Origin: Algoriphagus sp. CAU 1675
Lineage (GTDB): Bacteria; Bacteroidota; Bacteroidia; Cytophagales; Cyclobacteriaceae
NCBI RefSeq assembly: GCF_029222925.1
Contig: NZ_JARHUI010000003.1
Location: 293,721 to 357,720 of the forward strand
Reading direction: 5' to 3'
Length of the DNA stretch: 64,000 nucleotides
Shown: piece by piece, positions 1-64,000 of the stretch
Numbering within the stretch: the stretch's first letter is position 1
Layout: each line of letters starts with the position of its first letter
Notes under the pieces: generated by a model
What the model was told of the DNA's origin: nothing
Seen by the model: the letters and a program-made list of their open reading frames with translations, nothing else
Databases searched by the model: none
Position numbers and translations under genes: made by a program

Positions 1-249
1 AAAGTGATTTTGTATGATGAACCAACGACAGGTTTGGATCCAATCACTTCGCGGGAGATCAGTCAGTTGATGCTTAAAGTACAGGAGAAATATAATGCGA
101 CTGCTTTGATTATTTCCCATGATATGCATTGTATCAAAATGACATCCAATAGGGTAATTATGTTGATAGATGGAAAAAGGTATGCAGATGATACTTATGA
201 AAACCTTCAACTAGCTAAGGATCCGAAAATCAAAGAATTCTTTGACTGA
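1..249 (+). CDS. ABC transporter ATPase, MlaF-type (3' part only)
   Basis: C-terminal 82 codons of an ABC ATPase whose start lies before the window. The first residues form the Walker B and D-loop (VILYDEPTTGLDP), followed by the switch histidine in IISHD. The rest is the usual short tail, with L-I-D-G-K resembling the end of MlaF/Mkl subunits. The mlaD-like gene begins 2 nt after its stop, which identifies it as the ATPase of a phospholipid or sterol trafficking (Mla/MCE) transporter acting at the inner membrane. The Walker A and signature motifs are outside the window, so the family call rests on the context and the Walker B region. Confidence 0.85.
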   Translation, partial: KVILYDEPTTGLDPITSREISQLMLKVQEKYNATALIISHDMHCIKMTSNRVIMLIDGKRYADDTYENLQLAKDPKIKEFFD

Positions 250-251
250 TT

Positions 252-1223
252 ATGAAAGACAAGAAAAAAATAGAGAATGCGAAACTAGGGGCTTTGGTTA
301 TAGCTGGAGTCTTATTTCTGGTTTTTGCTTTGTATATGATCGGGAAAAACCAAAATATTTTCGGTGCCTCAATCACGATTATTTCTGTTGTCGATAATGT
401 CAATGGTTTGGTTCCAGGCAACAACGTCCGTTTTCAGGGTATGGATGTGGGTACCGTTCGGTCTATTGATATGTCAAATGATTCCACCATTCAAATCAGT
501 TTGTATGTCAGGAAAAGCATGCAGCCCCATATCAAAAAGAATTCGCTTACCACGATCAGTACAGATGGGCTGATGGGAAACAAAATTATCCACATTATTC
601 CTCAAGATGGATTTGCTGAGCCCATAGAGGAGGGAGATATTATCTATGCCAAGCCCCAAATTGGTACAGAGGAAATGCTTAACAGATTGGATGTCAGTGG
701 AGATTACTTAGAGAAAACCCTTTTGAACCTAGCCGAGATTACGGAAAAACTAAACCAGAATAAGAATATTTGGGCACTGCTTTCAGATAGTGTTTTCACT
801 GAAAATATTGCCGATGCGGTAAATGAGATAAGAATGGCAGGCCTAAAAGCCTCTGAAATGGCAGATGCAGGTAAAAATTTATTAGAGGTTTTGCAGGACG
901 GAGATGGTTTGGTCAATAAGGTCTTTACCGATTCTGTGATGAGTGAGAATTTCTCAGCATCCATCGAACAAATCCTCAAAACCAGTGAGGAAGCCCAAAA
1001 GGTAATGTTAGAAGCTAAGGAAATATTAAAAGGAGTGAATGAAGGCCAAGGGACAGCTGGTGCCATATTGACGGATTCATTGATGAAGGAATCTATTTTG
1101 AACAGCATTCAAAATGTTGAAAGCAGTACCTATAATTTCAATCAAAACATGGAGGCCTTGAAAAATAGCTTCTTGTTCCGTAGGTATTTCCGAAAACTGG
1201 AAAAAGAAAAGAATAACAAGTAG
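252..1223 (+). CDS. MlaD/MCE family lipid-transport protein
   Basis: 323-residue substrate-binding subunit of an Mla-type transporter. One N-terminal membrane segment (about residues 13-30) anchors it in the inner membrane. It is followed by an MCE/MlaD domain (about 37-115, with V-P-G-N-N-V-R-F-Q-G and VGTV), and a long helical periplasmic tail that in this family builds the channel for lipids. It starts 2 nt after the ATPase gene, so the two are co-transcribed. The permease (MlaE) is presumably upstream, outside the window. A strong hairpin follows the stop. The family call is firm; the lipid cargo is not visible in the sequence. Confidence 0.9.
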   Translation: MKDKKKIENAKLGALVIAGVLFLVFALYMIGKNQNIFGASITIISVVDNVNGLVPGNNVRFQGMDVGTVRSIDMSNDSTIQISLYVRKSMQPHIKKNSLTTISTDGLMGNKIIHIIPQDGFAEPIEEGDIIYAKPQIGTEEMLNRLDVSGDYLEKTLLNLAEITEKLNQNKNIWALLSDSVFTENIADAVNEIRMAGLKASEMADAGKNLLEVLQDGDGLVNKVFTDSVMSENFSASIEQILKTSEEAQKVMLEAKEILKGVNEGQGTAGAILTDSLMKESILNSIQNVESSTYNFNQNMEALKNSFLFRRYFRKLEKEKNNK

Positions 1224-1238
1224 GGTATCAGGCATAAA

Positions 1239-1275
1239 AAAGGGGACAATTCTTAAACAATGAATTGTCCCCTTT
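1239..1275. terminator. Bidirectional intrinsic terminator
   Basis: A perfect 14-bp stem (1239-1252 pairs with 1262-1275, core GGGGACAATTC) has A-rich DNA on one side and T-rich DNA on the other. It lies between the convergent mlaD-like gene and the ROK gene and can serve both. Confidence 0.85.
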
Positions 1276-1293
1276 ATGTTTAATCAAGTAAAA

Positions 1294-1953
1294 TCAGAAA
1301 TGAAAATTTTCTTCCCAAAGTCTAAACCCTCCTTTGAAGGCATTTTGATTGGTTCCTGTTCTACAGCCTTCAGGTATTTTTGATAGGAGCTTGGAGTTAC
1401 CTCCGCCTAAAACTATATCATCTGGTTGAAGTGCATCTGAAAAAATGTCGACAGCATTTAAAACATGCTTCTCCCATTTTTTTTCACCATTTTTTTGAAG
1501 GTAGGCCTTTCCGATATAGCTTTCAAAGGTTGATTTTCTATAAGGCAAGTGACCACCTTCAATAGGAATAACAGTGTGGTGGATGACCATTGCAGTTCCC
1601 AAGCCTGTACCTAAACCCAAAAACAGCATTTTTTTTCCTTCATAACTGCCAAGAGCTTGCATAGCAGCATCATTGATTAGCTTGACAGGGCATCCAAAGG
1701 CTTTTTCGTAGTCAAAAGTTGTCCAGCCTTTTCCAAGGTTTACAGGTTCGGATACAATTTTATTGTTTTTAACAACACCTGGAAACCCCATGGTAATAAC
1801 GTCGTATTTCCAATTCGCGGCATGCTCTTTAACCAATGGAACCATTTCCTCTGGTGTGAAATCACTACCGGATGGGATTTTGATTCTTTCGCTTTGTCCG
1901 GTGGCCAGAATTTTCACATTGGAACCACCTATGTCTATAACTAGAATATTCAA
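1294..1953 (-). CDS. ROK-family sugar kinase, polyphosphate glucokinase-like
   Basis: 219 residues. The N-terminal phosphate-binding motif DIGGSNVK (about 6-13), the catalytic-region N-D-A-A (about 95-98) and the second phosphate motif GLGTGLGT are those of ROK kinases. Short length and motif spacing resemble polyphosphate/ATP glucokinases (PpgK), which phosphorylate glucose in the cytoplasm. The reading frame begins with TTG at 1951-1953; no ATG lies in a better place, because the glycine-rich motif begins only six codons later. The gene is monocistronic and converges on the mlaD-like gene. The phosphate donor cannot be told from sequence alone. Confidence 0.75.
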   Translation of the reverse strand: MNILVIDIGGSNVKILATGQSERIKIPSGSDFTPEEMVPLVKEHAANWKYDVITMGFPGVVKNNKIVSEPVNLGKGWTTFDYEKAFGCPVKLINDAAMQALGSYEGKKMLFLGLGTGLGTAMVIHHTVIPIEGGHLPYRKSTFESYIGKAYLQKNGEKKWEKHVLNAVDIFSDALQPDDIVLGGGNSKLLSKIPEGCRTGTNQNAFKGGFRLWEENFHF

Positions 1954-2077
1954 TTGATTGGGTTAGATTATTATTCTTTGAAAGTCAAAAAAATGATCTA
2001 TTCTTCCAAATCAACTTGGCAATTTTGATTAAATCTTATGAAAAAAATAAGGTTAAAAATCTTCCAAATCAGAAGCA

Positions 2078-2695
2078 TTAAACTGAAACTAATTTGAAAT
2101 GATAATTTGAAGCCTCTTGTTTGTTCCAGGTAATCTCTTTCCCCAAGTGATAAAATGCCTCCAAAAGGGTAGCATTGGTCATTTTTCCGGCATCAATTGC
2201 CTTGAAACCTATTAATTCTATGAGTCTCTTGATACGGATTTTTTCAGGAATGGAATCCCCACAGAAAAAGGTTTCCTTAATGATTCCCAACGTGTCTGAA
2301 TTTGGATAGTCGAGTCCAAGATTATTGAAAGCTTTAAATACAATTGCATTTGCCGCGGATCTTTGAATCATTTGGGTATTGGAGTTACGCAGCTTATTAG
2401 TGTATTTACTGTTGGTGCAATCTATGATGATTTTATCCTCCAAATCTACCCGTCTTAAGCTTTGACAAACTTGAGATAAGTATTGGTTTTCACAACAGAT
2501 GAGAATTATTTCAGATTGGATAATAGCAGAATCATAGGGGCAAAGTTTGTCATAAAACCGATTGAGGATTTTCCATTCAGTCTCTTCGGTATCAAAATCC
2601 GGTCTGACGCCAAAAACAACATCAATTCCTGCATTCAGGTATTTTTTACCCAAACTTTTCCCTAGGTTAGTTCCTCCTAAAATTCCAAGTTTCAT
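2078..2695 (-). CDS. NADP oxidoreductase, coenzyme F420-dependent-like (Rossmann)
   Basis: 205 residues starting with a Rossmann nucleotide-binding fold (GILGGTNLG at about 4-12), as in the NADPH-dependent F420 reductase/NPD family. A second beta strand follows (I-I-L-I-C-C), as do the I-I-D-C-T-N segment and a helical C-terminal part with F-K-A-F-N-N. In organisms without F420, such homologues are uncharacterised NAD(P)-binding proteins. It stands alone on the minus strand, just outside the island border. Before the insertion it would have been the next gene downstream of mnmE. The substrate is unknown. Confidence 0.65.
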   Translation of the reverse strand: MKLGILGGTNLGKSLGKKYLNAGIDVVFGVRPDFDTEETEWKILNRFYDKLCPYDSAIIQSEIILICCENQYLSQVCQSLRRVDLEDKIIIDCTNSKYTNKLRNSNTQMIQRSAANAIVFKAFNNLGLDYPNSDTLGIIKETFFCGDSIPEKIRIKRLIELIGFKAIDAGKMTNATLLEAFYHLGKEITWNKQEASNYHFKLVSV

Positions 2696-2900
2696 TTTTT
2701 CTACTTAATAAATGAATTTAAAAGTTTTCTATTGACCAATTTGCTAGGGCTGTTTTTTAAGATTTATTTATTTAAACATCCAAATAAATCAATGAAATGT
2801 ATAGATAGACTTACAAAAATCAAAATTTAATTTTGAAAAAATCATAGTTTCGGTATAATGTTCAAAACAAATAGTATGAAATTCAAAAAAATAAAGACAA

Positions 2901-2925
2901 AAAATGCCGCTGCAAACGGCATTTT
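2901..2925 (-). terminator. Intrinsic terminator, probably the original mnmE terminator
   Basis: AAAATGCCG (2901-2909) pairs perfectly with CGGCATTTT (2917-2925) around a 7-nt loop. Read on the minus strand it is followed by TTTTTTG. It sits about 48 nt beyond the displaced CIGK-stop codons at 2973, so before the island inserted it would have ended the mnmE operon transcript. The region 2696-2900 is AT-rich and holds no gene that I can support. Confidence 0.75.
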
Positions 2926-2971
2926 ATCAATTCTATTATTTGGAGGCTTGTTAGTAGCTTACTGAAAAGAG

Positions 2972-2990
2972 ATTATTTCCCGATACAATA
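2972..2990 (-). repeat. Distal attachment repeat (displaced mnmE 3' end)
   Basis: attatttcccgatacaata here matches attactttccgatacaaaa at 31016 in 16 of 19 positions, and in 15 of the first 17. On the minus strand it reads tgt atc ggg aaa taa, that is C-I-G-K-stop, the invariant MnmE C-terminus, although no mnmE lies here. This is the scar expected at the far end of an element inserted in the last codons of mnmE. Confidence 0.75.
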
Positions 2991-3025
2991 TCTTTTCAAT
3001 ACCTGTATATCAATTAGTTACGGTT

Positions 3026-3049
3026 GATTAGCAACGAATTAGCAACAAG
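3026..3049 (+). repeat. Paired TTAGCAAC motifs inside the left border
   Basis: GATTAGCAACGAA (3026-3038) and AATTAGCAACAAG (3037-3049) overlap by two bases. The same two variants occur in the same orientation at the other end (30907-30919 and 30939-30951). They are candidate arm-type recombinase or accessory-factor binding sites. Confidence 0.55.
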
Positions 3050-3111
3050 AAGTGTTGATATTAGGCTAATTAAGGGCTAAAGAAAGGAAAAACGAAGTGT
3101 GCGGGCATAAA

Positions 3112-3139
3112 AAAACCGCTCCACAAAGGAAGCGGTTTT
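3112..3139 (-). terminator. Intrinsic terminator of the DUF6266 gene
   Basis: AAAACCGCT and AGCGGTTTT form a 9-bp stem directly downstream (minus strand) of the stop at 3160. T/A-rich flanks complete the signal. Confidence 0.7.
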
Positions 3140-3159
3140 CAAGGAAAACACCAATCGCT

Positions 3160-3801
3160 TTACGCAACTGTTACAGAGCCTAAATAAACGCTGCTAGCGA
3201 CTTTAGTTCCGTCTTCTGACACAAACCCTAAGAAGACTTCTACATCTTCTCCTGAGTACTCAGAAGGCACAGGAATGGCTGCAGCTGCGGCACTCCTTGC
3301 TGGTCCAGCAGTTGTAAAAACTGCTTCTCCACGAGTAGTGTTCAAAAGGGCAATCAGCGCCTTGTCTGTTGCCTGAGCACTACCACTACCTGAGTTATCT
3401 GTCCAGGTCACTTCCACTGATCCAGCACTTGGAGAAGTGGCTGCACCATTGGCAGCTGTTGTGAGATTACCACGAGTAACCAATGCACTTGCATAGTCAA
3501 TCATGAAGTTTGGATAAACTCCGGTAATCGCATTGTTCAGGTTGTATGACATGGCCGCATTAAACTGGGTCATTTTGTTTGCATACAACTTGAAACCGAC
3601 TCTCAGGAAGTCTGTCATGGGCTGCAAGAACCGCAAGACAGTTGAGAACTTCGAACGCTGGTCAACCTGACCTTCAGTTCTTGGGTTCGCTACACTGGAA
3701 GGTTTGATGCGCAGGTAATCGATGCCCTTCCAAGTTCCACCGATTACATTCCCGACCTGTCCTGAGACACCACCGAGAATACCTTGATTAATTTTTCCCA
3801 T
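3160..3801 (-). CDS. DUF6266 family protein
   Basis: 213 residues. The opening M-G-K-I-N-Q-G-I-L-G-G and the following G-Q-V-G-N-V-I-G-G-T-W-K-G and I-K-P-S-S-V-A-N-P segments are the conserved N-terminus of DUF6266, a Bacteroidota family of unknown function common in mobile DNA. The middle and C-terminal part, rich in Ala, Ser and Thr, appears beta-rich and ends with a strand-like Y-L-G-S-V-T-V-A. There is no signal peptide. It has its own terminator and is not in an operon with neighbours. Its place as the outermost cargo gene suggests an accessory role, but no function can be read from the sequence. Confidence 0.8.
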   Translation of the reverse strand: MGKINQGILGGVSGQVGNVIGGTWKGIDYLRIKPSSVANPRTEGQVDQRSKFSTVLRFLQPMTDFLRVGFKLYANKMTQFNAAMSYNLNNAITGVYPNFMIDYASALVTRGNLTTAANGAATSPSAGSVEVTWTDNSGSGSAQATDKALIALLNTTRGEAVFTTAGPARSAAAAAIPVPSEYSGEDVEVFLGFVSEDGTKVASSVYLGSVTVA

Positions 3802-3951
3802 CTCTTTACGATTTTTTAAGAGTTAAACATTTGCTTGGACTTGACACGGACTTACCATGGATTTGCCCTTCGCCAACTAAATTACTTCAAGAATTAGGCA
3901 GTAGTTCTCTCTTGGGTGCTGTTGCGGTGGTGTGCTTTATTTTGCTTTTGT

Positions 3952-3974
3952 TGCCCTGCTTTTTTGGCAGGGCA
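3952..3974 (-). terminator. Hairpin terminator after the DUF6943-like gene
   Basis: TGCCCTGC (3952-3959) pairs perfectly with GCAGGGCA (3967-3974), just beyond the stop at 3980 on the minus strand. The 3802-3950 stretch holds no supported gene. Confidence 0.6.
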
Positions 3975-3979
3975 GGAAT

Positions 3980-4414
3980 CTATCCTGCACCTGCTTCTTT
4001 CATCAAGTCATAAAATATGGCTTGTCTGGCAGTATCAATCATCTTTAGTGTGACCTTGATTTTTTGCTCGTTGGTATCGAGTAGTTGAAGGGCTTGAATT
4101 GCCTTTTGAAATGCCTGGGCTTTGCAGCTTGCTTTGGTGGAGCTTTCCCGGATCAGCTTTCGGATTTCATCAATAGTCACAAATGGAATCACGGAGCCTT
4201 TCAGGAGATAGTGAAATGATTTTGACCTCCATAATCCAAAGCAAAGCCAAAAGAGAAATTCCCTGTCCTCTTGGTTGTCGGTGAGGCAAACAAAGCAATT
4301 CGGGCAAGCTCGGTTGAGCGGTTTTCCGCTGTTCAATCCCTTGTTCAGAATAAAGAAGTGCGGTTGTTGGTAGCTGGTTTCCAGTCGGTGTGTTTTGATA
4401 CGAAACGATTTCAT
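3980..4414 (-). CDS. DUF6943-like hypothetical protein
   Basis: About 144 residues from the preferred ATG at 4414 (M-K-S-F-R-I-K-T-H). The frame is open to 4465, but the extra N-terminus looks non-coding. Recognisable segments are H-F-F-I-L-N-K-G-L-N-S-G-K-P-L, A-C-P-N-C-F, and F-W-L-C-F-G-L-W-R-S-K, followed by S-V-I-P-F. I associate this pattern with the Bacteroidota family DUF6943, from memory and without a search. The C-terminal half is helical. No enzymatic motif is visible, though the CPNC pair could bind metal. Such genes are typical mobile-element passengers; the function is unknown. Confidence 0.55.
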   Translation of the reverse strand: MKSFRIKTHRLETSYQQPHFFILNKGLNSGKPLNRACPNCFVCLTDNQEDREFLFWLCFGLWRSKSFHYLLKGSVIPFVTIDEIRKLIRESSTKASCKAQAFQKAIQALQLLDTNEQKIKVTLKMIDTARQAIFYDLMKEAGAG

Positions 4415-4546
4415 ACAGTGAGCCATTAAAGTTTTGCTCGCTGCGCTTCGCATATATTTTTTCAAAAGAGAAAAGAAAAAAGGGAAAAAAAGAAAAGAGA
4501 AAGCTGTCTTTCAGGCGGGTGAGGCTCGGCTGTCAAGGTTTTTGAG

Positions 4547-4647
4547 AAAAATACTACCCGCAGGGTGGAGATTTTTTCCAAAACCCGTAGGGCTTGACCT
4601 TGACTGTCCGAAAGTGCGGTGGGCATGTGCGAACCCGCCTATCTTTG
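4547..4647 (+). promoter_or_regulatory. Repeated module, copy 1: ACCC-GGGT element plus TATCTTTG box
   Basis: An AAAAATACTACCCGCAGGG-type block (4547-4579) is followed, 93 nt from its start, by TATCTTTG (4640-4647), a perfect TAnnTTTG -7 box. A second copy lies at 4910-4997. No coding region is visible downstream on the plus strand, so any product would be a non-coding transcript. DNA from 4415 to 5026 contains no gene that I can support. Confidence 0.4.
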
Positions 4648-4687
4648 CTTTTCTCTTTTTAAAATTTTCCCTTAACGAGTAAAAAAA

Positions 4688-4711
4688 AGAGCCCCCTAAA
4701 AAGGAAGCTCT
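4688..4711 (-). terminator. Probable terminator of the mer-type operon
   Basis: AGAGC/GCTCT arms with an inner CCT/AGG pairing are followed on the minus strand by T7-8. It lies about 340 nt beyond the last gene of the ArsR-MerTP operon and is the first convincing terminator downstream of it. Confidence 0.5.
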
Positions 4712-4909
4712 GAAAGGCACAACTCGAACCAAAAGACACGAAGCGTATAATCTGTGATGCCACAACGCTGAATGCCTGCATGGAAAGGAAGACCTGAGGT
4801 GCGAACGCCCGCCAACAACCACCGGCTGCCGAAACGGACTCTGAATAATAACTTAAACATAATGCCCTCACACAACAGGACGGTGCGATTGATGCAAGGG
4901 CTGTGGGAA

Positions 4910-4997
4910 AAAAATACTACCCGTAGGGTGGAGATTTTTTTACCAAACAGGCGTAGCGAACCCTTGCAGCTCTCGCATCCGCACGCCTGTAACTTTG
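4910..4997 (+). promoter_or_regulatory. Repeated module, copy 2: ACCC-GGGT element plus TAACTTTG box
   Basis: The AAAAATACTACCCGTAGGG-type block (4910-4944) differs from copy 1 mainly by C/T in the loop and one extra T. It is followed, 80 nt from its start, by TAACTTTG (4990-4997), again a perfect -7 box, then C-T-T-T as in copy 1. Transcription from here would run antisense to the end of the MerTP operon. Confidence 0.4.
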
Positions 4998-5026
4998 CTT
5001 TATGTTTGAGTTATTTATTGTCTGAT

Positions 5027-5245
5027 TTACCGACAGCATGAACTGTTACCACCTTCTTGGATTGGTGGGCATGCCACTGTACCATAAGAGCAGTAAACGC
5101 AACAATCACCTTGTAACGGTTTAAGTATCTCCATACAATTTTCGCACTCATAGAAATACTGACACGCATCTGTAGGCATGGTTTCTTCTTTCTCATGTCC
5201 ACATTTAGGACAAGTAATTGTTGATTTAAGGACTACTTCACTCAT
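5027..5245 (-). CDS. GDCCVxC-domain protein (mercury/metal resistance associated)
   Basis: 72-residue Cys-rich cytosolic protein. An N-terminal CPKCGH zinc-ribbon half is followed by CENC and the diagnostic GDCCVYC motif with YGTVACPP. These define the small GDCCVxC family, found beside mercury transport genes and sometimes as a selenoprotein; here the positions are ordinary Cys. It ends in SSCCR. Its ATG overlaps the merTP stop by 4 nt (ATGA), so the two genes are translationally coupled. It probably binds thiophilic metal handed over by MerTP, but no enzyme activity is established for the family. Confidence 0.8.
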   Translation of the reverse strand: MSEVVLKSTITCPKCGHEKEETMPTDACQYFYECENCMEILKPLQGDCCVYCSYGTVACPPIQEGGNSSCCR

Positions 5246-5850
5246 TTTGATTTGTTTACCGATTCTACTTTGTAACCTGTTTTGTTAACAGCTGATTTTA
5301 CTTGCTCAATGTCTGTTTTAGATTCATCAAACGTTACCACTGCATTTGCTTTTTCATAAGAAACCTCTAATCCTAAAATACCAGGAAGCTTACCAATTTC
5401 AAGTTTTACATGTTCTTCGCATCCCGTACAGGTCATTCCAACAATATTGATTTCGTAGGTTGATTCGAAATTGACATTTTCTGATTCTGATAGTTTGGTT
5501 TTGGGGTAAAAAGTATCTGAGTAATAAGGGAATGCAAGCATGATCGCTGCAAATACCGTCACTATACCAAGGAATTTCTTTGACTGCCAAAAAGAGGGCT
5601 TTTCTTCATCACAAACGCAGGCAATTTCTTCCTCCGTTCTTGGCCTCAATTTCTGATACCATGCAAATGCTAAAACGACTACTGTTATTCCAATCAACCA
5701 AGGGCGAAAAGGTTCTAACCAAGAAAATGTTGCAGCTACTCCACTTGAACCTGCAAGTAGTGCCAACACTGGTGTAATGCAACAAAGTGATGCACTAATA
5801 GCCGTCAATACGCTTGTAATTACTAATGAGCTTGATTTCTTGTTCGTCAT
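5242..5850 (-). CDS. Mercuric transport protein MerTP (MerT fused to a MerP-like domain)
   Basis: 202 residues. The first part is MerT-like: membrane helices at about 8-36 carrying the metal-relay pair S-L-C-C-I-T-P, another at about 48-65, a cytosolic loop with CVC (A-C-V-C-D-E), and a third helix at about 92-110. The last 70 residues form an HMA domain with GMTCTGC, the MerP mercury-binding motif. Fused MerTP proteins import Hg(II) through the inner membrane. The gene overlaps its neighbours by 4 nt on both sides (ArsR-type regulator upstream, GDCCVxC protein downstream). No mercuric reductase gene is visible anywhere in the island, so detoxification after uptake is unexplained. Confidence 0.85.
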   Translation of the reverse strand: MTNKKSSSLVITSVLTAISASLCCITPVLALLAGSSGVAATFSWLEPFRPWLIGITVVVLAFAWYQKLRPRTEEEIACVCDEEKPSFWQSKKFLGIVTVFAAIMLAFPYYSDTFYPKTKLSESENVNFESTYEINIVGMTCTGCEEHVKLEIGKLPGILGLEVSYEKANAVVTFDESKTDIEQVKSAVNKTGYKVESVNKSK

Positions 5851-6215
5851 ATTGTTGATTCTTTTTCTGATGTTAATAGCTCCAATATTGGATTTAGAAT
5901 GAGGTTGTTGGATTCGGAAATAGAGTAGAATATTGTTTGACCTACTTTGTTTGTTTCAACCAGCCCTGCATCTTTGAGCTTTCTCAAATGCTGAGAAATT
6001 GCAGGAACTGTCATATCCAGAATATCGCTAAGATCACATGGACACATTTTGGATTCCTTGTCCAATAGAAACAGAATTTTTAGGCGCACTTCATTACCAG
6101 CAAGGTTGAGTGCCCTTGCTATTCGGATTACTTCATCATCTACTGTTTCAATGGCTGTCTTACACTGTTTGATCTGTTGTTCATCAGCATAAACCCTAAT
6201 ACAAGTTTTCGTCAT
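5847..6215 (-). CDS. ArsR/SmtB-family metal-responsive repressor
   Basis: 122 residues with the winged-helix fold of ArsR regulators. A helix carries L-A-G-N-E-V-R-L-K-I-L, then K-M-C-P-C-D-L (the Cys pair where ArsR-type sensors bind metal), then the recognition helix (V-P-A-I-S-Q-H-L-R-K-L-K-D-A-G-L-V). An extra Cys lies near the N-terminus (T-C-I-R-V) and another at T-K-Q-C-like position 18. In Bacteroidota, mercury operons are often governed by such ArsR-type proteins in place of classical MerR. It is the first gene of the operon, and its stop overlaps the merTP start. Two perfect inverted repeats just upstream are its likely operators, giving autoregulation. Confidence 0.85.
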   Translation of the reverse strand: MTKTCIRVYADEQQIKQCKTAIETVDDEVIRIARALNLAGNEVRLKILFLLDKESKMCPCDLSDILDMTVPAISQHLRKLKDAGLVETNKVGQTIFYSISESNNLILNPILELLTSEKESTI

Positions 6216-6224
6216 ATAGAATCG

Positions 6225-6295
6225 TATTTAAGAGATTACTTAAATAAATACAAAGAAAGGAAAAGGAGTTTAATATTTAAGCAAATACTTAAATA
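6225..6295 (-). promoter_or_regulatory. Two identical palindromic operators upstream of the ArsR-type gene
   Basis: TATTTAAG-N6-CTTAAATA occurs twice without a mismatch, at 6225-6246 and 6274-6295, with centres 49 bp apart. The stretch between them holds a TTTCTTTG sequence on the minus strand, one or two bases off the Bacteroidota -7 box. The repeats would bracket the promoter. The 12-2-12-like dyad form is typical of ArsR/SmtB operators. Confidence 0.7.
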
Positions 6296-6657
6296 TATCA
6301 ATCAGAGATAAGCTTCATTACGATAGGTGTGTGAACGCAGGTAAACCCAGGCGAAGCCATTTCTGCGAGCCGCCTGCGAGCGGAGCAAGGGTGGTGGCTG
6401 CAAAAGCCCGAAGAATGAGGGCGGCAGACGCCTACCGTTTACGGCAGGGCTGGCGTGTTTTTTTGCATCAGGGTTGGCAAAGGCAAGGGTAGCGATTGAA
6501 CGAAACGAAACGATTGTTGGGAAGGAATGGAGCAATAACTGACTGCAATGGCGTTGGCTGTATTTGTTAATTTTTATGGCACAACAAATACATTGAGGAA
6601 GGATTGTAGGCAGATTGCGGAATGACGATGGGTGGGTTCGTGGAGTGAAGAGAAGGA

Positions 6658-6743
6658 GCTACTCTTGTGTGCGGTGCTGAAAGTGGCTGAGTTGAAGGAG
6701 TGAGGAACGAATGACTGAAACGAAGCGACTGTAAGCACATGGG
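6658..6743 (+). repeat. Imperfect 86-bp direct repeat, copy A
   Basis: Begins gctactcttg, contains gtgcggtgctg, and ends gcacatggg. It matches copy B at 7209-7295 along its whole length, with substitutions and small indels. Confidence 0.7.
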
Positions 6744-7208
6744 AAATTGCAAAAAACATGACAGCCCGATCAGCCCGCAGCGACCCGCAGGCGAGCAAAA
6801 ACAATAAGCAGCGGCAGACCCCCAATAAAAAATATTGTGAGTGTAGCGAACACCTTAGAAGGAGTTTGGGGGGCTGAAATAGCTGCGAGTGAGGAAGGAG
6901 AGAGTGTGTGAAGCAAAACAAGTGAACGGCAGTGAGTGAGCACCCACTGGAGCGCAAACGAACTGGTAAGTGAACGGTATACGCAAGGAGGATAAAGCCA
7001 AGCCCACGCTTCAATCAGGCTCCTTCGCTAAAACAATTCACTGAATTGTTTTTTAACGCTCGGCCCTCCTTGCAGATATGTTTTTGCGGAACAAAACGGA
7101 ACGACTGACGAACACCGCTTTACCTGCGTTGGGGGGTGCGTTGGAAAAAGCAAGTGTAGCACGGTATGGAATGTATCCCGATAAGGATCGGGAGGAATGG
7201 AATAACGG

Positions 7209-7295
7209 GCTACTCTTGCTGTGCGGTGCTGGAAGTGGGTGAATGAAGAGAGTGAGGTACGAACGAACGGAATGAACCTATTGGAGGCACATGGG
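7209..7295 (+). repeat. Imperfect 87-bp direct repeat, copy B
   Basis: Begins gctactcttg, contains gtgcggtgctgg, and ends ggcacatggg. It is the partner of copy A, 551 bp away, and ends about 23 bp before the stop of the CDF gene. Confidence 0.7.
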
Positions 7296-7317
7296 TGAGA
7301 GGTGGGATTAGAATCAA

Positions 7318-8109
7318 TCATTTTGCCAATTTCAATATTCGAAAAGCACCACGCATAACAAAGGAGAAAACAACACCACCAACAACCAGATCCGGCCATT
7401 TACTTTTTAGAAAATAAACCAGAATCCCAGCTAGTATTACCCCTCCATTCACTATAATATCATTAGATGTAAATATCGCGCTGGCCTGCATGTGAGCTTC
7501 ATCACTTTTAGCCTTGTTGATCAGCCAAAGCGAGACCAAGTTACCAATTAAGGCAAGTACCGAAATGATGATCATCCATTGAAACAGCGGTGTTTCGCTT
7601 TCGCTGAAAAACCTGCGCAAAACTTCTGAAAAACCTAACAGAGCCAATCCCATCTGAAAATAGCCACTGATTTTGGCTACTTTCTTCTTACGAGAAATAG
7701 CTGCACCGACAGCAAATAAGCTCAGGCCGTAGACGATGGAATCTGCCAGCATATCCAGCGAGTCAGCCACCAGACCCATAGAGCGGGATATCCATCCGGT
7801 AGTCATTTCTACTACAAAGAAGCCGAAATTGATGCCCAATACCCACCATAGTATTTTCCTTTGATGCGATTCGTCAACAACTGAAGGCAAATCAGCGTCT
7901 TCTGTGTTTTCCAATTTATCGTTTAGGTTCAACTCGCTGATAGCCTGATGAATTTGATCTATGTCACCAATGTGGTAAATTCCAAGTTGACGGGAAGGTA
8001 TGTCAAATTCAAGGTGTTTTATATTGGAAAACGACTCCAATTTCATACGAATTAACTGTTCCTCAGAGGAGCAGTCCATTCTCGATATTTTGAATATTGT
8101 TTTTTTCAT
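7318..8109 (-). CDS. Cation diffusion facilitator (CDF) family metal transporter
   Basis: About 263 residues from the ATG at 8109 (M-K-K-T-I-F); the frame is open to 8133, which would overlap the adaptor gene. The N-terminal 70 residues form a soluble domain with M-D-C-S-S-E, resembling a small metal-binding HMA-like fold. Then come membrane helices. The second carries the metal-site signature D-S-L-D-M-L-A-D-S and a later one T-S-N-D-I-I-V-N, as in zinc/cadmium/cobalt exporters. It follows the RND efflux genes directly, indicating joint export of a divalent metal from the cytosol and periplasm. The metal preference is not certain. Confidence 0.8.
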   Translation of the reverse strand: MKKTIFKISRMDCSSEEQLIRMKLESFSNIKHLEFDIPSRQLGIYHIGDIDQIHQAISELNLNDKLENTEDADLPSVVDESHQRKILWWVLGINFGFFVVEMTTGWISRSMGLVADSLDMLADSIVYGLSLFAVGAAISRKKKVAKISGYFQMGLALLGFSEVLRRFFSESETPLFQWMIIISVLALIGNLVSLWLINKAKSDEAHMQASAIFTSNDIIVNGGVILAGILVYFLKSKWPDLVVGGVVFSFVMRGAFRILKLAK

Positions 8110-8119
8110 ACTTCTATCT

Positions 8120-9382
8120 TTAATCATCGTCACCAGTCTCCCCTTTTTTCATTTCAGAAATTAGGTAATAAGCGTTGTTCCAGGCTACTTTTGTGCCCTC
8201 AGGAAGTGGCTCTAACAATTTAATTTCTACCCATCCGTCTTCTGTGATACCTGTTCGTACTTCTATGGCTTTAAACGCCCATTCGGTTTTGCCATCTTCT
8301 TCATGCGCTTCCGCCATAAAAATATAAGGCTTGCCTTCTTCTTCTATGATGGCACTTTCCGGCAAGGCTTTTACCTGATTATCACCCGTTCTTATTTTAC
8401 CATTGATATACATCCCCGGGATCAAAAAATCTTCTTTTTGATCTATCTCTGCGTGTACATGCACCGCTTTCGGGTTTTGTTCAAATTGTTTGCCTACCGA
8501 ATAGATTTTGGCAGTCAGCGTATTTCCCGGAACAGACTCCACAGTAAAGGACACTTTTTGTCCTACCTTTACTTTATAAATATCCTTTTCAAACACCATC
8601 AGGTCGGCATGAATGTGGTCGGTATTGACAATCATAAACATCTTGGTCTGAGGGTCTACATATTGACCAATCTGAACCTTGACTTTTTGTATGAATCCAT
8701 GGATGGGACTGACTACAGGTACGTACCCATAGATTTCCCCACTCCGTATCTTCTCCACATTCAGGCTTAGCTGCTTCAATTGGGCTTCATAGCCTTTTAC
8801 CTCACCTTTCATGGCCTGGTAGTCCGCCTGAATTTGCTGATAAGTTTTTCCGGAACCTACCTCTTCTTCATAGAGCCTTTTCTGCCGCTGGTTTTCTTTT
8901 TCCAGAAACTGTAATTGGCTATAACCCCTTACATAGTCAGTCTGTAACCTGGTCAGGTTGGGATGAGAAATATAGGCCAATACCTGCCCTCTGCTAACCT
9001 GGTCTCCCTCTATCACTTTGATGGAGGTTACGTTGGCTCCCAGAATAGCTGTAACGGTTGCTTCATGCTGAGGTGGCACTTCTAACTGGCCATTTGCTTC
9101 TACCACGCCCGATAGTGAGCGAATGGGTAGTGTGTCAATTTTGATGCCCAGGCTTTCAAACTTGAGATCCGAAAGGTGAAGCTCAGCCATCCCTTCTTCA
9201 TTAGTTCCTTCTTCACCCTCGTGCCCAGCCTCGCCCTCACTGTGTTCTTCGTGAGAGGCATCACCTGAGTTATCAGCCGAGTTGTTATCGCAGCCCGTAA
9301 ATACCGATACCATCAGTACCAATGCCAGTATATATATGATTTGCTTTTTCATTGTGTTTATATTTTTAATCTGATTATCCAT
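8120..9382 (-). CDS. RND efflux periplasmic adaptor, CzcB/CusB type
   Basis: About 420 residues; the better start is the internal ATG at 9352 (M-K-K-Q-I-I-Y), which gives a lipoprotein signal ending V-F-T-G-C. A His/Glu-rich stretch (H-E-E-H-S-E-G-E-A-G-H) after the lipobox suggests metal binding. Next are the barrel/lipoyl segments (A-T-V-T-A-I-L-G and Q-V-S-R-G-Q-V-L-A), an alpha-hairpin at about 150-210, and the membrane-proximal C-terminal domain. As a membrane-fusion protein it links the RND pump to the outer-membrane channel. It lies 18 nt after the pump gene and before the CDF gene, in one operon. Confidence 0.9.
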   Translation of the reverse strand: MDNQIKNINTMKKQIIYILALVLMVSVFTGCDNNSADNSGDASHEEHSEGEAGHEGEEGTNEEGMAELHLSDLKFESLGIKIDTLPIRSLSGVVEANGQLEVPPQHEATVTAILGANVTSIKVIEGDQVSRGQVLAYISHPNLTRLQTDYVRGYSQLQFLEKENQRQKRLYEEEVGSGKTYQQIQADYQAMKGEVKGYEAQLKQLSLNVEKIRSGEIYGYVPVVSPIHGFIQKVKVQIGQYVDPQTKMFMIVNTDHIHADLMVFEKDIYKVKVGQKVSFTVESVPGNTLTAKIYSVGKQFEQNPKAVHVHAEIDQKEDFLIPGMYINGKIRTGDNQVKALPESAIIEEEGKPYIFMAEAHEEDGKTEWAFKAIEVRTGITEDGWVEIKLLEPLPEGTKVAWNNAYYLISEMKKGETGDDD

Positions 9383-9400
9383 TCAGGTTTTATTAAATGC

Positions 9401-12400
9401 TTAATTTGATGTTTTTAAATAGTATTCCAGTTGGTAGCGGCTATTCAGGTAGTTGCCGAAGGCATTCCATGAGTCCACCTCTATGCGAATGGCATCCCTG
9501 ATGTTTTGCAGAAAAGTCACATAGTCAATGGCCCCTTCCCGATAAGCCAAAATAGCTCCGGCTCGTTGTTCCTGCGCCAGGGGTAGTGCTTCATCCCTGT
9601 AGTAGTTCCATGAATAAAGCCATTTCAGATACTGCTCTTTCATTTCCTGATAAGCTGCATTCAACTCCAACTGGTTTTGTCGCAGGTTTTGTCCTGCAAT
9701 ATCCCGCTGTATTTTGGCCGATTGTGTTCTGCCAAGCTCAGGCCCAAAAAACAAAGGGATCCGAATACCAATTTGGTACTGATAAAATCCTGATTGCCCA
9801 TCAACTTGTTGTCGTCCATATTGGCCTTGCAACTGTGGAAAAAACTGCGAACGCCTTTCTTTTATGGTCGCATCCGCTACATCTACCTGTTGTTTTGAAA
9901 CATTCAAAATAGGATGGTTCATTAGGGAATCGGCTACATAATTCAGCGGTTCATCCAAGTGAGTGGCCGGGATATCCGGCACGGTAAAGAGGGTATCATT
10001 GGCAAACCAAAGGTTGAGCCGCTGCAAGGCGCTGAGATAATCTCTGTACGCCTGCTCCTTCTGTATCTGTACCTGATTGGCCTGGTTGGAAGTAGCCAAA
10101 TATTCCAGCTTGGAAGTGGCTTCTGTTTCTAAGCGGATTCGTGCGGCTCTTTCAATATCGGTAAAAACCGAATCCAACTGCTCATACACCTGGTAATTAT
10201 TCTTTGAAGCATATACCTGCGCCCAGGCCTGACTTACTTCCCTTTCCAGTTCTATTACAGACAAATCCAGAGCGGCTTCTGCCAATGCCACCCGTTCCTT
10301 TTGCAATTTCAAACGTGGTGCTATACCGAACACATCAATCTGCTGCTGCTGGATGCCAAATTGTGTGTAGACACCATCCGATCCATTGCCCACTTCCTCT
10401 TTACCAGTAAATATTTGGGTATTCCCTAAGTCCCAAGCTGTTTTCTTGAGAGCCTGCTGGCTTTCAATTTCCAGACGTGCCGATTGAATTTTAGGATAAC
10501 TTTCTACAGCCCGCTTTCTGGCCTGTTCTAATGTGATCGTAGGTAGGCTGTCTTTCTCCTGTCCCTGCTGCTGTGCATTTGCCACAGCCGGTAAACCAAC
10601 CAGTCCACCACAAACGATCAGGGCAATGATCACATTAGCATTCGGTGCTTTCAGGCTTTTTCTTCTGTCACTTCTTCCTTCTACAAGAGTGTATAGCACT
10701 GGGAGCACTACCAGCGTAAGCAAGGTGGCAGTAAGCATACCACCAATTACCACAGTAGCCAAAGGCCGCTGCACTTCTGCTCCGGCAGATGCTGAAAACG
10801 CCATGGGCATAAATCCAAGAATATCCGTGGTTGCGGTAAGCATAATAGGCCTGATCCGTTCTTTAGTTCCTGTAAAAATGCGGTCTCTGATGCTGGTGAC
10901 TCCTTCCTCTTTTAGGGAATTAAATCGGTTGATCAATACCAAACCGTTCAGGACAGCTACACCAAAAAGCACAATAAAACCAACTCCCGCTGAAATACTA
11001 AATGGGATATCTCTAACCCATAGTGCAAATACTCCCCCAATAGCTGCCAGTGGAATAGCTATATAGATCATAATGGATTGAGAAAATGATTTCAGGGCGA
11101 AGTAGAGCAGAACAAAGATGAGAAAGAGAGCAATGGGTACAACAATTGCTAATCTGCTTTTAGCCCTTTCCAGATTTTCAAACTCCCCACCGTAGGAAAT
11201 ATAATAACCCGGAGGCAAGTCTAGTTGTGCATCCAGTTTTTTCTGAATGTCGTTTACGACTGATTCCACATCACGACCTCTTGTATTGACTCCCACATAA
11301 GTACGTCTATACGTGTTGTCTCTGGAGATTTGCATGGGGCCAGGCACATAGCTAATGTCGGCCACTTCTTTTATCGGAACTTGGGTACCATCGGGTAGAT
11401 CAATGTAGAGTGTGCGCAGGTCATCAATACTTTTCCGGTGCGCCTCATCAAAGCGGATGACCAGATCAAATCTTTTTTCACCTTCAAAAATCACCCCGGC
11501 CACACCACCTGCAAAGGCTGAACTCACATACTCATTGATCTTTTGAATGTCCAATCCATATTGGGCAATTTTATCCCGATTGTAACGAACGGTCATTTGG
11601 GGAAGTCCTGATGTACGTTCTGGGTTTACATCACCGGCTCCTGGCACGGTAGAAATTATATCCGCCATTTCCTGCACTTTTGCGGCAAGCACTTCCAGGT
11701 CTTCGCCATAGAGTTTTACGGCAATGTCCTCCCGTACCCCTTCAAGCAACTCATTAAAACGCAGCTCTACCGGCTGGGTAAATACCAGGTTAACCCCGGT
11801 CAGATTGGTTTCCAGCTTTTCCTTGATTTGCTCAATTAGCTCGTCCTTGGTTTCAACTGAAACCCATTTATCTTTATCTTTTTCCAATATGAGGTACATA
11901 TCGGCTATATCCATCGGCATGGGGTCCGTAGGGATATCGGCCACCCCAATTCTGGCAGTTACTGTTTTTATTTCGGGAAAACTTTCCAGCAACAGGTTCT
12001 CAATCTTGATTGATACCTCTTTAGACTCACTTAGGGAACTTCCGGGCCTGATGAGTGCCTGCATCGCGATATCTCCTTCATCAAGCTGTGGCACAAACTC
12101 CCCTCCCATACGTGAAAAAATGAAACCGGCTGCTACTAGTAGCACAATAGCTACGGTGATCACAATTGCTTTAAAACGCAGCGCACCTTTTAGCAAAGGC
12201 AAATAAACCCATTGAATGCCATCTATTATTTTATCACTAACCTTTTCCAGCCAGCGTTCAAATCGTCCAAACCAGTTCTTTTTGTTTTGAACAGGTTTCA
12301 TAAACAAGGCCGACATCATCGGTACATACGTCAGACAAAGGAAAATGGCACCAATCATGGCAAAGCCAAATGTATAGGCCATCGGCTGAAACATCTTACC

Positions 12401-13813
12401 TTCCACCCCGGTAAGGAATAAGATGGGGGTAAATACAATGAGGATGATAATCTGTCCGAAAAAGGCCGAACTCATCATTGTACTGCCCGCATCATAAGCA
12501 ACCTCATCCATTACGCCCTGGTTGAATTTGATTTTCCCTGACCGGATGCGCTTTTGGATTTCATACACTGTGCCCTCTATAATGATCACCGCCCCGTCAA
12601 TGATGATCCCAAAATCAATGGCCCCAAGGCTCATCAGGTTGGCCCACACATTGAACTGCTTCATTAAAATGAAGGCAAACAGTAGGGAAAGCGGAATGGT
12701 AGTCGCAGTGATAATACCGCCACGAAGGCTACCCAACAGAATCACCAGGGCGAAAATGACAATCAGCGCCCCTTCTATAAGATTGGTTTTTACAGTATCG
12801 GTAGTCCTGGAAATTAAATCACTACGATCAATTATCGTATTGATCGCTAATCCCTCCGGAAGAGATTTTTCTATCTCTTCCATACGCTCTTTTACATTCT
12901 GAATGACTGCATTGGGATTGGAGCCTTTTAGCATCATAATAATGCCGCCAACAGCTTCTTTTCCATCCTGTGTGAAAGCCCCATATCGCACCTGGCTGCC
13001 GAAGTGTACTTTAGAGGCTACATCACCTACCGTAACCGGGATCCCATTTTCTGTTTTTATGACGATTTTTCGGATATCATCCAGAGAGCGCACCAAGCCT
13101 TCTCCACGGATGAAATTAGACATCCTGTTCTTCTCAATGTAAGCCCCACCGGTATTAACATTGTTTCTGGCCAGAGCCTCATATACTTGAGAGATGCTCA
13201 CATTCTGTGCATTGAGTTTATCCGGGTTAATGGCCACTTCATATTGCTTAATATAGCCACCGAAAGAATTCACCTCAACCACACCTTCAAGCAAAGTTAA
13301 TTGCCGTTTTACAATCCATTCTTGGATCGTGCGCAACTCCATAGGTGAATACATCGAGTCATAACCCTCTTGTGGTTCAATGGTGTATTCATAAATTTGG
13401 CCTAAACCGGTAGAAATGGGACCCATTGATGGGCTTCCAAATTTCTCAGGTATGGTCTCTTTTAATTCGATCAGTTTTTCCTGTACCAGTTGGCGGGGCA
13501 GATAGGTACCCATATCGTCTTCAAAAACAATGGTAACGACAGAGAGGCCGAACCTCGAAACAGAACGGATTTCATCTACTCCCGGCAGGTTGCCCATGGC
13601 CAGCTCCACAGGGTAAGTAACGAACTGTTCGATATCCTCAGTGGCCAGGTTTTCTGATACAGTAATTACCTGCACCTGATTATTGGTAATGTCGGGTACA
13701 GAGCCCAGATTGACGGTGGACATGGAGTATATACCCACTCCAATGAGCGCCAGCGTGAGCAGGCCAATAATAAGCTTGTTTTTTATTGAAAACGAAATTA
13801 TTTGATTAATCAT
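9401..13813 (-). CDS. CzcA-type heavy-metal RND pump fused to a TolC-like channel
   Basis: 1470 residues, about 400 longer than an ordinary CzcA/CusA. Residues 1-1042 are a complete HME-RND pump. TM4 carries DFGIIIDGAV near residue 397, the proton-relay signature of the divalent-cation (Zn/Co/Cd/Ni) types, not the Cu/Ag CusA type. After the last pump helix, residues 1057-1082 look like a signal peptide (I-I-A-L-I-V-C-G-G-L ending A-N-A-Q). They are followed by an outer-membrane efflux protein of the CzcC/TolC family with its paired coiled-coil repeats (L-E-Q-A-R-K-R-A and Y-R-E-G-A-I-D-Y-V-T). The fusion therefore spans inner membrane to outer membrane. It is first in the operon with the adaptor and CDF genes. 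Confidence 0.9.
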   Translation of the reverse strand: MINQIISFSIKNKLIIGLLTLALIGVGIYSMSTVNLGSVPDITNNQVQVITVSENLATEDIEQFVTYPVELAMGNLPGVDEIRSVSRFGLSVVTIVFEDDMGTYLPRQLVQEKLIELKETIPEKFGSPSMGPISTGLGQIYEYTIEPQEGYDSMYSPMELRTIQEWIVKRQLTLLEGVVEVNSFGGYIKQYEVAINPDKLNAQNVSISQVYEALARNNVNTGGAYIEKNRMSNFIRGEGLVRSLDDIRKIVIKTENGIPVTVGDVASKVHFGSQVRYGAFTQDGKEAVGGIIMMLKGSNPNAVIQNVKERMEEIEKSLPEGLAINTIIDRSDLISRTTDTVKTNLIEGALIVIFALVILLGSLRGGIITATTIPLSLLFAFILMKQFNVWANLMSLGAIDFGIIIDGAVIIIEGTVYEIQKRIRSGKIKFNQGVMDEVAYDAGSTMMSSAFFGQIIILIVFTPILFLTGVEGKMFQPMAYTFGFAMIGAIFLCLTYVPMMSALFMKPVQNKKNWFGRFERWLEKVSDKIIDGIQWVYLPLLKGALRFKAIVITVAIVLLVAAGFIFSRMGGEFVPQLDEGDIAMQALIRPGSSLSESKEVSIKIENLLLESFPEIKTVTARIGVADIPTDPMPMDIADMYLILEKDKDKWVSVETKDELIEQIKEKLETNLTGVNLVFTQPVELRFNELLEGVREDIAVKLYGEDLEVLAAKVQEMADIISTVPGAGDVNPERTSGLPQMTVRYNRDKIAQYGLDIQKINEYVSSAFAGGVAGVIFEGEKRFDLVIRFDEAHRKSIDDLRTLYIDLPDGTQVPIKEVADISYVPGPMQISRDNTYRRTYVGVNTRGRDVESVVNDIQKKLDAQLDLPPGYYISYGGEFENLERAKSRLAIVVPIALFLIFVLLYFALKSFSQSIMIYIAIPLAAIGGVFALWVRDIPFSISAGVGFIVLFGVAVLNGLVLINRFNSLKEEGVTSIRDRIFTGTKERIRPIMLTATTDILGFMPMAFSASAGAEVQRPLATVVIGGMLTATLLTLVVLPVLYTLVEGRSDRRKSLKAPNANVIIALIVCGGLVGLPAVANAQQQGQEKDSLPTITLEQARKRAVESYPKIQSARLEIESQQALKKTAWDLGNTQIFTGKEEVGNGSDGVYTQFGIQQQQIDVFGIAPRLKLQKERVALAEAALDLSVIELEREVSQAWAQVYASKNNYQVYEQLDSVFTDIERAARIRLETEATSKLEYLATSNQANQVQIQKEQAYRDYLSALQRLNLWFANDTLFTVPDIPATHLDEPLNYVADSLMNHPILNVSKQQVDVADATIKERRSQFFPQLQGQYGRQQVDGQSGFYQYQIGIRIPLFFGPELGRTQSAKIQRDIAGQNLRQNQLELNAAYQEMKEQYLKWLYSWNYYRDEALPLAQEQRAGAILAYREGAIDYVTFLQNIRDAIRIEVDSWNAFGNYLNSRYQLEYYLKTSN

Positions 13814-13894
13814 AGCTTTACTTTTATCAGGATCTCTTGATAAAGAAGTCCTGATGTTTATGACTTTTAAACATGTTGATTTGGAAATACAAGC

Positions 13895-13918
13895 CCTACT
13901 GTTCTATTGGACAGTAGG
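13895..13918 (-). promoter_or_regulatory. Hairpin in the leader of the RND pump gene
   Basis: CCTACTGT (13895-13902) and ACAGTAGG (13911-13918) form a perfect 8-bp inverted repeat about 80 nt before the pump start. It has no T-tract, so a protein-binding dyad or leader structure is likelier than a terminator. Confidence 0.35.
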
Positions 13919-14000
13919 CGGGATGGTGGTTATTGAATAACACTGACGTGACTTTAAAAACACAGGTGTTAATGCCCGTGAATAAGTAAGCAATAACCTT

Positions 14001-14330
14001 TTAGGAAAACTTTGGGGGATGCCAAACGGCATTTATTAAATTAAAAGAAATACCATTGTTGTAGTTTCTGGGCAACTTATTATTATCCGCAAATACCAGA
14101 TTGATAATTACCCTATTGTTTCCAAAAGAGATTGCATGTACATGACTACATTGACAACGACAGAGTGGGGGGCAATTTTCGTTATCCTGATTTCCGCTCT
14201 CCTGCTGACTAGATTCTGTATTTGAGTAGTTGTAAACACCATCATACGAGTTACTACGACAAGCTCCCTCAATAGGGACTGTGGAGAGCATCAGCGTAAA
14301 CGTGGCGAATATCAAAGATAAATACTTCAT
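14001..14330 (-). CDS. DUF6660 family secreted Cys-rich protein
   Basis: 109 residues. A clear signal peptide (about 1-22, ending E-G-A) is followed by a mature part with the Cys-rich motif NCPPLCRCQCSH, characteristic of DUF6660. These are small exported proteins typically found next to CusA/CzcA-type efflux genes in Bacteroidota. The cluster of Cys and His suggests periplasmic binding of soft metals. Here it precedes the RND pump and follows the Fur-family gene on the same strand, with a 45-nt gap from Fur. Biochemical function is not established. Confidence 0.7.
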   Translation of the reverse strand: MKYLSLIFATFTLMLSTVPIEGACRSNSYDGVYNYSNTESSQQESGNQDNENCPPLCRCQCSHVHAISFGNNRVIINLVFADNNKLPRNYNNGISFNLINAVWHPPKFS

Positions 14331-14375
14331 TGGTCACAAAGATAATGAAGCGATAGTGCAACCCGATTGCAAAGG

Positions 14376-14786
14376 TTATTGGTTACACTTATCGCATAAT
14401 CCTTTAATGACCATGTTAGCTTGTGCCATTTTAAAATTATTTGGTAGATTGACTAAAGGAATAGGGTGGTCTAAAAGGCAAAAAGTCATTTCACATGAAG
14501 TGCAATAGAAATGATAATGAAGGTCTTCTGGATCGCAATTGCAGCCTTCTACACATACAGCATACTTGGTCATCCCTGAGCCATCTTCGATACTATGGAT
14601 CACCTTATGATCTTCAAAAGTTTTTAGTGTGCGAAAAATTGAACTTCTGTCTGATTGATCGAGACCAACTTCAATGTCCTTTAAAGACTGTGCTTTCTTT
14701 TGTTCTAATAGGTAGCGCAGTACTACTATCCTTACAGCAGTCGGCTTTACGTCCTTAATTTTAAATATTTCTTCTATTCTGTCCAT
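14376..14786 (-). CDS. Fur-family metal-responsive regulator
   Basis: 136 residues from the ATG at 14786, which overlaps the Argonaute stop as TAATG. An upstream TTG at 14798 in the same frame is less likely. The N-terminal winged helix (T-A-V-R-I-V-V-L-R-Y-L-L and S-S-I-F-R-T-L-K-T-F) is followed by the dimerisation/metal domain with H-Y-H-F-Y-C-T-S-C and a terminal C-D-K-C, forming the structural zinc site of Fur/Zur/PerR proteins. It is the last gene of the defence operon by spacing, yet is followed by the DUF6660 and RND genes it more plausibly controls. The sensed metal is not evident. Confidence 0.85.
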   Translation of the reverse strand: MDRIEEIFKIKDVKPTAVRIVVLRYLLEQKKAQSLKDIEVGLDQSDRSSIFRTLKTFEDHKVIHSIEDGSGMTKYAVCVEGCNCDPEDLHYHFYCTSCEMTFCLLDHPIPLVNLPNNFKMAQANMVIKGLCDKCNQ

Positions 14787-16885
14787 TACAAGAACCAAAG
14801 ATTGTCTTTACCGTAATCAGGAATCTCGTTGCCTTCAAAGTAGGGGAGCATTTCTGCCACCATTTCAGGGTACTTGATTGTTACGGGCAAATTTTGTTGT
14901 CTTACTGATTTCCAGTACATGCGACTGAATTGATACACTTGATTGATAAGCTCTTTGACTGTTTTGTAATCATCAACCAATTCAGGGTTGGAGCAATTTA
15001 TCTTGAGCTTTACCGGAAATGAAAATCCATCATTGAAATTGAACTCTGATGCGGAATACCTGGTATTGTTGAAAAGTAAAAACCTGTTGTAACCTAATTT
15101 GATGAATGTGCCACTTACTGGCATCAAATCTTTCCAGTCTAAATCAAAGGCAACAATATCGGAGGATTCCGTTTTATTGATGGTGACGATAAAGACCGGA
15201 ATGTTCAATTCCAATTCTTTCAGGCCGTTTTCAATCGGTTCTACTTCCTCTCTACTCATGTCTTTGTAGAAGTGAATTACCAGCCTTCGGATTCCTGTAT
15301 TTACATTCACATAGTCTTTAACCGCTCTTAGGATAGAACCTGCCAACTCTTTTGTTTGGTCTTTCTGAAAGCATTCAAAGCGATTAAATTTCCCTGTATT
15401 GGAGAAACTGAAAGCACTGCCGATATATTGAATGTCAACTTCTGTGTGCTTGAATGCTCCAACTCCAACAATCAATTCATTTTTCAGCTTTGTGTCCAAC
15501 CTCCACGGAGTGCCATTGAGCTTTGCGAGAATGGCTATTGCGATGTTTGGCAAGCTGAAATGATACTTGTCGTTGGTAATCACTTTATCAGGGTCTATCA
15601 CCTGAGAGGAAACTCCTTTTTTCAATAGTAGCTCTTTCAGCTTGTAGTAAACCAACCTCTGAGATTTGACTGGAACATTCTTGCTGATTGGGGTAATGTA
15701 AATAGCTATGTGCTGAATGTCGGTATCAAAGTCCTTGTCATTGATTTGCTCATACAGTTCCGGCCAAGGATTATCCCTATCTTTAAAATAGATTGCGAGT
15801 TCTTTATCTGGATGATACGGTGTATGAATGAATTTTGATAGCCCCCTAAAGCCGTTGAGTTTGCCGTTAAAGTAGTTGTGAATCTTGGTAGCTACTTCTC
15901 TATCATCTTCATGGAGAATAAAAAAGAAATGAATCTTTGATGATGGGCTTAACTCGAAAGGACCATTTTCTGTAATGCCATAATACGGTACATGGTGCAG
16001 CTTTTGATTTCCAAATACGAGTTTGTTGCTGGACTTTTCAATTGAACCGATGCGGACTTCATCAACTGGAATAAACCCTTTAGATGAAAGCGGAATGATG
16101 GCCTTGAACTCGGTTGTATTAAGCTGCTCTCTGTAAAATTTATCAATGGCCGTTTTGAATTTCTTGTATTTGTTCGTCTTGTCCGGGGCTTCTGTTTCCT
16201 GGTGCAAAGCATCCCTGATTTCAAAATTCCAAACAGGATAAACCTTGTCGTAATTTCTTTTACCATCATCCGGCAATTCATCAAAGCGGTGTAGCCCTTT
16301 TTCATAGACCACCCAATTGAATGCCCTTACTGGTACTTCTTCAAATAATTCTGAGACAGGTGTTTTGAAAATCTTTGACTTGCCCTCAAATGTGACCAAT
16401 AATTCAAGGCTACTGGAAACTGTCCTAAACTGCACTTTCAAGGAAAAACGGTCAAAGGTTTTGTATATCCCTTCCTTGTCTTGTGTATCGCTTGGCAACC
16501 AAACTTCTGTATCGCTTACAAAATTAGGTTTGACCAAACAGCCCTTAGTTTTGAAATGGTTATGGATTAATGAATTGTAGTAGCGTTTGAGAATTGATGA
16601 AGACAATGCGGAATTGGAAATCGGAACGGTTTTCTCAATTCCTTCTTCAGTTGTGATTTTCTCAAAGGTTGGTGTAGTTGGCTTAGTGACCGGAATGAAC
16701 CCTTCTTTTTCTTGGCAAAACGATGTGTAGTAATGCTCCTGCTCTCCATACTTATCAAAGACCTCATCAGGAACTAATGAATGATAAATTCGTGTGGTTC
16801 CCTCTTGCTCCTTATCTGAAAAATAGAAGGTAAGCGAATCGCTCGGGTGATTGAATGTTAGTATGTTAAAACAGTGCTTGGGCAT
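14786..16885 (-). CDS. Prokaryotic Argonaute (pAgo), full-length, PIWI site apparently degenerate
   Basis: 699 residues, the length of a long pAgo. N and PAZ-like regions occupy about 1-385. The MID domain (about 388-460) has the guide 5'-phosphate pocket pattern Y414-K415, Q428 and K455, within S-S-Q-V-I and A-I-L-A-K-L-N-G-T-P-W. The PIWI domain (about 440-699) ends with the typical Q-V-Y-Q-F-S-R-M-Y-W-K-S-V and L-P-V-T-I-K-Y. Where active proteins have I-V-G-x-D, this one has LIVGVGAF (471-478), so the first catalytic Asp is missing. The other tetrad positions are not obvious either. It probably binds guide and target without cutting and would need a partner effector. It starts 6 nt after the RhuM-family gene. 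Confidence 0.8.
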   Translation of the reverse strand: MPKHCFNILTFNHPSDSLTFYFSDKEQEGTTRIYHSLVPDEVFDKYGEQEHYYTSFCQEKEGFIPVTKPTTPTFEKITTEEGIEKTVPISNSALSSSILKRYYNSLIHNHFKTKGCLVKPNFVSDTEVWLPSDTQDKEGIYKTFDRFSLKVQFRTVSSSLELLVTFEGKSKIFKTPVSELFEEVPVRAFNWVVYEKGLHRFDELPDDGKRNYDKVYPVWNFEIRDALHQETEAPDKTNKYKKFKTAIDKFYREQLNTTEFKAIIPLSSKGFIPVDEVRIGSIEKSSNKLVFGNQKLHHVPYYGITENGPFELSPSSKIHFFFILHEDDREVATKIHNYFNGKLNGFRGLSKFIHTPYHPDKELAIYFKDRDNPWPELYEQINDKDFDTDIQHIAIYITPISKNVPVKSQRLVYYKLKELLLKKGVSSQVIDPDKVITNDKYHFSLPNIAIAILAKLNGTPWRLDTKLKNELIVGVGAFKHTEVDIQYIGSAFSFSNTGKFNRFECFQKDQTKELAGSILRAVKDYVNVNTGIRRLVIHFYKDMSREEVEPIENGLKELELNIPVFIVTINKTESSDIVAFDLDWKDLMPVSGTFIKLGYNRFLLFNNTRYSASEFNFNDGFSFPVKLKINCSNPELVDDYKTVKELINQVYQFSRMYWKSVRQQNLPVTIKYPEMVAEMLPYFEGNEIPDYGKDNLWFL

Positions 16886-16891
16886 TTTACA

Positions 16892-17935
16892 TCATTTTTT
16901 GTTTTTCCCTTTTTTAGTGATCCGCTTTACTTCCTTATCAAAGTCGGATTCAAAATTCTTGTCCTGAACTACTCTGAATTTATTATATTCCTTTTCAGCT
17001 AATTGCTTGGCAATGGTGGCTGAAATTTTACCTGCGTCTTTCAATACATTGTACTCATTGAATTGAAGAAATGCATCTAAACGAGCTACCCAATCTGTCA
17101 TTTTCATTGGAACTTGCCGTTCAGCTTGTAGCTCGGCAAAGTCCAGATACATGGTCACTATTCGGTTGAGGTCCCGGATCTCTTTTTCATTCAGGTAGTT
17201 TTTAGCTACCGAAACATCTGTTTTTAGGATTTTACCTTGGGGGGCATTCTTCCATGTAGTTAAACCCATAAAAGGTTTAGCTGCATTGGCTCTTTCTTTG
17301 ATAATTTCGGCTGCTGTATGGCCAGTAATAGCCCAATGGAGTTTGTTTTGTACAGTTTTGTAAAAAGTCTGTGTTATCTCAGCTTTGGGATCATAGTCTA
17401 TGCTGCATTGCGCATAGATGTCGGTTATTTTCTGGTAGAAGCGTCTTTCACTGGCTCGTATCTCTCTGATACGTTCCAGTAATTCATCAAAGTAATCTTT
17501 GCCAAAGAGTGCAGAACCTTGCTTTAGGCGTTGGTCGTCCATAGCAAAGCCTTTGATAATGTATTCCCGCAATACTTTAGTAGCCCAGATACGGAACTGT
17601 GTACCCCGTTGCGATTTGACCCGATAGCCAACTGAAATAATAACGTCCAGATTGTAATACTTAACCGTATTTTCCTGAGTTTTACCTTCAATGGCACCAT
17701 GAGGACTGGTAGTTCGGAAATCCCGAACAACCACTTCTTCGTTTAATTCCCCTTCTTCAAATACATTTTTGATATGCTCTGATATGGTGGACTTTGCTTT
17801 TTCAAACAACTCTTGCATACCCTTTTGGGTGAGCCATACTGTTTCATCATGCAGCAATACATCTACCTTAATATCTCCACTTTGGGAGACATAGAGTAGA
17901 AATTCGCTTTGATTTGGTGTAAGACTGTTTTCCAT
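16892..17935 (-). CDS. RhuM-family protein (virulence RhuM / Fic-Doc-associated)
   Basis: 347 residues of the RhuM family. The N-terminal winged-helix part has the conserved V-W-L-T-Q-K-G-M-Q-E-L-F and S-T-I-S-E-H-I-K-N-V-F. Next come Y-N-L-D-V-I-I-S-V-G-Y-R-V-K-S and R-I-W-A-T-K-V-L-R-E-Y, then a helical C-terminal domain (F-Y-K-T-V-Q-N-K-L-H-W-A). The C-terminus is a Lys-rich tail. RhuM genes are frequently embedded in type I restriction loci; the molecular activity is undefined, and DNA binding is plausible from the N-terminus. It is flanked tightly by PtuB (5-nt gap) and the Argonaute (6-nt gap). Confidence 0.85.
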   Translation of the reverse strand: MENSLTPNQSEFLLYVSQSGDIKVDVLLHDETVWLTQKGMQELFEKAKSTISEHIKNVFEEGELNEEVVVRDFRTTSPHGAIEGKTQENTVKYYNLDVIISVGYRVKSQRGTQFRIWATKVLREYIIKGFAMDDQRLKQGSALFGKDYFDELLERIREIRASERRFYQKITDIYAQCSIDYDPKAEITQTFYKTVQNKLHWAITGHTAAEIIKERANAAKPFMGLTTWKNAPQGKILKTDVSVAKNYLNEKEIRDLNRIVTMYLDFAELQAERQVPMKMTDWVARLDAFLQFNEYNVLKDAGKISATIAKQLAEKEYNKFRVVQDKNFESDFDKEVKRITKKGKNKK

Positions 17936-17940
17936 ATTTG

Positions 17941-18549
17941 TTAATTGGCACTTAATTTTTTATTTAAAAGCCATAGAACCGTGTTACAGTAAGGTTGAAA
18001 TTTACCTTCAGGACTTTTAGTTTTGTATTGATCAATTAATTTTTTAATGCTAATGCTCTTGTAACCAATCTTTTTTAATGCTAAAGCAGCACCATATAAT
18101 GCTCCTTTTCTATTTGAAATCAACACCGAATTGTTCAGGTTAAGTGTTTCTTCTATGTCTACTTTATACTTATCTGGATATGTCAATTTACCATTAGTGC
18201 TATATCCAATAATTGCTTCGCAGTTGTTTCTCGGATCAGCCGGATGAATGCTCAATTCAGTGTTTTCCTTTTTGGTATCACAATGCTTATCCGAACAAAA
18301 ATCACCTTTGCAAGCCGCAAAAAGATTAATGTATTCCATTTTTAAAGTAGGATAAGTACTTCTCGGTTTATAGTGCTCCACCTTCATATTTTCCTCTTTA
18401 ATTCCATTCATACAATAGCAGCATATATACCCTTGATCATTTAGCAATGCCTCCTTCAATTCAGGGATTGCGTCAAAATCAACTCCTGCCGTTTCTCTAT
18501 AAGCTTTCCATGCCGCTGGCTCATTTCCTTTGACAATAAACTTCATCAC
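17941..18549 (-). CDS. ptuB: PtuB-like HNH endonuclease (Septu effector)
   Basis: 202 residues. An HNH core has a zinc-binding Y-I-C-C-Y-C, then V-E-H-Y-K-P-R with the catalytic His, then N-L-F-A-A-C and H-C-D-T-K-K. This is the pattern of TIGR02646-type HNH proteins, which serve as PtuB in Septu and in retron-Septu systems. It begins immediately after the ATPase gene (stop 18550, start 18549), the standard ptuA-ptuB order. In Septu the ATPase restrains the nuclease until phage infection. No retron reverse transcriptase or msr-msd is visible nearby, so this is a stand-alone type. Confidence 0.85.
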   Translation of the reverse strand: MMKFIVKGNEPAAWKAYRETAGVDFDAIPELKEALLNDQGYICCYCMNGIKEENMKVEHYKPRSTYPTLKMEYINLFAACKGDFCSDKHCDTKKENTELSIHPADPRNNCEAIIGYSTNGKLTYPDKYKVDIEETLNLNNSVLISNRKGALYGAALALKKIGYKSISIKKLIDQYKTKSPEGKFQPYCNTVLWLLNKKLSAN

Positions 18550-20040
18550 TCATTCACCTTTTAAAAAAGCCAACATTGTTTCTGCACGGGTCAATTCTGG
18601 ATCATCTGTATGCTTTTGCTTTAACTCTTCCAGCACTTTAATAGCTTTTTCGAACTGTTCACTGTCGATGAGTTCAAATAATGTGTCAATTTCTTCCTGT
18701 ACTTCAGGAACTCTCTCATTGCCCCCCATAATGGCAGAAAGATTAAATCCATACTCACGACCGTAGTATCCTTTATCTATTGGAACTGCCTTGCCTTCGC
18801 TCATTTTGAATAAGTCTCCACTTGAAAGATTGGATAGCATTATTGTTGAATGAGATGCTATAATAAATTGGGGAGGCGGAACCGATAAAGCTTTGTACAA
18901 ATCAATTACCTCATAAATTCCTTTCAGAAAACTACTTTGCCACTGTGGATGCAGGTAAGTATCTGGTTCATCAAGAAGTAAAAGAGAGTTTTCGTCTACA
19001 AGGAGTTCATTGATAGCTTTAATGGTAATAAGTTGTTGCTGCCCCTCGCTTAAATCATGGTGGGAAATTGCAATTTCTGGCAAATCCATGAAGATTTGTA
19101 TTCCTCCAAGCATTTCCGATGCATGAAGCATGTGAAGCAGGTAAAACAACTTTTTTTCTTCTCCATAAAATTCTCTCAATGCGTACCAGTCATGTATATG
19201 GAAATTGAATAAGATTTGATCTTCATCCATGTAGTTTGCGGTCTCATTGTATGCAAACCTTCTCACTACATCAAGAAAGCCTCTCAGTAATCCTTTAGCA
19301 CCCCAAAATTCCTCCGCACCAGCTCCTGATTTCCATTGTCTCTTTTTGACAAACAAGGCTAGTGGGTTTTTATCGGGCTTAGTGATTTTGAGATCTTCAG
19401 CAAAAAAACGATCTACACGGTCATTGAACTCAAATGCATAAAGCGAAGCCAGTAAGATTTCGAAATGATGCTTTTCGATATACATCAATGGTAAAGCTCC
19501 AATTCTTGAATATAACTCCTCAGAAGAGGTAGTAATATCTGAATCGGTTTTGGCTTCAAGTAGTCTTTCCTTGTATATCTTTTCGTGTTCGCTGCAGATA
19601 AATTCCATTGACTCAAACCATCCTGCATAATAGATTACCAAGTTTGATGGTAACAGCTTTTCTATCGTATGTTTTTTAATGAGATTATCAATACTATAGG
19701 CGTTATTATCTGTATCGATTGACCAGAATTTCTTGTTTTTTCTATCGCCTTTTAAGGTAACACCAATGTAGTCGGTAGCTGTTTCACTGAAAGTGCTGGA
19801 TTCTGATAGCACTTTTTCAATTCTAAGGTCATAAGTGATTTCAAAATCAAATGGTGTGTTTTCCTGTTTTTCCTCAACATAAGTAAGGTGAGCCGAGCGA
19901 AATATCCAAGCAATGGCTTCTAAGAGTGTAGATTTACCCGAACCATTCTTGCCTATAAAGAGTGATACTGGTTCATTAAAGTTAATTGTAAAGTCCTTTA
20001 ATGATTTAAATTCCTTGATATGTAAGTGATGTATTCTCAT
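18550..20040 (-). CDS. ptuA: PtuA-like AAA/ABC-type ATPase (Septu)
   Basis: 496 residues of the SMC/RecF-like ATPase group. Walker A is GKNGSGKST at 30-38, an ABC-type signature is at about 328 (L-S-E-G-Q-Q-Q), Walker B with D-loop is at about 355 (LLLLDEPDTYLHP), and an A-S-H-S switch follows. The last 70 residues are a helical repeat-like tail (A-I-K-V-L-E-E-L). Paired with the adjacent HNH gene it makes the two-gene Septu anti-phage system, in which PtuA forms a ring-like assembly holding PtuB. Its start overlaps the stop of the small P-loop gene by 4 nt (ATGA). Confidence 0.85.
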   Translation of the reverse strand: MRIHHLHIKEFKSLKDFTINFNEPVSLFIGKNGSGKSTLLEAIAWIFRSAHLTYVEEKQENTPFDFEITYDLRIEKVLSESSTFSETATDYIGVTLKGDRKNKKFWSIDTDNNAYSIDNLIKKHTIEKLLPSNLVIYYAGWFESMEFICSEHEKIYKERLLEAKTDSDITTSSEELYSRIGALPLMYIEKHHFEILLASLYAFEFNDRVDRFFAEDLKITKPDKNPLALFVKKRQWKSGAGAEEFWGAKGLLRGFLDVVRRFAYNETANYMDEDQILFNFHIHDWYALREFYGEEKKLFYLLHMLHASEMLGGIQIFMDLPEIAISHHDLSEGQQQLITIKAINELLVDENSLLLLDEPDTYLHPQWQSSFLKGIYEVIDLYKALSVPPPQFIIASHSTIMLSNLSSGDLFKMSEGKAVPIDKGYYGREYGFNLSAIMGGNERVPEVQEEIDTLFELIDSEQFEKAIKVLEELKQKHTDDPELTRAETMLAFLKGE

Positions 20041-20471
20041 AACTGTCCATTCATGATTAGTTTGATTAATTCCAGAATTTCACTAGCAGCTATTTGATTC
20101 AATTGCGTTTGGTTTTTATGCCATGAGCGGTGATTGGTTGACCAAATGATTTCGTATTGATGATGGCGGTGCAAGTCTTCAACTGCCCACGCTGTTGCGC
20201 CTCTGGAACGGCACGAACAAATAATAATATCGCATCTCTGAGCTACGAATGTTTGAAGACTCTGAAACATTCTGCTATTCGGATCTCCCTGGCTTTCTAT
20301 ACCTATTTTTATACCTTTGAAGTCAACGATATAAGTAATATCTGCACCAGTGTTAATTGCCTGAAGTGTGTGGTTTGGAAAAGTGACTAACAATAAATTA
20401 GCTGTTTCAAGAACCGTTTCCGATTTCCCCTGACTCGATGGCCCGTATATGGCAATTACTGATTTTTTCAT
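20037..20471 (-). CDS. Small P-loop NTPase-like protein of unknown function
   Basis: 144 residues. Walker A at residues 10-17 (G-P-S-S-Q-G-K-S) is preceded by a hydrophobic strand. Downstream are Y-I-V-D-F-K-G, a D-I-I-I-C-S-C-R-S-R strand and loop that could serve as Walker B-like, and I-I-W-S-T-N-H-R-S-W. It is too short for a kinase plus lid and lacks known motor motifs. It lies between the specificity subunit (3-nt gap) and ptuA (4-nt overlap), so it is translated with the defence genes. It could be a nucleotide sensor, a third Septu component or a regulator; nothing in the sequence chooses between these. Confidence 0.6.
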   Translation of the reverse strand: MKKSVIAIYGPSSQGKSETVLETANLLLVTFPNHTLQAINTGADITYIVDFKGIKIGIESQGDPNSRMFQSLQTFVAQRCDIIICSCRSRGATAWAVEDLHRHHQYEIIWSTNHRSWHKNQTQLNQIAASEILELIKLIMNGQL

Positions 20472-20474
20472 AGG

Positions 20475-21842
20475 TTAGTCAATATTGAAAATGCTGGATT
20501 CAAAATTTTTATATGAAGTCTCTCGATTCTTCTCAGCTTGGTTAAGCATTTCTTTAATCGAATCCTTTATTTCCTTCAATTGATTTAACAATTTCTGTTG
20601 GATATCTAATGGAGGTAATGGAATCAATAGCGATTGTATTGTGGATTTTGAAACTTGTTTGAAAGTAGACCCTGTTCCAAATCGTTGTAAATCATCTTCG
20701 AGATAGTCTAACATTTCAAATAGAAATTCAGGAATTACACTATCAGAAATAACAGTTATTGCTGAAACGCCTCTGCCAAGGCAATAATCTTTATCACTCC
20801 AAACAATTTTTCCAATTGTAGCTCTAACACACAAGATAATATCTCCATTAGTGCTTGTTGCACTTGGCTTCTTATGAAATCTTGTAGCAGAAATTTGCCC
20901 ATCATTTAACTCACTAGCCCCTCCAATGAAGGGTAATCCTTCAGTATTACTGAAATAACTGCTATTTGGTGAAATCCCCATAGTAATTCTTGCAATCTCA
21001 TCAAGACGAACAGATGGAAACAACTTGGAAATTTTCACCTGTTTTCTTCTACCTGTAGTAAAAAATGAATCCCATTCACGCATACTGGAAAACTTGACAA
21101 TATTAAGTTTACCATTTGAATGTTCATTTTTTAGTTCGTAATCAATACCCAAAGAGTTTTTAAGAAAATTATCTTTTTGAGATTTTAAATTTTCGACTTC
21201 ATTCAGTTGATTTTGACTTAAAGAATGAAGATTTTTGAAATCTTGTACAATATCATTCTGGATTTTGAGTGATGGCACTGGAATCCTAAACGCCAAGAAT
21301 GCCTTTTCATCCACTCTTTGCCTCCCTGTTGTACCAGAGCTTGCTTTTTGGCACAATTCGGCAAAGTGTTTTGTGCCTGTGATCAGGTTGAAAAATTCGG
21401 GTAGAATCTTTTCAATATTGATGTTGTAGCTCAAGAAATCCTGCGTGGTGATAGCCCCTTCAAGTTCAGCAGGTACAATGCCGAATGCTCCATTACGGGC
21501 GTCTATCTTGCTCATAATGAATTGTCCTTCTGATATGCGGAACTGATTCTTTGTGCCAATGTCTTTGCCAAAAATCAGTTCATCACCTCGCTGTATCACG
21601 CCTTTGCCGTACAACTTGATGGTTACTTGTTTGTACGCTTTATCATCTTCGAGTATTTCTTTGTCCCGATTACGCAAAATGAGATTACCGATAGGTTCCA
21701 GTTTGAACCCATCTTTATAAAAAACTTTGTCGCTCAGAATAGCACCCACGCTCCAATTGGAGAGGGTCATGAAGCGTACTTCATTGAGATATTTAAAGGC
21801 TTTCTCAGTGCGCATATGCTCCATAAAATATTTCAGGTTCAC
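20475..21842 (-). CDS. Restriction-modification specificity subunit (HsdS type)
   Basis: 455 residues with two target-recognition domains (about 30-190 and 240-420), each followed by a coiled-coil spacer (L-N-E-V-E-N-L-K-S-Q-K and the C-terminal L-K-E-I-K-D-S-I-K-E-M). Typical TRD phrases are L-L-I-P-L-P-P-L-D-I-Q and F-R-I-P-V-P-S-L. It supplies bipartite DNA sequence recognition to the modification subunit. The first ATG at 21842 gives a 38-nt overlap with the preceding gene; internal ATGs at 21824 or 21815 would reduce it. Operon position right after the methyltransferase is standard for type I and type IIB systems. Confidence 0.9.
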   Translation of the reverse strand: MNLKYFMEHMRTEKAFKYLNEVRFMTLSNWSVGAILSDKVFYKDGFKLEPIGNLILRNRDKEILEDDKAYKQVTIKLYGKGVIQRGDELIFGKDIGTKNQFRISEGQFIMSKIDARNGAFGIVPAELEGAITTQDFLSYNINIEKILPEFFNLITGTKHFAELCQKASSGTTGRQRVDEKAFLAFRIPVPSLKIQNDIVQDFKNLHSLSQNQLNEVENLKSQKDNFLKNSLGIDYELKNEHSNGKLNIVKFSSMREWDSFFTTGRRKQVKISKLFPSVRLDEIARITMGISPNSSYFSNTEGLPFIGGASELNDGQISATRFHKKPSATSTNGDIILCVRATIGKIVWSDKDYCLGRGVSAITVISDSVIPEFLFEMLDYLEDDLQRFGTGSTFKQVSKSTIQSLLIPLPPLDIQQKLLNQLKEIKDSIKEMLNQAEKNRETSYKNFESSIFNID

Positions 21843-24138
21843 TTACAATATTGCCATCAATCAACTGTAGTCTTGAAATGTTACCATCATCATCAACAGG
21901 ATATTGTGTTTCTTTTCTAGGTTCAGCCCAGAGCTTGGCTTTTTTTCTGTAGGCTCTAAACTCTACAGCCACTTCTTCCAACTCATTTTCGCAGGGCGCA
22001 CCGGTACTGGATATGCCTGCCTTTTCTACTTCTATAACCGGAATAGGATAATCGAAACGTTCTTTCACAAGCGGTTTAATTTCCGCAGCAATTAGGTCTT
22101 CAATTTGCCTTACATCTTCGGCATATTTCTTTTTCAACTCCCGAAGGTCTTTGGCTGATCTACTTTCTTTCAATTTCTTCTCTTCTTTTTTGAAAGTCGC
22201 TTTCAATTCATCCAGTTTTGGCTGGTATTTGTCTTTAATCTCTTTGGTGGTTTCCTCTGTGATTTTTTGATAGGTAGCCAACTCTTCTTCACTGAACTTT
22301 TTAAGGAATAGTAAGCTTGGTTTTACTGTAGCACCTGAGGCAATGAATACATCCTGAGGGATAGAAGTGATGTTGATAATCTTTGCCTTTCCTTCAATGT
22401 ATTCTCTAATTTTTTGAAGGGCACTGTTGTTTAAAACTCCTTCGGGCAATACAATACCCAATCTACCGCCTGGTTTTAGAAGGTTGAGACATCTTTCCAT
22501 AAATAGCACTTCTGTCAAACCACTCCATGCACCCACATCAAAAATGTCTAATAAGGCTTTTCCTCGGCTTTTACCGTGGCCATTGTCATAGGTTGCCCAA
22601 TCTTGTATTTGCTTAACAACAGTCTGTCTGTAATGGCTACCGTAACGATCTTCATAAAATCTGATTTTATCCTCATTGGGAACATCAGAGGGAGTTACTT
22701 TCAATGTTTTGTTGACTCTGGAACCAAAAGGAGGATTGGTAAGTATGACATCAAAACGTCCATCAAATATGCCGTTGACATTGAGTAATCCATCATGATG
22801 ATGCACTCCTCCATGACCATCACCATGCATAATCATATTCATTTTGGCGGTTCGAGCCATTCTTGGATTGGCGTCTGTACCGAAAATACAGTCGTATGAG
22901 AGCGTTTTTAAGCGGCCTTTAGGATTGTGGATGTCCAATTCAAAATTTAGCTTTACAAATAAGTCATCTACACGCTTTGCAATTTCCTCTTGTTTCTTTT
23001 CTGGTAACTTCTCGTAATCTTGACCAAAGTAAAGCTCCTTTATTATCTCTTTTTGCTTTTGGACATCCCTCTCAATTTTTTCCCTTACATATTCAAATGC
23101 TTTAATGAGGAATCCACCACTACCACAGCAAGGATCGCAAATAATTTCACCTTCTTCTGGATCAAGCACGTCAACCATATAGTCCACAATGGTTCTTGGT
23201 GTAAAGAATTGACCTAACTCACCTCTAAAGGTTCTTCCCAAAAACTCTTCAAAGGCAATCCCTTTGATATCATCAGAAGTGTCAGAGAGATTGTATTTCT
23301 CCAATTCCTTAACGATTTGTAGAAAGCTGGTTTCCCTAATTTTTATACTGTCATTAGGGTCGAAGATTTCATCTGTTTTGAATACTTCTTTTGTCTTTTC
23401 GAAAAAATGTTGGTAGAAGGGAAGGGAATCCTTTCCTGTGATTTTTTCATAGGCAGATTTCAAATCTTCAAATTCTTTTCTGGAGAACAGCGCTTTTGTT
23501 TTGGCTTGTTCTCTTTCGTAGCGAATTTTCATGAAGAGAATTTTGCTGATCTCATCAAATGCAGCCTCTGGTGAAAGCTTGTCATTGTTACGGATGATGT
23601 TGTGACATTTGAAAAGCAGCTTACTAAACTCGTCTCTGGTAAATGCCTTTGTTTTGGTTAAAAGCTCTTCAATTTTCTTTTTATCAAAAAGTTCAGTAGC
23701 GTTTGGAATTTCAACTACCTCTTCTAGCTTTTTAGGCATTTTGCCTTTCACTACCCTAAAAAATTTGGTGTCTTTTAGATTGGTGGTAACAAAGAAATCA
23801 GCACCTGCCCATGAAGCATAGTTGTAGCCTTGGTAGTAATCTTCTTCGTGTATTGTAATTTGTTCGGCTTTACATTCAATTACAATCACTGGACTGTTAT
23901 CCGAGTTGCGATCTTCTTTCGTTTTCCAAATGACGATGTCTGCTCTGGCTTTTCCTTGACCTCTTTTGGAATTATTGACTTTTACTTCCTGGGCCATTTG
24001 ATCTAGGGAATAGCCATATTTATTCACTAGGTGAATGATATATTCCTGTCTGACTTCTTCTTCCGGGGTACAGATTAATTCTTTGCCGATCAATGGGGCA
24101 AAAATCTTGTTACCGTTTTTTTTGATTTCTATAGCCAT
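21805..24138 (-). CDS. Nuclease-methyltransferase fusion (HsdR_N-like domain plus HsdM N6-adenine methylase)
   Basis: 777 residues, about 250 more than a plain HsdM. The N-terminus (about 1-140) carries a PD-(D/E)XK nuclease pattern: A-R-A-D with D67, then V-I-E-C-K with E88 and K90, as in type I R-subunit N-terminal domains. Next are the HsdM helical region, the SAM motif DPCCGSGG near 333 and the catalytic T-N-P-P-F near 467. The C-terminal part has a coiled coil rich in Lys and Glu. No separate helicase-type hsdR exists in the window. With the following S gene this resembles the BcgI-like (type IIB) arrangement, in which one polypeptide cuts and methylates. Confidence 0.85.
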   Translation of the reverse strand: MAIEIKKNGNKIFAPLIGKELICTPEEEVRQEYIIHLVNKYGYSLDQMAQEVKVNNSKRGQGKARADIVIWKTKEDRNSDNSPVIVIECKAEQITIHEEDYYQGYNYASWAGADFFVTTNLKDTKFFRVVKGKMPKKLEEVVEIPNATELFDKKKIEELLTKTKAFTRDEFSKLLFKCHNIIRNNDKLSPEAAFDEISKILFMKIRYEREQAKTKALFSRKEFEDLKSAYEKITGKDSLPFYQHFFEKTKEVFKTDEIFDPNDSIKIRETSFLQIVKELEKYNLSDTSDDIKGIAFEEFLGRTFRGELGQFFTPRTIVDYMVDVLDPEEGEIICDPCCGSGGFLIKAFEYVREKIERDVQKQKEIIKELYFGQDYEKLPEKKQEEIAKRVDDLFVKLNFELDIHNPKGRLKTLSYDCIFGTDANPRMARTAKMNMIMHGDGHGGVHHHDGLLNVNGIFDGRFDVILTNPPFGSRVNKTLKVTPSDVPNEDKIRFYEDRYGSHYRQTVVKQIQDWATYDNGHGKSRGKALLDIFDVGAWSGLTEVLFMERCLNLLKPGGRLGIVLPEGVLNNSALQKIREYIEGKAKIINITSIPQDVFIASGATVKPSLLFLKKFSEEELATYQKITEETTKEIKDKYQPKLDELKATFKKEEKKLKESRSAKDLRELKKKYAEDVRQIEDLIAAEIKPLVKERFDYPIPVIEVEKAGISSTGAPCENELEEVAVEFRAYRKKAKLWAEPRKETQYPVDDDGNISRLQLIDGNIVSEPEIFYGAYAH

Positions 24139-24145
24139 TGCTCAA

Positions 24146-24436
24146 TTATTTCGATTTCTTTTTTAATTCTTGTTCGGCATGTTTAAGTGCTGCTAATGCA
24201 GCTGTTTCATCCCCAACGTTCTCAATGATTTTATCGGACAGCCAAATTGTTAACAATTCATCTTCATTGGCATTCAGTAATTTGGCCAAAGCTATGACCT
24301 GTTCTCTCTTTGCATTTCTCTCCCCACGCTCAATTTTGCTAAACATTGGAGTGTCTATTTCAAGATTGGCGGCCAATTGACGCTGTAAAAGCCCCTGGCT
24401 TTCTCGTAGCTCTTTTATCCTTTCACCAAAGTGCAT
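24146..24436 (-). CDS. XRE-family HTH regulator of the defence operon
   Basis: 96 residues. The first 65 form a classical Cro/C1 HTH (I-K-E-L-R-E-S-Q-G-L, then R-Q-L-A-A-N-L-E-I and F-S-K-I-E-R-G-E-R), followed by a helical tail ending E-Q-E-L-K-K-K-S-K. It is the first gene, 7 nt before the nuclease-methylase fusion. Controller-type XRE proteins commonly delay restriction relative to methylation. A candidate operator, TTGTC-N8-GACAA, overlaps a perfect -7 box 19-36 nt upstream, so autorepression is likely. Confidence 0.9.
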   Translation of the reverse strand: MHFGERIKELRESQGLLQRQLAANLEIDTPMFSKIERGERNAKREQVIALAKLLNANEDELLTIWLSDKIIENVGDETAALAALKHAEQELKKKSK

Positions 24437-24454
24437 GACTTTTTATTTTGTGAC

Positions 24455-24472
24455 TTGTCAAATTTAGGACAA
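24455..24472 (-). promoter_or_regulatory. Defence-operon promoter -7 box overlapped by an inverted repeat
   Basis: TAAATTTG on the minus strand (24459-24466) fits TAnnTTTG exactly. It is nested in TTGTC (24455-24459) / GACAA (24468-24472), a candidate XRE operator. The -33 element is not clear. Confidence 0.5.
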
Positions 24473-24545
24473 TATAGGAAAAGAAAAAGATAGTAAGAGA
24501 AGAAAGAGTGCTTTTTTTGATTTCAGGATTTTGAGGAAATAGAGG

Positions 24546-24572
24546 AAACTAAGGATTATTCGTCCTTAGTTT
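24546..24572. terminator. Perfect 10-bp hairpin between primase and defence operons
   Basis: AAACTAAGGA and TCCTTAGTTT pair around a 7-nt loop in the gap between the two minus-strand operons. It probably insulates the defence operon from upstream transcription. Confidence 0.5.
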
Positions 24573-24612
24573 GACCAAAGGTGTTTGATTTCAATGGTCT
24601 GGTCGAATCTTC

Positions 24613-24642
24613 GGAAGAAAAGCCCAACGGGCTTATTCTTCC
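24613..24642 (-). terminator. Terminator overlapping the stop of the DUF3987 gene
   Basis: GGAAGAA-AAGCCC/GGGCTT-TTCTTCC arms fold across the stop codon at 24633-24635, with TTTTC on the minus strand. Confidence 0.55.
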
Positions 24643-26528
24643 TTGATTTCCTTAATATCCTGAGATTCCTCAAGTGAGGTGTTTATGTACTGGTCGTGTG
24701 CCTCACGGTGAATAAGCCCTGATTTCACAAAGTTGGCAATGTAACCTTCGGCTGTCTTTGCCGGAATGCTCATGGTTTTTGCTACTTCGAGGTACTTCTG
24801 ACGGTTGAAGGTATGTGGCAAGGCATATAGAAACTTCTCTTTCTTATTCAACCGAGCTGGCTTAGGCTCTTCTTGTGGAAGTTCTCCAAACACTTTACTG
24901 GAATGCTTCACCAGTACTTTGACCATTGAAAGCGAAGCTTGAAAATCCCTTTCCTCACAAATCATCTTCTTGGAAGTGTCGCCTGTTTGACAGCTTTTGG
25001 ATAATATCTCTCCAGTGGTGCTGTCGAATGCGCCAATATTTTTATCGTATTTAATGTGGCGCATTTCCATGATCCGCAAAGCGGAGAATATCATGCAGAT
25101 TCGGTAAGCAATCAAACCTAACCTTCTGATAGTGGCCATGTAGTCCAATCCTTGAAGGTTCATGTACTTTTCCTGTATCTGCCCAAAGAACTGGTTGAAT
25201 TGCTCCTGTTGGTCTGCCGTAAGGTAGAACTGCTTTGGCTCATTCTGCATGATTTCTTTATAGAGTTCATAGAACTCATTGCCCAAGGCTTCAAAGTAAT
25301 CGTCCAATCCGTTATCGGTCTGGCTTGCAAAAACATTTTTCCATACCGGGCGAACGTTCATGAAATAGAAGATGAAACGGCTGAATAAGCCGTTTTCAGC
25401 GTTGGGTATTAAAGCCGAAACTTGTTTTGGCGTTCCTGAAAGGACAGTAGAAAGACAAGGGCTTTCTATGTCCACAAACTCACGGTCGGTTCTGCGATAG
25501 TAGGAAATGGTTTCATGGTGAAAGGCTTTTCTAAAGCCATCACTGTAGTTTCCGTAATCGCTCTTGAAGGCATGGGCTAAGGTATCACCTTCGGTCTCGA
25601 ATATCAGACCTCTGCCATCACTATCACCCAAAAGCTGATAAGCTCCCGTTGAACTATTGTTGGCCGGAATGAACAGCATTTTTTCAGGTGGTTTGGCTGG
25701 CTTCTCGATACCGTCTTCCTTTCCCTTCTTGGAGTTGTATTCTGCCATTTCCAATTCATAGTGCTGTTTATGGAGTTTGGCTTGTTCCCTCAATTCTTTG
25801 TGAATGGGGTTGACCAACTGACGACAATGCACCAAGCGGCCTTTACCTGCGGATGCCTGGGCTGTAATGAATAGGAATAGATTGGGGAATACTCGTTTGC
25901 CATCATATATGCCCGATACTTTGGGCAAACATGCGCTGATAGCTCCGAGGGAACCGAGGAGGAGAATATCTCTTTCCTCATTGGATGTGGCAACCGCCAC
26001 AACCTTTTGCAGAAATTCAGGAAGTTCAGGAAACAAGGAATCTGGAAAGGTTGGCATTTCTTCCGGTTCCTGATTTTCGGGCTGGTGGTATTCAGATTGA
26101 CTACCATTCAGCTTTTCACTTTTGAAAGTTCGCTGATCCTTTTTTTCTGTCCGTGGAGGTGCTATGTCAATTCCTGCATCTTTGGCGAGGTAGAAAAAGG
26201 TCTTTAGTGAAACGCCATGACCTTTTGATTTCAAGCAATTGTCAAATTGCTTGTCGCACTCCGGTGCGGAATAGCCTGGATAAAACTGGCTCACCCTATG
26301 AAATAGGGTGCGGCCATTTTCTCCAAACTCATCAGAGAAGGCAAATCCGATATTTACCCAATCGCTATACGTGGAGGTAATATCTGTTCTGTTGGCTTCA
26401 ATGCTTTGGATGATGCGTTCTACTTCGTCTATATGAGAATCTGTATTGAAAGTTTGTTGCTCTGTAACTTTCGGTTGCGGGGTTGGCTGATTAAGCCAAT
26501 CCTGCGGATTGAATGTTTTTCTTTCCAT
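24633..26528 (-). CDS. DUF3987 primase/helicase-like replication protein
   Basis: 631 residues. The N-terminal part (about 30-120) resembles a PriCT-2 primase C-terminal domain (S-D-W-V-N-I-G-F-A-F, C-D-K-Q-F-D-N-C-L, S-L-K-T-F-F-Y-L-A). The central DUF3987 region has L-L-L-G-S-L-G-A-I-S-A-C-L-P, I-T-A-Q-A-S-A-G-K-G-R as a Walker A-like loop, and S-T-G-A. The C-terminus reads like a winged helix (A-K-T-A-E-G-Y-I-A-N-F-V). Such proteins follow BT4734/VirE_N proteins in Bacteroidota elements and are thought to act in element replication. It starts 3 nt after the primase-like gene upstream. Confidence 0.8.
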   Translation of the reverse strand: MERKTFNPQDWLNQPTPQPKVTEQQTFNTDSHIDEVERIIQSIEANRTDITSTYSDWVNIGFAFSDEFGENGRTLFHRVSQFYPGYSAPECDKQFDNCLKSKGHGVSLKTFFYLAKDAGIDIAPPRTEKKDQRTFKSEKLNGSQSEYHQPENQEPEEMPTFPDSLFPELPEFLQKVVAVATSNEERDILLLGSLGAISACLPKVSGIYDGKRVFPNLFLFITAQASAGKGRLVHCRQLVNPIHKELREQAKLHKQHYELEMAEYNSKKGKEDGIEKPAKPPEKMLFIPANNSSTGAYQLLGDSDGRGLIFETEGDTLAHAFKSDYGNYSDGFRKAFHHETISYYRRTDREFVDIESPCLSTVLSGTPKQVSALIPNAENGLFSRFIFYFMNVRPVWKNVFASQTDNGLDDYFEALGNEFYELYKEIMQNEPKQFYLTADQQEQFNQFFGQIQEKYMNLQGLDYMATIRRLGLIAYRICMIFSALRIMEMRHIKYDKNIGAFDSTTGEILSKSCQTGDTSKKMICEERDFQASLSMVKVLVKHSSKVFGELPQEEPKPARLNKKEKFLYALPHTFNRQKYLEVAKTMSIPAKTAEGYIANFVKSGLIHREAHDQYINTSLEESQDIKEIKEE

Positions 26529-26531
26529 GTC

Positions 26532-27506
26532 CTACAAGTATTTAGGATTGATGAATATTTCTGAATCATGCGGAAGGAAACAGGCTCTTGAAATGTCCTT
26601 TCCGGATTGGTCTATTTCGAGTTGGTAGGTGTGGGAAACGTAGTTTGCCACTGCCTTGAAATAGTCCTGGTGTTTTGCCTGCGTCAAGTCGATTGGAATT
26701 ACCCATTTGAGGCCATCACCTGAAGGAGATACAAACAGTAGCTCCGTTTCAAAGTAGTGGTCGTTGAGTAGTGCTGCCTTGAGTGAAGGAATGTCCTGAA
26801 TGTGGTCAAAATCGATTGTGAGCAAACCTGAATGTCTTTGAAGGTTTGCATCATTTCTCTTGGAGAAAGTGCCTGAGAAGGTCACATAATCGAAATTTTG
26901 AGCCTTATACTTTCTGGCTTCCTTCGGATCGGGAATTTTGCGGAGTGTACTTGTACACGAAGCAAATTCATTGCCTTTGATAAGGTGGTACACCTCAACC
27001 AAGGAGGCTTGCCGACTTGGGATTGTGTTGGTAACAGGCTTGTTGAAATAGCTGAAAACTGGCGCAGCCGGTTTGACTACTTCAGGAAGAGCAACCGTAG
27101 GTTGCGATTCTGCCTGAGCGTAAAAACCCTGTTGCTTACCGATCCGCAAATGCAGTTCTTCATTCAGCTTATCGAGAAGGGCTTGACCTTCGAGGCTGAA
27201 ATGCAGTGCTGCAAAATCAAAGACATTGCCTTGTGCAATAGCTTCTTCTGAATCGGTGTGGATGGCGCAGCCGTCAACAACTTTGATCAACAATGTGAGC
27301 TTGTCCTCATTAAAAGGGTTCTTAGAGGGTTTGCAGTCCCTTCCCGAAAGGGAAAGGACTGTTTGAGCACCTTTTGATTTATCTTTATTCGGTGTGCTCG
27401 AATCTCCAGAGTCGATTTCACCCGGATAGTACTGTCGCAGCACATAGGCGTAGATATTCAAGCCGTAGTGCGTTTTGTCGAGAATGGCTTTTCTACTTAC
27501 CTCCAT
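26532..27506 (-). CDS. BT4734/VirE_N family protein, predicted primase-polymerase
   Basis: 324 residues. The C-terminal two thirds hold the BT4734-like N-terminal domain: H-S-G-L-L-T-I-D-F-D-H-I with a metal-binding D-x-D, then F-V-S-P-S-G-D-G-L-K-W-V, and R-A-C-F-L-P-H-D. These fit the archaeo-eukaryotic primase core. The first 120 residues are variable. With the adjacent DUF3987 gene it forms the usual primase-helicase pair of Bacteroidota islands. Its ATG at 27506 overlaps the preceding HTH gene by 14 nt, so translation is coupled. The primase role is inferred from family analyses, not shown here. Confidence 0.75.
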   Translation of the reverse strand: MEVSRKAILDKTHYGLNIYAYVLRQYYPGEIDSGDSSTPNKDKSKGAQTVLSLSGRDCKPSKNPFNEDKLTLLIKVVDGCAIHTDSEEAIAQGNVFDFAALHFSLEGQALLDKLNEELHLRIGKQQGFYAQAESQPTVALPEVVKPAAPVFSYFNKPVTNTIPSRQASLVEVYHLIKGNEFASCTSTLRKIPDPKEARKYKAQNFDYVTFSGTFSKRNDANLQRHSGLLTIDFDHIQDIPSLKAALLNDHYFETELLFVSPSGDGLKWVIPIDLTQAKHQDYFKAVANYVSHTYQLEIDQSGKDISRACFLPHDSEIFINPKYL

Positions 27507-27789
27507 AGTGCTTTGATTTTGAAGGTGAGTAATTGGATTCCAGCAAGGCTTCTATATCAGAAACCTTGTAATAGAACTTGCCATTGATTCGGCTGTAGGG
27601 AAGAACCCCACTATCCCGAAGGGATTGGAGGGTTCTTTTGCTGATGTGAAGCGTTTGCATCACTACCTGTCCATCAATCCACTCTTCGCTGAATTGCTCC
27701 AAGCGTGATTTGTGGAAGTTGAGGAGGTAAGCTTTGACTGTTTTTATGTCTTGAGTTAGTGTCAAGATCATATCCATTATCTCGTTCAT
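27493..27789 (-). CDS. HTH (MerR/excisionase-like) DNA-binding protein
   Basis: 98 residues from the ATG at 27789, which overlaps the preceding stop as ATGA; the longer open frame to 27993 lies inside the upstream gene and is not used. A short helical lead is followed by a winged helix (V-V-M-Q-T-L-H-I-S-K-R-T-L-Q-S-L-R-D-S-G-V-L-P-Y), a wing (N-G-K-F-Y-Y-K), then D-I-E-A-L-L. This is the helix_turn_helix_17-type fold common upstream of primase genes in Bacteroidota islands. It may regulate the replication block or act as a directionality factor. Confidence 0.8.
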   Translation of the reverse strand: MNEIMDMILTLTQDIKTVKAYLLNFHKSRLEQFSEEWIDGQVVMQTLHISKRTLQSLRDSGVLPYSRINGKFYYKVSDIEALLESNYSPSKSKHYGGK

Positions 27790-28085
27790 AGCTTCACCCT
27801 CCCTTTCTTGATTAGGTAATCCGCAGCCCTTTGGTCTATTTCTTCCTGAGTGGAATTGCGGTTGCGTAGCAACCAGCTTTCCAACTCGCTTCTTTTGAAA
27901 TAGAGCTTCTTTCCATTGGGCTTGTAGTGCGGAATGCTCCCTGCACTTGTCAATTTGTACAAGTGAGATTGGGAAAGCTCCAGATACTGGCAAGCTTCAT
28001 TGAAGTTTAAAACTTCCTTTGTGTAAATCCCCTGGCTCTCAATTAGGCGTTGGAGATTTTCAAGACGTTCAATTATTTCGTCCAT
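27786..28085 (-). CDS. Excisionase-family HTH DNA-binding protein
   Basis: 99 residues. A helical N-terminus is followed by N-F-N-E-A-C-Q-Y-L-E-L-S-Q-S-H-L-Y-K-L-T and I-P-H-Y-K-P-N-G-K-K-L-Y-F-K-R-S-E-L: the winged HTH of excisionase/MerR-like proteins. The C-terminus is basic (I-K-K-G-R-V-K-L). It is first in the four-gene replication block, with a 4-nt overlap to the next HTH gene. A cluster of AGTGTCG iterons lies 119-139 nt upstream and may be its binding sites. It may act as an Xis-like factor or as an activator of the block. Confidence 0.8.
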   Translation of the reverse strand: MDEIIERLENLQRLIESQGIYTKEVLNFNEACQYLELSQSHLYKLTSAGSIPHYKPNGKKLYFKRSELESWLLRNRNSTQEEIDQRAADYLIKKGRVKL

Positions 28086-28203
28086 GACTTAATCAATTAT
28101 GAATTAGGAAATGGACATCTGGCCAAATGTCATCTTCGATTGTCGAAGACAGGGCTAAATTAGAATGGCTAACAGGGCGTTATGAGTGCAGAATGGCGGG
28201 GGG

Positions 28204-28224
28204 AGTGTCGAGTGTCGAGTGTCG
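28204..28224 (+). repeat. Three tandem AGTGTCG iterons
   Basis: Three perfect 7-bp copies (28204-28210, 28211-28217, 28218-28224), plus a fourth isolated copy at 28303-28309. They lie upstream of the replication block and downstream of the RteC/DUF6617-like gene. Confidence 0.7.
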
Positions 28225-28225
28225 A

Positions 28226-28256
28226 GTGGGCTGAAAAAAAGAATAGCCCACTTTTT
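28226..28256 (+). terminator. Hairpin followed by T7
   Basis: TGGGCT and AGCCCA pair around an A-rich loop, and the plus strand continues CTTTTTTT. As annotated genes here run on the minus strand, it may insulate against plus-strand transcription or act as a weak terminator of the integrase operon. Confidence 0.4.
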
Positions 28257-28316
28257 TTGAAAAAGAGGGCTAAACAAAAACAGAAAAAAGATAATAGGAG
28301 TAAAGTGTCGAGCGGC

Positions 28317-29333
28317 TTATTTCAGCAATGAAATAGCGGATTCCAATAAATGGCCTGTTGACTTGGGAGCTTGATTTTTCCTAAGACCTTCATGTTCGAA
28401 GAATGATCCATCAGTTTTAATAAAGCATTTGCAAGCAACTTTCCATTGGTTTTGCTTTAGGTCTGCAACCAATTTGTATTTAGTGTAAAGCAATTTGACG
28501 AAGTAATAGAACTCACTTACGTTGCCTGTCCAGACAATGGGAGTTTTGATTTCGTCTCCTGAGAAAATCTTTCTGAAACTGGATAGCTGAGTTTCTTTGC
28601 TAATGAAATTGTTCTTTTTGAGGCTATCACATAAATCAGTTAGCTTGTCTGGACTTGTGCTGAATTGCTTGTAGGTAAATGAATGAAATGAATTTACCGT
28701 TGGTTCGGGTTGGGACTTTTTAGTTGGTTCTTTCTTTGCTTCAACTTCAATGATTTGAATCTCGGTCAATAAAGCTTTTTGCGGTATTGGTTCAAGTAGT
28801 AGCTGGGTGTAAAAATCCTCTATCACCAACTTGTCATCAATCCAAGTGCTGAAAGCATCTTGGATTTCGAGGTAAAGTTGCATGTATGCAAGCTTTAGCA
28901 ATTGGATGATATAGGTGTTGGCTTTGTGTGCCTGGTCAAACTCAATGGAAGCTTTCTTGGGATCAATGTATGTCAAATCAAAGTCCTTCTCTTTAATCAG
29001 CTTTCCAATGTCTTTTAAGCGGGTCTTTAAACGCTTGTTCAAAGTATCATCCAGCCAATAGCGGATGAGGTTTTCAGTATCATCTTCACTGATGAGGTTG
29101 TAGAGCCTTTCAATGTCCGTTTTGAGGGTGTTTAGAATCAGCTTTGAGTAGTACTTGGTTTTGTTGTCAAAAGGCCTTTCAAATTTGATTTCATACCGGA
29201 ATTGATAATCAGTGGAGGCTTCTTTTAGGGCACGGAACTTTGGAGCAAACTTTTCGTCCACGCTGTTTTTCTCTGACCAAGGGCGAAGCCCCTGGTAGAG
29301 AATGTCGTCAAGTATTTTTGTTTGATTGCTCAT
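28317..29333 (-). CDS. RteC/DUF6617-like protein of integrative elements
   Basis: 338 residues, largely helical and rich in Lys and Glu. The C-terminal part has I-V-W-T-G-N-V-S-E-F-Y-Y-F-V-K-L-L-Y, then W-K-V-A-C-K-C-F and D-G-S-F-F-E-H-E-G-L-R-K. That layout matches the C-terminal region of RteC-like and DUF6617 proteins in Bacteroidota elements, where RteC activates excision in CTnDOT. The match is from pattern memory, so the exact family is uncertain. The start overlaps the integrase stop by 4 nt (ATGA), so it is co-expressed with the integrase and plausibly regulates excision or transfer. Confidence 0.5.
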   Translation of the reverse strand: MSNQTKILDDILYQGLRPWSEKNSVDEKFAPKFRALKEASTDYQFRYEIKFERPFDNKTKYYSKLILNTLKTDIERLYNLISEDDTENLIRYWLDDTLNKRLKTRLKDIGKLIKEKDFDLTYIDPKKASIEFDQAHKANTYIIQLLKLAYMQLYLEIQDAFSTWIDDKLVIEDFYTQLLLEPIPQKALLTEIQIIEVEAKKEPTKKSQPEPTVNSFHSFTYKQFSTSPDKLTDLCDSLKKNNFISKETQLSSFRKIFSGDEIKTPIVWTGNVSEFYYFVKLLYTKYKLVADLKQNQWKVACKCFIKTDGSFFEHEGLRKNQAPKSTGHLLESAISLLK

Positions 29334-30424
29334 AGGTCAAGTTTGATTTTACTGGCTGCCTCTTTTTTCTTGTCGTCTATGATTTTCGCATAGACTTGAG
29401 TTGTTTTTAGCTCCCTATGGCCTAAGAGCTTTGAAACCGTGTAAATGTCGGTTCCCATTGTAAGCTGCAATGTTGCGTAGGTATGACGGGCGCAATGGAA
29501 AGTGATTGTTTTGGAGATTCCGGCTTTCATCATCCATTGTTGCAATTTCAGGTTGTGCCATGCTGAGTATTTCAATCCTTTAAACACTCGCTCGTCTTTA
29601 TCTTGGCGTTCGCCAAGCAAGCCAACGGCTTGTTCTGAGATTGGGAGTGTTTCTGCTCCTTTGGTTTTCTTCTGTCTGAATCGGATGTAGTAACCCCGAT
29701 CATTTGAATGTTGCACTTCGGACCATAAGAGTTTATTTATGTCTGACCAGCGAAGTCCTGTAAGGCAAGAAAAAATGAATGCTGTCTTCAATTGGGTGTT
29801 TTCACATTCGGTATTCGCAGCTGCTTGCAGTTCTTCCAGTGTCAAAAACTCTCTTTCCGGTTCTCCCTGCTTGAATGCTTCTACTCCTTCACTGGGATTG
29901 GTTGGAATGATACCATCCTTTACGGCTTGCTTTAAGGCAGCCCGAAACTTGTTGAAATAGGAGTACTTTGAATTTTGAGATAGTTTCTGAACTCCATGGG
30001 CTATGGCCTTCTTGTCCAGGTATTCTTTGAAGTCCTGCACGAACTCTCTATTCACAAATTCAAAAGAAATGTCTTGCGGCATGAACTTCTTGAAGTGCTT
30101 GATCATGCTATCCCAATTCCCGTAATTTCCTGCGCTGTCCTTGCGTTTATTGGCAAGCAATTGCAGGTAGGCAGTGAAACTACCTTTTAGTTTTTCATTG
30201 TCACGAAAACCGTAAGTGCCGTTTTGAATTTCAATCTGCCTTTGCGCTCGGATGGTTTCAGCCAATTGCTGGGTCTTCTTATTGATTTCCTTTTGCTCTT
30301 TAGTTTTCGGGTTAGGCTCTAGGTAGAGATTTAGGTATTCTGTTTTCCTTTTGCCCTTGTTGTAGTAATCAAGGTACAGGCTGGTCTTTCCGCCCTGGTT
30401 CCTTTGTCTGAGTGTTACTTTCAT
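29330..30424 (-). CDS. Tyrosine recombinase (integrase) of the island
   Basis: 364 residues. The N-terminal Arm-DNA-binding segment (about 1-60) is followed by a SAM-like core-binding domain (about 95-190) and the catalytic domain. The catalytic residues are visible: Arg in [10 protein letters not shown], His-x-x-Arg in F-H-C-A-R-H-T-Y, His in L-L-G-H-R-E-L, and the nucleophile Tyr in T-T-Q-V-Y-A-K-I. It lies 600 bp from the mnmE attachment repeat, as expected for the enzyme that inserted the island. It overlaps the excisionase-like gene upstream and the RteC-like gene downstream by 4 nt each. Confidence 0.92.
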
Positions 30425-30774
30425 GCCTGAAACAGTTTATCGATTTCGGTTCTCCTTATTATGGTGCGTCTGCCAAGTTTGGCCGCTTTGATTGTACCGG
30501 ACTTGATTTGACGGTAGATAGTCATGCGACTTGCTCCAAGTAGCTTGCAGGTTTCTTCGATGCTTAGAAAGTCTTTGCTTCCTAACTGATCTTCTTGGAA
30601 CTCTAAACGCTGATGGGAGACAGGAGCCACTTCTTGTAGCTTAGCATCCCGCTTGCGCTTCTTATAATTTCGGGATGCACATGTATGGCTACAGAATTGG
30701 GTAACCGTAGTCTTTGCGATGAATGACTCACCACAGTGCTGACAGATCTTCGGTATCTCAATGTTGCTGCTCAC
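30421..30774 (-). CDS. Excisionase-like HTH protein with N-terminal zinc ribbon
   Basis: 117 residues. Residues 10-33 form a zinc-finger-like C-Q-H-C ... F-C-S-H-T-C. After a charged linker, the C-terminal half is a MerR/excisionase-type winged HTH ([20 protein letters not shown], then [10 protein letters not shown]). Stop and integrase start overlap as ATGA. Genes in this place usually encode the recombination directionality factor or integrase regulator. Four 10-bp-spaced TGTATC repeats just upstream are its likely target. Confidence 0.8.
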
Positions 30775-30809
30775 GTGTTTCCTTTTGTGGGCTTGTTTCT
30801 GTCACTGGA

Positions 30810-30849
30810 TGTATCTGATTGTATCAGTATGTATCCTGATGTAACATCA
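30810..30849 (+). repeat. Four TGTATC/TGTAAC repeats at 10-bp spacing
   Basis: TGTATC begins at 30810, 30820 and 30830, and TGTAAC at 30840, an exact helical-turn period. The sites all face one side of the DNA between the excisionase-like gene and mnmE. TGTATC is also the core of the attachment repeat. Confidence 0.7.
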
Positions 30850-30906
30850 TCTCGCCATTGCTCAAAAAATCTGTTGCTACCAACAAACTTGTTTCTAGTA
30901 ACAACT

Positions 30907-30951
30907 GATTAGCAACAAATATACGGAAAAAAAGGGATAATTAGCAACAAA
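30907..30951 (+). repeat. Paired TTAGCAAC motifs inside the right border
   Basis: GATTAGCAACAAA (30907-30919) and AATTAGCAACAAA (30939-30951) mirror the pair at 3026-3049 at the other border, in the same orientation. An inverted GTTGCTAC lies at 30873-30880. Confidence 0.55.
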
Positions 30952-31015
30952 CAAAGGAAGGAAAAACAGACTAAAAGCAAGAATAAGAAGGGTTTAGAGT
31001 AGAAAAGGAAACCTA

Positions 31016-31034
31016 ATTACTTTCCGATACAAAA
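31016..31034 (-). repeat. Attachment repeat at the mnmE 3' end
   Basis: attactttccgatacaaaa contains the stop and last codons of mnmE (C-I-G-K-stop on the minus strand). It is the partner of 2972-2990. The element supplies or preserves these codons, so MnmE stays intact after insertion. Confidence 0.75.
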
Positions 31035-32399
31035 CTTGCTGAAGATGTTAGCCAAAAGGTCATCGGTTGTGATCTCTCCGGTAATCTCTCCCAAAAAATG
31101 TAAGGATCTACGGATATCCATTGCCAGGAAGTCATTGCTAACTTCTTGATCCAGACCTGTCAATACATCTAGAAGTGATTCCCTTGTTTTGGTCAATGAG
31201 TCGTAATGCCGGATATTGGTTACCACTGTATTTCCAGTCTTGAATTTATCCAAATTAACCAGTTCCAGAATCTTAGCTTTTAACCCTTCCAGATTTTCTT
31301 TTTGTCCGGCGGAAATAAAAATGGTGTCCGGATGGGATTCTTTTAATTCATTGACTAATTGAGGATTGGACTTATCTATTTTGTTCGCTACTTTAATAAA
31401 AGGAACCCCCAAGTTTTCCAGTTTATTGATGTCCCGATTGATCTCTATAAGGTCAGTATCGCTTAGGTCAAAGAGGTAGAGAATCAGGGAAGCTGTCTTC
31501 ATTTTTTCCTGAGTCCTGCTCACTCCGATAGCCTCTATAGTATCGGTAGTTTCTCTCAATCCCGCTGTATCGATAAACCTGAAAATAACCCCACCTATAT
31601 TGATCTCATCTTCTATGAAGTCTCGGGTTGTACCTGCAATGTCGGAGACGATGGCTTTTTCTTCATTCAAAAGGGCATTTAGGAGGGTGGATTTTCCCGC
31701 ATTCGGTTTGCCAGCTATGACTGTCGGCACCCCGTTTTTGATCACATTTCCGAGATCAAAACTCAAAATCAATTCCTCAACGACCCTTAAAATCCGTTCC
31801 ACTAGATGCCTAAGGTCTTTTCTACTCGCGAATTCCACATCTTCTTCGGAAAAATCCAATTCCAATTCTATCATAGAAGCAAAATGGATCAGCTGATTTC
31901 TTAATTCCTGAATTTCCGAACTGAATCCACCTCTCATTTGATTGAGCGCTGCTTGATGCGAGGCTTCTGAATCAGAGTGTATCAAATCTGCAACCGCCTC
32001 AGCTTGGGCCAAATCAAACTGTCCGTGCAAAAATGCCCGTTGGGTGAATTCCCCAGGTTTTGCGAGCCGAACTCCTTTTTTTACAAAAAGCCGGATTACT
32101 TGATTGATAATATAGGATGAACCATGTGTGGAAATCTCTACCACATTTTCTTTGGTAAATGATTTCGGGGCAATAAAAATCGAAACCAACACCTCATCAA
32201 TGATTTTTTCTCCATCCCGTATGGTTCCAAAATGGATGGTGTGGGAGGCTTGCTCTTCTAGGTTTTTCCCATGGAAAACCTCATTTACAACTTTGATGGC
32301 ATCTTTTCCAGAAAGCCTAATAACAGCAATAGCTCCGACACCTTGTGGAGTTGCCAGAGCTATAATGGTATCTTCCCGCTCAGCGAGTGAAAAACTCAT
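31017..32399 (-). CDS. mnmE: tRNA uridine-5-carboxymethylaminomethyl(34) synthesis GTPase MnmE
   Basis: 460 residues, full length. The N-terminal tetrahydrofolate-binding domain (D-T-I-I-A-L-A-T-P-Q-G-V-G) is followed by a helical domain interrupted by the G domain: G1 at G-K-P-N-A-G-K-S-T-L, G3 D-T-A-G-L-R, G4 N-K-I-D. It ends with the invariant F-C-I-G-K carrying the functional Cys. With MnmG it modifies the wobble uridine of several tRNAs. The ATG overlaps the thioredoxin-like gene by 4 nt, so it ends the metal-uptake operon. The last codons are the integration target of the 28-kb island, which has separated the gene from its terminator. Confidence 0.97.
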   Translation of the reverse strand: MSFSLAEREDTIIALATPQGVGAIAVIRLSGKDAIKVVNEVFHGKNLEEQASHTIHFGTIRDGEKIIDEVLVSIFIAPKSFTKENVVEISTHGSSYIINQVIRLFVKKGVRLAKPGEFTQRAFLHGQFDLAQAEAVADLIHSDSEASHQAALNQMRGGFSSEIQELRNQLIHFASMIELELDFSEEDVEFASRKDLRHLVERILRVVEELILSFDLGNVIKNGVPTVIAGKPNAGKSTLLNALLNEEKAIVSDIAGTTRDFIEDEINIGGVIFRFIDTAGLRETTDTIEAIGVSRTQEKMKTASLILYLFDLSDTDLIEINRDINKLENLGVPFIKVANKIDKSNPQLVNELKESHPDTIFISAGQKENLEGLKAKILELVNLDKFKTGNTVVTNIRHYDSLTKTRESLLDVLTGLDQEVSNDFLAMDIRRSLHFLGEITGEITTDDLLANIFSKFCIGK

Positions 32400-32863
32400 G
32401 GTTTTATTCTAAATGCTTTTTCTACTACTTCATTTATTCCTTTCAGAAAATCCACAGGAGGCCTGTAGCCGGGGAGTTGAGTAATATTTTGAAGTGTGGG
32501 TTCAATGATCACAAAATTGGGATAGGAGCGGACCCTCATCGCGCTAGCCATTTGTGCTTCGCTATAGGTCTTTCCCATAAATTCGAAGGTCCTTTCGGTA
32601 TCCTCGGCATTCAACTTTACTGCATAAAAATTTTCATTGACATAAGAAATGACCTCCGGATCAGTGAACGTATTCTTATCCATTACCTTGCACCATCCAC
32701 ACCAATCGGTATATACATCTACCAAAAGCATTTTTGGATTGGCTTGGTTGGCAGCTACAGCTTCTTCAAATTTCAGCCACTCGATTTTTTCTTGGCTAAG
32801 ACCAATTTGGGCTGAAATCAGAAAAAGGAATAGGATAAGATATTTCTTCATTTTCAAATTCAT
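32396..32863 (-). CDS. Thioredoxin-fold protein, periplasmic
   Basis: 155 residues. A signal peptide (L-I-L-F-L-F-L-I-S-A ending G-L-S-Q) directs it to the periplasm. The Trx-like domain has D-W-C-G-W-C-K as its redox pair and an S-Y-P-N-F segment in the cis-Pro position. The C-G-W-C-K-V-M motif is that of DUF255-like/thioredoxin_7 proteins of Bacteroidota, thought to be disulfide reductases. It lies directly upstream of mnmE (4-nt overlap) and just after the permease gene. Substrates are unknown. Confidence 0.85.
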   Translation of the reverse strand: MNLKMKKYLILFLFLISAQIGLSQEKIEWLKFEEAVAANQANPKMLLVDVYTDWCGWCKVMDKNTFTDPEVISYVNENFYAVKLNAEDTERTFEFMGKTYSEAQMASAMRVRSYPNFVIIEPTLQNITQLPGYRPPVDFLKGINEVVEKAFRIKP

Positions 32864-33763
32864 TTATATGCTGAACGGCTTATCAGCAATCTTAGTTCCA
32901 AATTTAAAATTAGGCTTTTTACTTTTAAGAATTGCCGAAGCAAGAAAAATAACTCCTGATACCGATACCATCATCCCTGCAATCGAAGAGTCTAGCCAAT
33001 AGGCAAAATAGTATCCTATAATTGAAATGATAACTCCCAAGCCTGCCGTGATTTTAATCAAGGGGATTAATTTTTTGGTCCATAGGAAGGCTGTGGCAGG
33101 AGGGACCACCAACAAAGCAACCACCAGAATTGCTCCAACAGCTTCAAAGCTACTTACAGTGGTATAAGAAACCATGCTCATTAGGGCCAAATTAATAGCT
33201 CCTGCCGGTAATCCTATAACCAGACTGAAACCTTCGTCGAAGCTTGTAAGACTCAATTCTTTGAACAAGGAAACAATAAAGCCTAAAACCAAAATCAAAT
33301 TTAAAACAGCAAGCCAGGTGATTCTAGGACCGAGGTTCATGCCTGAGCCGGTAATCCAAAGGTCGATAGGTAAGTAGGCGATTTCTCCATAAAGAACACA
33401 TTCCTGGTCCAAATCAACCTTATAGGCCAATACATTGATCAGAATGATTCCAATGGCGAAGAGTAGGGTAAAGGTGATTCCTATGGAGGCATCCAACTGG
33501 ACTTTTGCTTTTTTTCGGAACCAGTCGATCATTAAAGTTGCCAAAATCCCAAGAATCCCAGCACCAATAATTACCTCAAGTCCTCTTTGGCTTCCAGAAA
33601 TGAAGAATCCAATTACAATTCCCGGTAGGACTGCATGGGAAATTGCATCTCCCGTCATGGACATTTTTCGCAGCATCATAAAGACACCTAAAAGACCACA
33701 GGAAATGGCGATTAGGGATGCTGTTGAAATTATCAGAAATGCGTTGGGATCAAAGCTCATCAT
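32864..33763 (-). CDS. Metal ABC transporter permease (Mn/Zn type)
   Basis: 299 residues with eight or nine hydrophobic helices of the ABC-3 permease family. The conserved S-M-T-G-D-A-I-S-H-A-V-L-P-G segment lies near residues 34-47, and V-G-A-I-L-V-V-A-L-L-V-V-P-P-A-T-A at about 205-220. It transports manganese, zinc or iron inward with the ATPase and solute-binding protein encoded upstream. Its start overlaps the preceding permease gene by 14 nt. Two different permease genes in one operon suggest a heterodimeric channel. Confidence 0.9.
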   Translation of the reverse strand: MMSFDPNAFLIISTASLIAISCGLLGVFMMLRKMSMTGDAISHAVLPGIVIGFFISGSQRGLEVIIGAGILGILATLMIDWFRKKAKVQLDASIGITFTLLFAIGIILINVLAYKVDLDQECVLYGEIAYLPIDLWITGSGMNLGPRITWLAVLNLILVLGFIVSLFKELSLTSFDEGFSLVIGLPAGAINLALMSMVSYTTVSSFEAVGAILVVALLVVPPATAFLWTKKLIPLIKITAGLGVIISIIGYYFAYWLDSSIAGMMVSVSGVIFLASAILKSKKPNFKFGTKIADKPFSI

Positions 33764-35042
33764 GGTCTCTTGGGATGGTTTCTTGGTGTGGATCCAGTTT
33801 GGGAAAGTTTAATCGATTTTCAAGCAAATCCTCCAATTCCGGAGTTAGGATATGCTCCAGCTTTTCAGCAGAGTCATGTACATGATCGGGGGCAATATTC
33901 ATGTATTCATTCAGGTATAATTCCCAAAGCCGGTGAAGCCTTACAACTCTTTTTGCAGCAGATTTTCCTTTAATCGATAATGATATAACATTCTGATTTT
34001 TAATAATTAATTGATCTTCATATAAACTTTTTATAGAGTTGATACTTTCTTGGGTTTGATACGGAAAGGCTTCATAGATTTCTTCTATGGTCAGGCTTTC
34101 TTTCCCCTCCTCCAAAGCTTTATAAAGTGTTTTCAGGATGTGTTCTCTATGGCTTTTTCTCAGGTATCGGTTTCTGGCCACCATTTTGAATACTACACCT
34201 TTCTTGGGAGCAAATAGGAATGAAATCAATGCAACAGTTGATAGACAGACCACTACCCAAGGACCTGTGGGCATTTGGGGAAACACGAATGAAATATAGG
34301 TGCCAATAATCCCGGAAATTACAGCGAACAATGCCGCTAAAATCAATAATGGTCCAAGCTTGTCCGTCCAAAATCGAGCGGCTGCCCCGGGAGTAATCAA
34401 TAATGCCGCCATTAAGACAACTCCAATTGCCTGAATTCCTATTACCACAGATAAAATCATCAATACATTGAATACCAATCGGATGGTACCCATAGGATAT
34501 CCAATCGCTTTGCCATAATCCGGGTTAAAAACCAAAAGGCTGAATTCCTTTTGAAAAAGTGAAAGACAAATAATTATTAGAACTGCCAATCCTCCATAAA
34601 TCAATAAGTCTTCCTCAAGGATTGCGATTGCATTCCCAAAAATAAATTGGTTCAAACCAGCCATTTCTGGGTTACCGGTTTTCTGGATAACGGTAAGCAG
34701 AACGATTCCAAATCCAAAAAAAACAGAAAGCATGGCAGCAATGATAGTATCCTCACTGAGCTTGGTATTAGTTCTCAGCCAGGAAGTCAAAAACGTAGCA
34801 AGTGCTCCAGAAACAAAAGCACCAGTCACGATGTATGCAGGGTCTTTTTGTCCTGCTAAAATAAATCCAAGGCAAATTCCAGGGAGTACAGCATGGGAAA
34901 TGGCATCACCGATCAAAGCTTTTTTGTCCAAAAAGCTGAAGGTTCCCACATAAGCCGCCCCTATTCCCAAAAGAGTAATTCCCAATACCACAAATGCAAT
35001 GGAAGGGTCCTGAAAGGTGAAGAAGTATACAAAATCGTTCAT
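33750..35042 (-). CDS. Metal ABC permease fused to a DtxR/MntR-like C-terminal domain
   Basis: 430 residues. The first 285 form an ABC-3 permease (K-A-L-I-G-D-A-I-S-H-A-V-L-P-G, A-L-L-I-T-P-G-A-A-A). The remaining 145 are soluble and homologous to iron/manganese-dependent repressors: a winged-helix-like part (L-T-I-E-E-I-Y-E-A-F) and a dimerisation/metal part (V-R-L-H-R-L-W-E-L-Y, then D-S-A-E-K-L-E-H, then F-P-K-L-D-P-H). The same H-R-L-W-E and F-P-K-F-D-P-H phrases occur in the separate MntR of this operon, suggesting a transporter with a built-in cytosolic metal sensor. It follows the ATPase gene by 1 nt. Confidence 0.88.
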   Translation of the reverse strand: MNDFVYFFTFQDPSIAFVVLGITLLGIGAAYVGTFSFLDKKALIGDAISHAVLPGICLGFILAGQKDPAYIVTGAFVSGALATFLTSWLRTNTKLSEDTIIAAMLSVFFGFGIVLLTVIQKTGNPEMAGLNQFIFGNAIAILEEDLLIYGGLAVLIIICLSLFQKEFSLLVFNPDYGKAIGYPMGTIRLVFNVLMILSVVIGIQAIGVVLMAALLITPGAAARFWTDKLGPLLILAALFAVISGIIGTYISFVFPQMPTGPWVVVCLSTVALISFLFAPKKGVVFKMVARNRYLRKSHREHILKTLYKALEEGKESLTIEEIYEAFPYQTQESINSIKSLYEDQLIIKNQNVISLSIKGKSAAKRVVRLHRLWELYLNEYMNIAPDHVHDSAEKLEHILTPELEDLLENRLNFPKLDPHQETIPRDHDEL

Positions 35043-35043
35043 C

Positions 35044-35832
35044 TTAACTCTTTAATGGATTAAAGTCAGTCTGTCGGATCAATTCCGAAACCTTGGAAAG
35101 GAGGTTTAGTTTTCCCCCATACGTTTTTCTCAAAAGTTCTTCTGTTGCAACTTCATTTTTGGGACCGGAAGCGACCAAATGCAAATTGAGCATGATTAAC
35201 CAATCGAAGTAGTTCATTGCTGAGTGGATATCATGGTGAACCACTACAATGGTTTTGCCCTCCTGGGTCATTTCCTTGAGTAATTGAAAAATGGCAGTTT
35301 CTGTAGCCATGTCCACTCCAGCAAAAGGTTCATCCATTAAATAAAGATCCGCTTCTTGAGCAAGCGCTCTTGCAATAAACACCCGTTGCTGCTGTCCCCC
35401 TGAAAGCTCTGAAATTTGCCGATTGAAAAAGGCTTGCATTCCTACTTTTTCTAGACATTCCATTGAAAGTTCCTTTTCCTTCTTACCGGGTCGCTTAAAA
35501 AGCCCCAACTTTCCATAGGTGCCCATCAAAACCACGTCCAGTACAGAAGCGGGAAAATTCCAGTCTACCGACTCCCTTTGGGGCACATAACTGATTTTGC
35601 TTCGGACTGAATTGAGTTCTTTTCCAAAAATCAATATATGTCCGCTAGTAGGAGGGACGAGACCCATTACAGACTTTATCAGCGTAGATTTTCCAGCACC
35701 ATTTGGTCCTAATACACCAATCAGTTGTCCTGGCGGTAAACTCAGATCCACATTCCATAAAACTGGACTTTGGTCATAGCTGACGGTGAGATCATGAATT
35801 TCTAAAATAGGATTGGCTACTTGTGTTATCAT
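35044..35832 (-). CDS. Metal ABC transporter ATPase (Mn/Zn type)
   Basis: 262 residues. Walker A is at about 41-48 (G-P-N-G-A-G-K-S-T), with Q-loop V-P-Q-R, signature L-S-G-G-Q-Q-Q-R, Walker B L-Y-L-M-D-E-P, and H-loop V-V-H-H-D. Together with the two permeases and solute-binding protein it powers uptake of Mn, Zn or Fe. The H-H-D-I-H-S motif after Walker B is typical of this transporter subfamily. The start overlaps the solute-binding protein gene by 4 nt. Confidence 0.92.
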   Translation of the reverse strand: MITQVANPILEIHDLTVSYDQSPVLWNVDLSLPPGQLIGVLGPNGAGKSTLIKSVMGLVPPTSGHILIFGKELNSVRSKISYVPQRESVDWNFPASVLDVVLMGTYGKLGLFKRPGKKEKELSMECLEKVGMQAFFNRQISELSGGQQQRVFIARALAQEADLYLMDEPFAGVDMATETAIFQLLKEMTQEGKTIVVVHHDIHSAMNYFDWLIMLNLHLVASGPKNEVATEELLRKTYGGKLNLLSKVSELIRQTDFNPLKS

Positions 35833-36746
35833 GGTTTGAGGTTTTGGAAGATGGTTTGGATGTTGGTTCTCACCATTCCGATATAGGTTCCGGCTGGGGT
35901 TCCTTTTTGGTCCAAACTGTCAGTGAAAAGAGGACCTGCTAATTTGATTTCATTACCCTGATTTTTACAGCCTGCAACAACGGCTTCAATGGCTTTTGGG
36001 GAAATGGTTTGTTCTGCAAAGACAGCTTTGATTTTTCTATCCACAATCAGTTGAACCAATCCTGTCAAGTCTCTTAGACCTGGCTCACTTAAGGTGGAAA
36101 GACCTTGTAAACCCTGGACTTCAAAATCATAAGCCTTTCCAAAATAGGCGAAAGCATCATGGGCCGTGATCAAGGCTTGATTTGTTGACCTGAGTTCATT
36201 GACTTTGGTTCGAATTTCAGAATCGAGTGCAAGCAATTCATTTGAGTATTTTTCAGAATTGGTTTCTATAGTTGAACAGAATTCAGGTTTCCATTTAATC
36301 AATTCTTTGGCAGCATGTTTTAGGCATATTGACCAAAGTTTAACATCAAACCAAATATGCGGATCGACGCTGTGGGCCTCTGGTCCTGAGCTAATTAAAT
36401 ATTCTTTTGAGAGGTTTTCTGATACATTGATAAGATTTTGACTGTACTTCAACTTTTCAAAAATCTCAGTCATCTTCCCTTCTAAAAACAAACCATGGTA
36501 AACCACTAAGTCTGCATTCTGCAATAAATCCAAATCCCTAACAGATGCTTTATATAAATGAGGGTCAACGCCTGCCGGCATTAAAGCCACAACTTCTGCT
36601 TGATCACCAACCAAATTTTTGATTCCATCCGCCAGAATACTGGTCGTGGCTACGATCCGTGGTTTTTCACGAGTGTCGTGGCCTTCAAATTTGCAGGAGG
36701 AAAGAAGGAGGGGAGGGAGGATAAGGATAAAATAAAGAAATTTCAT
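35829..36746 (-). CDS. Metal ABC transporter solute-binding lipoprotein (Mn/Zn type)
   Basis: 305 residues with a lipoprotein signal (L-L-L-S-S-C-K at about 14-20). Ligand-bearing segments of cluster A-I binding proteins are present: G-V-D-P-H-L-Y, V-D-P-H-I-W-F-D, A-H-D-A-F-A-Y-F and F-A-E-Q-T-I-S-P. There is no His-rich loop of the kind found in ZnuA, which, with the MntR neighbour, favours manganese over zinc. It captures the metal in the periplasm for the downstream permeases. The start overlaps the repressor gene by 4 nt. Confidence 0.9.
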   Translation of the reverse strand: MKFLYFILILPPLLLSSCKFEGHDTREKPRIVATTSILADGIKNLVGDQAEVVALMPAGVDPHLYKASVRDLDLLQNADLVVYHGLFLEGKMTEIFEKLKYSQNLINVSENLSKEYLISSGPEAHSVDPHIWFDVKLWSICLKHAAKELIKWKPEFCSTIETNSEKYSNELLALDSEIRTKVNELRSTNQALITAHDAFAYFGKAYDFEVQGLQGLSTLSEPGLRDLTGLVQLIVDRKIKAVFAEQTISPKAIEAVVAGCKNQGNEIKLAGPLFTDSLDQKGTPAGTYIGMVRTNIQTIFQNLKP

Positions 36747-37405
36747 GATTGCAGAACCAAAATGTTTCCAGCGACATCCTTTGACATGAATAGGGTTTTC
36801 TTCTGATCCACCAGAATTTCAAGTGAACCGTCAAACTCTACCTTGTCCAATACTTTTATTCTAGCTCCTATATATGCTCCCACTTTATCCAAGTACCTAA
36901 GAAATGCAGCAGAACTGTCTTTCACTGCCACTATTTGACCGGTTTGGTCAATTTCCATTTCATTTAGCGCTACTCTTGGTCTGGCTCTTACATCACCAAA
37001 TTCATCAGGAATAGGGTCTCCGTGTGGATCAAACTTGGGGAAGTTAAGGTATGCGTCAAGTCTTTGTATTAATAGAGGCGATTGTATATGTTCCAACTCC
37101 TCTGCAACCTCATGCACTTCGTCCCAGGCGAATTGAAGCTTTTCAACCAAGAAAACTTCCCAAAGCCTGTGTTTCCTTATAGTCTGAAGAGCTCTTCTTT
37201 TACCGTCTTCAGTGATATTAACTCCATAATATTTCCGGTATTGTATGACTTCTTTTTCTCCCAATTTTCGGATCATATCACTAACCGAAGCAGGTTTTGT
37301 TTTCATTTCTGCTGCTATGTCATTGGTAGAAACTGATTTTTTACCACCATCGGATAGGTGGTAAATGGCCTTCAAATAATTTTCTTCTGCTGTCGTCAAT
37401 TCCAT
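36743..37405 (-). CDS. DtxR/MntR-family metal-dependent repressor
   Basis: 220 residues from the ATG at 37405 (M-E-L-T-T-A-E-E-N-Y-L). The frame extends to a TTG at 37426, but that lies inside the -7 box. The winged helix (T-K-P-A-S-V-S-D-M-I-R-K-L) is followed by the metal-binding dimerisation domain (R-L-W-E-V-F-L, E-V-A-E-E-L-E-H, D-P-H-G-D-P-I-P) and a FeoA/SH3-like C-terminal domain (about 150-220). It heads the uptake operon and presumably represses it when the metal is plentiful, via the AT-rich palindrome at 37425-37442. Confidence 0.9.
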   Translation of the reverse strand: MELTTAEENYLKAIYHLSDGGKKSVSTNDIAAEMKTKPASVSDMIRKLGEKEVIQYRKYYGVNITEDGKRRALQTIRKHRLWEVFLVEKLQFAWDEVHEVAEELEHIQSPLLIQRLDAYLNFPKFDPHGDPIPDEFGDVRARPRVALNEMEIDQTGQIVAVKDSSAAFLRYLDKVGAYIGARIKVLDKVEFDGSLEILVDQKKTLFMSKDVAGNILVLQS

Positions 37406-37423
37406 TTTTAAATCATTATAGGG

Positions 37424-37442
37424 CAAATATAAAAATATATTT
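37424..37442 (-). promoter_or_regulatory. mntR promoter -7 box with overlapping palindrome
   Basis: TATATTTG on the minus strand (37424-37431) is a perfect TAnnTTTG box. AAATATA-N4-TATATTT (37425-37442) is a perfect dyad overlapping it and is the probable repressor site. The rest of 37443-37723 is AT-rich, with nothing else I can support. Confidence 0.55.
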
Positions 37443-37723
37443 AGGAATGGCTAAAAAATAATTCAATAGAAACTAAAACAGGTGTGGATAACTAGAATTT
37501 TGATGTGTCCTCGTGTTTAGGGTTGACTAAAAATAAATTTAGATATCAAAACAAATATTCTTAAAGTACTGATGTTAAAGTATTTGTATGTTTAATTTTC
37601 ATTGTAAGGAAAGAGGTTTTTGAAAAAAAGGATTGTTGAAGCCGGTTTCCTAAAGCGGAAAATGAGTGTTCGTTTTGGCAAAAAGGTGGATAAAATCCAC
37701 ACTTAATCACATGGAAAAATTGA

Positions 37724-38857
37724 TTAAGAAAGGATTTTGGAGATAAGATTCAGGAATTCAGATTCTTGGGTTTTCCACAGGATAGAATCATCAGGCTTGT
37801 GGATAAAGTAGGTTTTGGCCAATGCCTTTTTAAATTGTTCCGAAGCAGTTTGAGGATTTAAAAAATCTACTTCTGTACCCCCTCCAAATTCATCTAAAAA
37901 TTTATTCCAATTCTCATTGGAGTTGATCAAAACCGGTACACCCAAAGCAGCTGCTTCAAAAAGTTTGGTAGGCATTTTAGGAGAGATTTCCGGTTGGAGT
38001 TTATAGGGTAACAAGGCAAACTCTGCCCTTTGCATTTCTTCCATTATCTGGGAATGTGAGACAGGGTTTTGATCAATTCTCAATTGAATTTCCGGGAATT
38101 GGCTAGCCAGTTTTTTAAGGCCTTCGAAGAAAGACGGTATTGGAACCTGGCCAATAATGATAAGTTTGCTTTCCTTGAATTCATCCAAAAGGTTTAAAAA
38201 CCAATTTATGGCGTCTATCACCCCATACGCCGGAGTTATAGTACCGGATAGTAAGAAGGTATATCTCCTTTTTAAGGGAAATTTAAGTGGTGCTCTTGGG
38301 GTCATTTTTCCTGCGAAGGTATTTTCCAAAACCAGGCTTGGCTTTTTGTTTGGCATCTCGTTTTGATAACATTTTTCAGCCAAAATAAAATGGTCTATAC
38401 CTCTTGTTGATTCTGATTTTTGGATCAGTAGTTTTGCAAGCTTTTTCTTTAAAGGAGATAATTCCGGGTTTAGATTTAGATTTAATACGTAATTTTCTTG
38501 TACATCATATAATAGAAAATAGCCCAGTTTTTTTTTGAATAAACGGGCAATTGGCAATAATTCCCAAGTACAGCAAATCACAAGTTTGGGCCTTACCTCA
38601 TACAGGGTTTTTAAAAACCGGACCTGAGCCCATAGTCTATCCAATAAAGAATAGGAATGACTCATGGAATTAAAAAATCGAATTTTCGGATCTTTAGGGA
38701 CTCTTTTACTGGAAAAACCTATGATGTTTACCCGGTATTTATTTGTTTCACGCATTGAAAGCGCCAGCTTTTCATAAGCTCTGCTGTCGTGGATAGGCTT
38801 CAATACAGAAGCTATCAAAATTGGGACAAGAGAGGAATTAGCTGTTGTCTCACGCAT
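37724..38857 (-). CDS. Family-4-like glycosyltransferase
   Basis: 377 residues of GT-B fold. The N-terminal half has no signal peptide. The C-terminal Rossmann half carries L-L-S-G-T-I-T-P-A-Y-G-V, I-I-I-G-Q-V-P, and the donor-binding region M-P-T-K-L-F-E-A-A-A-L-G-V-P-V-L. These mark nucleotide-sugar-dependent glycosyltransferases of the GT1/GT4 group, involved in surface polysaccharide or lipid glycosylation. It is divergently arranged with dapD (20-nt gap) and shares no other pathway neighbour. Donor and acceptor are not predictable. Confidence 0.8.
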   Translation of the reverse strand: MRETTANSSLVPILIASVLKPIHDSRAYEKLALSMRETNKYRVNIIGFSSKRVPKDPKIRFFNSMSHSYSLLDRLWAQVRFLKTLYEVRPKLVICCTWELLPIARLFKKKLGYFLLYDVQENYVLNLNLNPELSPLKKKLAKLLIQKSESTRGIDHFILAEKCYQNEMPNKKPSLVLENTFAGKMTPRAPLKFPLKRRYTFLLSGTITPAYGVIDAINWFLNLLDEFKESKLIIIGQVPIPSFFEGLKKLASQFPEIQLRIDQNPVSHSQIMEEMQRAEFALLPYKLQPEISPKMPTKLFEAAALGVPVLINSNENWNKFLDEFGGGTEVDFLNPQTASEQFKKALAKTYFIHKPDDSILWKTQESEFLNLISKILS

Positions 38858-38877
38858 AAACGAAACTAACCAAAAAT

Positions 38878-39693
38878 ATGGAACTAAAAACGATCATTGA
38901 AAACGCCTGGGAAAACCGGGAGCTTCTAAAAGAAAAAGAGACTGAAATTGCAATCAAAACTGTCATTGACGATTTGGATGCCGGTCAAACCAGAGTTGCA
39001 GAACCACTGGAAGATGGAACATGGAAAGTCAATGACTGGGTGAAGAAAGCTGTTATTCTTTATTTTCCGATTCAAAAAATGCAGACTATTGAAGTGGGAC
39101 CATTTGAGTTTCATGATAAGATGGCGCTTAAAACCAATTATGCAAAGCAAGGAGTCCGAGTTGTTCCCCATGCAGTAGCTAGATACGGCGCACATTTGGC
39201 CTCCGGTGTGGTGATGATGCCTAGTTATGTTAATATCGGTGCTTATGTGGATAGTGGCACGATGGTTGATACCTGGGCTACTGTCGGTTCTTGTGCGCAA
39301 ATCGGCAAAAACGTTCATTTGAGTGGTGGTGTTGGAATCGGAGGGGTGTTGGAACCTGTACAGGCTGCTCCAGTAATTGTTGAAGACGGAGCATTTATTG
39401 GTTCCAGAGCAATTATTGTTGAAGGGGTAAGAATTGGAAAAGAAGCCGTGATCGGGGCAGGTGTTACATTGACAGCGAGTTCCAAGATTATCGATGTAAC
39501 CGGTGCTGAGCCTGTAGAATATAAGGGGTATGTTCCCCCAAGATCAGTTGTAATTCCTGGTTCACTTCCTAAGAATTTTGCAGCGGGAACTTATCATGTA
39601 CCCTGTGCATTGATAATTGGTCAGCGTAAAGCCTCTACGGATCTCAAGACTTCACTCAATGATGCGCTAAGAGAAAATAACGTAGCAGTCTAA
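38878..39693 (+). CDS. dapD: 2,3,4,5-tetrahydropyridine-2,6-dicarboxylate N-succinyltransferase
   Basis: 271 residues, the usual length. The N-terminal helical domain (L-K-T-I-I-E-N-A-W-E-N-R) precedes a left-handed beta helix of hexapeptide repeats (G-A-Y-V-D-S-G-T-M-V-D-T-W-A-T-V-G-S-C-A-Q-I-G) containing the conserved motif around G-G-V-G-I-G-G-V-L-E-P. It transfers a succinyl group from succinyl-CoA in lysine and meso-diaminopimelate synthesis, in the cytoplasm. A TPR lipoprotein gene follows after 10 nt, probably in the same transcript. Confidence 0.96.
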   Translation: MELKTIIENAWENRELLKEKETEIAIKTVIDDLDAGQTRVAEPLEDGTWKVNDWVKKAVILYFPIQKMQTIEVGPFEFHDKMALKTNYAKQGVRVVPHAVARYGAHLASGVVMMPSYVNIGAYVDSGTMVDTWATVGSCAQIGKNVHLSGGVGIGGVLEPVQAAPVIVEDGAFIGSRAIIVEGVRIGKEAVIGAGVTLTASSKIIDVTGAEPVEYKGYVPPRSVVIPGSLPKNFAAGTYHVPCALIIGQRKASTDLKTSLNDALRENNVAV

Positions 39694-39703
39694 ACCAACT
39701 AAA

Positions 39704-40306
39704 ATGAAAATGTTTATTCGAGCCGGTTATACTGTCCTTTTGGGTACAGTATTGCTGGCTTGTTCTAATTCAGGTCAAAATGCAGGGGATGCTCACTTCA
39801 ACAAAGGTGAATACTCAGAAGCAGTTGAAGTGTATTCTCAAAATTTGAAGTTTAATCCCAATGACGTGACCATGCTCTACAATAGAGGTAGGGCACATGA
39901 AGAGCAGGGGTCTTTTGACTCCGCCCAAGTGGATTTTGAAAAAGCGCTTGACCTAGATCCAAAAAATTTCCAAGTGCTTTTGAGCCTTTCCAATCTACAC
40001 TATTCTCAAAAGAATTTTGAAAAGGCATTTTTGTATGCCAATCGTGCCGAGGAAATCCCCGGAGCTCCTGCTCTGGCTTCCTTTATGAAAGCTAGGGCAC
40101 TGCATCAATTGGGTAATCCAGAAGATGCTTTAAAAGCTTATGAAAATGCCATCAAGCTCGATAAAGAGTTTGGCCAGGCTTATTTCAATCGGGGACTTCT
40201 CAAAATTGCATTGAAGAGAACCCGATCCGCTTGTGAGGATTTCCAATTGGCAAGTTCTCTAGATTATCCCGGGGCTTCGGATGCCCTGAAAAAATATTGC
40301 AAGTAA
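39704..40306 (+). CDS. TPR-repeat lipoprotein
   Basis: 200 residues. The signal peptide ends with lipobox V-L-L-A-C-S, giving an envelope lipoprotein. Four to five tetratricopeptide repeats follow (for example A-H-F-N-K-G-E-Y-S-E-A-V and A-L-K-A-Y-E-N-A-I-K-L-D), filling residues 30-190. TPRs provide protein-protein contacts; no partner is evident. It follows dapD by 10 nt and is closed by a strong terminator. Confidence 0.85.
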   Translation: MKMFIRAGYTVLLGTVLLACSNSGQNAGDAHFNKGEYSEAVEVYSQNLKFNPNDVTMLYNRGRAHEEQGSFDSAQVDFEKALDLDPKNFQVLLSLSNLHYSQKNFEKAFLYANRAEEIPGAPALASFMKARALHQLGNPEDALKAYENAIKLDKEFGQAYFNRGLLKIALKRTRSACEDFQLASSLDYPGASDALKKYCK

Positions 40307-40311
40307 TTACC

Positions 40312-40347
40312 AAAAAAGGCTGACTCTCAACAGAGTCAGCCTTTTTT
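40312..40347. terminator. Bidirectional intrinsic terminator
   Basis: A 16-bp perfect stem (core GGCTGACTCT) with a CAAC loop has A6 before it and T6 after it. It lies between the convergent TPR lipoprotein gene and the DnaJ-type zinc-finger gene; the stop of the latter (40346) overlaps the end of the stem. Confidence 0.9.
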
Positions 40348-41041
40348 AATGTTCGTGAGGCAATTCCTTGTGATTGCAGATTAACTCGCTGCTGATTTTT
40401 CCGCTTCCGCTGCAAGTCCTACATGCACTTAATTCCTTTAATGAACCGTTACACTCAGGGCAGGTCAATCTTCCTTTCCCAGAGCACCTCTCACACTCAA
40501 AGTATTCAATGATATTGAAGATATTTTTTTTGGTAATCATTCCGGTACCCGCACATCTACTACAGCCTATAATTCCTTTTGCTTTGCAATAATTACATTC
40601 TTGTTCAAGTTGCTGTTTACCTTGACAAGTACTGCAGGTTTCAAATCTGTACCCGTTCCTGTCACAAAGTTGACATGCCTGTATTTCTTTTAGGGGGCCC
40701 TCTAGTCTCTTTTCGAGTTCTTTGGCTCCTTCATAATTATCTCCATTGAATCCAGTCAATTCAAGGTATTTCTTTAAAAAATTTGAGCTGTTGTCGTATT
40801 GACCCAATTCAAAAAGTGTTTCTGCGAATAAATAAGGCATTTCTTCAGGAAGAGGAAGGCCGGAATCAATCAAATTCCTAAATATGGAATTTGCAGTTTC
40901 ATAATCCTTTCTTTCCATTGCAGCAGTTGCTCCTTTCATCCAACGATCAGTCTGGCCTAGATTCGGAAGAATTTGGGCCTCAAGGCTACCTCCTAATAGA
41001 AGGAATAGGATTAATAGTTTGAGAGTAGATTTGAAATTCAC
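40346..41041 (-). CDS. Exported protein with TPR-like helices and a DnaJ-type zinc-finger region
   Basis: 231 residues. A signal peptide ends near residue 22 (G-S-L-E-A-Q). Residues 35-110 are TPR-like (A-A-M-E-R-K-D-Y-E-T-A). The rest carries many C-x-x-C units (A-C-Q-L-C, C-S-T-C-Q-G, C-N-Y-C-K, C-S-R-C-A-G-T-G, C-E-R-C-S-G-K-G, C-R-T-C-S-G-S-G), as in the DnaJ Cys-rich domain, but there is no J domain. It may be a periplasmic chaperone or redox-sensitive scaffold; function is unknown. It converges on the TPR lipoprotein gene. Confidence 0.75.
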   Translation of the reverse strand: MNFKSTLKLLILFLLLGGSLEAQILPNLGQTDRWMKGATAAMERKDYETANSIFRNLIDSGLPLPEEMPYLFAETLFELGQYDNSSNFLKKYLELTGFNGDNYEGAKELEKRLEGPLKEIQACQLCDRNGYRFETCSTCQGKQQLEQECNYCKAKGIIGCSRCAGTGMITKKNIFNIIEYFECERCSGKGRLTCPECNGSLKELSACRTCSGSGKISSELICNHKELPHEH

Positions 41042-41245
41042 GTAGATATTTTATTACTAAACCAAATAAGCAACAAGTTTTGTCTTTGAAAAGTTAATTT
41101 TTACAAAGATCATATAGCTCGGGGTAAAAAGTGGATTTTTCATCTTGGATACTATGTTTTAATTCTCCCTTTGTCTATCAAATCAAAGTTTATTTTGATT
41201 TACCCATCATTGTTTTTTCGTAGTTTGGGTGATCAAATTTTTGCT

Positions 41246-42778
41246 ATGAATAGGAAAGAAAAATTCATTTCACATCTTGTTGAAGGACAGCTATATAAAA
41301 AGGATTCTATCATTTTGGGAACCGGTATTTTGGATGGTGAGCCGATTTCAGGTGCCCAAATAAAGGTCCCCTTAAAAACATTGAATCGACATGGACTGAT
41401 TGCGGGGGCAACGGGTACAGGGAAGACCAAAACACTTCAGGTCATTGCCGAGCAATTATCCCTGAAAGGAATTCCATCAGTTCTGATGGATTTGAAAGGT
41501 GATTTGTCAGGATTGGCTCAACCAGGAGATGCAACTGATTTTATATTGAAAAGGTCGGAGCAAATCGGTGTCACTTATGAACCTATGGATCTACCTGTGG
41601 AATTGATGTCTATTTCCAATGAAAAAGGAGTTAGGCTAAAGGCTACGGTTTCTGAGTTTGGCCCTGTTTTAATCTCTCAAATTCTTGATTTGAATGACAC
41701 TCAAAGAGGGGTAATAGCAGTAGTGTTTCGCTATTGTGATACTCAACATTTGCCCTTGGTGGATTTGAAAGATTTGAAAAAAGTTCTTCAATACATTTCT
41801 AATGAAGGGAAAGAAGACATTTCAAAGGAATATGGGCAGGTTTCTTCTGCTTCTGTCAATACCATTATTCGTAAAATCATCGAATTGGAACAGGAGGGGG
41901 CTGAATTGTTTTTTGGTGAAAAATCTTTTGATGTAGAGGACTTTGTACGTTCTAAATATGGAAGAGGAGTCATTTCCATCATTAGGTTGACTGATATTCA
42001 ATCCAAACCTAAGTTGTTTTCCACCTTCATGTTAAGCTTGCTTTCAGAGATTTATGAGACTTTTCCAGAACAAGGAGATGAGGACAAACCCAAGTTGTGT
42101 TTGTTTATTGACGAGGCTCATTTAGTTTTTTCAAATGCATCCAAGGATCTTCTAGAAAAGATTGAAGCCATAATCAAATTGATCCGATCCAAAGGCGTTG
42201 GGGTATTTTTCTGTACCCAAACGCCTACAGATGTTCCTGATTCGGTATTAGGACAACTTGGCTTAAAAGTCCAGCATGCATTGAGAGCCTTTACTGCAAA
42301 AGACCGGAAATCAATCACCAAAACAGCGGAAAATTATCCGGATTCTCCTTTTTACAATACTTCTGAGGTTTTGACTTCAATGGGAATAGGGGAAGCTTTG
42401 ATTACAGCTTTGAATGAAAAAGGAATACCAACTCCTTTGGCTCAAACCTTGGTTCGCGCTCCAATTACCAGAATGGGTATCCTTTCAGAAAATGAGATTG
42501 ATAATTTGGTGGCATCTTCAGATTTAGTCAAAAAATACAATGAAGACATAGATCGGGAAAGTGCATTTGAAATATTAGAAAAGAAACTGGAGCGGATTGA
42601 AAGAGAGCAGAAAATAGAGACTCCTTCTGGACATATTCCAAGAACAGGAAGAAGATCCAAACAAGATGAATCTTTGATAGAGGAACTGAGTAAAAACACC
42701 ATGGTAAGACAAATTGGAAGAACGATTTTCAGGGAATTAACTCGTGGAATTTTAGGTTCATTTACTAAGAGAAGATAA
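41246..42778 (+). CDS. HerA-like helicase, DUF853 family
   Basis: About 510 residues from the ATG at 41246 (M-N-R-K-E-K-F); an upstream ATG at 41171 adds 25 residues that are poorly compatible with the family. Walker A is A-G-A-T-G-T-G-K-T-K, followed by D-L-K-G-D-L-S-G, Walker B L-C-L-F-I-D-E-A-H-L, and F-C-T-Q-T-P-T-D. These match YjgR/DUF853 proteins related to HerA/FtsK hexameric ATPases. The C-terminus is basic and helical. Such proteins are common in chromosomes; the cellular role is unclear. Confidence 0.88.
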   Translation: MNRKEKFISHLVEGQLYKKDSIILGTGILDGEPISGAQIKVPLKTLNRHGLIAGATGTGKTKTLQVIAEQLSLKGIPSVLMDLKGDLSGLAQPGDATDFILKRSEQIGVTYEPMDLPVELMSISNEKGVRLKATVSEFGPVLISQILDLNDTQRGVIAVVFRYCDTQHLPLVDLKDLKKVLQYISNEGKEDISKEYGQVSSASVNTIIRKIIELEQEGAELFFGEKSFDVEDFVRSKYGRGVISIIRLTDIQSKPKLFSTFMLSLLSEIYETFPEQGDEDKPKLCLFIDEAHLVFSNASKDLLEKIEAIIKLIRSKGVGVFFCTQTPTDVPDSVLGQLGLKVQHALRAFTAKDRKSITKTAENYPDSPFYNTSEVLTSMGIGEALITALNEKGIPTPLAQTLVRAPITRMGILSENEIDNLVASSDLVKKYNEDIDRESAFEILEKKLERIEREQKIETPSGHIPRTGRRSKQDESLIEELSKNTMVRQIGRTIFRELTRGILGSFTKRR

Positions 42779-42815
42779 AATAGTTAATTGATTGTATAAC
42801 AAATTGTTATAGATT

Positions 42816-44030
42816 TTGAAAATTGCTGTAATTGGAGGCGGAGCTGCTGGTTTTTTTGCGGCTATCCATGCAAGTGGACCGGGTAGGACTGTTGAAATAT
42901 TTGAAAAATCTCCCAAGCTTCTTTCCAAAGTGAAAGTATCTGGGGGCGGTAGATGCAATGTGACCCACAGGCCTTTAGAAATCTCCAAATTGATCAAAAA
43001 TTATCCAAGAGGTGGAAAGTTTTTAAAACGGGTTTTCCATCATTTTAAATCAGAGGACACAATTCAGTGGTTTGAAGAAAGAGGTGTTGCTTTGAAAGAA
43101 GAAGCAGATGGAAGGGTTTTTCCAAAAAGTGATCAATCCCAATCAATAATCAATGCCCTTCAAACTGAAGCAGAAAAGTTGAAAATCAAAATTTCGGTTT
43201 CAACCGGGATTCGATCAATTTTTACAAATGCAGATGGCTTCGATTTGGAAACAGATCGAGGCATAATCCATGCAGACGCAGTAATTGTAGCCACTGGCGG
43301 GCATCCCAAAAAGGATGGTTATTCTTTTCTATCTAAGCTAAAACACCAACTTGTTTCTCCAATTCCTTCTTTGTTTACCTTCAATACCCCTCAGGAGACA
43401 ATTAGGAAATTGATGGGACTTTCTGTCCCAAATGCCAATGTCCGGCTGGAAGGGACAAAACTTTCCTACCAAGGGCCTATTTTGATTACTCATTGGGGGA
43501 TAAGCGGTCCAGCGGTGCTCAAATTATCAGCTTTTGGAGCAGATTGGATGTTTGAGCATGATTATAAAGCCAGTGCTATTATCAATTGGAATGCGAACTT
43601 TAAAGAGGATCAATACACCAATCATCTCAAAGAATATTCAATTAAACATCCCAATAGAAAGGTGGAAAATTATCCCTTATTTGAATTGCCTTCAAGACTT
43701 TGGATTCATTTTCTCCAACGATCTGAAATTGATGAAAATTTGGTTTATGGAAATCTTTCTAAAAAGCATATCAATAAATTGGTGCAGAATCTTTTTTGCT
43801 ATAATTTGACTGTCGAAGGAAAAACGACTTTTAAAGAAGAGTTTGTTACCGCTGGTGGGCTACCATTACATGAGATAAACCCTGACACTATGGAAAGTAT
43901 TTATTATCCAAACTTATACTTTGCTGGAGAGGTATTGGATATTGACGGAATTACTGGAGGCTTTAATTTTCAAGCTGCCTGGTCAACTGGGTTTCTTGCT
44001 GGCAAATCTACTTTTAAACAGAAATTATGA
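42816..44030 (+). CDS. HI0933-family FAD-dependent oxidoreductase
   Basis: 404 residues beginning with TTG (42816), since the FAD-binding G-G-G-A-A-G-F-F-A-A starts at codon 6 and no ATG precedes it. Conserved family motifs are S-G-G-G-R-C-N-V-T (about 44-52), V-I-V-A-T-G-G-H, L-I-T-H-W-G-I-S-G-P-A and the C-terminal F-A-G-E-V-L-D-I-D-G-I-T-G-G. The family (BaiN/HI0933-like) is a flavoprotein group of unknown substrate. Its stop overlaps the next gene as ATGA, linking the two. Confidence 0.88.
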   Translation: MKIAVIGGGAAGFFAAIHASGPGRTVEIFEKSPKLLSKVKVSGGGRCNVTHRPLEISKLIKNYPRGGKFLKRVFHHFKSEDTIQWFEERGVALKEEADGRVFPKSDQSQSIINALQTEAEKLKIKISVSTGIRSIFTNADGFDLETDRGIIHADAVIVATGGHPKKDGYSFLSKLKHQLVSPIPSLFTFNTPQETIRKLMGLSVPNANVRLEGTKLSYQGPILITHWGISGPAVLKLSAFGADWMFEHDYKASAIINWNANFKEDQYTNHLKEYSIKHPNRKVENYPLFELPSRLWIHFLQRSEIDENLVYGNLSKKHINKLVQNLFCYNLTVEGKTTFKEEFVTAGGLPLHEINPDTMESIYYPNLYFAGEVLDIDGITGGFNFQAAWSTGFLAGKSTFKQKL

Positions 44031-44371
44031 GTATTCACTATCCTGAACTCAACCAAATCGTGAATGAAATGTCTGAAGGAGATGAGGACTTCAGAAATGA
44101 ATTGGTGTCTGCTATATACAATGGGTTAATAGAACTTCAGACAAAATACACAGAAGGAACCCAAATGCAGAATCTGGAAACAATTCAACAAATAAGGCAT
44201 AAGCTGAAACCAACTCTGGCAATGTTTGAGTTTGAGGATTTGGGAGACTGTCTACAAACAGGTAAGACTATTCTGGAAACTTCAGGATTTGGACAGGAGT
44301 TCGATTCTCATGCTATTCAATTTCACTCCAAATTGGCAAATGCCATACTAGCTGTTGAAGCATTGAAATAA
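44027..44371 (+). CDS. Small helical protein, possible HPt-like phosphotransfer domain
   Basis: 114 residues, all helical. The segment I-R-H-K-L-K-P-T-L-A-M-F resembles the histidine phosphotransfer motif H-x-L-K-G, with Pro in place of Gly. The flanking helices fit a four-helix HPt bundle (E-D-L-G-D-C-L after it). If so, it would pass phosphoryl groups in a two-component relay from an unlinked kinase. It overlaps the flavoprotein gene by 4 nt and has its own terminator. The assignment is tentative. Confidence 0.5.
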   Translation: MSIHYPELNQIVNEMSEGDEDFRNELVSAIYNGLIELQTKYTEGTQMQNLETIQQIRHKLKPTLAMFEFEDLGDCLQTGKTILETSGFGQEFDSHAIQFHSKLANAILAVEALK

Positions 44372-44375
44372 AAAA

Positions 44376-44396
44376 GGAGCTGGCACTTGCCGCTCC
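44376..44396 (+). terminator. Compact intrinsic terminator
   Basis: GGAGC-T-GGCA-CT-TGCC-GCTCC folds into a nearly continuous stem followed by ACTTTTA, just beyond the HPt-like gene. Confidence 0.65.
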
Positions 44397-44497
44397 ACTT
44401 TTATGTTGCCCTATGAGAAATTTAGTAAGACAAAGGTAGGTCTGATCTTACTTTTGTTTCTTAACTCAAGGTTAAATTCAAGTGAAGTTTTTGATTT

Positions 44498-45460
44498 ATG
44501 CCAATTATAGAATCCAGCTATAATAATCCACCGTTTTATTTATTCAATGGACATTTGGAAACCATTGTTCCCAGTTTGCTTCGGAAAATAGAAGGAGTAA
44601 ACTATTTCCGGGAAAGGATTACCACTCCCGATGAGGATTTTTTGAACTTGGATTGGTCCACTGTTGGAAGCAATAAACTTTTGATCATTTCTCATGGATT
44701 GGAAGGTGATTCAAGGCGTCACTATGCCATGGGGCTTGTGAAGCTTTTCAATCAAAACGGGATTGATGTCTTGGTTTGGAATAATCGGTCTTGTGGTGGA
44801 GAATTGAATTTGCAGCCTGTATTATATCATCATGGATCAAGCTTTGATTTGGATACAACCATAAAACATGTGCTAAAAACCCGTAGCTATGAGGAGATAG
44901 TTTTAGCGGGAATCAGCATGGGAGGTGCCCAGACTTTAAAGTATTTGGGTGAAAATGGACCTTCTCTGCCTAGCCAGGTTTCCAAAGCAGCCGTATTTTC
45001 TACCCCAGTGAACCTACCTTCCAGTGCAGCAACTCTTAAACTGCCTTCAAATCGATTTTACAAAAACCGATTTTTAGGAAAATTGAAGAAGAAAATGGCT
45101 GCAAAAGGGGAGCAGTTCCCTGAACTGATTGACAGCGAATTATTGAAAACAGTAACTAATTTTGATCAGTTTGACACCTTATTTACAGCCAAACTTCATG
45201 GATTCAAAGATGCAGCTGATTTTTATCGCTCAGTTAGTCCTGACAATTGGATTAAGAACATTGAAGTTCCTGTATTAATAATCAATGCCCTGAATGATCC
45301 CTTGTTGGGGAAAAAGTGCTATCCTGTAAAATTGGCTGAATCCAAACCTGAGATCCTTTTGGAAATGCCTTCAAGAGGAGGACACACCGGGTTTACGCTT
45401 TTTAATGAAGAGTTTACTTATGCTGAGAAAAGGTTGTTGGAATTTTTGATTCAAGGCTGA
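44498..45460 (+). CDS. YheT/ABHD-family alpha/beta hydrolase
   Basis: 320 residues. The N-terminal N-P-P-F-Y-L-F-N-G-H-L-E-T-I motif, S-H-G-L-E-G-D-S-R-R-H-Y, the nucleophile elbow G-I-S-M-G-G, and the late G-G-H-T-G-F with the catalytic His define YheT-like hydrolases (related to eukaryotic ABHD1/3). They are predicted esterases acting on lipid-like esters. There is no signal peptide. It is followed after 60 nt by the glutamate-synthase-like gene in the same direction. Confidence 0.88.
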   Translation: MPIIESSYNNPPFYLFNGHLETIVPSLLRKIEGVNYFRERITTPDEDFLNLDWSTVGSNKLLIISHGLEGDSRRHYAMGLVKLFNQNGIDVLVWNNRSCGGELNLQPVLYHHGSSFDLDTTIKHVLKTRSYEEIVLAGISMGGAQTLKYLGENGPSLPSQVSKAAVFSTPVNLPSSAATLKLPSNRFYKNRFLGKLKKKMAAKGEQFPELIDSELLKTVTNFDQFDTLFTAKLHGFKDAADFYRSVSPDNWIKNIEVPVLIINALNDPLLGKKCYPVKLAESKPEILLEMPSRGGHTGFTLFNEEFTYAEKRLLEFLIQG

Positions 45461-45520
45461 CCTTTCTGGAATAGTCCAGGCAATTACTATATTTAGTAAT
45501 ACTCTGAAATTCATTCTGTC

Positions 45521-47041
45521 ATGAGAAAATCCTTTTTTCTAATCCTGATCATACTATTTGTTCTAACTTTTTTTATGATGTGGATTCTCCAGTTTGAAAC
45601 TTTCAAATTTGGTTATGTGGTCCTTGGTGTACTTGTTTTTCTTCTCCTTGTGGGGATTTATGATATTCTTCAAACCAAACACGCCATTCTAAGGAACTTC
45701 CCTGTTATAGGGCATTTTAGATACATGTTCGAAAAGATCAGTCCGGAAATCCAGCAATATTTTATTGAAAGCAATACAGACGGGAGGCCATTTAGCAGAA
45801 ACCTCCGTGCTTTGGCCTACAGACGCTCCAAAAGTGTCAATGATACGCATCCATTTGGAACTCAAAGGGATTTGGATGGAGAGGAATACATTGCCCTGAG
45901 ACATTCCATTTATGCAAAGTCTCCTTCAGAAGAGGATTTAAGAATTACTATTGGAGGGCCTTTGTGTAAAATACCATATTCAGCATCTATTCTGAATATT
46001 TCTGCCATGAGTTTCGGTTCCTTAAGTGGGGCCGCAATATCTGCATTGAATAGAGGCGCAAAAAAAGGAAACTTTTACCATAACACGGGAGAGGGAGGAA
46101 TATCAAGCTATCACCTTGAAGGGGGAGGAGATATTTGCTGGCAAATTGGGACAGGGTACTTTGGATGTAGAGATGAGCATGGAAATTTCGATTCTGAAAA
46201 ATTTCGCGAAAAAGCTCAATTTCCTCAGGTAAAAATGATCGAAATCAAAATTTCCCAAGGAGCCAAACCAGGCCATGGTGGTGTATTGCCCGGGGTAAAA
46301 AATACCGTTGAAATATCGGAAATAAGAGGGCTAAAACCAGGCATAACCGTCTTATCACCACCCAGTCATACTGCTTTTTCAGGTCCCGAGGGTTTAATAG
46401 ATTTTATTAATCAACTTAGGCAGCTTTCTGGAGGAAAACCCATTGGTTTTAAGCTTTGTATTGGGCGTACTGAGGAATTTATTGCCATTTGCAAAGAAAT
46501 GCTGAAAAAGGAAATATGGCCGGACTTCATCACCATTGATGGGGCTGAAGGGGGAACAGGTGCAGCTCCGCTTGAATTTTCAGACAGCGTAGGCCTACCT
46601 TTGGAACCGGCTTTGATTTTCGTCAGGGCAGCTTTGGAAAAATTTAACCTCAGAGATAAAATCCGAATCATCGCTTCTGGAAAAGTATTGAGTGCATTTT
46701 CTATAGTGAAAAATATAGCACTTGGTGCTGATTCCTGTAATTCCGCCCGGGCATTTATGTTTGGCCTTGGCTGTATCCAAGCTTTGCGATGTAATACAAA
46801 TGACTGCCCAACAGGAGTAGCCACTCAAAACCCTAAATTAGCAAAGGGGCTTGTAGTAACTGATAAATCCCTCAGAGTGTACAATTTTCACCAAAATACC
46901 ATTCATTCGGTCAAAGAATTGTTGGGGGCTGCAGGGCATTCCCATACTTCTCAGTTGAGTATTCATGACCTTGTGAAAGGGGATGAAATGATCATGCTGG
47001 CCAACCGCTATTTCTCGGATACAGTAAACACTCAAGTTTAA
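45521..47041 (+). CDS. FMN-binding glutamate synthase family protein, membrane-anchored
   Basis: 506 residues. Two N-terminal hydrophobic segments (about 5-20 and 27-48) anchor it. The rest is the FMN/iron-sulfur domain of glutamate synthase: A-M-S-F-G-S-L-S, H-N-T-G-E-G-G-I-S, K-P-G-H-G-G-V-L-P-G, D-G-A-E-G-G-T-G, and the cluster Cys pattern C-I-Q-A-L-R-C-N-T-N-D-C-P. There is no glutaminase domain, so it is not a complete GltB. Such archaeal-type or truncated proteins may oxidise other substrates. It ends 4 nt from the convergent lhgO. Confidence 0.85.
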   Translation: MRKSFFLILIILFVLTFFMMWILQFETFKFGYVVLGVLVFLLLVGIYDILQTKHAILRNFPVIGHFRYMFEKISPEIQQYFIESNTDGRPFSRNLRALAYRRSKSVNDTHPFGTQRDLDGEEYIALRHSIYAKSPSEEDLRITIGGPLCKIPYSASILNISAMSFGSLSGAAISALNRGAKKGNFYHNTGEGGISSYHLEGGGDICWQIGTGYFGCRDEHGNFDSEKFREKAQFPQVKMIEIKISQGAKPGHGGVLPGVKNTVEISEIRGLKPGITVLSPPSHTAFSGPEGLIDFINQLRQLSGGKPIGFKLCIGRTEEFIAICKEMLKKEIWPDFITIDGAEGGTGAAPLEFSDSVGLPLEPALIFVRAALEKFNLRDKIRIIASGKVLSAFSIVKNIALGADSCNSARAFMFGLGCIQALRCNTNDCPTGVATQNPKLAKGLVVTDKSLRVYNFHQNTIHSVKELLGAAGHSHTSQLSIHDLVKGDEMIMLANRYFSDTVNTQV

Positions 47042-47044
47042 TTT

Positions 47045-48247
47045 TTAATTAAACCGCTTGAGTGCCATTGATGCCACAGTTCCACCAATTGAAAGTGAGC
47101 TGGTAGCCGCTGGGGATGGCGCATTGAGGACATTGATGGCCATGGGAGTTTCCATAATGGAAAAATCGTCCAATAGGCCCCCAGTTTTGTCACAGGCCTG
47201 AGCTCTTACTCCAGCTCCACCTTCGACTAAGTCAGATTCTTGTATTTCGGGAATCAATTCCTGAAGAGCTTTTGTAAATGCTGCTTTTGAAAATGAACGA
47301 TAAAGTTCCCCAAAGCCTGTTTTCCAGTATTTGGCTGCAACTTTTTGAAAACCAGGCCAAGCTAGCGTCTCTGCCAGTTCAGCCAGATTAATCTGGGATT
47401 TCTTATAACCCTCTCTTCTAAATGCAAGCACGGCATTAGGACCCGCTTCCACTCCTCCTTTTTTCATTCTGGTAAAATGTACCCCCAAGAAAGGAAAGTT
47501 AGGATCCGGAACAGGGTAAATGAGGTTTTTGACTAAGTATTCTCTTTCTTTTTTGAGCTTGTAATATTCACCTCTAAATGGAATGATTTTTACATCTACA
47601 GAATCATCTGAACTCATCTTGGCAACTTTATCGGAATAAAGTCCGGCACAATTAATTACCAATTTTGCCTCAAAGGTTGATTTTGAAGTTTCAATATAAT
47701 TAATGCCATCTTTCTCATTAATAGCTAGAACTTTATGATTCAAAAATATCTCTCCTCCCTTTTGGATGATTTTTCTTCCGTAGACTAGGGCTACCTGGTA
47801 ATAATCTACAATTCCCGTCTGAGGAACATGAATAGCAGCCACGCCAGTACAGTGAGGCTCATATTCCTTTAATTCCTCCAAAGTGATTTTTCTAGTGCCT
47901 GTAAGTCCGTTTTGAAGTCCTCTTTGAAATAGATTTTCCAACAAGGGCTTTTGTTCTTCCCTAGTAGCAACCACAACTTTACCGGTTATCTCAAATGGAA
48001 TTTTTTCCTCTTCACAAAATTGAATCAACTCATGATAGCCATTGATGCAATTGGTAGCTTTTAAAGAACCTGGCTTGTAATAAAGACCGGAATGTATAAC
48101 ACCAGAGTTATTGCCAGTTTGATGTTTTGCAAGCTGATCCTCTTTTTCCAAAATGGCTATTTTAAGATCTGGACGCACTTTTTGAACTTTAAGCCCGGTG
48201 GCTAAACCTACAATTCCTCCTCCAATGATTACAATATCGTATGTCAT
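47045..48247 (-). CDS. lhgO: L-2-hydroxyglutarate oxidase
   Basis: 400 residues of the DAO/FAD family. The dinucleotide motif I-I-G-G-G-I-V-G-L-A-T (about 6-16) is followed by K-H-Q-T-G-N-N-S-G-V-I-H-S-G-L-Y-Y and K-P-G-S-L-K, diagnostic of LhgO/YgaF. Later come V-I-N-C-A-G-L and P-F-R-G-E-Y-Y, and a C-terminal A-P-S-P-A-A-T-S-S-L-S-I-G. The enzyme oxidises L-2-hydroxyglutarate to 2-oxoglutarate, feeding electrons to the membrane quinone pool. It is monocistronic and convergent with the glutamate-synthase-like gene. Confidence 0.92.
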   Translation of the reverse strand: MTYDIVIIGGGIVGLATGLKVQKVRPDLKIAILEKEDQLAKHQTGNNSGVIHSGLYYKPGSLKATNCINGYHELIQFCEEEKIPFEITGKVVVATREEQKPLLENLFQRGLQNGLTGTRKITLEELKEYEPHCTGVAAIHVPQTGIVDYYQVALVYGRKIIQKGGEIFLNHKVLAINEKDGINYIETSKSTFEAKLVINCAGLYSDKVAKMSSDDSVDVKIIPFRGEYYKLKKEREYLVKNLIYPVPDPNFPFLGVHFTRMKKGGVEAGPNAVLAFRREGYKKSQINLAELAETLAWPGFQKVAAKYWKTGFGELYRSFSKAAFTKALQELIPEIQESDLVEGGAGVRAQACDKTGGLLDDFSIMETPMAINVLNAPSPAATSSLSIGGTVASMALKRFN

Positions 48248-48412
48248 GTTGCTGTTGATTCTTGCTCAAATATAGTAGCTGTATTTGCATTTTCTTTTTC
48301 GAACTAGTACCGAAGGGCTTGATTCCTTATGAAAATTTCACATGATTTTATCGTTTGGCCTTTAGGAATGAATTTATTTTGCAGGGCTTTAGTTAAAAAC
48401 AAAAAAATCCGA

Positions 48413-50890
48413 ATGAATCGGCTAGCAGCTTTTATTTTCTTTTTGATCTTTTCCTTCCAAGCCCAGGCTCAAATCGTAGTCAAGGGTAAAATCACGGATG
48501 CTGAAACAGGCGACCCAATTCCTTTTGCCAGTGTTTTATTGCTTGGGACTACCACTGGGATGAACTCAGACTTTGAGGGAAATTACAGGATAGAAACCAA
48601 AGTGAAGGCAGATAGTATCCAGGTGAGTTATTTGGGATATTTCACTCAAACAAAAGCTCTTGGAACTGAGTCAGAGCAAACCATCAATTTTCAGCTTCGT
48701 CCCTCTGATTTTGAATTGGAAGCCTTTGTATTTGAAGCAGGGGAAAATCCGGCATTTGAGATTATTAGAAGGGCTGTAGAGCGTAAGGAAGTATTTGATA
48801 AGCGAAACCTGGAAGCTTATGAAACGAGGAATTATACCAAGATTGAGATAGACATTGATCATCTCTCTGAGGATTTCAGGCAGCGAAAAACTGTTCAAAA
48901 AGTGACCGCTGTATTGGATAGTATTCAGGAATTACGTGACGATGAAGGAGAAAAAATCCTCCCGGTTTTCTTTTCAGAGACTCTTTCCAGATTCTATTTC
49001 CGGAATGATCCACTCTTGAAAAAAGAGGTGGTTGAAAAGTCAAAAGTTACTGGTGTTGGGATCACAGATGGTTCTACTACCTCTCAGATTACCGGTTCAG
49101 CCTTTCAGGAATACAATTTTTACAAAAACTGGCTCAATATTCTTGAAAAGGAATTTGTCTCTCCAATAGCAGATGGCTGGAAGGGCTTTTACGATTATGA
49201 CCTGATGGACTCTGTCTTGGTTGGTGATGATTCTTGTTATGTTCTTCAGGTTTACCCTTTGCGTGAACAGGATTTGGCTTTTTCAGGTACGATCTGGATC
49301 AATAAAGATACTTATGCGCTTAAGCAAGTCGATTTGGCAATCCCAAAGGAATCCAATTTGAATTTTATCGAAAGAATTAAAATCCAACAGGAATTAAAAC
49401 CAACGACTGCCGGTCCATTAATTCCTTCGAAAACAAGAGTTCAGGTAAAAATTGGGCAGATCACCCCTAAAACAGCTGGTCTTTTGGCTAAATTCTACAC
49501 TTCAGTGGACAGTGTTATTGTATCCGAGCCCAAACCAACTTCGTTTTTTTACCAAGCAGTTGAACTTAAGTCAGATTTCAATACCGGAGGGGAGGAGTTT
49601 TGGGAAAAAAATAGACATGACCCTCTGACCGCCGAAGAATTGGCTGTATTTCAGATGGTGGATACCCTTAAGAAGATTCCGATTATCCGGTTTTATTCGG
49701 AAGGGTTGAAGTTCTTTGCGACAGGTTTTCTGCCTGTTGGGAAAATAGATTTAGGTCCCTGGACTGAGTTTGGGAATTATAATAATGTAGAAGGATTAAG
49801 GGGTGGATTTGGACTGCGAACCAATTATAAATTCAGTAACAAGTGGTTATTGCAAGGCTATTTGGCCTATGGTTTAAAAGATGAACGATTTAAGTATTCA
49901 GCAAGTGTCACACGTATCTTGGATAGAAATCACTGGACGGCTTTACAGTTGCGCTCATCCCGAGAAATAGACCAAGTCGGGCTTGAGATGGAAAGTTTGG
50001 CTGGAAATTCGGTGTTTTTGGCTGCAAGCCGTTTTGGGACCTTAAGGAGACCCTTTATCAGTACCAACCAACGGCTGAATTTCCATCGCGAGTTTTTTAA
50101 AGGATTCTTATTGAGCGGAGGAGTGAATGTGGCGCAGTTTGACCCATTGTTTAACTTTTATTATTTGGATAAAAACACCAGAGAATACAGGTCTAGGTTT
50201 GAAACCACTGAGGCAAAATTAGGATTACGCTACGGGAGGGATGAAATCATCATCATCAACGATAACGAACGGGTTTCTTTAGGTCCATCTAAATGGCCGA
50301 TTTTTGAAGTGAATTATTCAAAAGGCCTGCAATGGCTTGGAGGAGATGTTTCTTATGACAAGCTGGCTTTTTACGTGTATCAGCGCCTGAATATGGGAAT
50401 GTTCGGGGTATCACGCTATGAATTGGATGCAGGAAAGGTTTTTGGAGAGGTGCCGTATCCTATTTTGAAAAACCATTTGGGGAATGGCACATTCTTTTAT
50501 ACCACGGCAGCATTCAATACCATGAACTTCAATGAATTTGCTTCCGACCAATACTTAAGCATGCGATACCGGCATTTCTTTGAGGGGTTTTTACTCAATA
50601 AAATTCCTCTTATCAGAAGGTTGAAATGGAGAGCTGTGGCCAATGCCAATGTTTTGTGGGGAAGTGTAAGTGACGTCAATATATCCAATGTCCCTACAAC
50701 AGATCCTGAGGGGAATCCTGTAAAAACATTCGGTAGATTAGAACCATCCAAGCCGTATTTGGAATTAGGTTATGGAGTGGAAAATATCTTTAAGTTTTTC
50801 AGAGTGGATTTCTTTCACCGTATGACTTATTTGGATGTACCAGAGGCAAAACCTTTTGTTGTCAAGGTAAGTGCACAAATTATTTTGTAA
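48413..50890 (+). CDS. DUF5686 outer-membrane protein with carboxypeptidase-like N-domain
   Basis: About 825 residues from the ATG at 48413 (M-N-R-L-A-A-F), which places a signal peptide (ending A-Q-A-Q) at the N-terminus; the frame also has an ATG at 48329. Residues about 25-110 of this form are a CarboxypepD_reg-like Ig fold (V-V-K-G-K-I-T-D-A-E-T-G-D-P-I-P). The remainder is DUF5686, beta-rich with barrel-like repeats to a terminal aromatic strand. These proteins sit in the outer membrane of Bacteroidota; the role may be assembly or transport, unproven. Confidence 0.88.
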   Translation: MNRLAAFIFFLIFSFQAQAQIVVKGKITDAETGDPIPFASVLLLGTTTGMNSDFEGNYRIETKVKADSIQVSYLGYFTQTKALGTESEQTINFQLRPSDFELEAFVFEAGENPAFEIIRRAVERKEVFDKRNLEAYETRNYTKIEIDIDHLSEDFRQRKTVQKVTAVLDSIQELRDDEGEKILPVFFSETLSRFYFRNDPLLKKEVVEKSKVTGVGITDGSTTSQITGSAFQEYNFYKNWLNILEKEFVSPIADGWKGFYDYDLMDSVLVGDDSCYVLQVYPLREQDLAFSGTIWINKDTYALKQVDLAIPKESNLNFIERIKIQQELKPTTAGPLIPSKTRVQVKIGQITPKTAGLLAKFYTSVDSVIVSEPKPTSFFYQAVELKSDFNTGGEEFWEKNRHDPLTAEELAVFQMVDTLKKIPIIRFYSEGLKFFATGFLPVGKIDLGPWTEFGNYNNVEGLRGGFGLRTNYKFSNKWLLQGYLAYGLKDERFKYSASVTRILDRNHWTALQLRSSREIDQVGLEMESLAGNSVFLAASRFGTLRRPFISTNQRLNFHREFFKGFLLSGGVNVAQFDPLFNFYYLDKNTREYRSRFETTEAKLGLRYGRDEIIIINDNERVSLGPSKWPIFEVNYSKGLQWLGGDVSYDKLAFYVYQRLNMGMFGVSRYELDAGKVFGEVPYPILKNHLGNGTFFYTTAAFNTMNFNEFASDQYLSMRYRHFFEGFLLNKIPLIRRLKWRAVANANVLWGSVSDVNISNVPTTDPEGNPVKTFGRLEPSKPYLELGYGVENIFKFFRVDFFHRMTYLDVPEAKPFVVKVSAQIIL

Positions 50891-50995
50891 GTAAACCTTC
50901 GATATCCTCCCTTAAATTTTTCCTTTGGGCTCACTCTTTGCATATTTGCAACTTCAACATAGATGCCCTTTTGTATGGGCAGAAATTAAACTTAT

Positions 50996-52945
50996 ATGTC
51001 AAAACAAATAAATATTACACTTCCAGATGGCACTGTGAAAGTGTATGACAAAGGAACAACAGGGTTACAGATTGCTGCCAGTATCAGCGAGGGTCTAGCC
51101 CGAAATGTTCTGGCCGCAAAAGTTAATGGTGAAGTTTGGGACGCAACCCGACCCATTACAAAAGATTCCACTCTTCAATTACTGACTTGGAATGACAATG
51201 AAGGAAAGAACACCTTCTGGCATTCTTCCGCTCACCTGATGGCAGAAGCCTTGGAAGACCTATATCCAGGGATCAAATTTGGTATTGGGCCTCCAATTGA
51301 AACCGGATTTTACTATGATGTGGATTTTGGAGAGAAAACCCTTGAGGGATCGGAGCTGGAAAAAATCGAGCAGAAAATGATCGAATTGGCGAAAGCCAAG
51401 AATGAATACATCAGAAAAGAGGTTTCCAAAAGTGATGCGATAGCTTATTTCCAGGAAAAGGGAGATGAATACAAGCTAGACCTATTGGAAGGTTTGGAGG
51501 ATGGTTCCATCACTTTCTATGAACAAGGAAACTTCACGGATCTTTGTCGGGGACCTCATATTCCAAATACAGGGTTTATCAAAGCTGTAAAGCTTACGAA
51601 TATTGCCGGAGCGTATTGGAGAGGTGATGAAAAACGCAAAATGCTTACCCGTATCTATGGGGTTACATTTCCAAAGGCCAAGGAGCTTCAGGAATACCTG
51701 ACCATGCTCGAAGAGGCCAAAAAGCGTGATCACCGTAAGATTGGCCGTGAACTGGAACTGTTTACTTTCTCCGAAAAGGTAGGAATGGGTTTGCCTTTGT
51801 GGTTGCCTAAAGGAACTATTTTGAGAGAGAGGCTGGTGAACTTTATGAAAAAGGCCCAGGACAAATCAGGCTATCAGCAGGTAACTACCCCGCATATTGG
51901 TCATAAGGCTCTTTACGAAACCTCAGGGCATTACGAGAAGTATGGTAAGGATTCATTCCAGCCTATTGCTACTCCAAATGAGGGAGAGGAGTTTTTGCTC
52001 AAGCCAATGAACTGTCCTCACCATTGTGAGATTTACAAGCATAAACCGAGATCTTATAAGGATTTGCCAATCCGTTACGCGGAATTTGGAACGGTTTACA
52101 GATATGAACAAAGTGGAGAACTTCATGGATTGACTCGTGTAAGGGGATTTACTCAAGATGATGCTCACATATTCTGTCGTCCTGATCAGGTAAAAGAAGA
52201 ATTTATAAAGGTTATTGATCTCGTGCTCTATGTATTTAAAGCATTGGGCTTTGAGGATTATATAGCTCAAATTTCCCTAAGAGATCCTGAAAACCCAACC
52301 AAATACATTGGTGGGGATGAAGCTTGGAACAAAGCAGAAGCAGCAATTATTGAGGCTGCTGCAGAAAAAGGTCTCCAGACAGTTACTGAGTTGGGAGAAG
52401 CGGCATTTTATGGTCCAAAGCTTGATTTCATGGTTAAGGATGCTTTGGGAAGAAAATGGCAGTTGGGAACCATTCAGGTAGATTATCAGCTTCCAGAGCG
52501 TTTCCAGTTGGAGTATATCGGTTCAGACAACCAAAAACATCGCCCAGTGATGATTCACCGAGCTCCGTTTGGTTCTTTGGAGCGCTTCGTAGCCGTATTG
52601 ATCGAGCACTGTGCAGGTAATTTCCCATTATGGTTATCTCCAGAGCAAATTAATATTCTTCCAATTTCAGAGAAGTTTATAGGATATGCAGAAGAAGTAA
52701 AGGCAATTTTGGAAGAGGCAGGAATTACAGGATCCATTGATAACCGTGACGAGAAGATCGGTAGAAAGATCCGAGACTCCGAAGTAAAAAAGGTTCCTTT
52801 TATGCTGATTGTAGGGGAGAAGGAGCAAGAAGAACGTAAACTCTCTGTCCGGAAACATGGACAAGGAGACCTAGGTAACTTTTCTCCGGAAGAGTTTATA
52901 CAGTATTTCCAAGGAATTATTTCAGAATCACTGACTAGGGAATAA
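50996..52945 (+). CDS. thrS: Threonyl-tRNA synthetase
   Basis: 649 residues with the full domain set: N-terminal TGS (about 1-62), editing/SAD domain (about 65-230 with H-S-S-A-H-L and the C-R-G-P-H zinc-site segment), class II catalytic core (motif 2 R-Y-A-E-F-G-T-V, zinc ligand Cys in M-N-C-P-H-H-C) and anticodon-binding domain (I-L-P-I-S-E-K-F). It charges tRNA-Thr. It precedes infC, rpmI and rplT in the conserved translation cluster, with an 84-nt gap to infC. Confidence 0.97.
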
Positions 52946-53029
52946 CTAAGTAAAATTTTATTCTGCTTTCATGAATTAGAAATAATTCTGATATTTGCAC
53001 TCAATTTCAAAAATTCAATCAAAACAAAC

Positions 53030-53581
53030 TTGAGAGACAGACAACCAAACAGAGGTCGACAGGAAGAACCTTACAAGGTAAACCAAAAAATCAGAGCCCG
53101 AGAAGTAAGAGTAGTAGGAGAATTCGTAGAGGGAGGAAATGCAGTACTTTCTTTGGATAGAGCTATCAGACTTGCTCAGGAAAATGATCTGGACCTGGTT
53201 GAGATTTCCCCAAATGTGAATCCGCCTGTTTGTAAGATTTTGGACTATGCCAAATTCAAATACGAACAAAAGAAGAAGCAGAAGGAAATTAAAGCAAATG
53301 CAGCCAAGGTAGTTTTGAAAGAAATCAGATTCGGACCTAACACCGATGATCATGATTTTAATTTCAAATTAAAGCATGCCATCAACTTTCTTAAGGAAGG
53401 TGCAAAGGTGAAGGCTTATGTTCATTTCGTCGGCCGAAGCATTGTATTTAAAGAAAGAGGAGAGATGTTGTTATTGAAATTTGCTCAGGCACTTGAGGAC
53501 TATGGAGCTGTAGAACAGCTTCCAAAGCTTGAGGGCAAGAGAATGAGTATTTTCATAGCTCCGAAAGCAAGTAAGAAATAA
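53030..53581 (+). CDS. infC: Translation initiation factor IF-3
   Basis: 183 residues. The N-domain ([28 protein letters not shown]) is joined by a Lys-rich linker ([10 protein letters not shown]) to the C-domain ([12 protein letters not shown]). The start codon is TTG at 53030. Non-AUG starts in infC are widespread because IF-3 discriminates against them, giving autoregulation. It prevents premature 30S-50S joining. rpmI follows after 23 nt. Confidence 0.97.
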
Positions 53582-53604
53582 ATTTCAACTAAATACACAG
53601 TAAA

Positions 53605-53799
53605 ATGCCAAAAGTAAAAACTAAATCCAGTGCAAAAAAGAGGTTCTCTTTGACAGGAACCGGTAAAATCAAAAGGAAACACGCTTTCAAAAGCCACATC
53701 CTGACCAAAAAATCTACCAAGCGTAAGCACAACTTGACCAAAACTGGTCTTGTAGATGTGTCCGATGAGGGTAGAGTAAGAGATATGTTGAGAATCTGA
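53605..53799 (+). CDS. rpmI: 50S ribosomal protein L35
   Basis: 64 residues with the conserved [14 protein letters not shown] opening and [11 protein letters not shown]. It is a small basic component of the large subunit, here between infC and rplT as usual. A 103-nt gap separates it from rplT, longer than common, and may hold a leader for L20 control. Confidence 0.97.
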
Positions 53800-53902
53800 T
53801 TTTCACCATCACTCTAAAAAACAATTAAGGTTTATTTATTCACCAGATGCTTTGGTATTCAAGACTTAACATTAAGCACCAAGTGTCAAAAAACAAAAAA
53901 CT

Positions 53903-54247
53903 ATGCCTAGATCAGTAAACGCGGTAGCGTCAAGAGCAAGAAGAAAGAAAGTGCTAAAGGCCACTAGAGGTTATTTCGGAAGAGGTAGCAACGTTTGGAC
54001 TGTAGCCAAAAACAAGTACGAGAAAGGTCTTCAGTACGCGTACAGAGACAGAAAAGCGAAGAAAAGAGAATTCAGAGCTTTATGGATCCAGCGTATCAAT
54101 GCAGGTGCTAGAGAGCACGGTATTTCCTATTCTCAATTTATGGGACTATTGAAGAAAGCTGATATCGAGCTAAACCGTAAGGTTTTGGCTGATTTGGCCA
54201 TGAATCACCCAGAGGCATTCAAAGCTGTAGTTGAAAGAGTGAAATAA
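53903..54247 (+). CDS. rplT: 50S ribosomal protein L20
   Basis: 114 residues. It has the typical N-terminal [16 protein letters not shown] and G-Y-F-G-R-G-S-N, with [11 protein letters not shown] and W-I-Q-R-I-N-A. L20 assembles early on 23S rRNA and in many bacteria represses its own operon by binding the mRNA. It is last in the thrS-infC-rpmI-rplT cluster and is closed by a hairpin terminator. Confidence 0.97.
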
Positions 54248-54270
54248 GGTCGGCACACCTTATTTTGCGG

Positions 54271-54294
54271 AAGCCTTCCCTAATGGGAAGGCTT
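54271..54294. terminator. Intrinsic terminator of the L20 operon
   Basis: AAGCCTTCCC and GGGAAGGCTT form a perfect 10-bp stem with a TAAT loop and T6 after it. It also fronts the convergent Nramp gene. Confidence 0.9.
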
Positions 54295-54300
54295 TTTTAT

Positions 54301-55635
54301 TTAGAAGAGTTTATAAACCCCATAAAAGGAAACGCTCACAATTGACAGGACGCTAAGCCAAAATATAATCCCATACAACCCATTTTGGGCCAGATTTAAT
54401 TTTCTGTTTTTAAAATAAAATTTCAAAGCTCCATAGACTACAAGAAGAAGTAAAACCGATCCTATTACCCCGCCAAAAAGAACCATAAAACCAGGCTGTT
54501 TAATAAATAGAAAAGCAATCACCCAGAACAAAGGAAAAAGAAATGACATGATTTTTACCGCTTTCTTTTTCTCATTCTCCTCAGCAATCCAACCGATTTG
54601 GGAAAGTGCATCGGGGAAAAGCCTAGTCCAATAAGCCAATGTGGCAAACACACTGGAATACAAGGCAAAAAATCCTCCAATCAGATATCCGGTTCTTGCA
54701 TTGGGACCAAGGGATTCTGTGTAAATGGAAGCTAAGGAATTGATCAAATCCATGCCTTCAGGTATTTCTTGGTTCCCATGAAGAATAGAAGCTCCAAGAA
54801 GATAAAATGCAGCTGTTACCAGGGTATAAATCAACATTGCCAAAAATGCATCCATTTGCATGATTTTGATCCATCCTTTCGCCCGGCTTTTCCATTCTTC
54901 TGAACCGTCATATTCTCCTACAAAACTTGCATAGCCTTTTTCCTGACACCAATAGGTATAGGCAATGATTTCATCACTGGCTACTCCTGTAATACCAAAA
55001 GCTCCAATTGCAACAAAAATCAATTCATTGGGTAGATTAAAAGTCAAACCAGAAGCGACCTGTTCCCAAGTTAAAGCATAGGGAGTATAGAAAATAGCAA
55101 TTAGGGAAATCAATGTAAAAAGTGTAAAACCGAAAACCATTAGGGTTGCTGACTTCTCTATTAAGGGATAATAGTTTTTCAAGAAGAAAAGTATTAGGCT
55201 AATTCCGATCAATAAAGCACCAAAAGACACGGAAATTGAGGGGAAGATCAAGCTTAGCGCTATGGCTGCTCCTCCCAGCATCCCTCCAAGCTGCAGGATC
55301 TTTAAACCTGTTAAGAAGAAAGTCGTCCAAACCGACCAGTTGGCTTTTTTCAGTTTTGGCCCTCCAAACTGATTGAATTCAGCCATCAGGCTATTTCCAG
55401 AAAGGATGCTGTTTTTCCCATATTCCAATTGGATGGCTACTTTGATAAAGCAACTGACCAGAATAACCCAAAAAGTGATAAATCCCCCTTTTGCTCCCAG
55501 AATCGTGGTAGCGATCAATTCACCGGAACCAACAATGGATGCAGAAAGAATAAAACCAGGCCCTAGAAAGCGAAGTTTTGAAAAGAAAGATTGGGGAGGG
55601 TTTTGGACTTGGAAGGAAGGGGAGATGTTTGGCAT
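54301..55635 (-). CDS. Nramp-family transporter lacking the canonical metal-binding motifs
   Basis: About 444 residues from the ATG at 55635 (M-P-N-I-S); a start at 55653 is possible. Eleven hydrophobic helices of the Nramp (SLC11) fold are present. TM1 reads G-P-G-F-I-L-S-A-S-I-V-G-S-G-E-L, where typical Mn/Fe carriers have D-P-G-N. TM6 reads G-I-T-G-V-A-S-D-E-I-I, where A-x-x-M-P-H is expected. Loss of these ligands suggests another ion or small-molecule substrate, as in Nramp-related branches. It stands alone, convergent with rplT. Confidence 0.82.
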   Translation of the reverse strand: MPNISPSFQVQNPPQSFFSKLRFLGPGFILSASIVGSGELIATTILGAKGGFITFWVILVSCFIKVAIQLEYGKNSILSGNSLMAEFNQFGGPKLKKANWSVWTTFFLTGLKILQLGGMLGGAAIALSLIFPSISVSFGALLIGISLILFFLKNYYPLIEKSATLMVFGFTLFTLISLIAIFYTPYALTWEQVASGLTFNLPNELIFVAIGAFGITGVASDEIIAYTYWCQEKGYASFVGEYDGSEEWKSRAKGWIKIMQMDAFLAMLIYTLVTAAFYLLGASILHGNQEIPEGMDLINSLASIYTESLGPNARTGYLIGGFFALYSSVFATLAYWTRLFPDALSQIGWIAEENEKKKAVKIMSFLFPLFWVIAFLFIKQPGFMVLFGGVIGSVLLLLVVYGALKFYFKNRKLNLAQNGLYGIIFWLSVLSIVSVSFYGVYKLF

Positions 55636-55717
55636 ACTTTGGAATATAGCCAAAATCCAAATATCCCAAAATCAGTCAGGTACAAATAGGTCGGGAATTG
55701 CACCTTGAAATAGAAAC

Positions 55718-55801
55718 AAAAAAGGCTCTCATTTCTGAAAGCCTTTGTAGCGAGAACGGGAGTTGAACCCGTGTCCGCCGCGGCGGATATGAATCCTGTG
55801 C
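55718..55801 (-). repeat. Truncated tRNA-Met 3' part plus terminator (duplicate of the 56078 region)
   Basis: A 37-bp block (55718-55754) is identical to 56078-56114 and comprises a hairpin terminator and the tRNA 3' acceptor strand. The T-arm copy (acgggagttgaacccgtg) follows. The anticodon region keeps tatgaatcctg, but between them the sequence is replaced by the 14-bp perfect palindrome TCCGCCGCGGCGGA. There is no 5' half, so it is not a functional tRNA. Confidence 0.75.
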
Positions 55802-56065
55802 TTAGTATTTGTAGAGAGGAATGATATGTTGTCTGATCCAGTCCCTTCCTTTTCCTGTTTTGAGTTCTTTTTCACGCTTTGCAGCGACTGATTTTTCGAG
55901 GAAGAATTCCACATGGATCACTATCCAGGGTCTATACCTTATAGTAAACCCTTTGTTGGATTTTGCATTGTGAAAATGAAATCTTGTGATTAGATCAGTA
56001 GTCATTCCGGTATATGTTTTTCCGGACTGTTTTGAAAAAAGAACATATACCACAAATTGATCCAT
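55802..56065 (-). CDS. GIY-YIG nuclease-family protein beside tRNA-Met
   Basis: About 87 residues from the ATG at 56065 (M-D-Q-F-V-V-Y); the frame is open to 56092. The single GIY-YIG domain has V-Y-V-L-F-S, then Y-T-G-M-T, the catalytic Arg in D-L-I-T-R-F, H-N, and the metal-binding Glu in A-A-K-R-E-K-E-L-K-T-G. It belongs to the small stand-alone type (UPF0213/YhbQ-like). It lies 42 nt downstream of tRNA-Met and is immediately followed by a partial second copy of the tRNA 3' end. This suggests insertion at the tRNA with target duplication. Confidence 0.85.
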   Translation of the reverse strand: MDQFVVYVLFSKQSGKTYTGMTTDLITRFHFHNAKSNKGFTIRYRPWIVIHVEFFLEKSVAAKREKELKTGKGRDWIRQHIIPLYKY

Positions 56066-56107
56066 ATATGTAAAAATAAAAAAGGCTCTCATTTCTGAAA
56101 GCCTTTG

Positions 56108-56181
56108 TAGCGAGGACGGGAGTTGAACCCGTGACCTCAGGGTTATGAATCCTGCGCTCTAACCAACTGAGCTACCTCGCC
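56108..56181 (-). tRNA. tRNA-Met (CAT anticodon)
   Basis: A 74-nt cloverleaf on the minus strand: acceptor GGCGAGG/CCTCGCT with a G-T first pair, D-arm GCTC...GAGC, anticodon loop TTCATAA, T-arm ACGGG-TTCAACT-CCCGT, discriminator A. CCA is not encoded. The anticodon stem has one A-C mismatch next to the loop (position 31-39). CAT could also be an isoleucine-2 tRNA after lysidine modification, but the body resembles elongator Met. A terminator hairpin follows at 56078-56106. Confidence 0.85.
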
Positions 56182-56401
56182 AGAATATTTTTTAATCGGA
56201 TTTTTTCAGTATTGAATTTTCAAATTAATGCCTATATTAAAGCACGGTCGAAATCCAAAACTAAAGAGATTGAAAACCGTTTATTTTCAACTTAGAAATC
56301 TCCCTTGCGAATGGGAATGCAAATATGAGGTCTTGTACTGTGAAAAGCAAGTTGATGTTCTTTAAAAAAATGAATTTTCTACGACTGAATAACCTGAAAT
56401 C

Positions 56402-56797
56402 ATGGTAAAAAATAAGTTTGTATCTGATTATCAAATCAATGCATCAAAGAAAATAGTTTTTCATTATTTAAGTACAGCGAGTGGTCTGGAAGAGTGGTTT
56501 GCGGATGAGGTAAAAATCAATGAAGACAAAGTATTTATTTTTGATTTTGACAATGAAGATCATTACGCCCGGTTGGCATCCTTAAGGAATAATGCCCATG
56601 TTAAATTTGAATTTTTTGATCCTAAAAATCTCGAGGAAGACGATAATTCATATATAGAATTTAAACTGGAGGAAAATGAACTTACCCAAACGCTATTCTT
56701 AAAGGTGATTGACTATTCGGATGGGTATGATGATGATGAACTTGTGGCCATTTGGGACGGGTTAGTCAGCAAACTCAAAGAGATAATAGGTGGTTAA
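56402..56797 (+). CDS. START-like/SRPBCC domain protein
   Basis: 131 residues. It opens with a strand-rich segment (F-V-S-D-Y-Q-I-N-A-S-K-K-I-V-F-H-Y-L-S-T-A-S-G-L-E-E-W-F typical of the START/AHSA1 fold) and ends with a long helix (W-D-G-L-V-S-K-L-K-E-I-I-G). It is acidic, with no signal peptide. The family binds hydrophobic ligands or acts as a co-chaperone. It lies 74 nt before the lptF/G gene, a frequent pairing in Bacteroidota, although a shared function is unproven. Confidence 0.82.
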   Translation: MVKNKFVSDYQINASKKIVFHYLSTASGLEEWFADEVKINEDKVFIFDFDNEDHYARLASLRNNAHVKFEFFDPKNLEEDDNSYIEFKLEENELTQTLFLKVIDYSDGYDDDELVAIWDGLVSKLKEIIGG

Positions 56798-56870
56798 TTT
56801 CAAGTAATTTACCAACTTTAAACATCAAAATCTTTGTTTCGTAAATTGAGGCAAGGTTCAGAGTTTATCC

Positions 56871-58646
56871 ATGAAGAAATTAGACAAGCTTATTTTAGGG
56901 TCTTTTATAGGCCCATTTTTATTGACTTTCATCGTGGTTGACTTCATTTTATTGATTGTCAACATGCTGAAATATTTTGATGAGATCTTTGGAAAAGGTC
57001 TCAGTTTCTGGATTTACGCCGAACTGATCGGGTACTTCGTGATCAGTATTTCTCCCATGGCCTTGCCTTTGGCAGTGTTGCTTTCCAGTTTGATGACATT
57101 TGGAAATCTTGGAGAACATTTTGAACTGACAGCAATCAAGAGCAGTGGGATTTCTTTGGTCCGAGCGTTGCGTCCAATAGGAATTTTTGTGTTTTTCCTG
57201 GTTATAGCCGCCTATTTGTCCAATAATTACCTCGTCCCAAAAGTCAATTTAAAGACCTTCAGTTTGCTTTATGACATTCGGATGAAGTCTCCTGCCCTGG
57301 ATATAAAAGAAGGGGTTTTTTATGCGGGAATCCCAGGATATAGCATCAAGGTCAATCAAAAAATAGGTGAAAATGACCTTAAGGATATTATTATTTATAA
57401 CCACAACGATGTAGCAGGAAACCTAGATGTAACTATTGCTGATTCAGGCAGGATGGAACCGTTTTTCAATGATAATTATATGAGGTTGACTTTGTATAAT
57501 GGCCAAAATTATAAAGAGGCTAGGGCTACTAGGGGCATTTCAGAAAAACCAGTAGAATTCAACCGAACTACTTTTGATGAAAATGTGATCATTTTTAATT
57601 TGGATGCATTTAAACTCAGTCGTACCCCTGAAGATCTTTGGTCTACCAACCGTTCCATAAAAAACATAGGGGAAATCAAAGTAGGTTTGGACTCCATTTA
57701 CACTTTGATCAATGACCATCAGTATCAAAACTATCAAACGGCTGAGGGTATTTATCCTTTTTTTACCAGGCAAAGGAAACTTGCGCCTCTGGCTGAAATT
57801 GTTGAAAGAAAAGCTCAAGATGATACTGCAAGGGTTTTAAAGGCACGAAAAGAAAAATCACTAAAGGATTCTCTTGAAAGGCTTAATCAGAAACTCCAAC
57901 CTGATTCATCTGAAGTTTCCTCCATACTTCCTGAAAAACGTTTATCTAATACTCAAGACTCGTCAGGGGTTCTTAATGTGAAATCGGTAGGGGAAGTATC
58001 CAAATCAGATTCCATTTTTAAGGCTAAGGTAACAAACCGAACCCCAAGACTGGTTAAGATGGACTCCACTGAAAGTCCTGCAAAAAAAAACACACCTAAT
58101 CGTCAAGATTTGTCCAAAAAGGTGACTCGAACTACATTATTGACAGCTGAAGAGAAGGAATTAATAGATTCCCTGATTTACCAAAGAGGATACAGGTCCA
58201 ATGCCCTTACGATGGCATTGAATAATTCACGCAATCTCAAAAACTCCTTCAACATTAAAAATAACCAAATTGAAGGTTTTGAACGGGAATATAGAAGGTT
58301 TCAGATTGCCTGGTATCAAAAGTATACCCAAGCATTTGCTTGTTTGGTTATGTTCCTGATCGGAGCTCCATTAGGGGCTATTATCAAAAAGGGAGGATTA
58401 GGTTTTCCTGTTTTGATTTCTATCATATTTTTCATTGTGTATTATATGTTGACCATTACCGGTGAAAAGTGGGCAAAGGAGGGAGTTACGAATGCTTTGG
58501 TAGGTACTTGGTTCTCCTGTGTCTGTTTGTTGCCTTTTGGATTGTTCTTTTTGAAGCAGGCCCGAAAAGATGCTAGACTCTTTGAGCCAGACTTTTATGT
58601 GGGGATTTGGAAAAGCTTAAAATCAAAACTCATTTTGAAAAAATAG
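56871..58646 (+). CDS. LptF/LptG-family lipopolysaccharide export permease
   Basis: 591 residues. Three N-terminal membrane helices (about 10-35, 55-80, 100-120) and three C-terminal ones (about 480-580) flank a periplasmic jellyroll (F-Y-A-G-I-P-G-Y-S-I-K-V). Between them (about 310-440) is a charged low-complexity insert rich in Lys, Ser and Thr, making the protein over 200 residues longer than E. coli LptF/G. It works with LptB to extract LPS from the inner membrane. One YjgP/YjgQ protein with an insert is common in Bacteroidota. Confidence 0.9.
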   Translation: MKKLDKLILGSFIGPFLLTFIVVDFILLIVNMLKYFDEIFGKGLSFWIYAELIGYFVISISPMALPLAVLLSSLMTFGNLGEHFELTAIKSSGISLVRALRPIGIFVFFLVIAAYLSNNYLVPKVNLKTFSLLYDIRMKSPALDIKEGVFYAGIPGYSIKVNQKIGENDLKDIIIYNHNDVAGNLDVTIADSGRMEPFFNDNYMRLTLYNGQNYKEARATRGISEKPVEFNRTTFDENVIIFNLDAFKLSRTPEDLWSTNRSIKNIGEIKVGLDSIYTLINDHQYQNYQTAEGIYPFFTRQRKLAPLAEIVERKAQDDTARVLKARKEKSLKDSLERLNQKLQPDSSEVSSILPEKRLSNTQDSSGVLNVKSVGEVSKSDSIFKAKVTNRTPRLVKMDSTESPAKKNTPNRQDLSKKVTRTTLLTAEEKELIDSLIYQRGYRSNALTMALNNSRNLKNSFNIKNNQIEGFEREYRRFQIAWYQKYTQAFACLVMFLIGAPLGAIIKKGGLGFPVLISIIFFIVYYMLTITGEKWAKEGVTNALVGTWFSCVCLLPFGLFFLKQARKDARLFEPDFYVGIWKSLKSKLILKK

Positions 58647-58684
58647 AAGAGGTAAGGATGTTTTACTTTTTGGAATATTACCCT

Positions 58685-58692
58685 TACCTTTG
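58685..58692 (+). promoter_or_regulatory. rpsO promoter -7 box
   Basis: TACCTTTG fits TAnnTTTG and lies 28 nt before the rpsO ATG. A clear -33 TTG at proper spacing is not seen. It is embedded in an AGGTAAGG/CCTTACCT inverted repeat that begins after the lptF/G stop. Confidence 0.5.
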
Positions 58693-58719
58693 TGGTTGTT
58701 TTAATTAATTTAGCTAAAC

Positions 58720-58995
58720 ATGTATTTAACATCAGAGAAAAAACAAGAGTTGTTTAAGAATCATGGACGGTTAAAATCTGCTACAGACACAGGATCCCCT
58801 GAGTCTCAGATTGCCCTCTTTACACACAGAATCAAGCACTTAACAGAGCATCTTAAGTCAAACAAAAAAGATCACTCTTCAAGACTTGGTTTGTTGAAGT
58901 TGGTAGGTAAGAGAAGAAGCCTACTAGACTATCTCCATAAAAAGGATATCGAGCGATACAGAGCAATTATTGCCGATCTAGGAATTAGAAAATAA
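58720..58995 (+). CDS. rpsO: 30S ribosomal protein S15
   Basis: 91 residues with the conserved [36 protein letters not shown], and R-Y-R-A-I-I. It binds 16S rRNA in the central domain. It sits upstream of pnp, the widely conserved order, with a terminator hairpin between them that would attenuate read-through. Confidence 0.97.
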
Positions 58996-59004
58996 CCACA
59001 CAGG

Positions 59005-59032
59005 GTAAGGTTCTCTAAGTTGAGAACCTTAC
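59005..59032 (+). terminator. Intrinsic terminator between rpsO and pnp
   Basis: GTAAGGTTCTC and GAGAACCTTAC form an 11-bp stem around a 6-nt loop, followed by T6CT6. Confidence 0.88.
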
Positions 59033-59100
59033 TTTTTTCTTTTTTACAGCGAAATAAGAGGACTTTTAAAACTTTGATGCTTTAATTCTAACAATTACTT

Positions 59101-61242
59101 ATGTTACCAAACTTAATCACCAAGACCATTACTTTAGAGGATGGCAGAGAAATTACTATAGAAACAGGGGCTTTGGCCAAGCAAGCGGATGGATCGGTTG
59201 TAGTACGTATGGGAAAAGCTGTGCTTTTGGCTACCGTTGTTTCCAAAAAAGAAGCGTTGGAGGGGGTTGATTTTTTACCGCTTTCAGTTGATTATCAAGA
59301 AAAATTTGCCGCTTCAGGAAAAATTCCTGGTGGATTTTTGAAAAGAGAAGGACGCCTATCCGATTATGAAATTTTGATCAGCCGATTGGTTGATAGAGCT
59401 ATAAGACCAATTTTCCCGGATGATTATCATGCAGATACTCAGGTAGCAATTACCCTGATGTCTTCCGATGAAAATGTACTTCCAGATGCATTGGCAGGAT
59501 TAGCAGCTTCTGCTGCTTTGGCTGTATCCGATATTCCTTTCAACGGACCTATCTCAGAGGTTAGAGTAGCTAAGATCGATGGAAAACTTTGCATCAATCC
59601 TAGCCCTTCAGAGTTGGAAAAAGCAACCATGGAGTTCATCGTAGCCGGGTCTGTGGATTATATTTTGATGGTAGAAGGAGAAGCGAGTGAAATCTCCGAA
59701 GATGAGATGGTTGAAGCTTTACAGTTTGCCCACGAAGAAATCATCCGTCACTGCCAGGCTCAAATTGAATTGACCAAAGCAGTAGGGAAAGAGCTCAAGA
59801 GAGAATATAGTCACGAGAAATCCGATTTGGCTTTGTATGAAAAGATGAATGCCGAATTGTATGATAAATTGTACGAAGTAGTAAGCAGACAAATTCCAAA
59901 CAAATCAGAGCGTAGTACTTTGGTAAAAGAAATCAAAGATCAGTTCGTAGAGAGTTTGGGAGAGGATCATGAATTTGAGTCAAGTTTAATCGGCTCTTAT
60001 TTCCACAAAATCCACAAGGAAGCTGCCCGTAATTTGACCTTGAATGAAAAAAAGCGTCTTGATGGACGTAATTTGGATGAAATCAGACCTATTTGGTCCG
60101 TGGTTGATTATCTGCCTTCTGCTCATGGTTCTGCTATTTTTACCCGAGGTGAAACTCAGTCTATAACGACTTGTACTTTGGGTACCAAAATGGATGAGCA
60201 AATGGTTGATGGAGCAGTTCTTTCCGGATACAACAAGTTTTTCCTTCACTACAATTTCCCGGGATTTTCAACCGGTGAAGTGAAGCCAAACAGAGGACCT
60301 GGTAGAAGAGAGGTTGGTCATGGAAACTTGGCCATGAGAGCTTTGAAAAAAGTATTGCCTTCTGAAACCGAAAACCCTTATACCATTCGGATCGTTTCCG
60401 ATATTTTGGAATCCAATGGATCTTCATCCATGGCTACAGTTTGCGCTGGTTCACTTGCTCTAATGGATGCGGGTGTTCAGATTTCTGCACCAGTGACGGG
60501 TATTGCAATGGGGATGATCTCCGATTCCAAAACAGGCAAATATTCAATCCTATCCGATATTTTAGGTGATGAAGATCATCTTGGTGATATGGACTTCAAG
60601 GTAACCGGTACAGAAAAAGGGATTACTGCCTGCCAGATGGATCTAAAAGTAGAAGGTCTGGATTACAATGTCCTGAAGGAGGCTCTTTATCAAGCTAAAG
60701 AGGGGAGACTCCACATTTTGAAAGAGATTTCCAAAACTTTGGCAGCACCAAAGCCAGACTTGAAACCTCATACTCCAAGATCATTTGTGATGTTCATTCC
60801 TAAGGAATTGATCGGAGCTGTAATCGGGCCTGGTGGTAAGGTAATCCAGGAAATCCAAAAAGATACCAATACTACTATTGTAATTGAAGAAATTGACAAT
60901 CAGGGTAAAATCAACGTATTCTCTGCCAATCAGGATAATATGGATGCAGCTTTGAAACGCATTAAAGCTATTGTTGCACAGCCTGAAATTGGTGAGGTTT
61001 ATACTGGTAAAGTGAAAAACATTCAGCCATTTGGAGCCTTTGTGGAATTTATGCCAGGTAAAGATGGTTTACTCCATATATCCGAAATAAAATGGGAGCG
61101 CTTAGAAAGCATGGATGGCGTCCTCGAACCCGGAGAAGAAATAATGGTTAAATTGATAGATATTGATAAGAAAACAGGGAAATTCAAGCTTTCCAGAAAG
61201 GCACTTTTGCCAAAACCCGAAAAGCAGGAACCAAAATCTTAA
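59101..61242 (+). CDS. pnp: Polyribonucleotide nucleotidyltransferase (PNPase)
   Basis: 713 residues with two RNase PH domains (about 10-230 and 310-550, the second with [12 protein letters not shown]), a helical linker, a KH domain ([15 protein letters not shown] at about 565-580) and a C-terminal S1 domain ([15 protein letters not shown]). It degrades RNA 3' to 5' using phosphate. The sigma factor gene follows 64 nt later. Length and motifs are standard, with no anomaly. Confidence 0.97.
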
Positions 61243-61306
61243 GATTTTCCTTTTATTATTGATTAGATTCAAGAACTTAATAAAAATACACAAATACTTA
61301 TACTGA

Positions 61307-62170
61307 ATGAGGCAGCTAAAAATTAGCAAACAGATTACCAATAGAGAAAGCCAGTCCCTGGATAAATACCTTCAGGAAATCGGTAAGGTGGATCTGTTGA
61401 CTGCAGACGAAGAAGTTGTTTTAGCAAAAAGAATCCGGGAAGGTGACCAACTTGCCTTGGAGAAGTTGACTAAAGCAAACCTTCGATTTGTTGTATCAGT
61501 AGCCAAACAGTATCAAAATCAGGGTTTGTCCTTGGGTGATTTGATCAATGAGGGTAACCTCGGATTGATTAAAGCCGCTCAGCGATTTGATGAAACCAGA
61601 GGCTTCAAGTTCATCTCCTATGCAGTATGGTGGATTAGACAGTCCATCCTTCAAGCTTTGGCAGAACAGTCCAGAATTGTTCGTCTTCCATTGAACAGGG
61701 TAGGATCTTTGAATAAAATATCAAAGACCTTCAGTGAATTGGAACAGAAATTTGAAAGAGAGCCATCTCCGGAAGAACTTGCTGAGGTACTTGAAGTGAC
61801 TGCATCAGAGGTAGTTGACACCATGAAAATTTCAGGTCGTCATGTTTCTATGGATGCTCCATTCGTTCAGGGTGAAGAAAACAGCCTTTTGGACGTATTG
61901 GAAAATGATGGGGACGAAAAGCCAGATGATGGTTTGATGAATGACTCTTTGAGAAAAGAAGTGCAGAGAGCACTTTCAACACTTACCCAGAGAGAAGCAG
62001 ATGTGATCACCCTGTATTTTGGATTGAATGGAGAACATGCCATGACCCTTGAGGAAATTGGTGAAAAATTCAACTTGACCCGTGAAAGGGTAAGACAAAT
62101 TAAAGAAAAAGCAATCCGTAGATTGAGACACACTTCCCGAAGTAAGACCTTGAAGCCTTACCTTGGTTAA
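61307..62170 (+). CDS. rpoD: Primary RNA polymerase sigma factor RpoD/SigA
   Basis: 287 residues, short because region 1.1 and the non-conserved insert are absent, as in Bacteroidota. Region 1.2 ([10 protein letters not shown]), region 2 ([13 protein letters not shown], then [13 protein letters not shown]), region 3 and region 4.2 ([19 protein letters not shown]) are all present. It directs transcription from the TTG/TAnnTTTG promoters noted elsewhere in this window. It is followed by a strong terminator. Confidence 0.97.
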
Positions 62171-62175
62171 AAGTT

Positions 62176-62200
62176 AAAGGGGGCTCGAAGCCCCCTTTTT
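62176..62200 (+). terminator. Intrinsic terminator of rpoD
   Basis: AAAGGGGGC / GCCCCCTTT with a TCGAA loop is followed by T6. Confidence 0.9.
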
Positions 62201-62232
62201 TATTAAATTATTTCTGAAAAAGAATTCCCTTG

Positions 62233-62284
62233 ATTCCCAAATGAAAAGAAGCTCATTTGGGAATTTTAACAGGGCCTATCTTTG
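62233..62284 (+). promoter_or_regulatory. trxB promoter region with a 12-bp dyad
   Basis: TATCTTTG (62277-62284) is a perfect -7 box, with TTTG at 62256-62259 (17-nt spacing) as the -33 element. The -33 lies in the right arm of ATTCCCAAATGA/TCATTTGGGAAT (62233-62244, 62253-62264), a perfect dyad that may be an operator. Confidence 0.55.
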
Positions 62285-62331
62285 TTGAAAAAGGAGAAAT
62301 ATCAAAATTTACCTATTCATATTTATTATAG

Positions 62332-63276
62332 ATGAATCAAGAAACTGAAAAAGTTAAGGTTTTGATCATAGGGTCAGGGCCTGCTGGATATACCGCTGCC
62401 ATTTATGCTTCCAGAGCTGGATTAAACCCGGTTTTATATACAGGAGGGCAACCAGGTGGTCAGTTGACTATTACAACTGATGTGGAAAATTACCCCGGTT
62501 ACCCAGATGGAATCATGGGGCCTGAAATGATGGAAGACTTTCGTAAACAAGCAGAAAGATTTGGTACGGAAGTCAGATACGGGTTAGTTACAGATGTTGA
62601 TTTTACAGTCACTCCAAAATTGATTACCGTAGACGAACAAATCAAAATCCATGCAGATACCGTTATAATTTCCACTGGCGCTTCAGCCAAATGGTTGGGG
62701 CTTGAAAGTGAAACAAGATTGAACGGTAGAGGAGTTTCCGCCTGTGCCGTTTGTGATGGGTTTTTCTTCCGCGGACAAGATGTGGCAATAGTTGGGGCTG
62801 GTGACACAGCCTGTGAAGAAGCAGCATACTTGGCAAATATTTGTAGCAAAGTATACATGCTTGTCAGAAAGGACGAAATGAGAGCTTCTCAGATCATGCA
62901 AAAGCGGGTGATGAACAATCCAAAAATTGAAATACTTTGGAATACCGAAACCGAAGAGGTTTTAGGTGAAGATGAAGTAAAAGGAGCTAGGGTTGTCAAT
63001 AATAAAACAGGAGAAAAAAGAGATTTGGAGATTTCTGGCTTCTTTGTTGCTATTGGTCATCAGCCCAATACTGAAGTATTTAAAAAATTCATCCATATGG
63101 ATGAGGCCGGCTATATAAAAACAGTTCCTGGAAGTACAAAAACCAATGTAGAAGGAGTTTTTGCATGTGGTGATGCTCAGGACAATGTTTACAGACAGGC
63201 AGTAACTGCTGCTGGAACAGGTTGTATGGCTGCCCTCGATGCTGAAAGGTATTTAGCAGAAATCGAGAATCATTAA
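62332..63276 (+). CDS. trxB: Thioredoxin reductase
   Basis: 314 residues. It has FAD motif I-G-S-G-P-A-G-Y-T-A-A (about 13-23), redox Cys pair C-A-V-C-D-G (about 138-143), NADPH motif V-G-A-G-D-T-A-C-E-E, and the C-terminal F-A-C-G-D-A-Q-D. It reduces thioredoxin with NADPH in the cytoplasm. It has its own promoter and precedes a peptidase gene by 9 nt, probably a read-through partner. Confidence 0.96.
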   Translation: MNQETEKVKVLIIGSGPAGYTAAIYASRAGLNPVLYTGGQPGGQLTITTDVENYPGYPDGIMGPEMMEDFRKQAERFGTEVRYGLVTDVDFTVTPKLITVDEQIKIHADTVIISTGASAKWLGLESETRLNGRGVSACAVCDGFFFRGQDVAIVGAGDTACEEAAYLANICSKVYMLVRKDEMRASQIMQKRVMNNPKIEILWNTETEEVLGEDEVKGARVVNNKTGEKRDLEISGFFVAIGHQPNTEVFKKFIHMDEAGYIKTVPGSTKTNVEGVFACGDAQDNVYRQAVTAAGTGCMAALDAERYLAEIENH

Positions 63277-63285
63277 TTTCCATTC

Positions 63286-64000
63286 ATGAGGTATCCACTG
63301 ATACTTATTTTCGGGATTTTTTTGAGCATTGGCCCTTTTCAGGTCAATGCTCAAATTTTTCCTAAGATTATTAAAAAAAACACCACTACTACCAACCTTC
63401 CTCAGGAGCGCAAGACCATTGAATTGAGGGAGTTTGATCAGGAAGCCTATCTCCGTACACTTACATCAATTACGGATTCCCTGATATTTGAGAATAATGT
63501 AAACCTTAGAAAAACCCGCTCGATTATTAGTGAGGATCCCAATATCATGATTTGGGCACCGACCAATCAGTTGGTAAAAGTTTCGGAGCAAATCCTTATC
63601 GACAGTATTTGGATTACAGCTTATGAACATTATTCTTCATGGGATTCGAAGAAGATAGATATTTATAACTTTGACGTCAAGAATTTTCAGGATTCAGTCA
63701 ATATCCGCTTGTATGATCCCATTTTCGGATATGACTGGAAAATGCCACTAGAGTCTACTCCTAAAACCTCTGAGTTTGGTTTTAGATGGGGAAGGATGCA
63801 TTACGGTACTGATTTAGATCTTAATACCGGAAATCCAGTTTATAGTGGATTTGATGGGATTGTTCGAGTTCGATCCTATGACCGTTATGGATATGGTTAT
63901 TTTTTGGTAATTAGGCACAAAAATGGTCTGGAAACGCTTTATGGCCATTTGTCCAAATTTTTGGTAGATGTTGGTCAGGAAGTTAAGGCAGGTGATTTGA
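63286..64000 (+). CDS. M23-family metallopeptidase (3' end outside window)
   Basis: The ATG at 63286 opens a frame to the window edge (238 codons and more). A signal peptide (L-I-L-I-F-G-I-F-L ending V-N-A-Q) exports it. Near residue 170 the lysostaphin-type motif begins with M-H-Y-G-T-D-L-D (the H-x-x-x-D zinc ligands), followed by V-R-V-R-S-Y and L-Y-G-H-L-S, the second His region. It likely cuts peptidoglycan cross-links in the periplasm. The extreme C-terminus, where a LysM domain often lies in this family, is not in the window. Confidence 0.85.
   Translation, partial: MRYPLILIFGIFLSIGPFQVNAQIFPKIIKKNTTTTNLPQERKTIELREFDQEAYLRTLTSITDSLIFENNVNLRKTRSIISEDPNIMIWAPTNQLVKVSEQILIDSIWITAYEHYSSWDSKKIDIYNFDVKNFQDSVNIRLYDPIFGYDWKMPLESTPKTSEFGFRWGRMHYGTDLDLNTGNPVYSGFDGIVRVRSYDRYGYGYFLVIRHKNGLETLYGHLSKFLVDVGQEVKAGDL

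Follow-up and report, generated by a model that had tools for sequence, protein, structure and literature searches.

A predicted nuclease-dead Argonaute behind an exchangeable restriction-modification slot in an integrative element of Bacteroidota

Described Argonaute operons and the array of the window

In the available excerpts of the literature, inactivated prokaryotic Argonautes (pAgos) are encoded in putative operons together with predicted nucleases (Makarova 2009), and the parts of pAgo operons are listed singly as lambda-repressor-like og_2, HsdS og_11, methyltransferase og_13 and type III nuclease og_21/34, with RND efflux occurring in 14% of the long-B ones and a consensus operon that could not be constructed except for MID-OH pAgos (Ryazansky 2018, PMC6299218). 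Excerpts of Song 2023 (PMC10620215) describe the BPAN, BPAS and BPAM systems, as well as a subclade of long-B pAgos with og_54 (VirE_N) usually 2 to 8 genes upstream, for which the function of the group is left open.

We analysed a stretch of 64,000 nucleotides from Algoriphagus sp. CAU 1675, hereafter the window, in which nine tightly packed minus-strand genes, called with a longest-ORF script, encode in order an XRE regulator, a nuclease-methylase fusion, HsdS, a P-loop protein, PtuA-like and PtuB-like proteins, RhuM, an Argonaute and a Fur-like protein (Table 1). ORF coordinates, gaps and family searches bear out the contiguity and the gene calls of the initial annotation; the ninth gene, which it had counted into the defence array, does belong to the packed run, but is a Fur-like regulator opening a metal cargo. 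The short gaps suggest that the nine genes may be transcribed as one unit. A sigma-70-style scan, a model unsuited to Bacteroidota, returned 23 promoter-like sites against 30.4 in shuffles, with one minus-strand site at 14785-14758, at the Fur start, and 14 terminator-like sites against 7.9 in shuffles (sd 2.4), with two minus-strand sites inside the operon (23267-23249 and 16844-16832), both within coding sequence.

Like BPAN/BPAS/BPAM as they appear in the excerpts, the array places a full-length, inactive pAgo in an operon with short gaps; unlike them, it has no constant effector downstream, its recurrent partner being an exchangeable restriction-modification (R-M) system upstream. We rejected membership because no effector (nuclease, Sir2 or TM protein) lies directly downstream of the Argonaute. 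The upstream og_54 at 2-8 genes in the Song 2023 excerpts fits the backbone of this element, making that subclade a probable match, and the arrangement offers an operon context both for this group and for the Argonautes that the Ryazansky 2018 excerpts leave without a consensus operon. Relative to the latter, what is new is the order XRE, R-M of any type, Argonaute and metal cargo in one element. None of the available excerpts from open-licence PubMed Central papers (PMC6299218, PMC10620215, PMC2743648, PMC5303251, PMC12477606 and PMC5862659) describes an inactive Argonaute preceded by a slot for exchangeable R-M systems.

Table 1 Features of the element and its array in the window
Feature	Position	Strand	Remarks
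Membrane-fusion partner of RND pump	8120-9382		Pfam HlyD_D23 (CusB/HlyD type by description)
RND efflux pump of metal cargo	9401-13813	-	homologue in 23/80 loci (best 80 of 191)
Fur-family regulator, gene 1 of metal cargo	14376-14798	-	TAATG junction with Argonaute; Pfam FUR
Argonaute, 699 aa, predicted inactive, long-B-like, right slot border	14786-16885	-	gap 6 after RhuM; PADLOC pAgo 964 bits
RhuM-family protein (PDC-S05)	16892-17935	-	gap 5 after PtuB-like; Pfam PF13310
PtuB-like HNH nuclease	17941-18549	-	gap 0 after PtuA-like
PtuA-like ATPase (Septu-like)	18550-20040	-	4-nt overlap with P-loop protein gene
144-aa P-loop protein of R-M module	20037-20471	-	gap 3 after HsdS
HsdS specificity subunit	20475-21842	-	38-nt overlap with fusion gene (GTG start as listed); Pfam Methylase_S
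HSDR_N_2 (PD-(D/E)xK) + N6 adenine methylase (N6_Mtase) fusion	21805-24138	-	gap 7 after XRE; Pfam
XRE-family repressor, operon gene 1, left slot border	24146-24436	-	Pfam HTH_31/HTH_3; cluster c0, 35 members
Predicted operator/promoter region of operon	24453-24472	-	dyad + conserved TTGACAAGT
DUF3987 + PriCT_2 primase-helicase, backbone	24633-26528	-	Pfam; homologue in 49/80 Argonaute loci (best 80 of 191)
BT4734-like_N protein (PF08800), backbone	26532-27506	-	Pfam; homologue in 34/80 loci (best 80 of 191)
HTH_17 (excisionase-like) protein	27493-27993	-	Pfam; homologue in 30/80 loci (best 80 of 191)
Tyrosine integrase of element	29330-30424	-	Pfam Phage_integrase with arm-binding domain
mnmE, host gene at insertion site	31017-32399	-	Pfam MnmE_helical + TrmE_N

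The element and the content of its slot

The array is carried as cargo by an integrative element whose insertion site in Bacteroidota lies next to mnmE. Among the named loci, the best 80 of 191 and hence a set in which close relatives weigh more, the integrase adjoins mnmE in 13, in different hosts (mnmE 47-91% identical, integrase 57-91%), and in five further loci an integrase matched but mnmE is out of view. When searched for att repeats, neither the window nor the genome yielded a convincing duplicate of the mnmE 3' end. The BT4734-like_N domain of the backbone is presumably the one formerly called VirE_N, and we take the RND pump on the other side of the slot to be CusA-type. In relatives, an AraC-type gene (Pfam), a 109-aa gene judged DksA-like by eye, or others occupy the position of Fur; no gene was constant downstream of the Argonaute among them, Fur-like, AraC-type, GmrSD (8/82 loci) and other genes occurring there.

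The order backbone, XRE, (R-M) and Argonaute was found repeatedly in Bacteroidota, beyond chance. On the close backbone, counted from three overlapping samples, 30 copies were informative. The Argonaute is present in 27 of them, counting one deduced across a contig break; R-M lies upstream in 17 of the 27 and is lacking in 10, whilst the three copies without Argonaute all have R-M. Copies with only R-M or only Argonaute indicate that neither needs the other. Among 21 genomes with a more distant backbone (E 1e-150 to 1e-60), five have this Argonaute behind it, one has another pAgo, 11 have none in view and four sequences end early, so that 'near-core' status is confined to the close group. R-M occupies 33 of 42 filled complete slots, the other nine having no R-M, and only 2 of 82 loci have methylase or type I-III nuclease genes after the Argonaute; 32 loci of this 82-locus count are without R-M, 11 of which stop at a contig edge. 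In an even class sample, 11 of 13 family genomes have a methyltransferase (MTase) on the same strand no more than about 12.5 kb upstream, against 0.13 expected, with distances matched to Argonaute positions by eye.

The content of the slot changes between relatives. With slot types assigned manually, size being one guide for the IIG-like ones, and 17 of 92 Argonautes unlabelled and excluded, the Argonaute tree required 30 changes of R-M type, against a mean of 33.6 in shuffles (10/200 as low). Loci without R-M were clustered (11 changes, shuffled 14.8, 1/500 as low), which suggests that R-M systems change type more freely than they are gained or lost. Classes came from HMMs built on clusters of which only the representatives were checked in Pfam, and single assignments, e.g. 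L125 and L144, depend on these. Seven Argonautes that share 96% identity or more with that of the window stand with type I, II or III systems, and the seven-member clade including the window holds type I (4), III (2) and II (1) systems. Breakpoints lie at the Argonaute itself: DNA homology with the window restarts within 3 nt of its start codon in near relatives L025-L030, and stops within 7 nt of its last base in L026-L030. Conversely, between L040 and L029 identity is 95.6% over the 3' portion of the R-M block and the first 41 nt of the Argonaute, and then drops to ~73%. The HsdS of L148 is 51% identical to that of the window, yet the surrounding MTase and RhuM are 99% identical.

The gene set of the array is thus not fixed, PtuA/PtuB, HsdS, RhuM and the entire R-M block being swapped between relatives. 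Conserved adjacency, proposed earlier as the check on functional coupling, holds as a recurrent order of R-M upstream and then Argonaute, but the partners are interchangeable and separable. With a near-fixed Argonaute and a swapped upstream R-M, the array of the window is one case of a recurrent plug-in design, not a single new Argonaute-Septu machine, and it cautions against treating every array of R-M, Septu, RhuM and Argonaute genes as a new system in its own right. Relatives without R-M, alongside near-identical Argonautes that stand with type I, II or III R-M, provide natural controls that make cooperation between Argonaute and restriction directly testable.

Slot proteins, Argonaute and XRE operator

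The fusion protein (PADLOC MTase_I, 1191 bits) has the DIVI/ECK, DPCCGSG and NPPF motifs, and with HsdS it supplies the HsdM and HsdS parts of a type I system (N6_Mtase, Methylase_S). Pfam revealed no helicase domain in any of the nine genes, the HSDR_N domain being fused to the methylase instead, and a canonical type I R-M was rejected for want of its defining HsdR translocase gene. The methylase, HsdS and ATPase are weakly to moderately similar to MAD2, MAD5 and MAD3 of MADS, but all fall under the NCBIfam cut-offs (297 of 720, 27.9 of 400 and 30.8 of 420 bits, respectively), and membership was likewise rejected. For the P-loop protein we obtained no Pfam hit and, with its AF2 model (pLDDT 80), no PDB match at E<=0.001; its homologues stand after HsdS in L148, L132 and L034. 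As in Septu, a PtuA-like ATPase (PADLOC PtuA1, 198 bits) that keeps its Walker A, signature and Walker B motifs adjoins an HNH-type nuclease (PADLOC PtuB1, 192 bits; TIGR02646 above and NF041761 below cut-off), and in L148 a diverged PtuA/PtuB-like pair has been replaced together as a unit. The pair of the window differs from Septu in missing the NCBIfam PtuA/PtuB equivalog cut-offs (69.5 of 500 and 83.5 of 150 bits) and in its position within an R-M operon after HsdS and the P-loop protein. RhuM belongs to its family by a wide score (PF13310, 391.6 against a cut-off of 33.7 bits).

The first-D column of PIWI holds a glycine (G476) in 60/60 family sequences, and the family members compared with the active-looking PIWI of L124 (IGIDAH / LRDG) have G and Y at the two catalytic aspartate columns. 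Lacking these two aspartates of the DEDX tetrad, the Argonaute is predicted to be nuclease-dead. Residues Y413, K417, Q428 and K455, which we take to form the MID pocket for the guide 5' end, are invariant in 60/60. The top PDB match of the Argonaute model (pLDDT 90.1, pTM 0.85) is the Rhodobacter sphaeroides Argonaute, RsAgo (E 4.1e-33, TMq 0.69), in which a glycine likewise replaces the first catalytic aspartate and whose Y, K, Q and K pocket residues align; however, identity is 17-18%, and AfAgo outscores RsAgo by sequence profile. Motifs, fold and profile matches point to a long-B-like protein. Its fold and guide pocket suggest that the Argonaute is probably an element-borne, RNA-guided DNA-binding protein; RNA guides and DNA targets, as well as a defensive role, would fit this model. 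We calculated dN/dS of 0.037-0.060 in 15 Argonaute pairs, five of them between loci without R-M, indicating purifying selection (17 pairs tried; one of unequal length and one saturated were dropped). Only 4 of 72,556 plasmid records matched the Argonaute at E<=1e-10, all at 22-25% identity over <80% of the query, and 0 of 50,697 phage records did so at E<=1e-5.

A dyad, TTGTC-N8-GACAA, lies at 24455-24472 ahead of the XRE start codon, and the shared XRE regulator with a dyad that the initial annotation had described finds support in relatives: the right half recurs as TTG[AT]CAAGT in 21 of 38 distinct regions around the listed XRE start (from 85 nt upstream to 70 nt downstream of it, window excluded), 22-25 nt before the XRE start in 19 of the 21, against 12 of 1900 random stretches. 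From its sequence, this dyad is the likely site of XRE action. A second candidate operator at 27953 was dropped because it falls within the HTH_17 coding sequence.

Readings of the array

We consider it fairly probable that the mnmE element carries a near-fixed inactive Argonaute behind an XRE-controlled exchangeable slot, acting additively with R-M under one switch. This reading starts from observed features: the architecture, the interchangeability, the loss of active-site residues, the conserved pocket and purifying selection. In the close element group, a nuclease-dead long-B-like Argonaute would stay almost constant behind the slot, which would acquire R-M of various types by recombination, sometimes take up other genes, or be empty, with HsdS and PtuA/PtuB swapped too. 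XRE would repress the operon and release it upon entry of the element into a new host. The R-M part would methylate self and cut unmethylated DNA, whilst the Argonaute, judging by fold and guide pocket, would bind short guides, probably 5'-phosphorylated RNA, pair with invading or competing DNA, and block that DNA or mark it for other nucleases, the two effects adding up under the single switch. Counting against this reading, the exact operator 9-mer is missing from 17 of the 38 XRE regions, no duplicate of the mnmE 3' end marks a far border, loci without R-M cluster on the tree, 11 of the 21 more distant backbones have no Argonaute in view, nine of the 42 filled complete slots contain no R-M, and some copies have only R-M or only the Argonaute. 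The Argonaute might further be a general restriction partner, reading a product common to R-M systems (DNA that is restricted or unmodified, or its transcripts) and silencing what restriction alone lets through, an idea that we regard as unlikely; if true, elements would retain the Argonaute as a fixed second layer and vary the R-M layer freely.

Plain stacking, in which a mobile-element hotspot gathers R-M and Argonaute with nothing shared functionally except the promoter, is possible, if on balance less than probable. It agrees with the exchange of R-M types, GmrSD after the Argonaute in 8/82 loci, other genes in 9 of the 42 filled complete slots, the metal cargo on the opposite side and the three close copies with R-M and no Argonaute, but random stacking does not predict R-M in 33 of the 42 slots, methylase or type I-III nuclease genes after the Argonaute in only 2/82 loci, or retention of the Argonaute in 27/30 close copies. 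A tighter coupling, with the R-M nuclease as effector of the inactive Argonaute, would have guided target binding recruit or activate whichever nuclease lies upstream, here including PtuA/PtuB. An inactive PIWI in series with an upstream R-M suits this, as do the inactivated pAgos and predicted nucleases sharing putative operons in the Makarova 2009 excerpts; we nevertheless find it highly doubtful, given that the nucleases found as partners (HsdR, Res, PstI-type, AlwI-type, PtuB) have no relationship to one another, leaving no evident common interface with the Argonaute, that R-M is absent from 10/27 Argonaute-positive close copies, and that the presence of the two is unassociated among backbone copies (Fisher p 0.53, a weak comparison with three Argonaute-negative copies). 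Contact between proteins would be unnecessary if R-M products fed the Argonaute, restricted fragments of invader DNA, or transcripts, serving as guides, and any R-M type would then suffice, accounting for free R-M type together with constant order and shared control. This appears quite unlikely: loci with only XRE and Argonaute still hold the latter under strong purifying selection, and RsAgo, the closest fold, was solved with guide RNA and target DNA (PDB titles), which transcript-derived guides fit better.

The initial annotation had read the locus as a PIWI-RhuM-PtuB-PtuA system, with the Argonaute controlling release of PtuB. The order of the window is indeed seen again in L148, with its diverged PtuA/PtuB-like pair, but we judge a dedicated system extremely improbable, and a fixed one was rejected because partners change, near-identical Argonautes standing with type I, II or III R-M and others with none. 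A search at E 1e-8 of the proteins encoded around 76 loci gave no relative of the window's PtuB, a threshold that diverged ones would escape, and PtuB-like genes were seen in three such operons, those of the window, L132 (71% identical) and L148 (diverged). L132 has the PtuA/PtuB block without RhuM, and RhuM stands immediately before the Argonaute in 7/82 loci, with differing R-M types, and anywhere upstream in 9/82.

The array, its Argonaute and the element at mnmE

The initial annotation had described nine tightly packed genes on one strand, and both ORF calls and intergenic gaps bore this out; its domain assignments were close to those returned by domain and profile searches. By Pfam, an HSDR_N_2 nuclease domain is fused to the methylase, and no HsdR translocase is encoded among the nine genes. 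The ninth gene, which shares a TAATG junction with Argonaute, encodes a Fur-family protein and opens a metal-efflux region, where Pfam identified the membrane-fusion partner of a pump that we take to be CusA. The 144-aa P-loop protein has no Pfam match, follows HsdS in all four loci compared and is possibly a helper of the methylase-HsdS set.

A dyad, TTGTC-N8-GACAA, lies ahead of XRE in the window sequence. Of 38 distinct XRE regions, 21 contain the motif TTG[AT]CAAGT, which occurs in 12 of 1900 random stretches; in 19 of the 21 it lies 22-25 nt ahead of the listed XRE start, and we infer that XRE acts at this site. Terminator-like sites number 14 in the array, above the 7.9 of shuffles, and both minus-strand sites inside the operon fall within coding sequence.

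Glycine occupies the first catalytic position of the Argonaute (G476) in 60/60 aligned family members, all of which also keep Y413, K417, Q428 and K455; in the class survey, a PIWI that looks active has aspartates where the compared family members have G and Y. A confident model (pLDDT 90.1, pTM 0.85) had RsAgo with guide RNA and target DNA as its best PDB match, and AfAgo scored highest by sequence. Across 15 pairs, including 5 in which neither locus has restriction-modification (R-M) genes, dN/dS is 0.037-0.060, which indicates a maintained protein rather than a decaying gene.

Pfam identified the array's neighbours, in order, as a DUF3987/PriCT_2 primase, a BT4734-like_N protein (earlier named VirE_N), an HTH_17 protein, DUF6617, a tyrosine integrase and mnmE. 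Among the 80 named Argonaute loci (best 80 of 191), 49 have DUF3987 homologues and 18 an integrase match, with mnmE in view in 13 of these 18. In these 13, identity to the window's proteins is 47-91% for mnmE and 57-91% for the integrase, which lie 583-602 nt apart in 12 and 927 nt apart in locus L081, whose mnmE match is partial. PMC5862659 describes DUF3987 domains fused to primases as predicted helicases of mobile elements. No convincing second copy of the mnmE 3' end turned up in the window or genome, nor with it the element's far border. The window also holds two 76-nt direct repeats that are 76% identical.

Coordinates of features in the window and in loci of other genomes (L-handles)
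Sequence	Position	Feature
Window	14376-24436	nine-gene array, minus strand
Window	20037-20471	P-loop protein gene
Window	6668-6743	direct repeat
Window	7220-7295	direct repeat
L064	2214-6622	BREX parts
L070	2893-4401	reverse transcriptase gene
L030	9091-10008	~305-aa protein gene
L148	6171-8259	PtuA/PtuB-like pair
L107	4062-15919	R-M operon with pAgo
L120	3698-10490	R-M operon with pAgo

Contents of the slot upstream of Argonaute

We scored the run upstream of Argonaute in the 80 named loci, the window and L020 (82 in all) with profiles built in this analysis, counting as an R-M system a methylase plus a restriction or specificity subunit. The run reached XRE or the element backbone in 53 loci, and these complete slots held an R-M system (33), other genes (9) or nothing (11), the other contents including RhuM alone, Schlafen/AlbA-type, AAA_5 proteins and a TPR protein with helicase. 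Across all 82, a system was present in 39, part of one in 11 and none in 32, of which 11 stop at a contig edge. Among the R-M systems in the slots are type I, type III, type II (AlwI-like, PstI-like) and IIG-like ones. The six genes that follow Argonaute on its strand include type I-III genes in 2/82 loci and GmrSD (type IV) in 8/82.

Single slots held BREX parts (L064; BrxL and a PglZ match at the cut-off) and a reverse transcriptase (RVT_1) between HsdM and HsdR (L070). Directly upstream of Argonaute, beside differing R-M types, L030, L049, L055, L056 and L057 encode a ~305-aa protein, DUF5655 by Pfam in L030 only and assigned by clustering in the others; this domain is also found at the end of the GmrSD protein encoded after Argonaute in L043.

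We also took an independent, evenly drawn sample of 396 genomes from the class. A PIWI match was present in 22, and 13 of these were assigned to the window's Argonaute family (11 with profile score >800, the window genome and genome G064; L105 and L119, of intermediate score, were left out). A same-strand methylase lay at most about 12.5 kb upstream of Argonaute in 11/13, against 0.13 loci expected from the methylase density of the 13 genomes; in the two remaining genomes the two genes sit at ends of different contigs.

Exchange of R-M systems beside Argonaute

Searching by backbone primase in place of Argonaute gave 31 copies in 30 genomes at E<=1e-150, of which one, ending at a contig edge, was excluded. 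Argonaute was present in 27/30 informative copies (for genome G269 this is inferred across a contig break); tblastn gave no significant match in the remaining three (best E 0.41). R-M accompanied 17 of the 27 Argonaute-positive and 3/3 Argonaute-negative copies (Fisher p 0.53, a weak test with three negatives). These counts make Argonaute a near-core gene of the close backbone group and R-M a common cargo, and neither depends on the other. Behind 21 further backbones (21 genomes, E 1e-150 to 1e-60) we found this Argonaute in 5, another pAgo in 1 and no Argonaute in view in 11; 4 were cut short. Comparing L128 and L143 against L127 and L066 shows similar type I blocks, both with Argonaute behind them and without; their last gene encodes 236-240 aa, and only in L066 did Pfam identify it as YgjP-like.

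The Argonaute tree comprises 92 distinct sequences; the slot-type labels, given to 75 of them, require 30 changes versus a shuffled mean of 33.6 (as low in 10/200 shuffles). Loci without R-M were clustered (11 changes versus 14.8; 1/500 as low), whereas type I alone and type III alone were not (121/500 and 287/500 as low), so R-M loss or gain is more conservative than type change. Slots in the window's 7-row clade (SH-aLRT 99) are type I-like in four rows, type III in two and type II in one. Upstream DNA homology between the window and L025 and L027-L030 reaches the XRE gene or stops shortly ahead of it, and is absent in L026; in all six it picks up again at the Argonaute start codon. Between L040 and L029, identity of 95.6% covers the R-M block end and the opening 41 nt of Argonaute, then falls to ~73%.

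L148 shares with the window XRE, methylase and RhuM (each 99%), P-loop (92%) and Argonaute (96%); HsdS is 51% identical (first half alike) and PtuA 31%, and the PtuB position is taken by a different HNH-like protein. This diverged pair (its PtuB named by eye) lies between the 92% identical P-loop and 99% identical RhuM genes, which suggests that the Septu-like PtuA/PtuB pair is transferred together. A direct protein partnership of R-M with Argonaute is made less likely by the exchange of R-M types, and any functional restriction-Argonaute link is hypothetical.

Relation to described Argonaute loci

The architecture is real and recurrent, a new variant of inactive-Argonaute loci. According to Makarova 2009, pAgos are statistically linked, when combined, with phage-defence genes, R-M included, and nucleases share putative operons with inactivated pAgos. 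Ryazansky 2018 (PMC6299218) names among the genes beside pAgos a repressor, HsdS, methylase and type III nuclease, and for long-B pAgos RND efflux, and holds a consensus operon impossible except for the MID-OH group; Song 2023 (PMC10620215) describes an og_54 (VirE_N) subclade without assigning it a function. The arrangement here connects these accounts, the match between groups being a candidate one. Among pAgos outside the family, L122 and L123 have no R-M match nearby, and the inactive-looking proteins of L107 and L120 also lie inside R-M operons, of type I-like and type III-like kinds.
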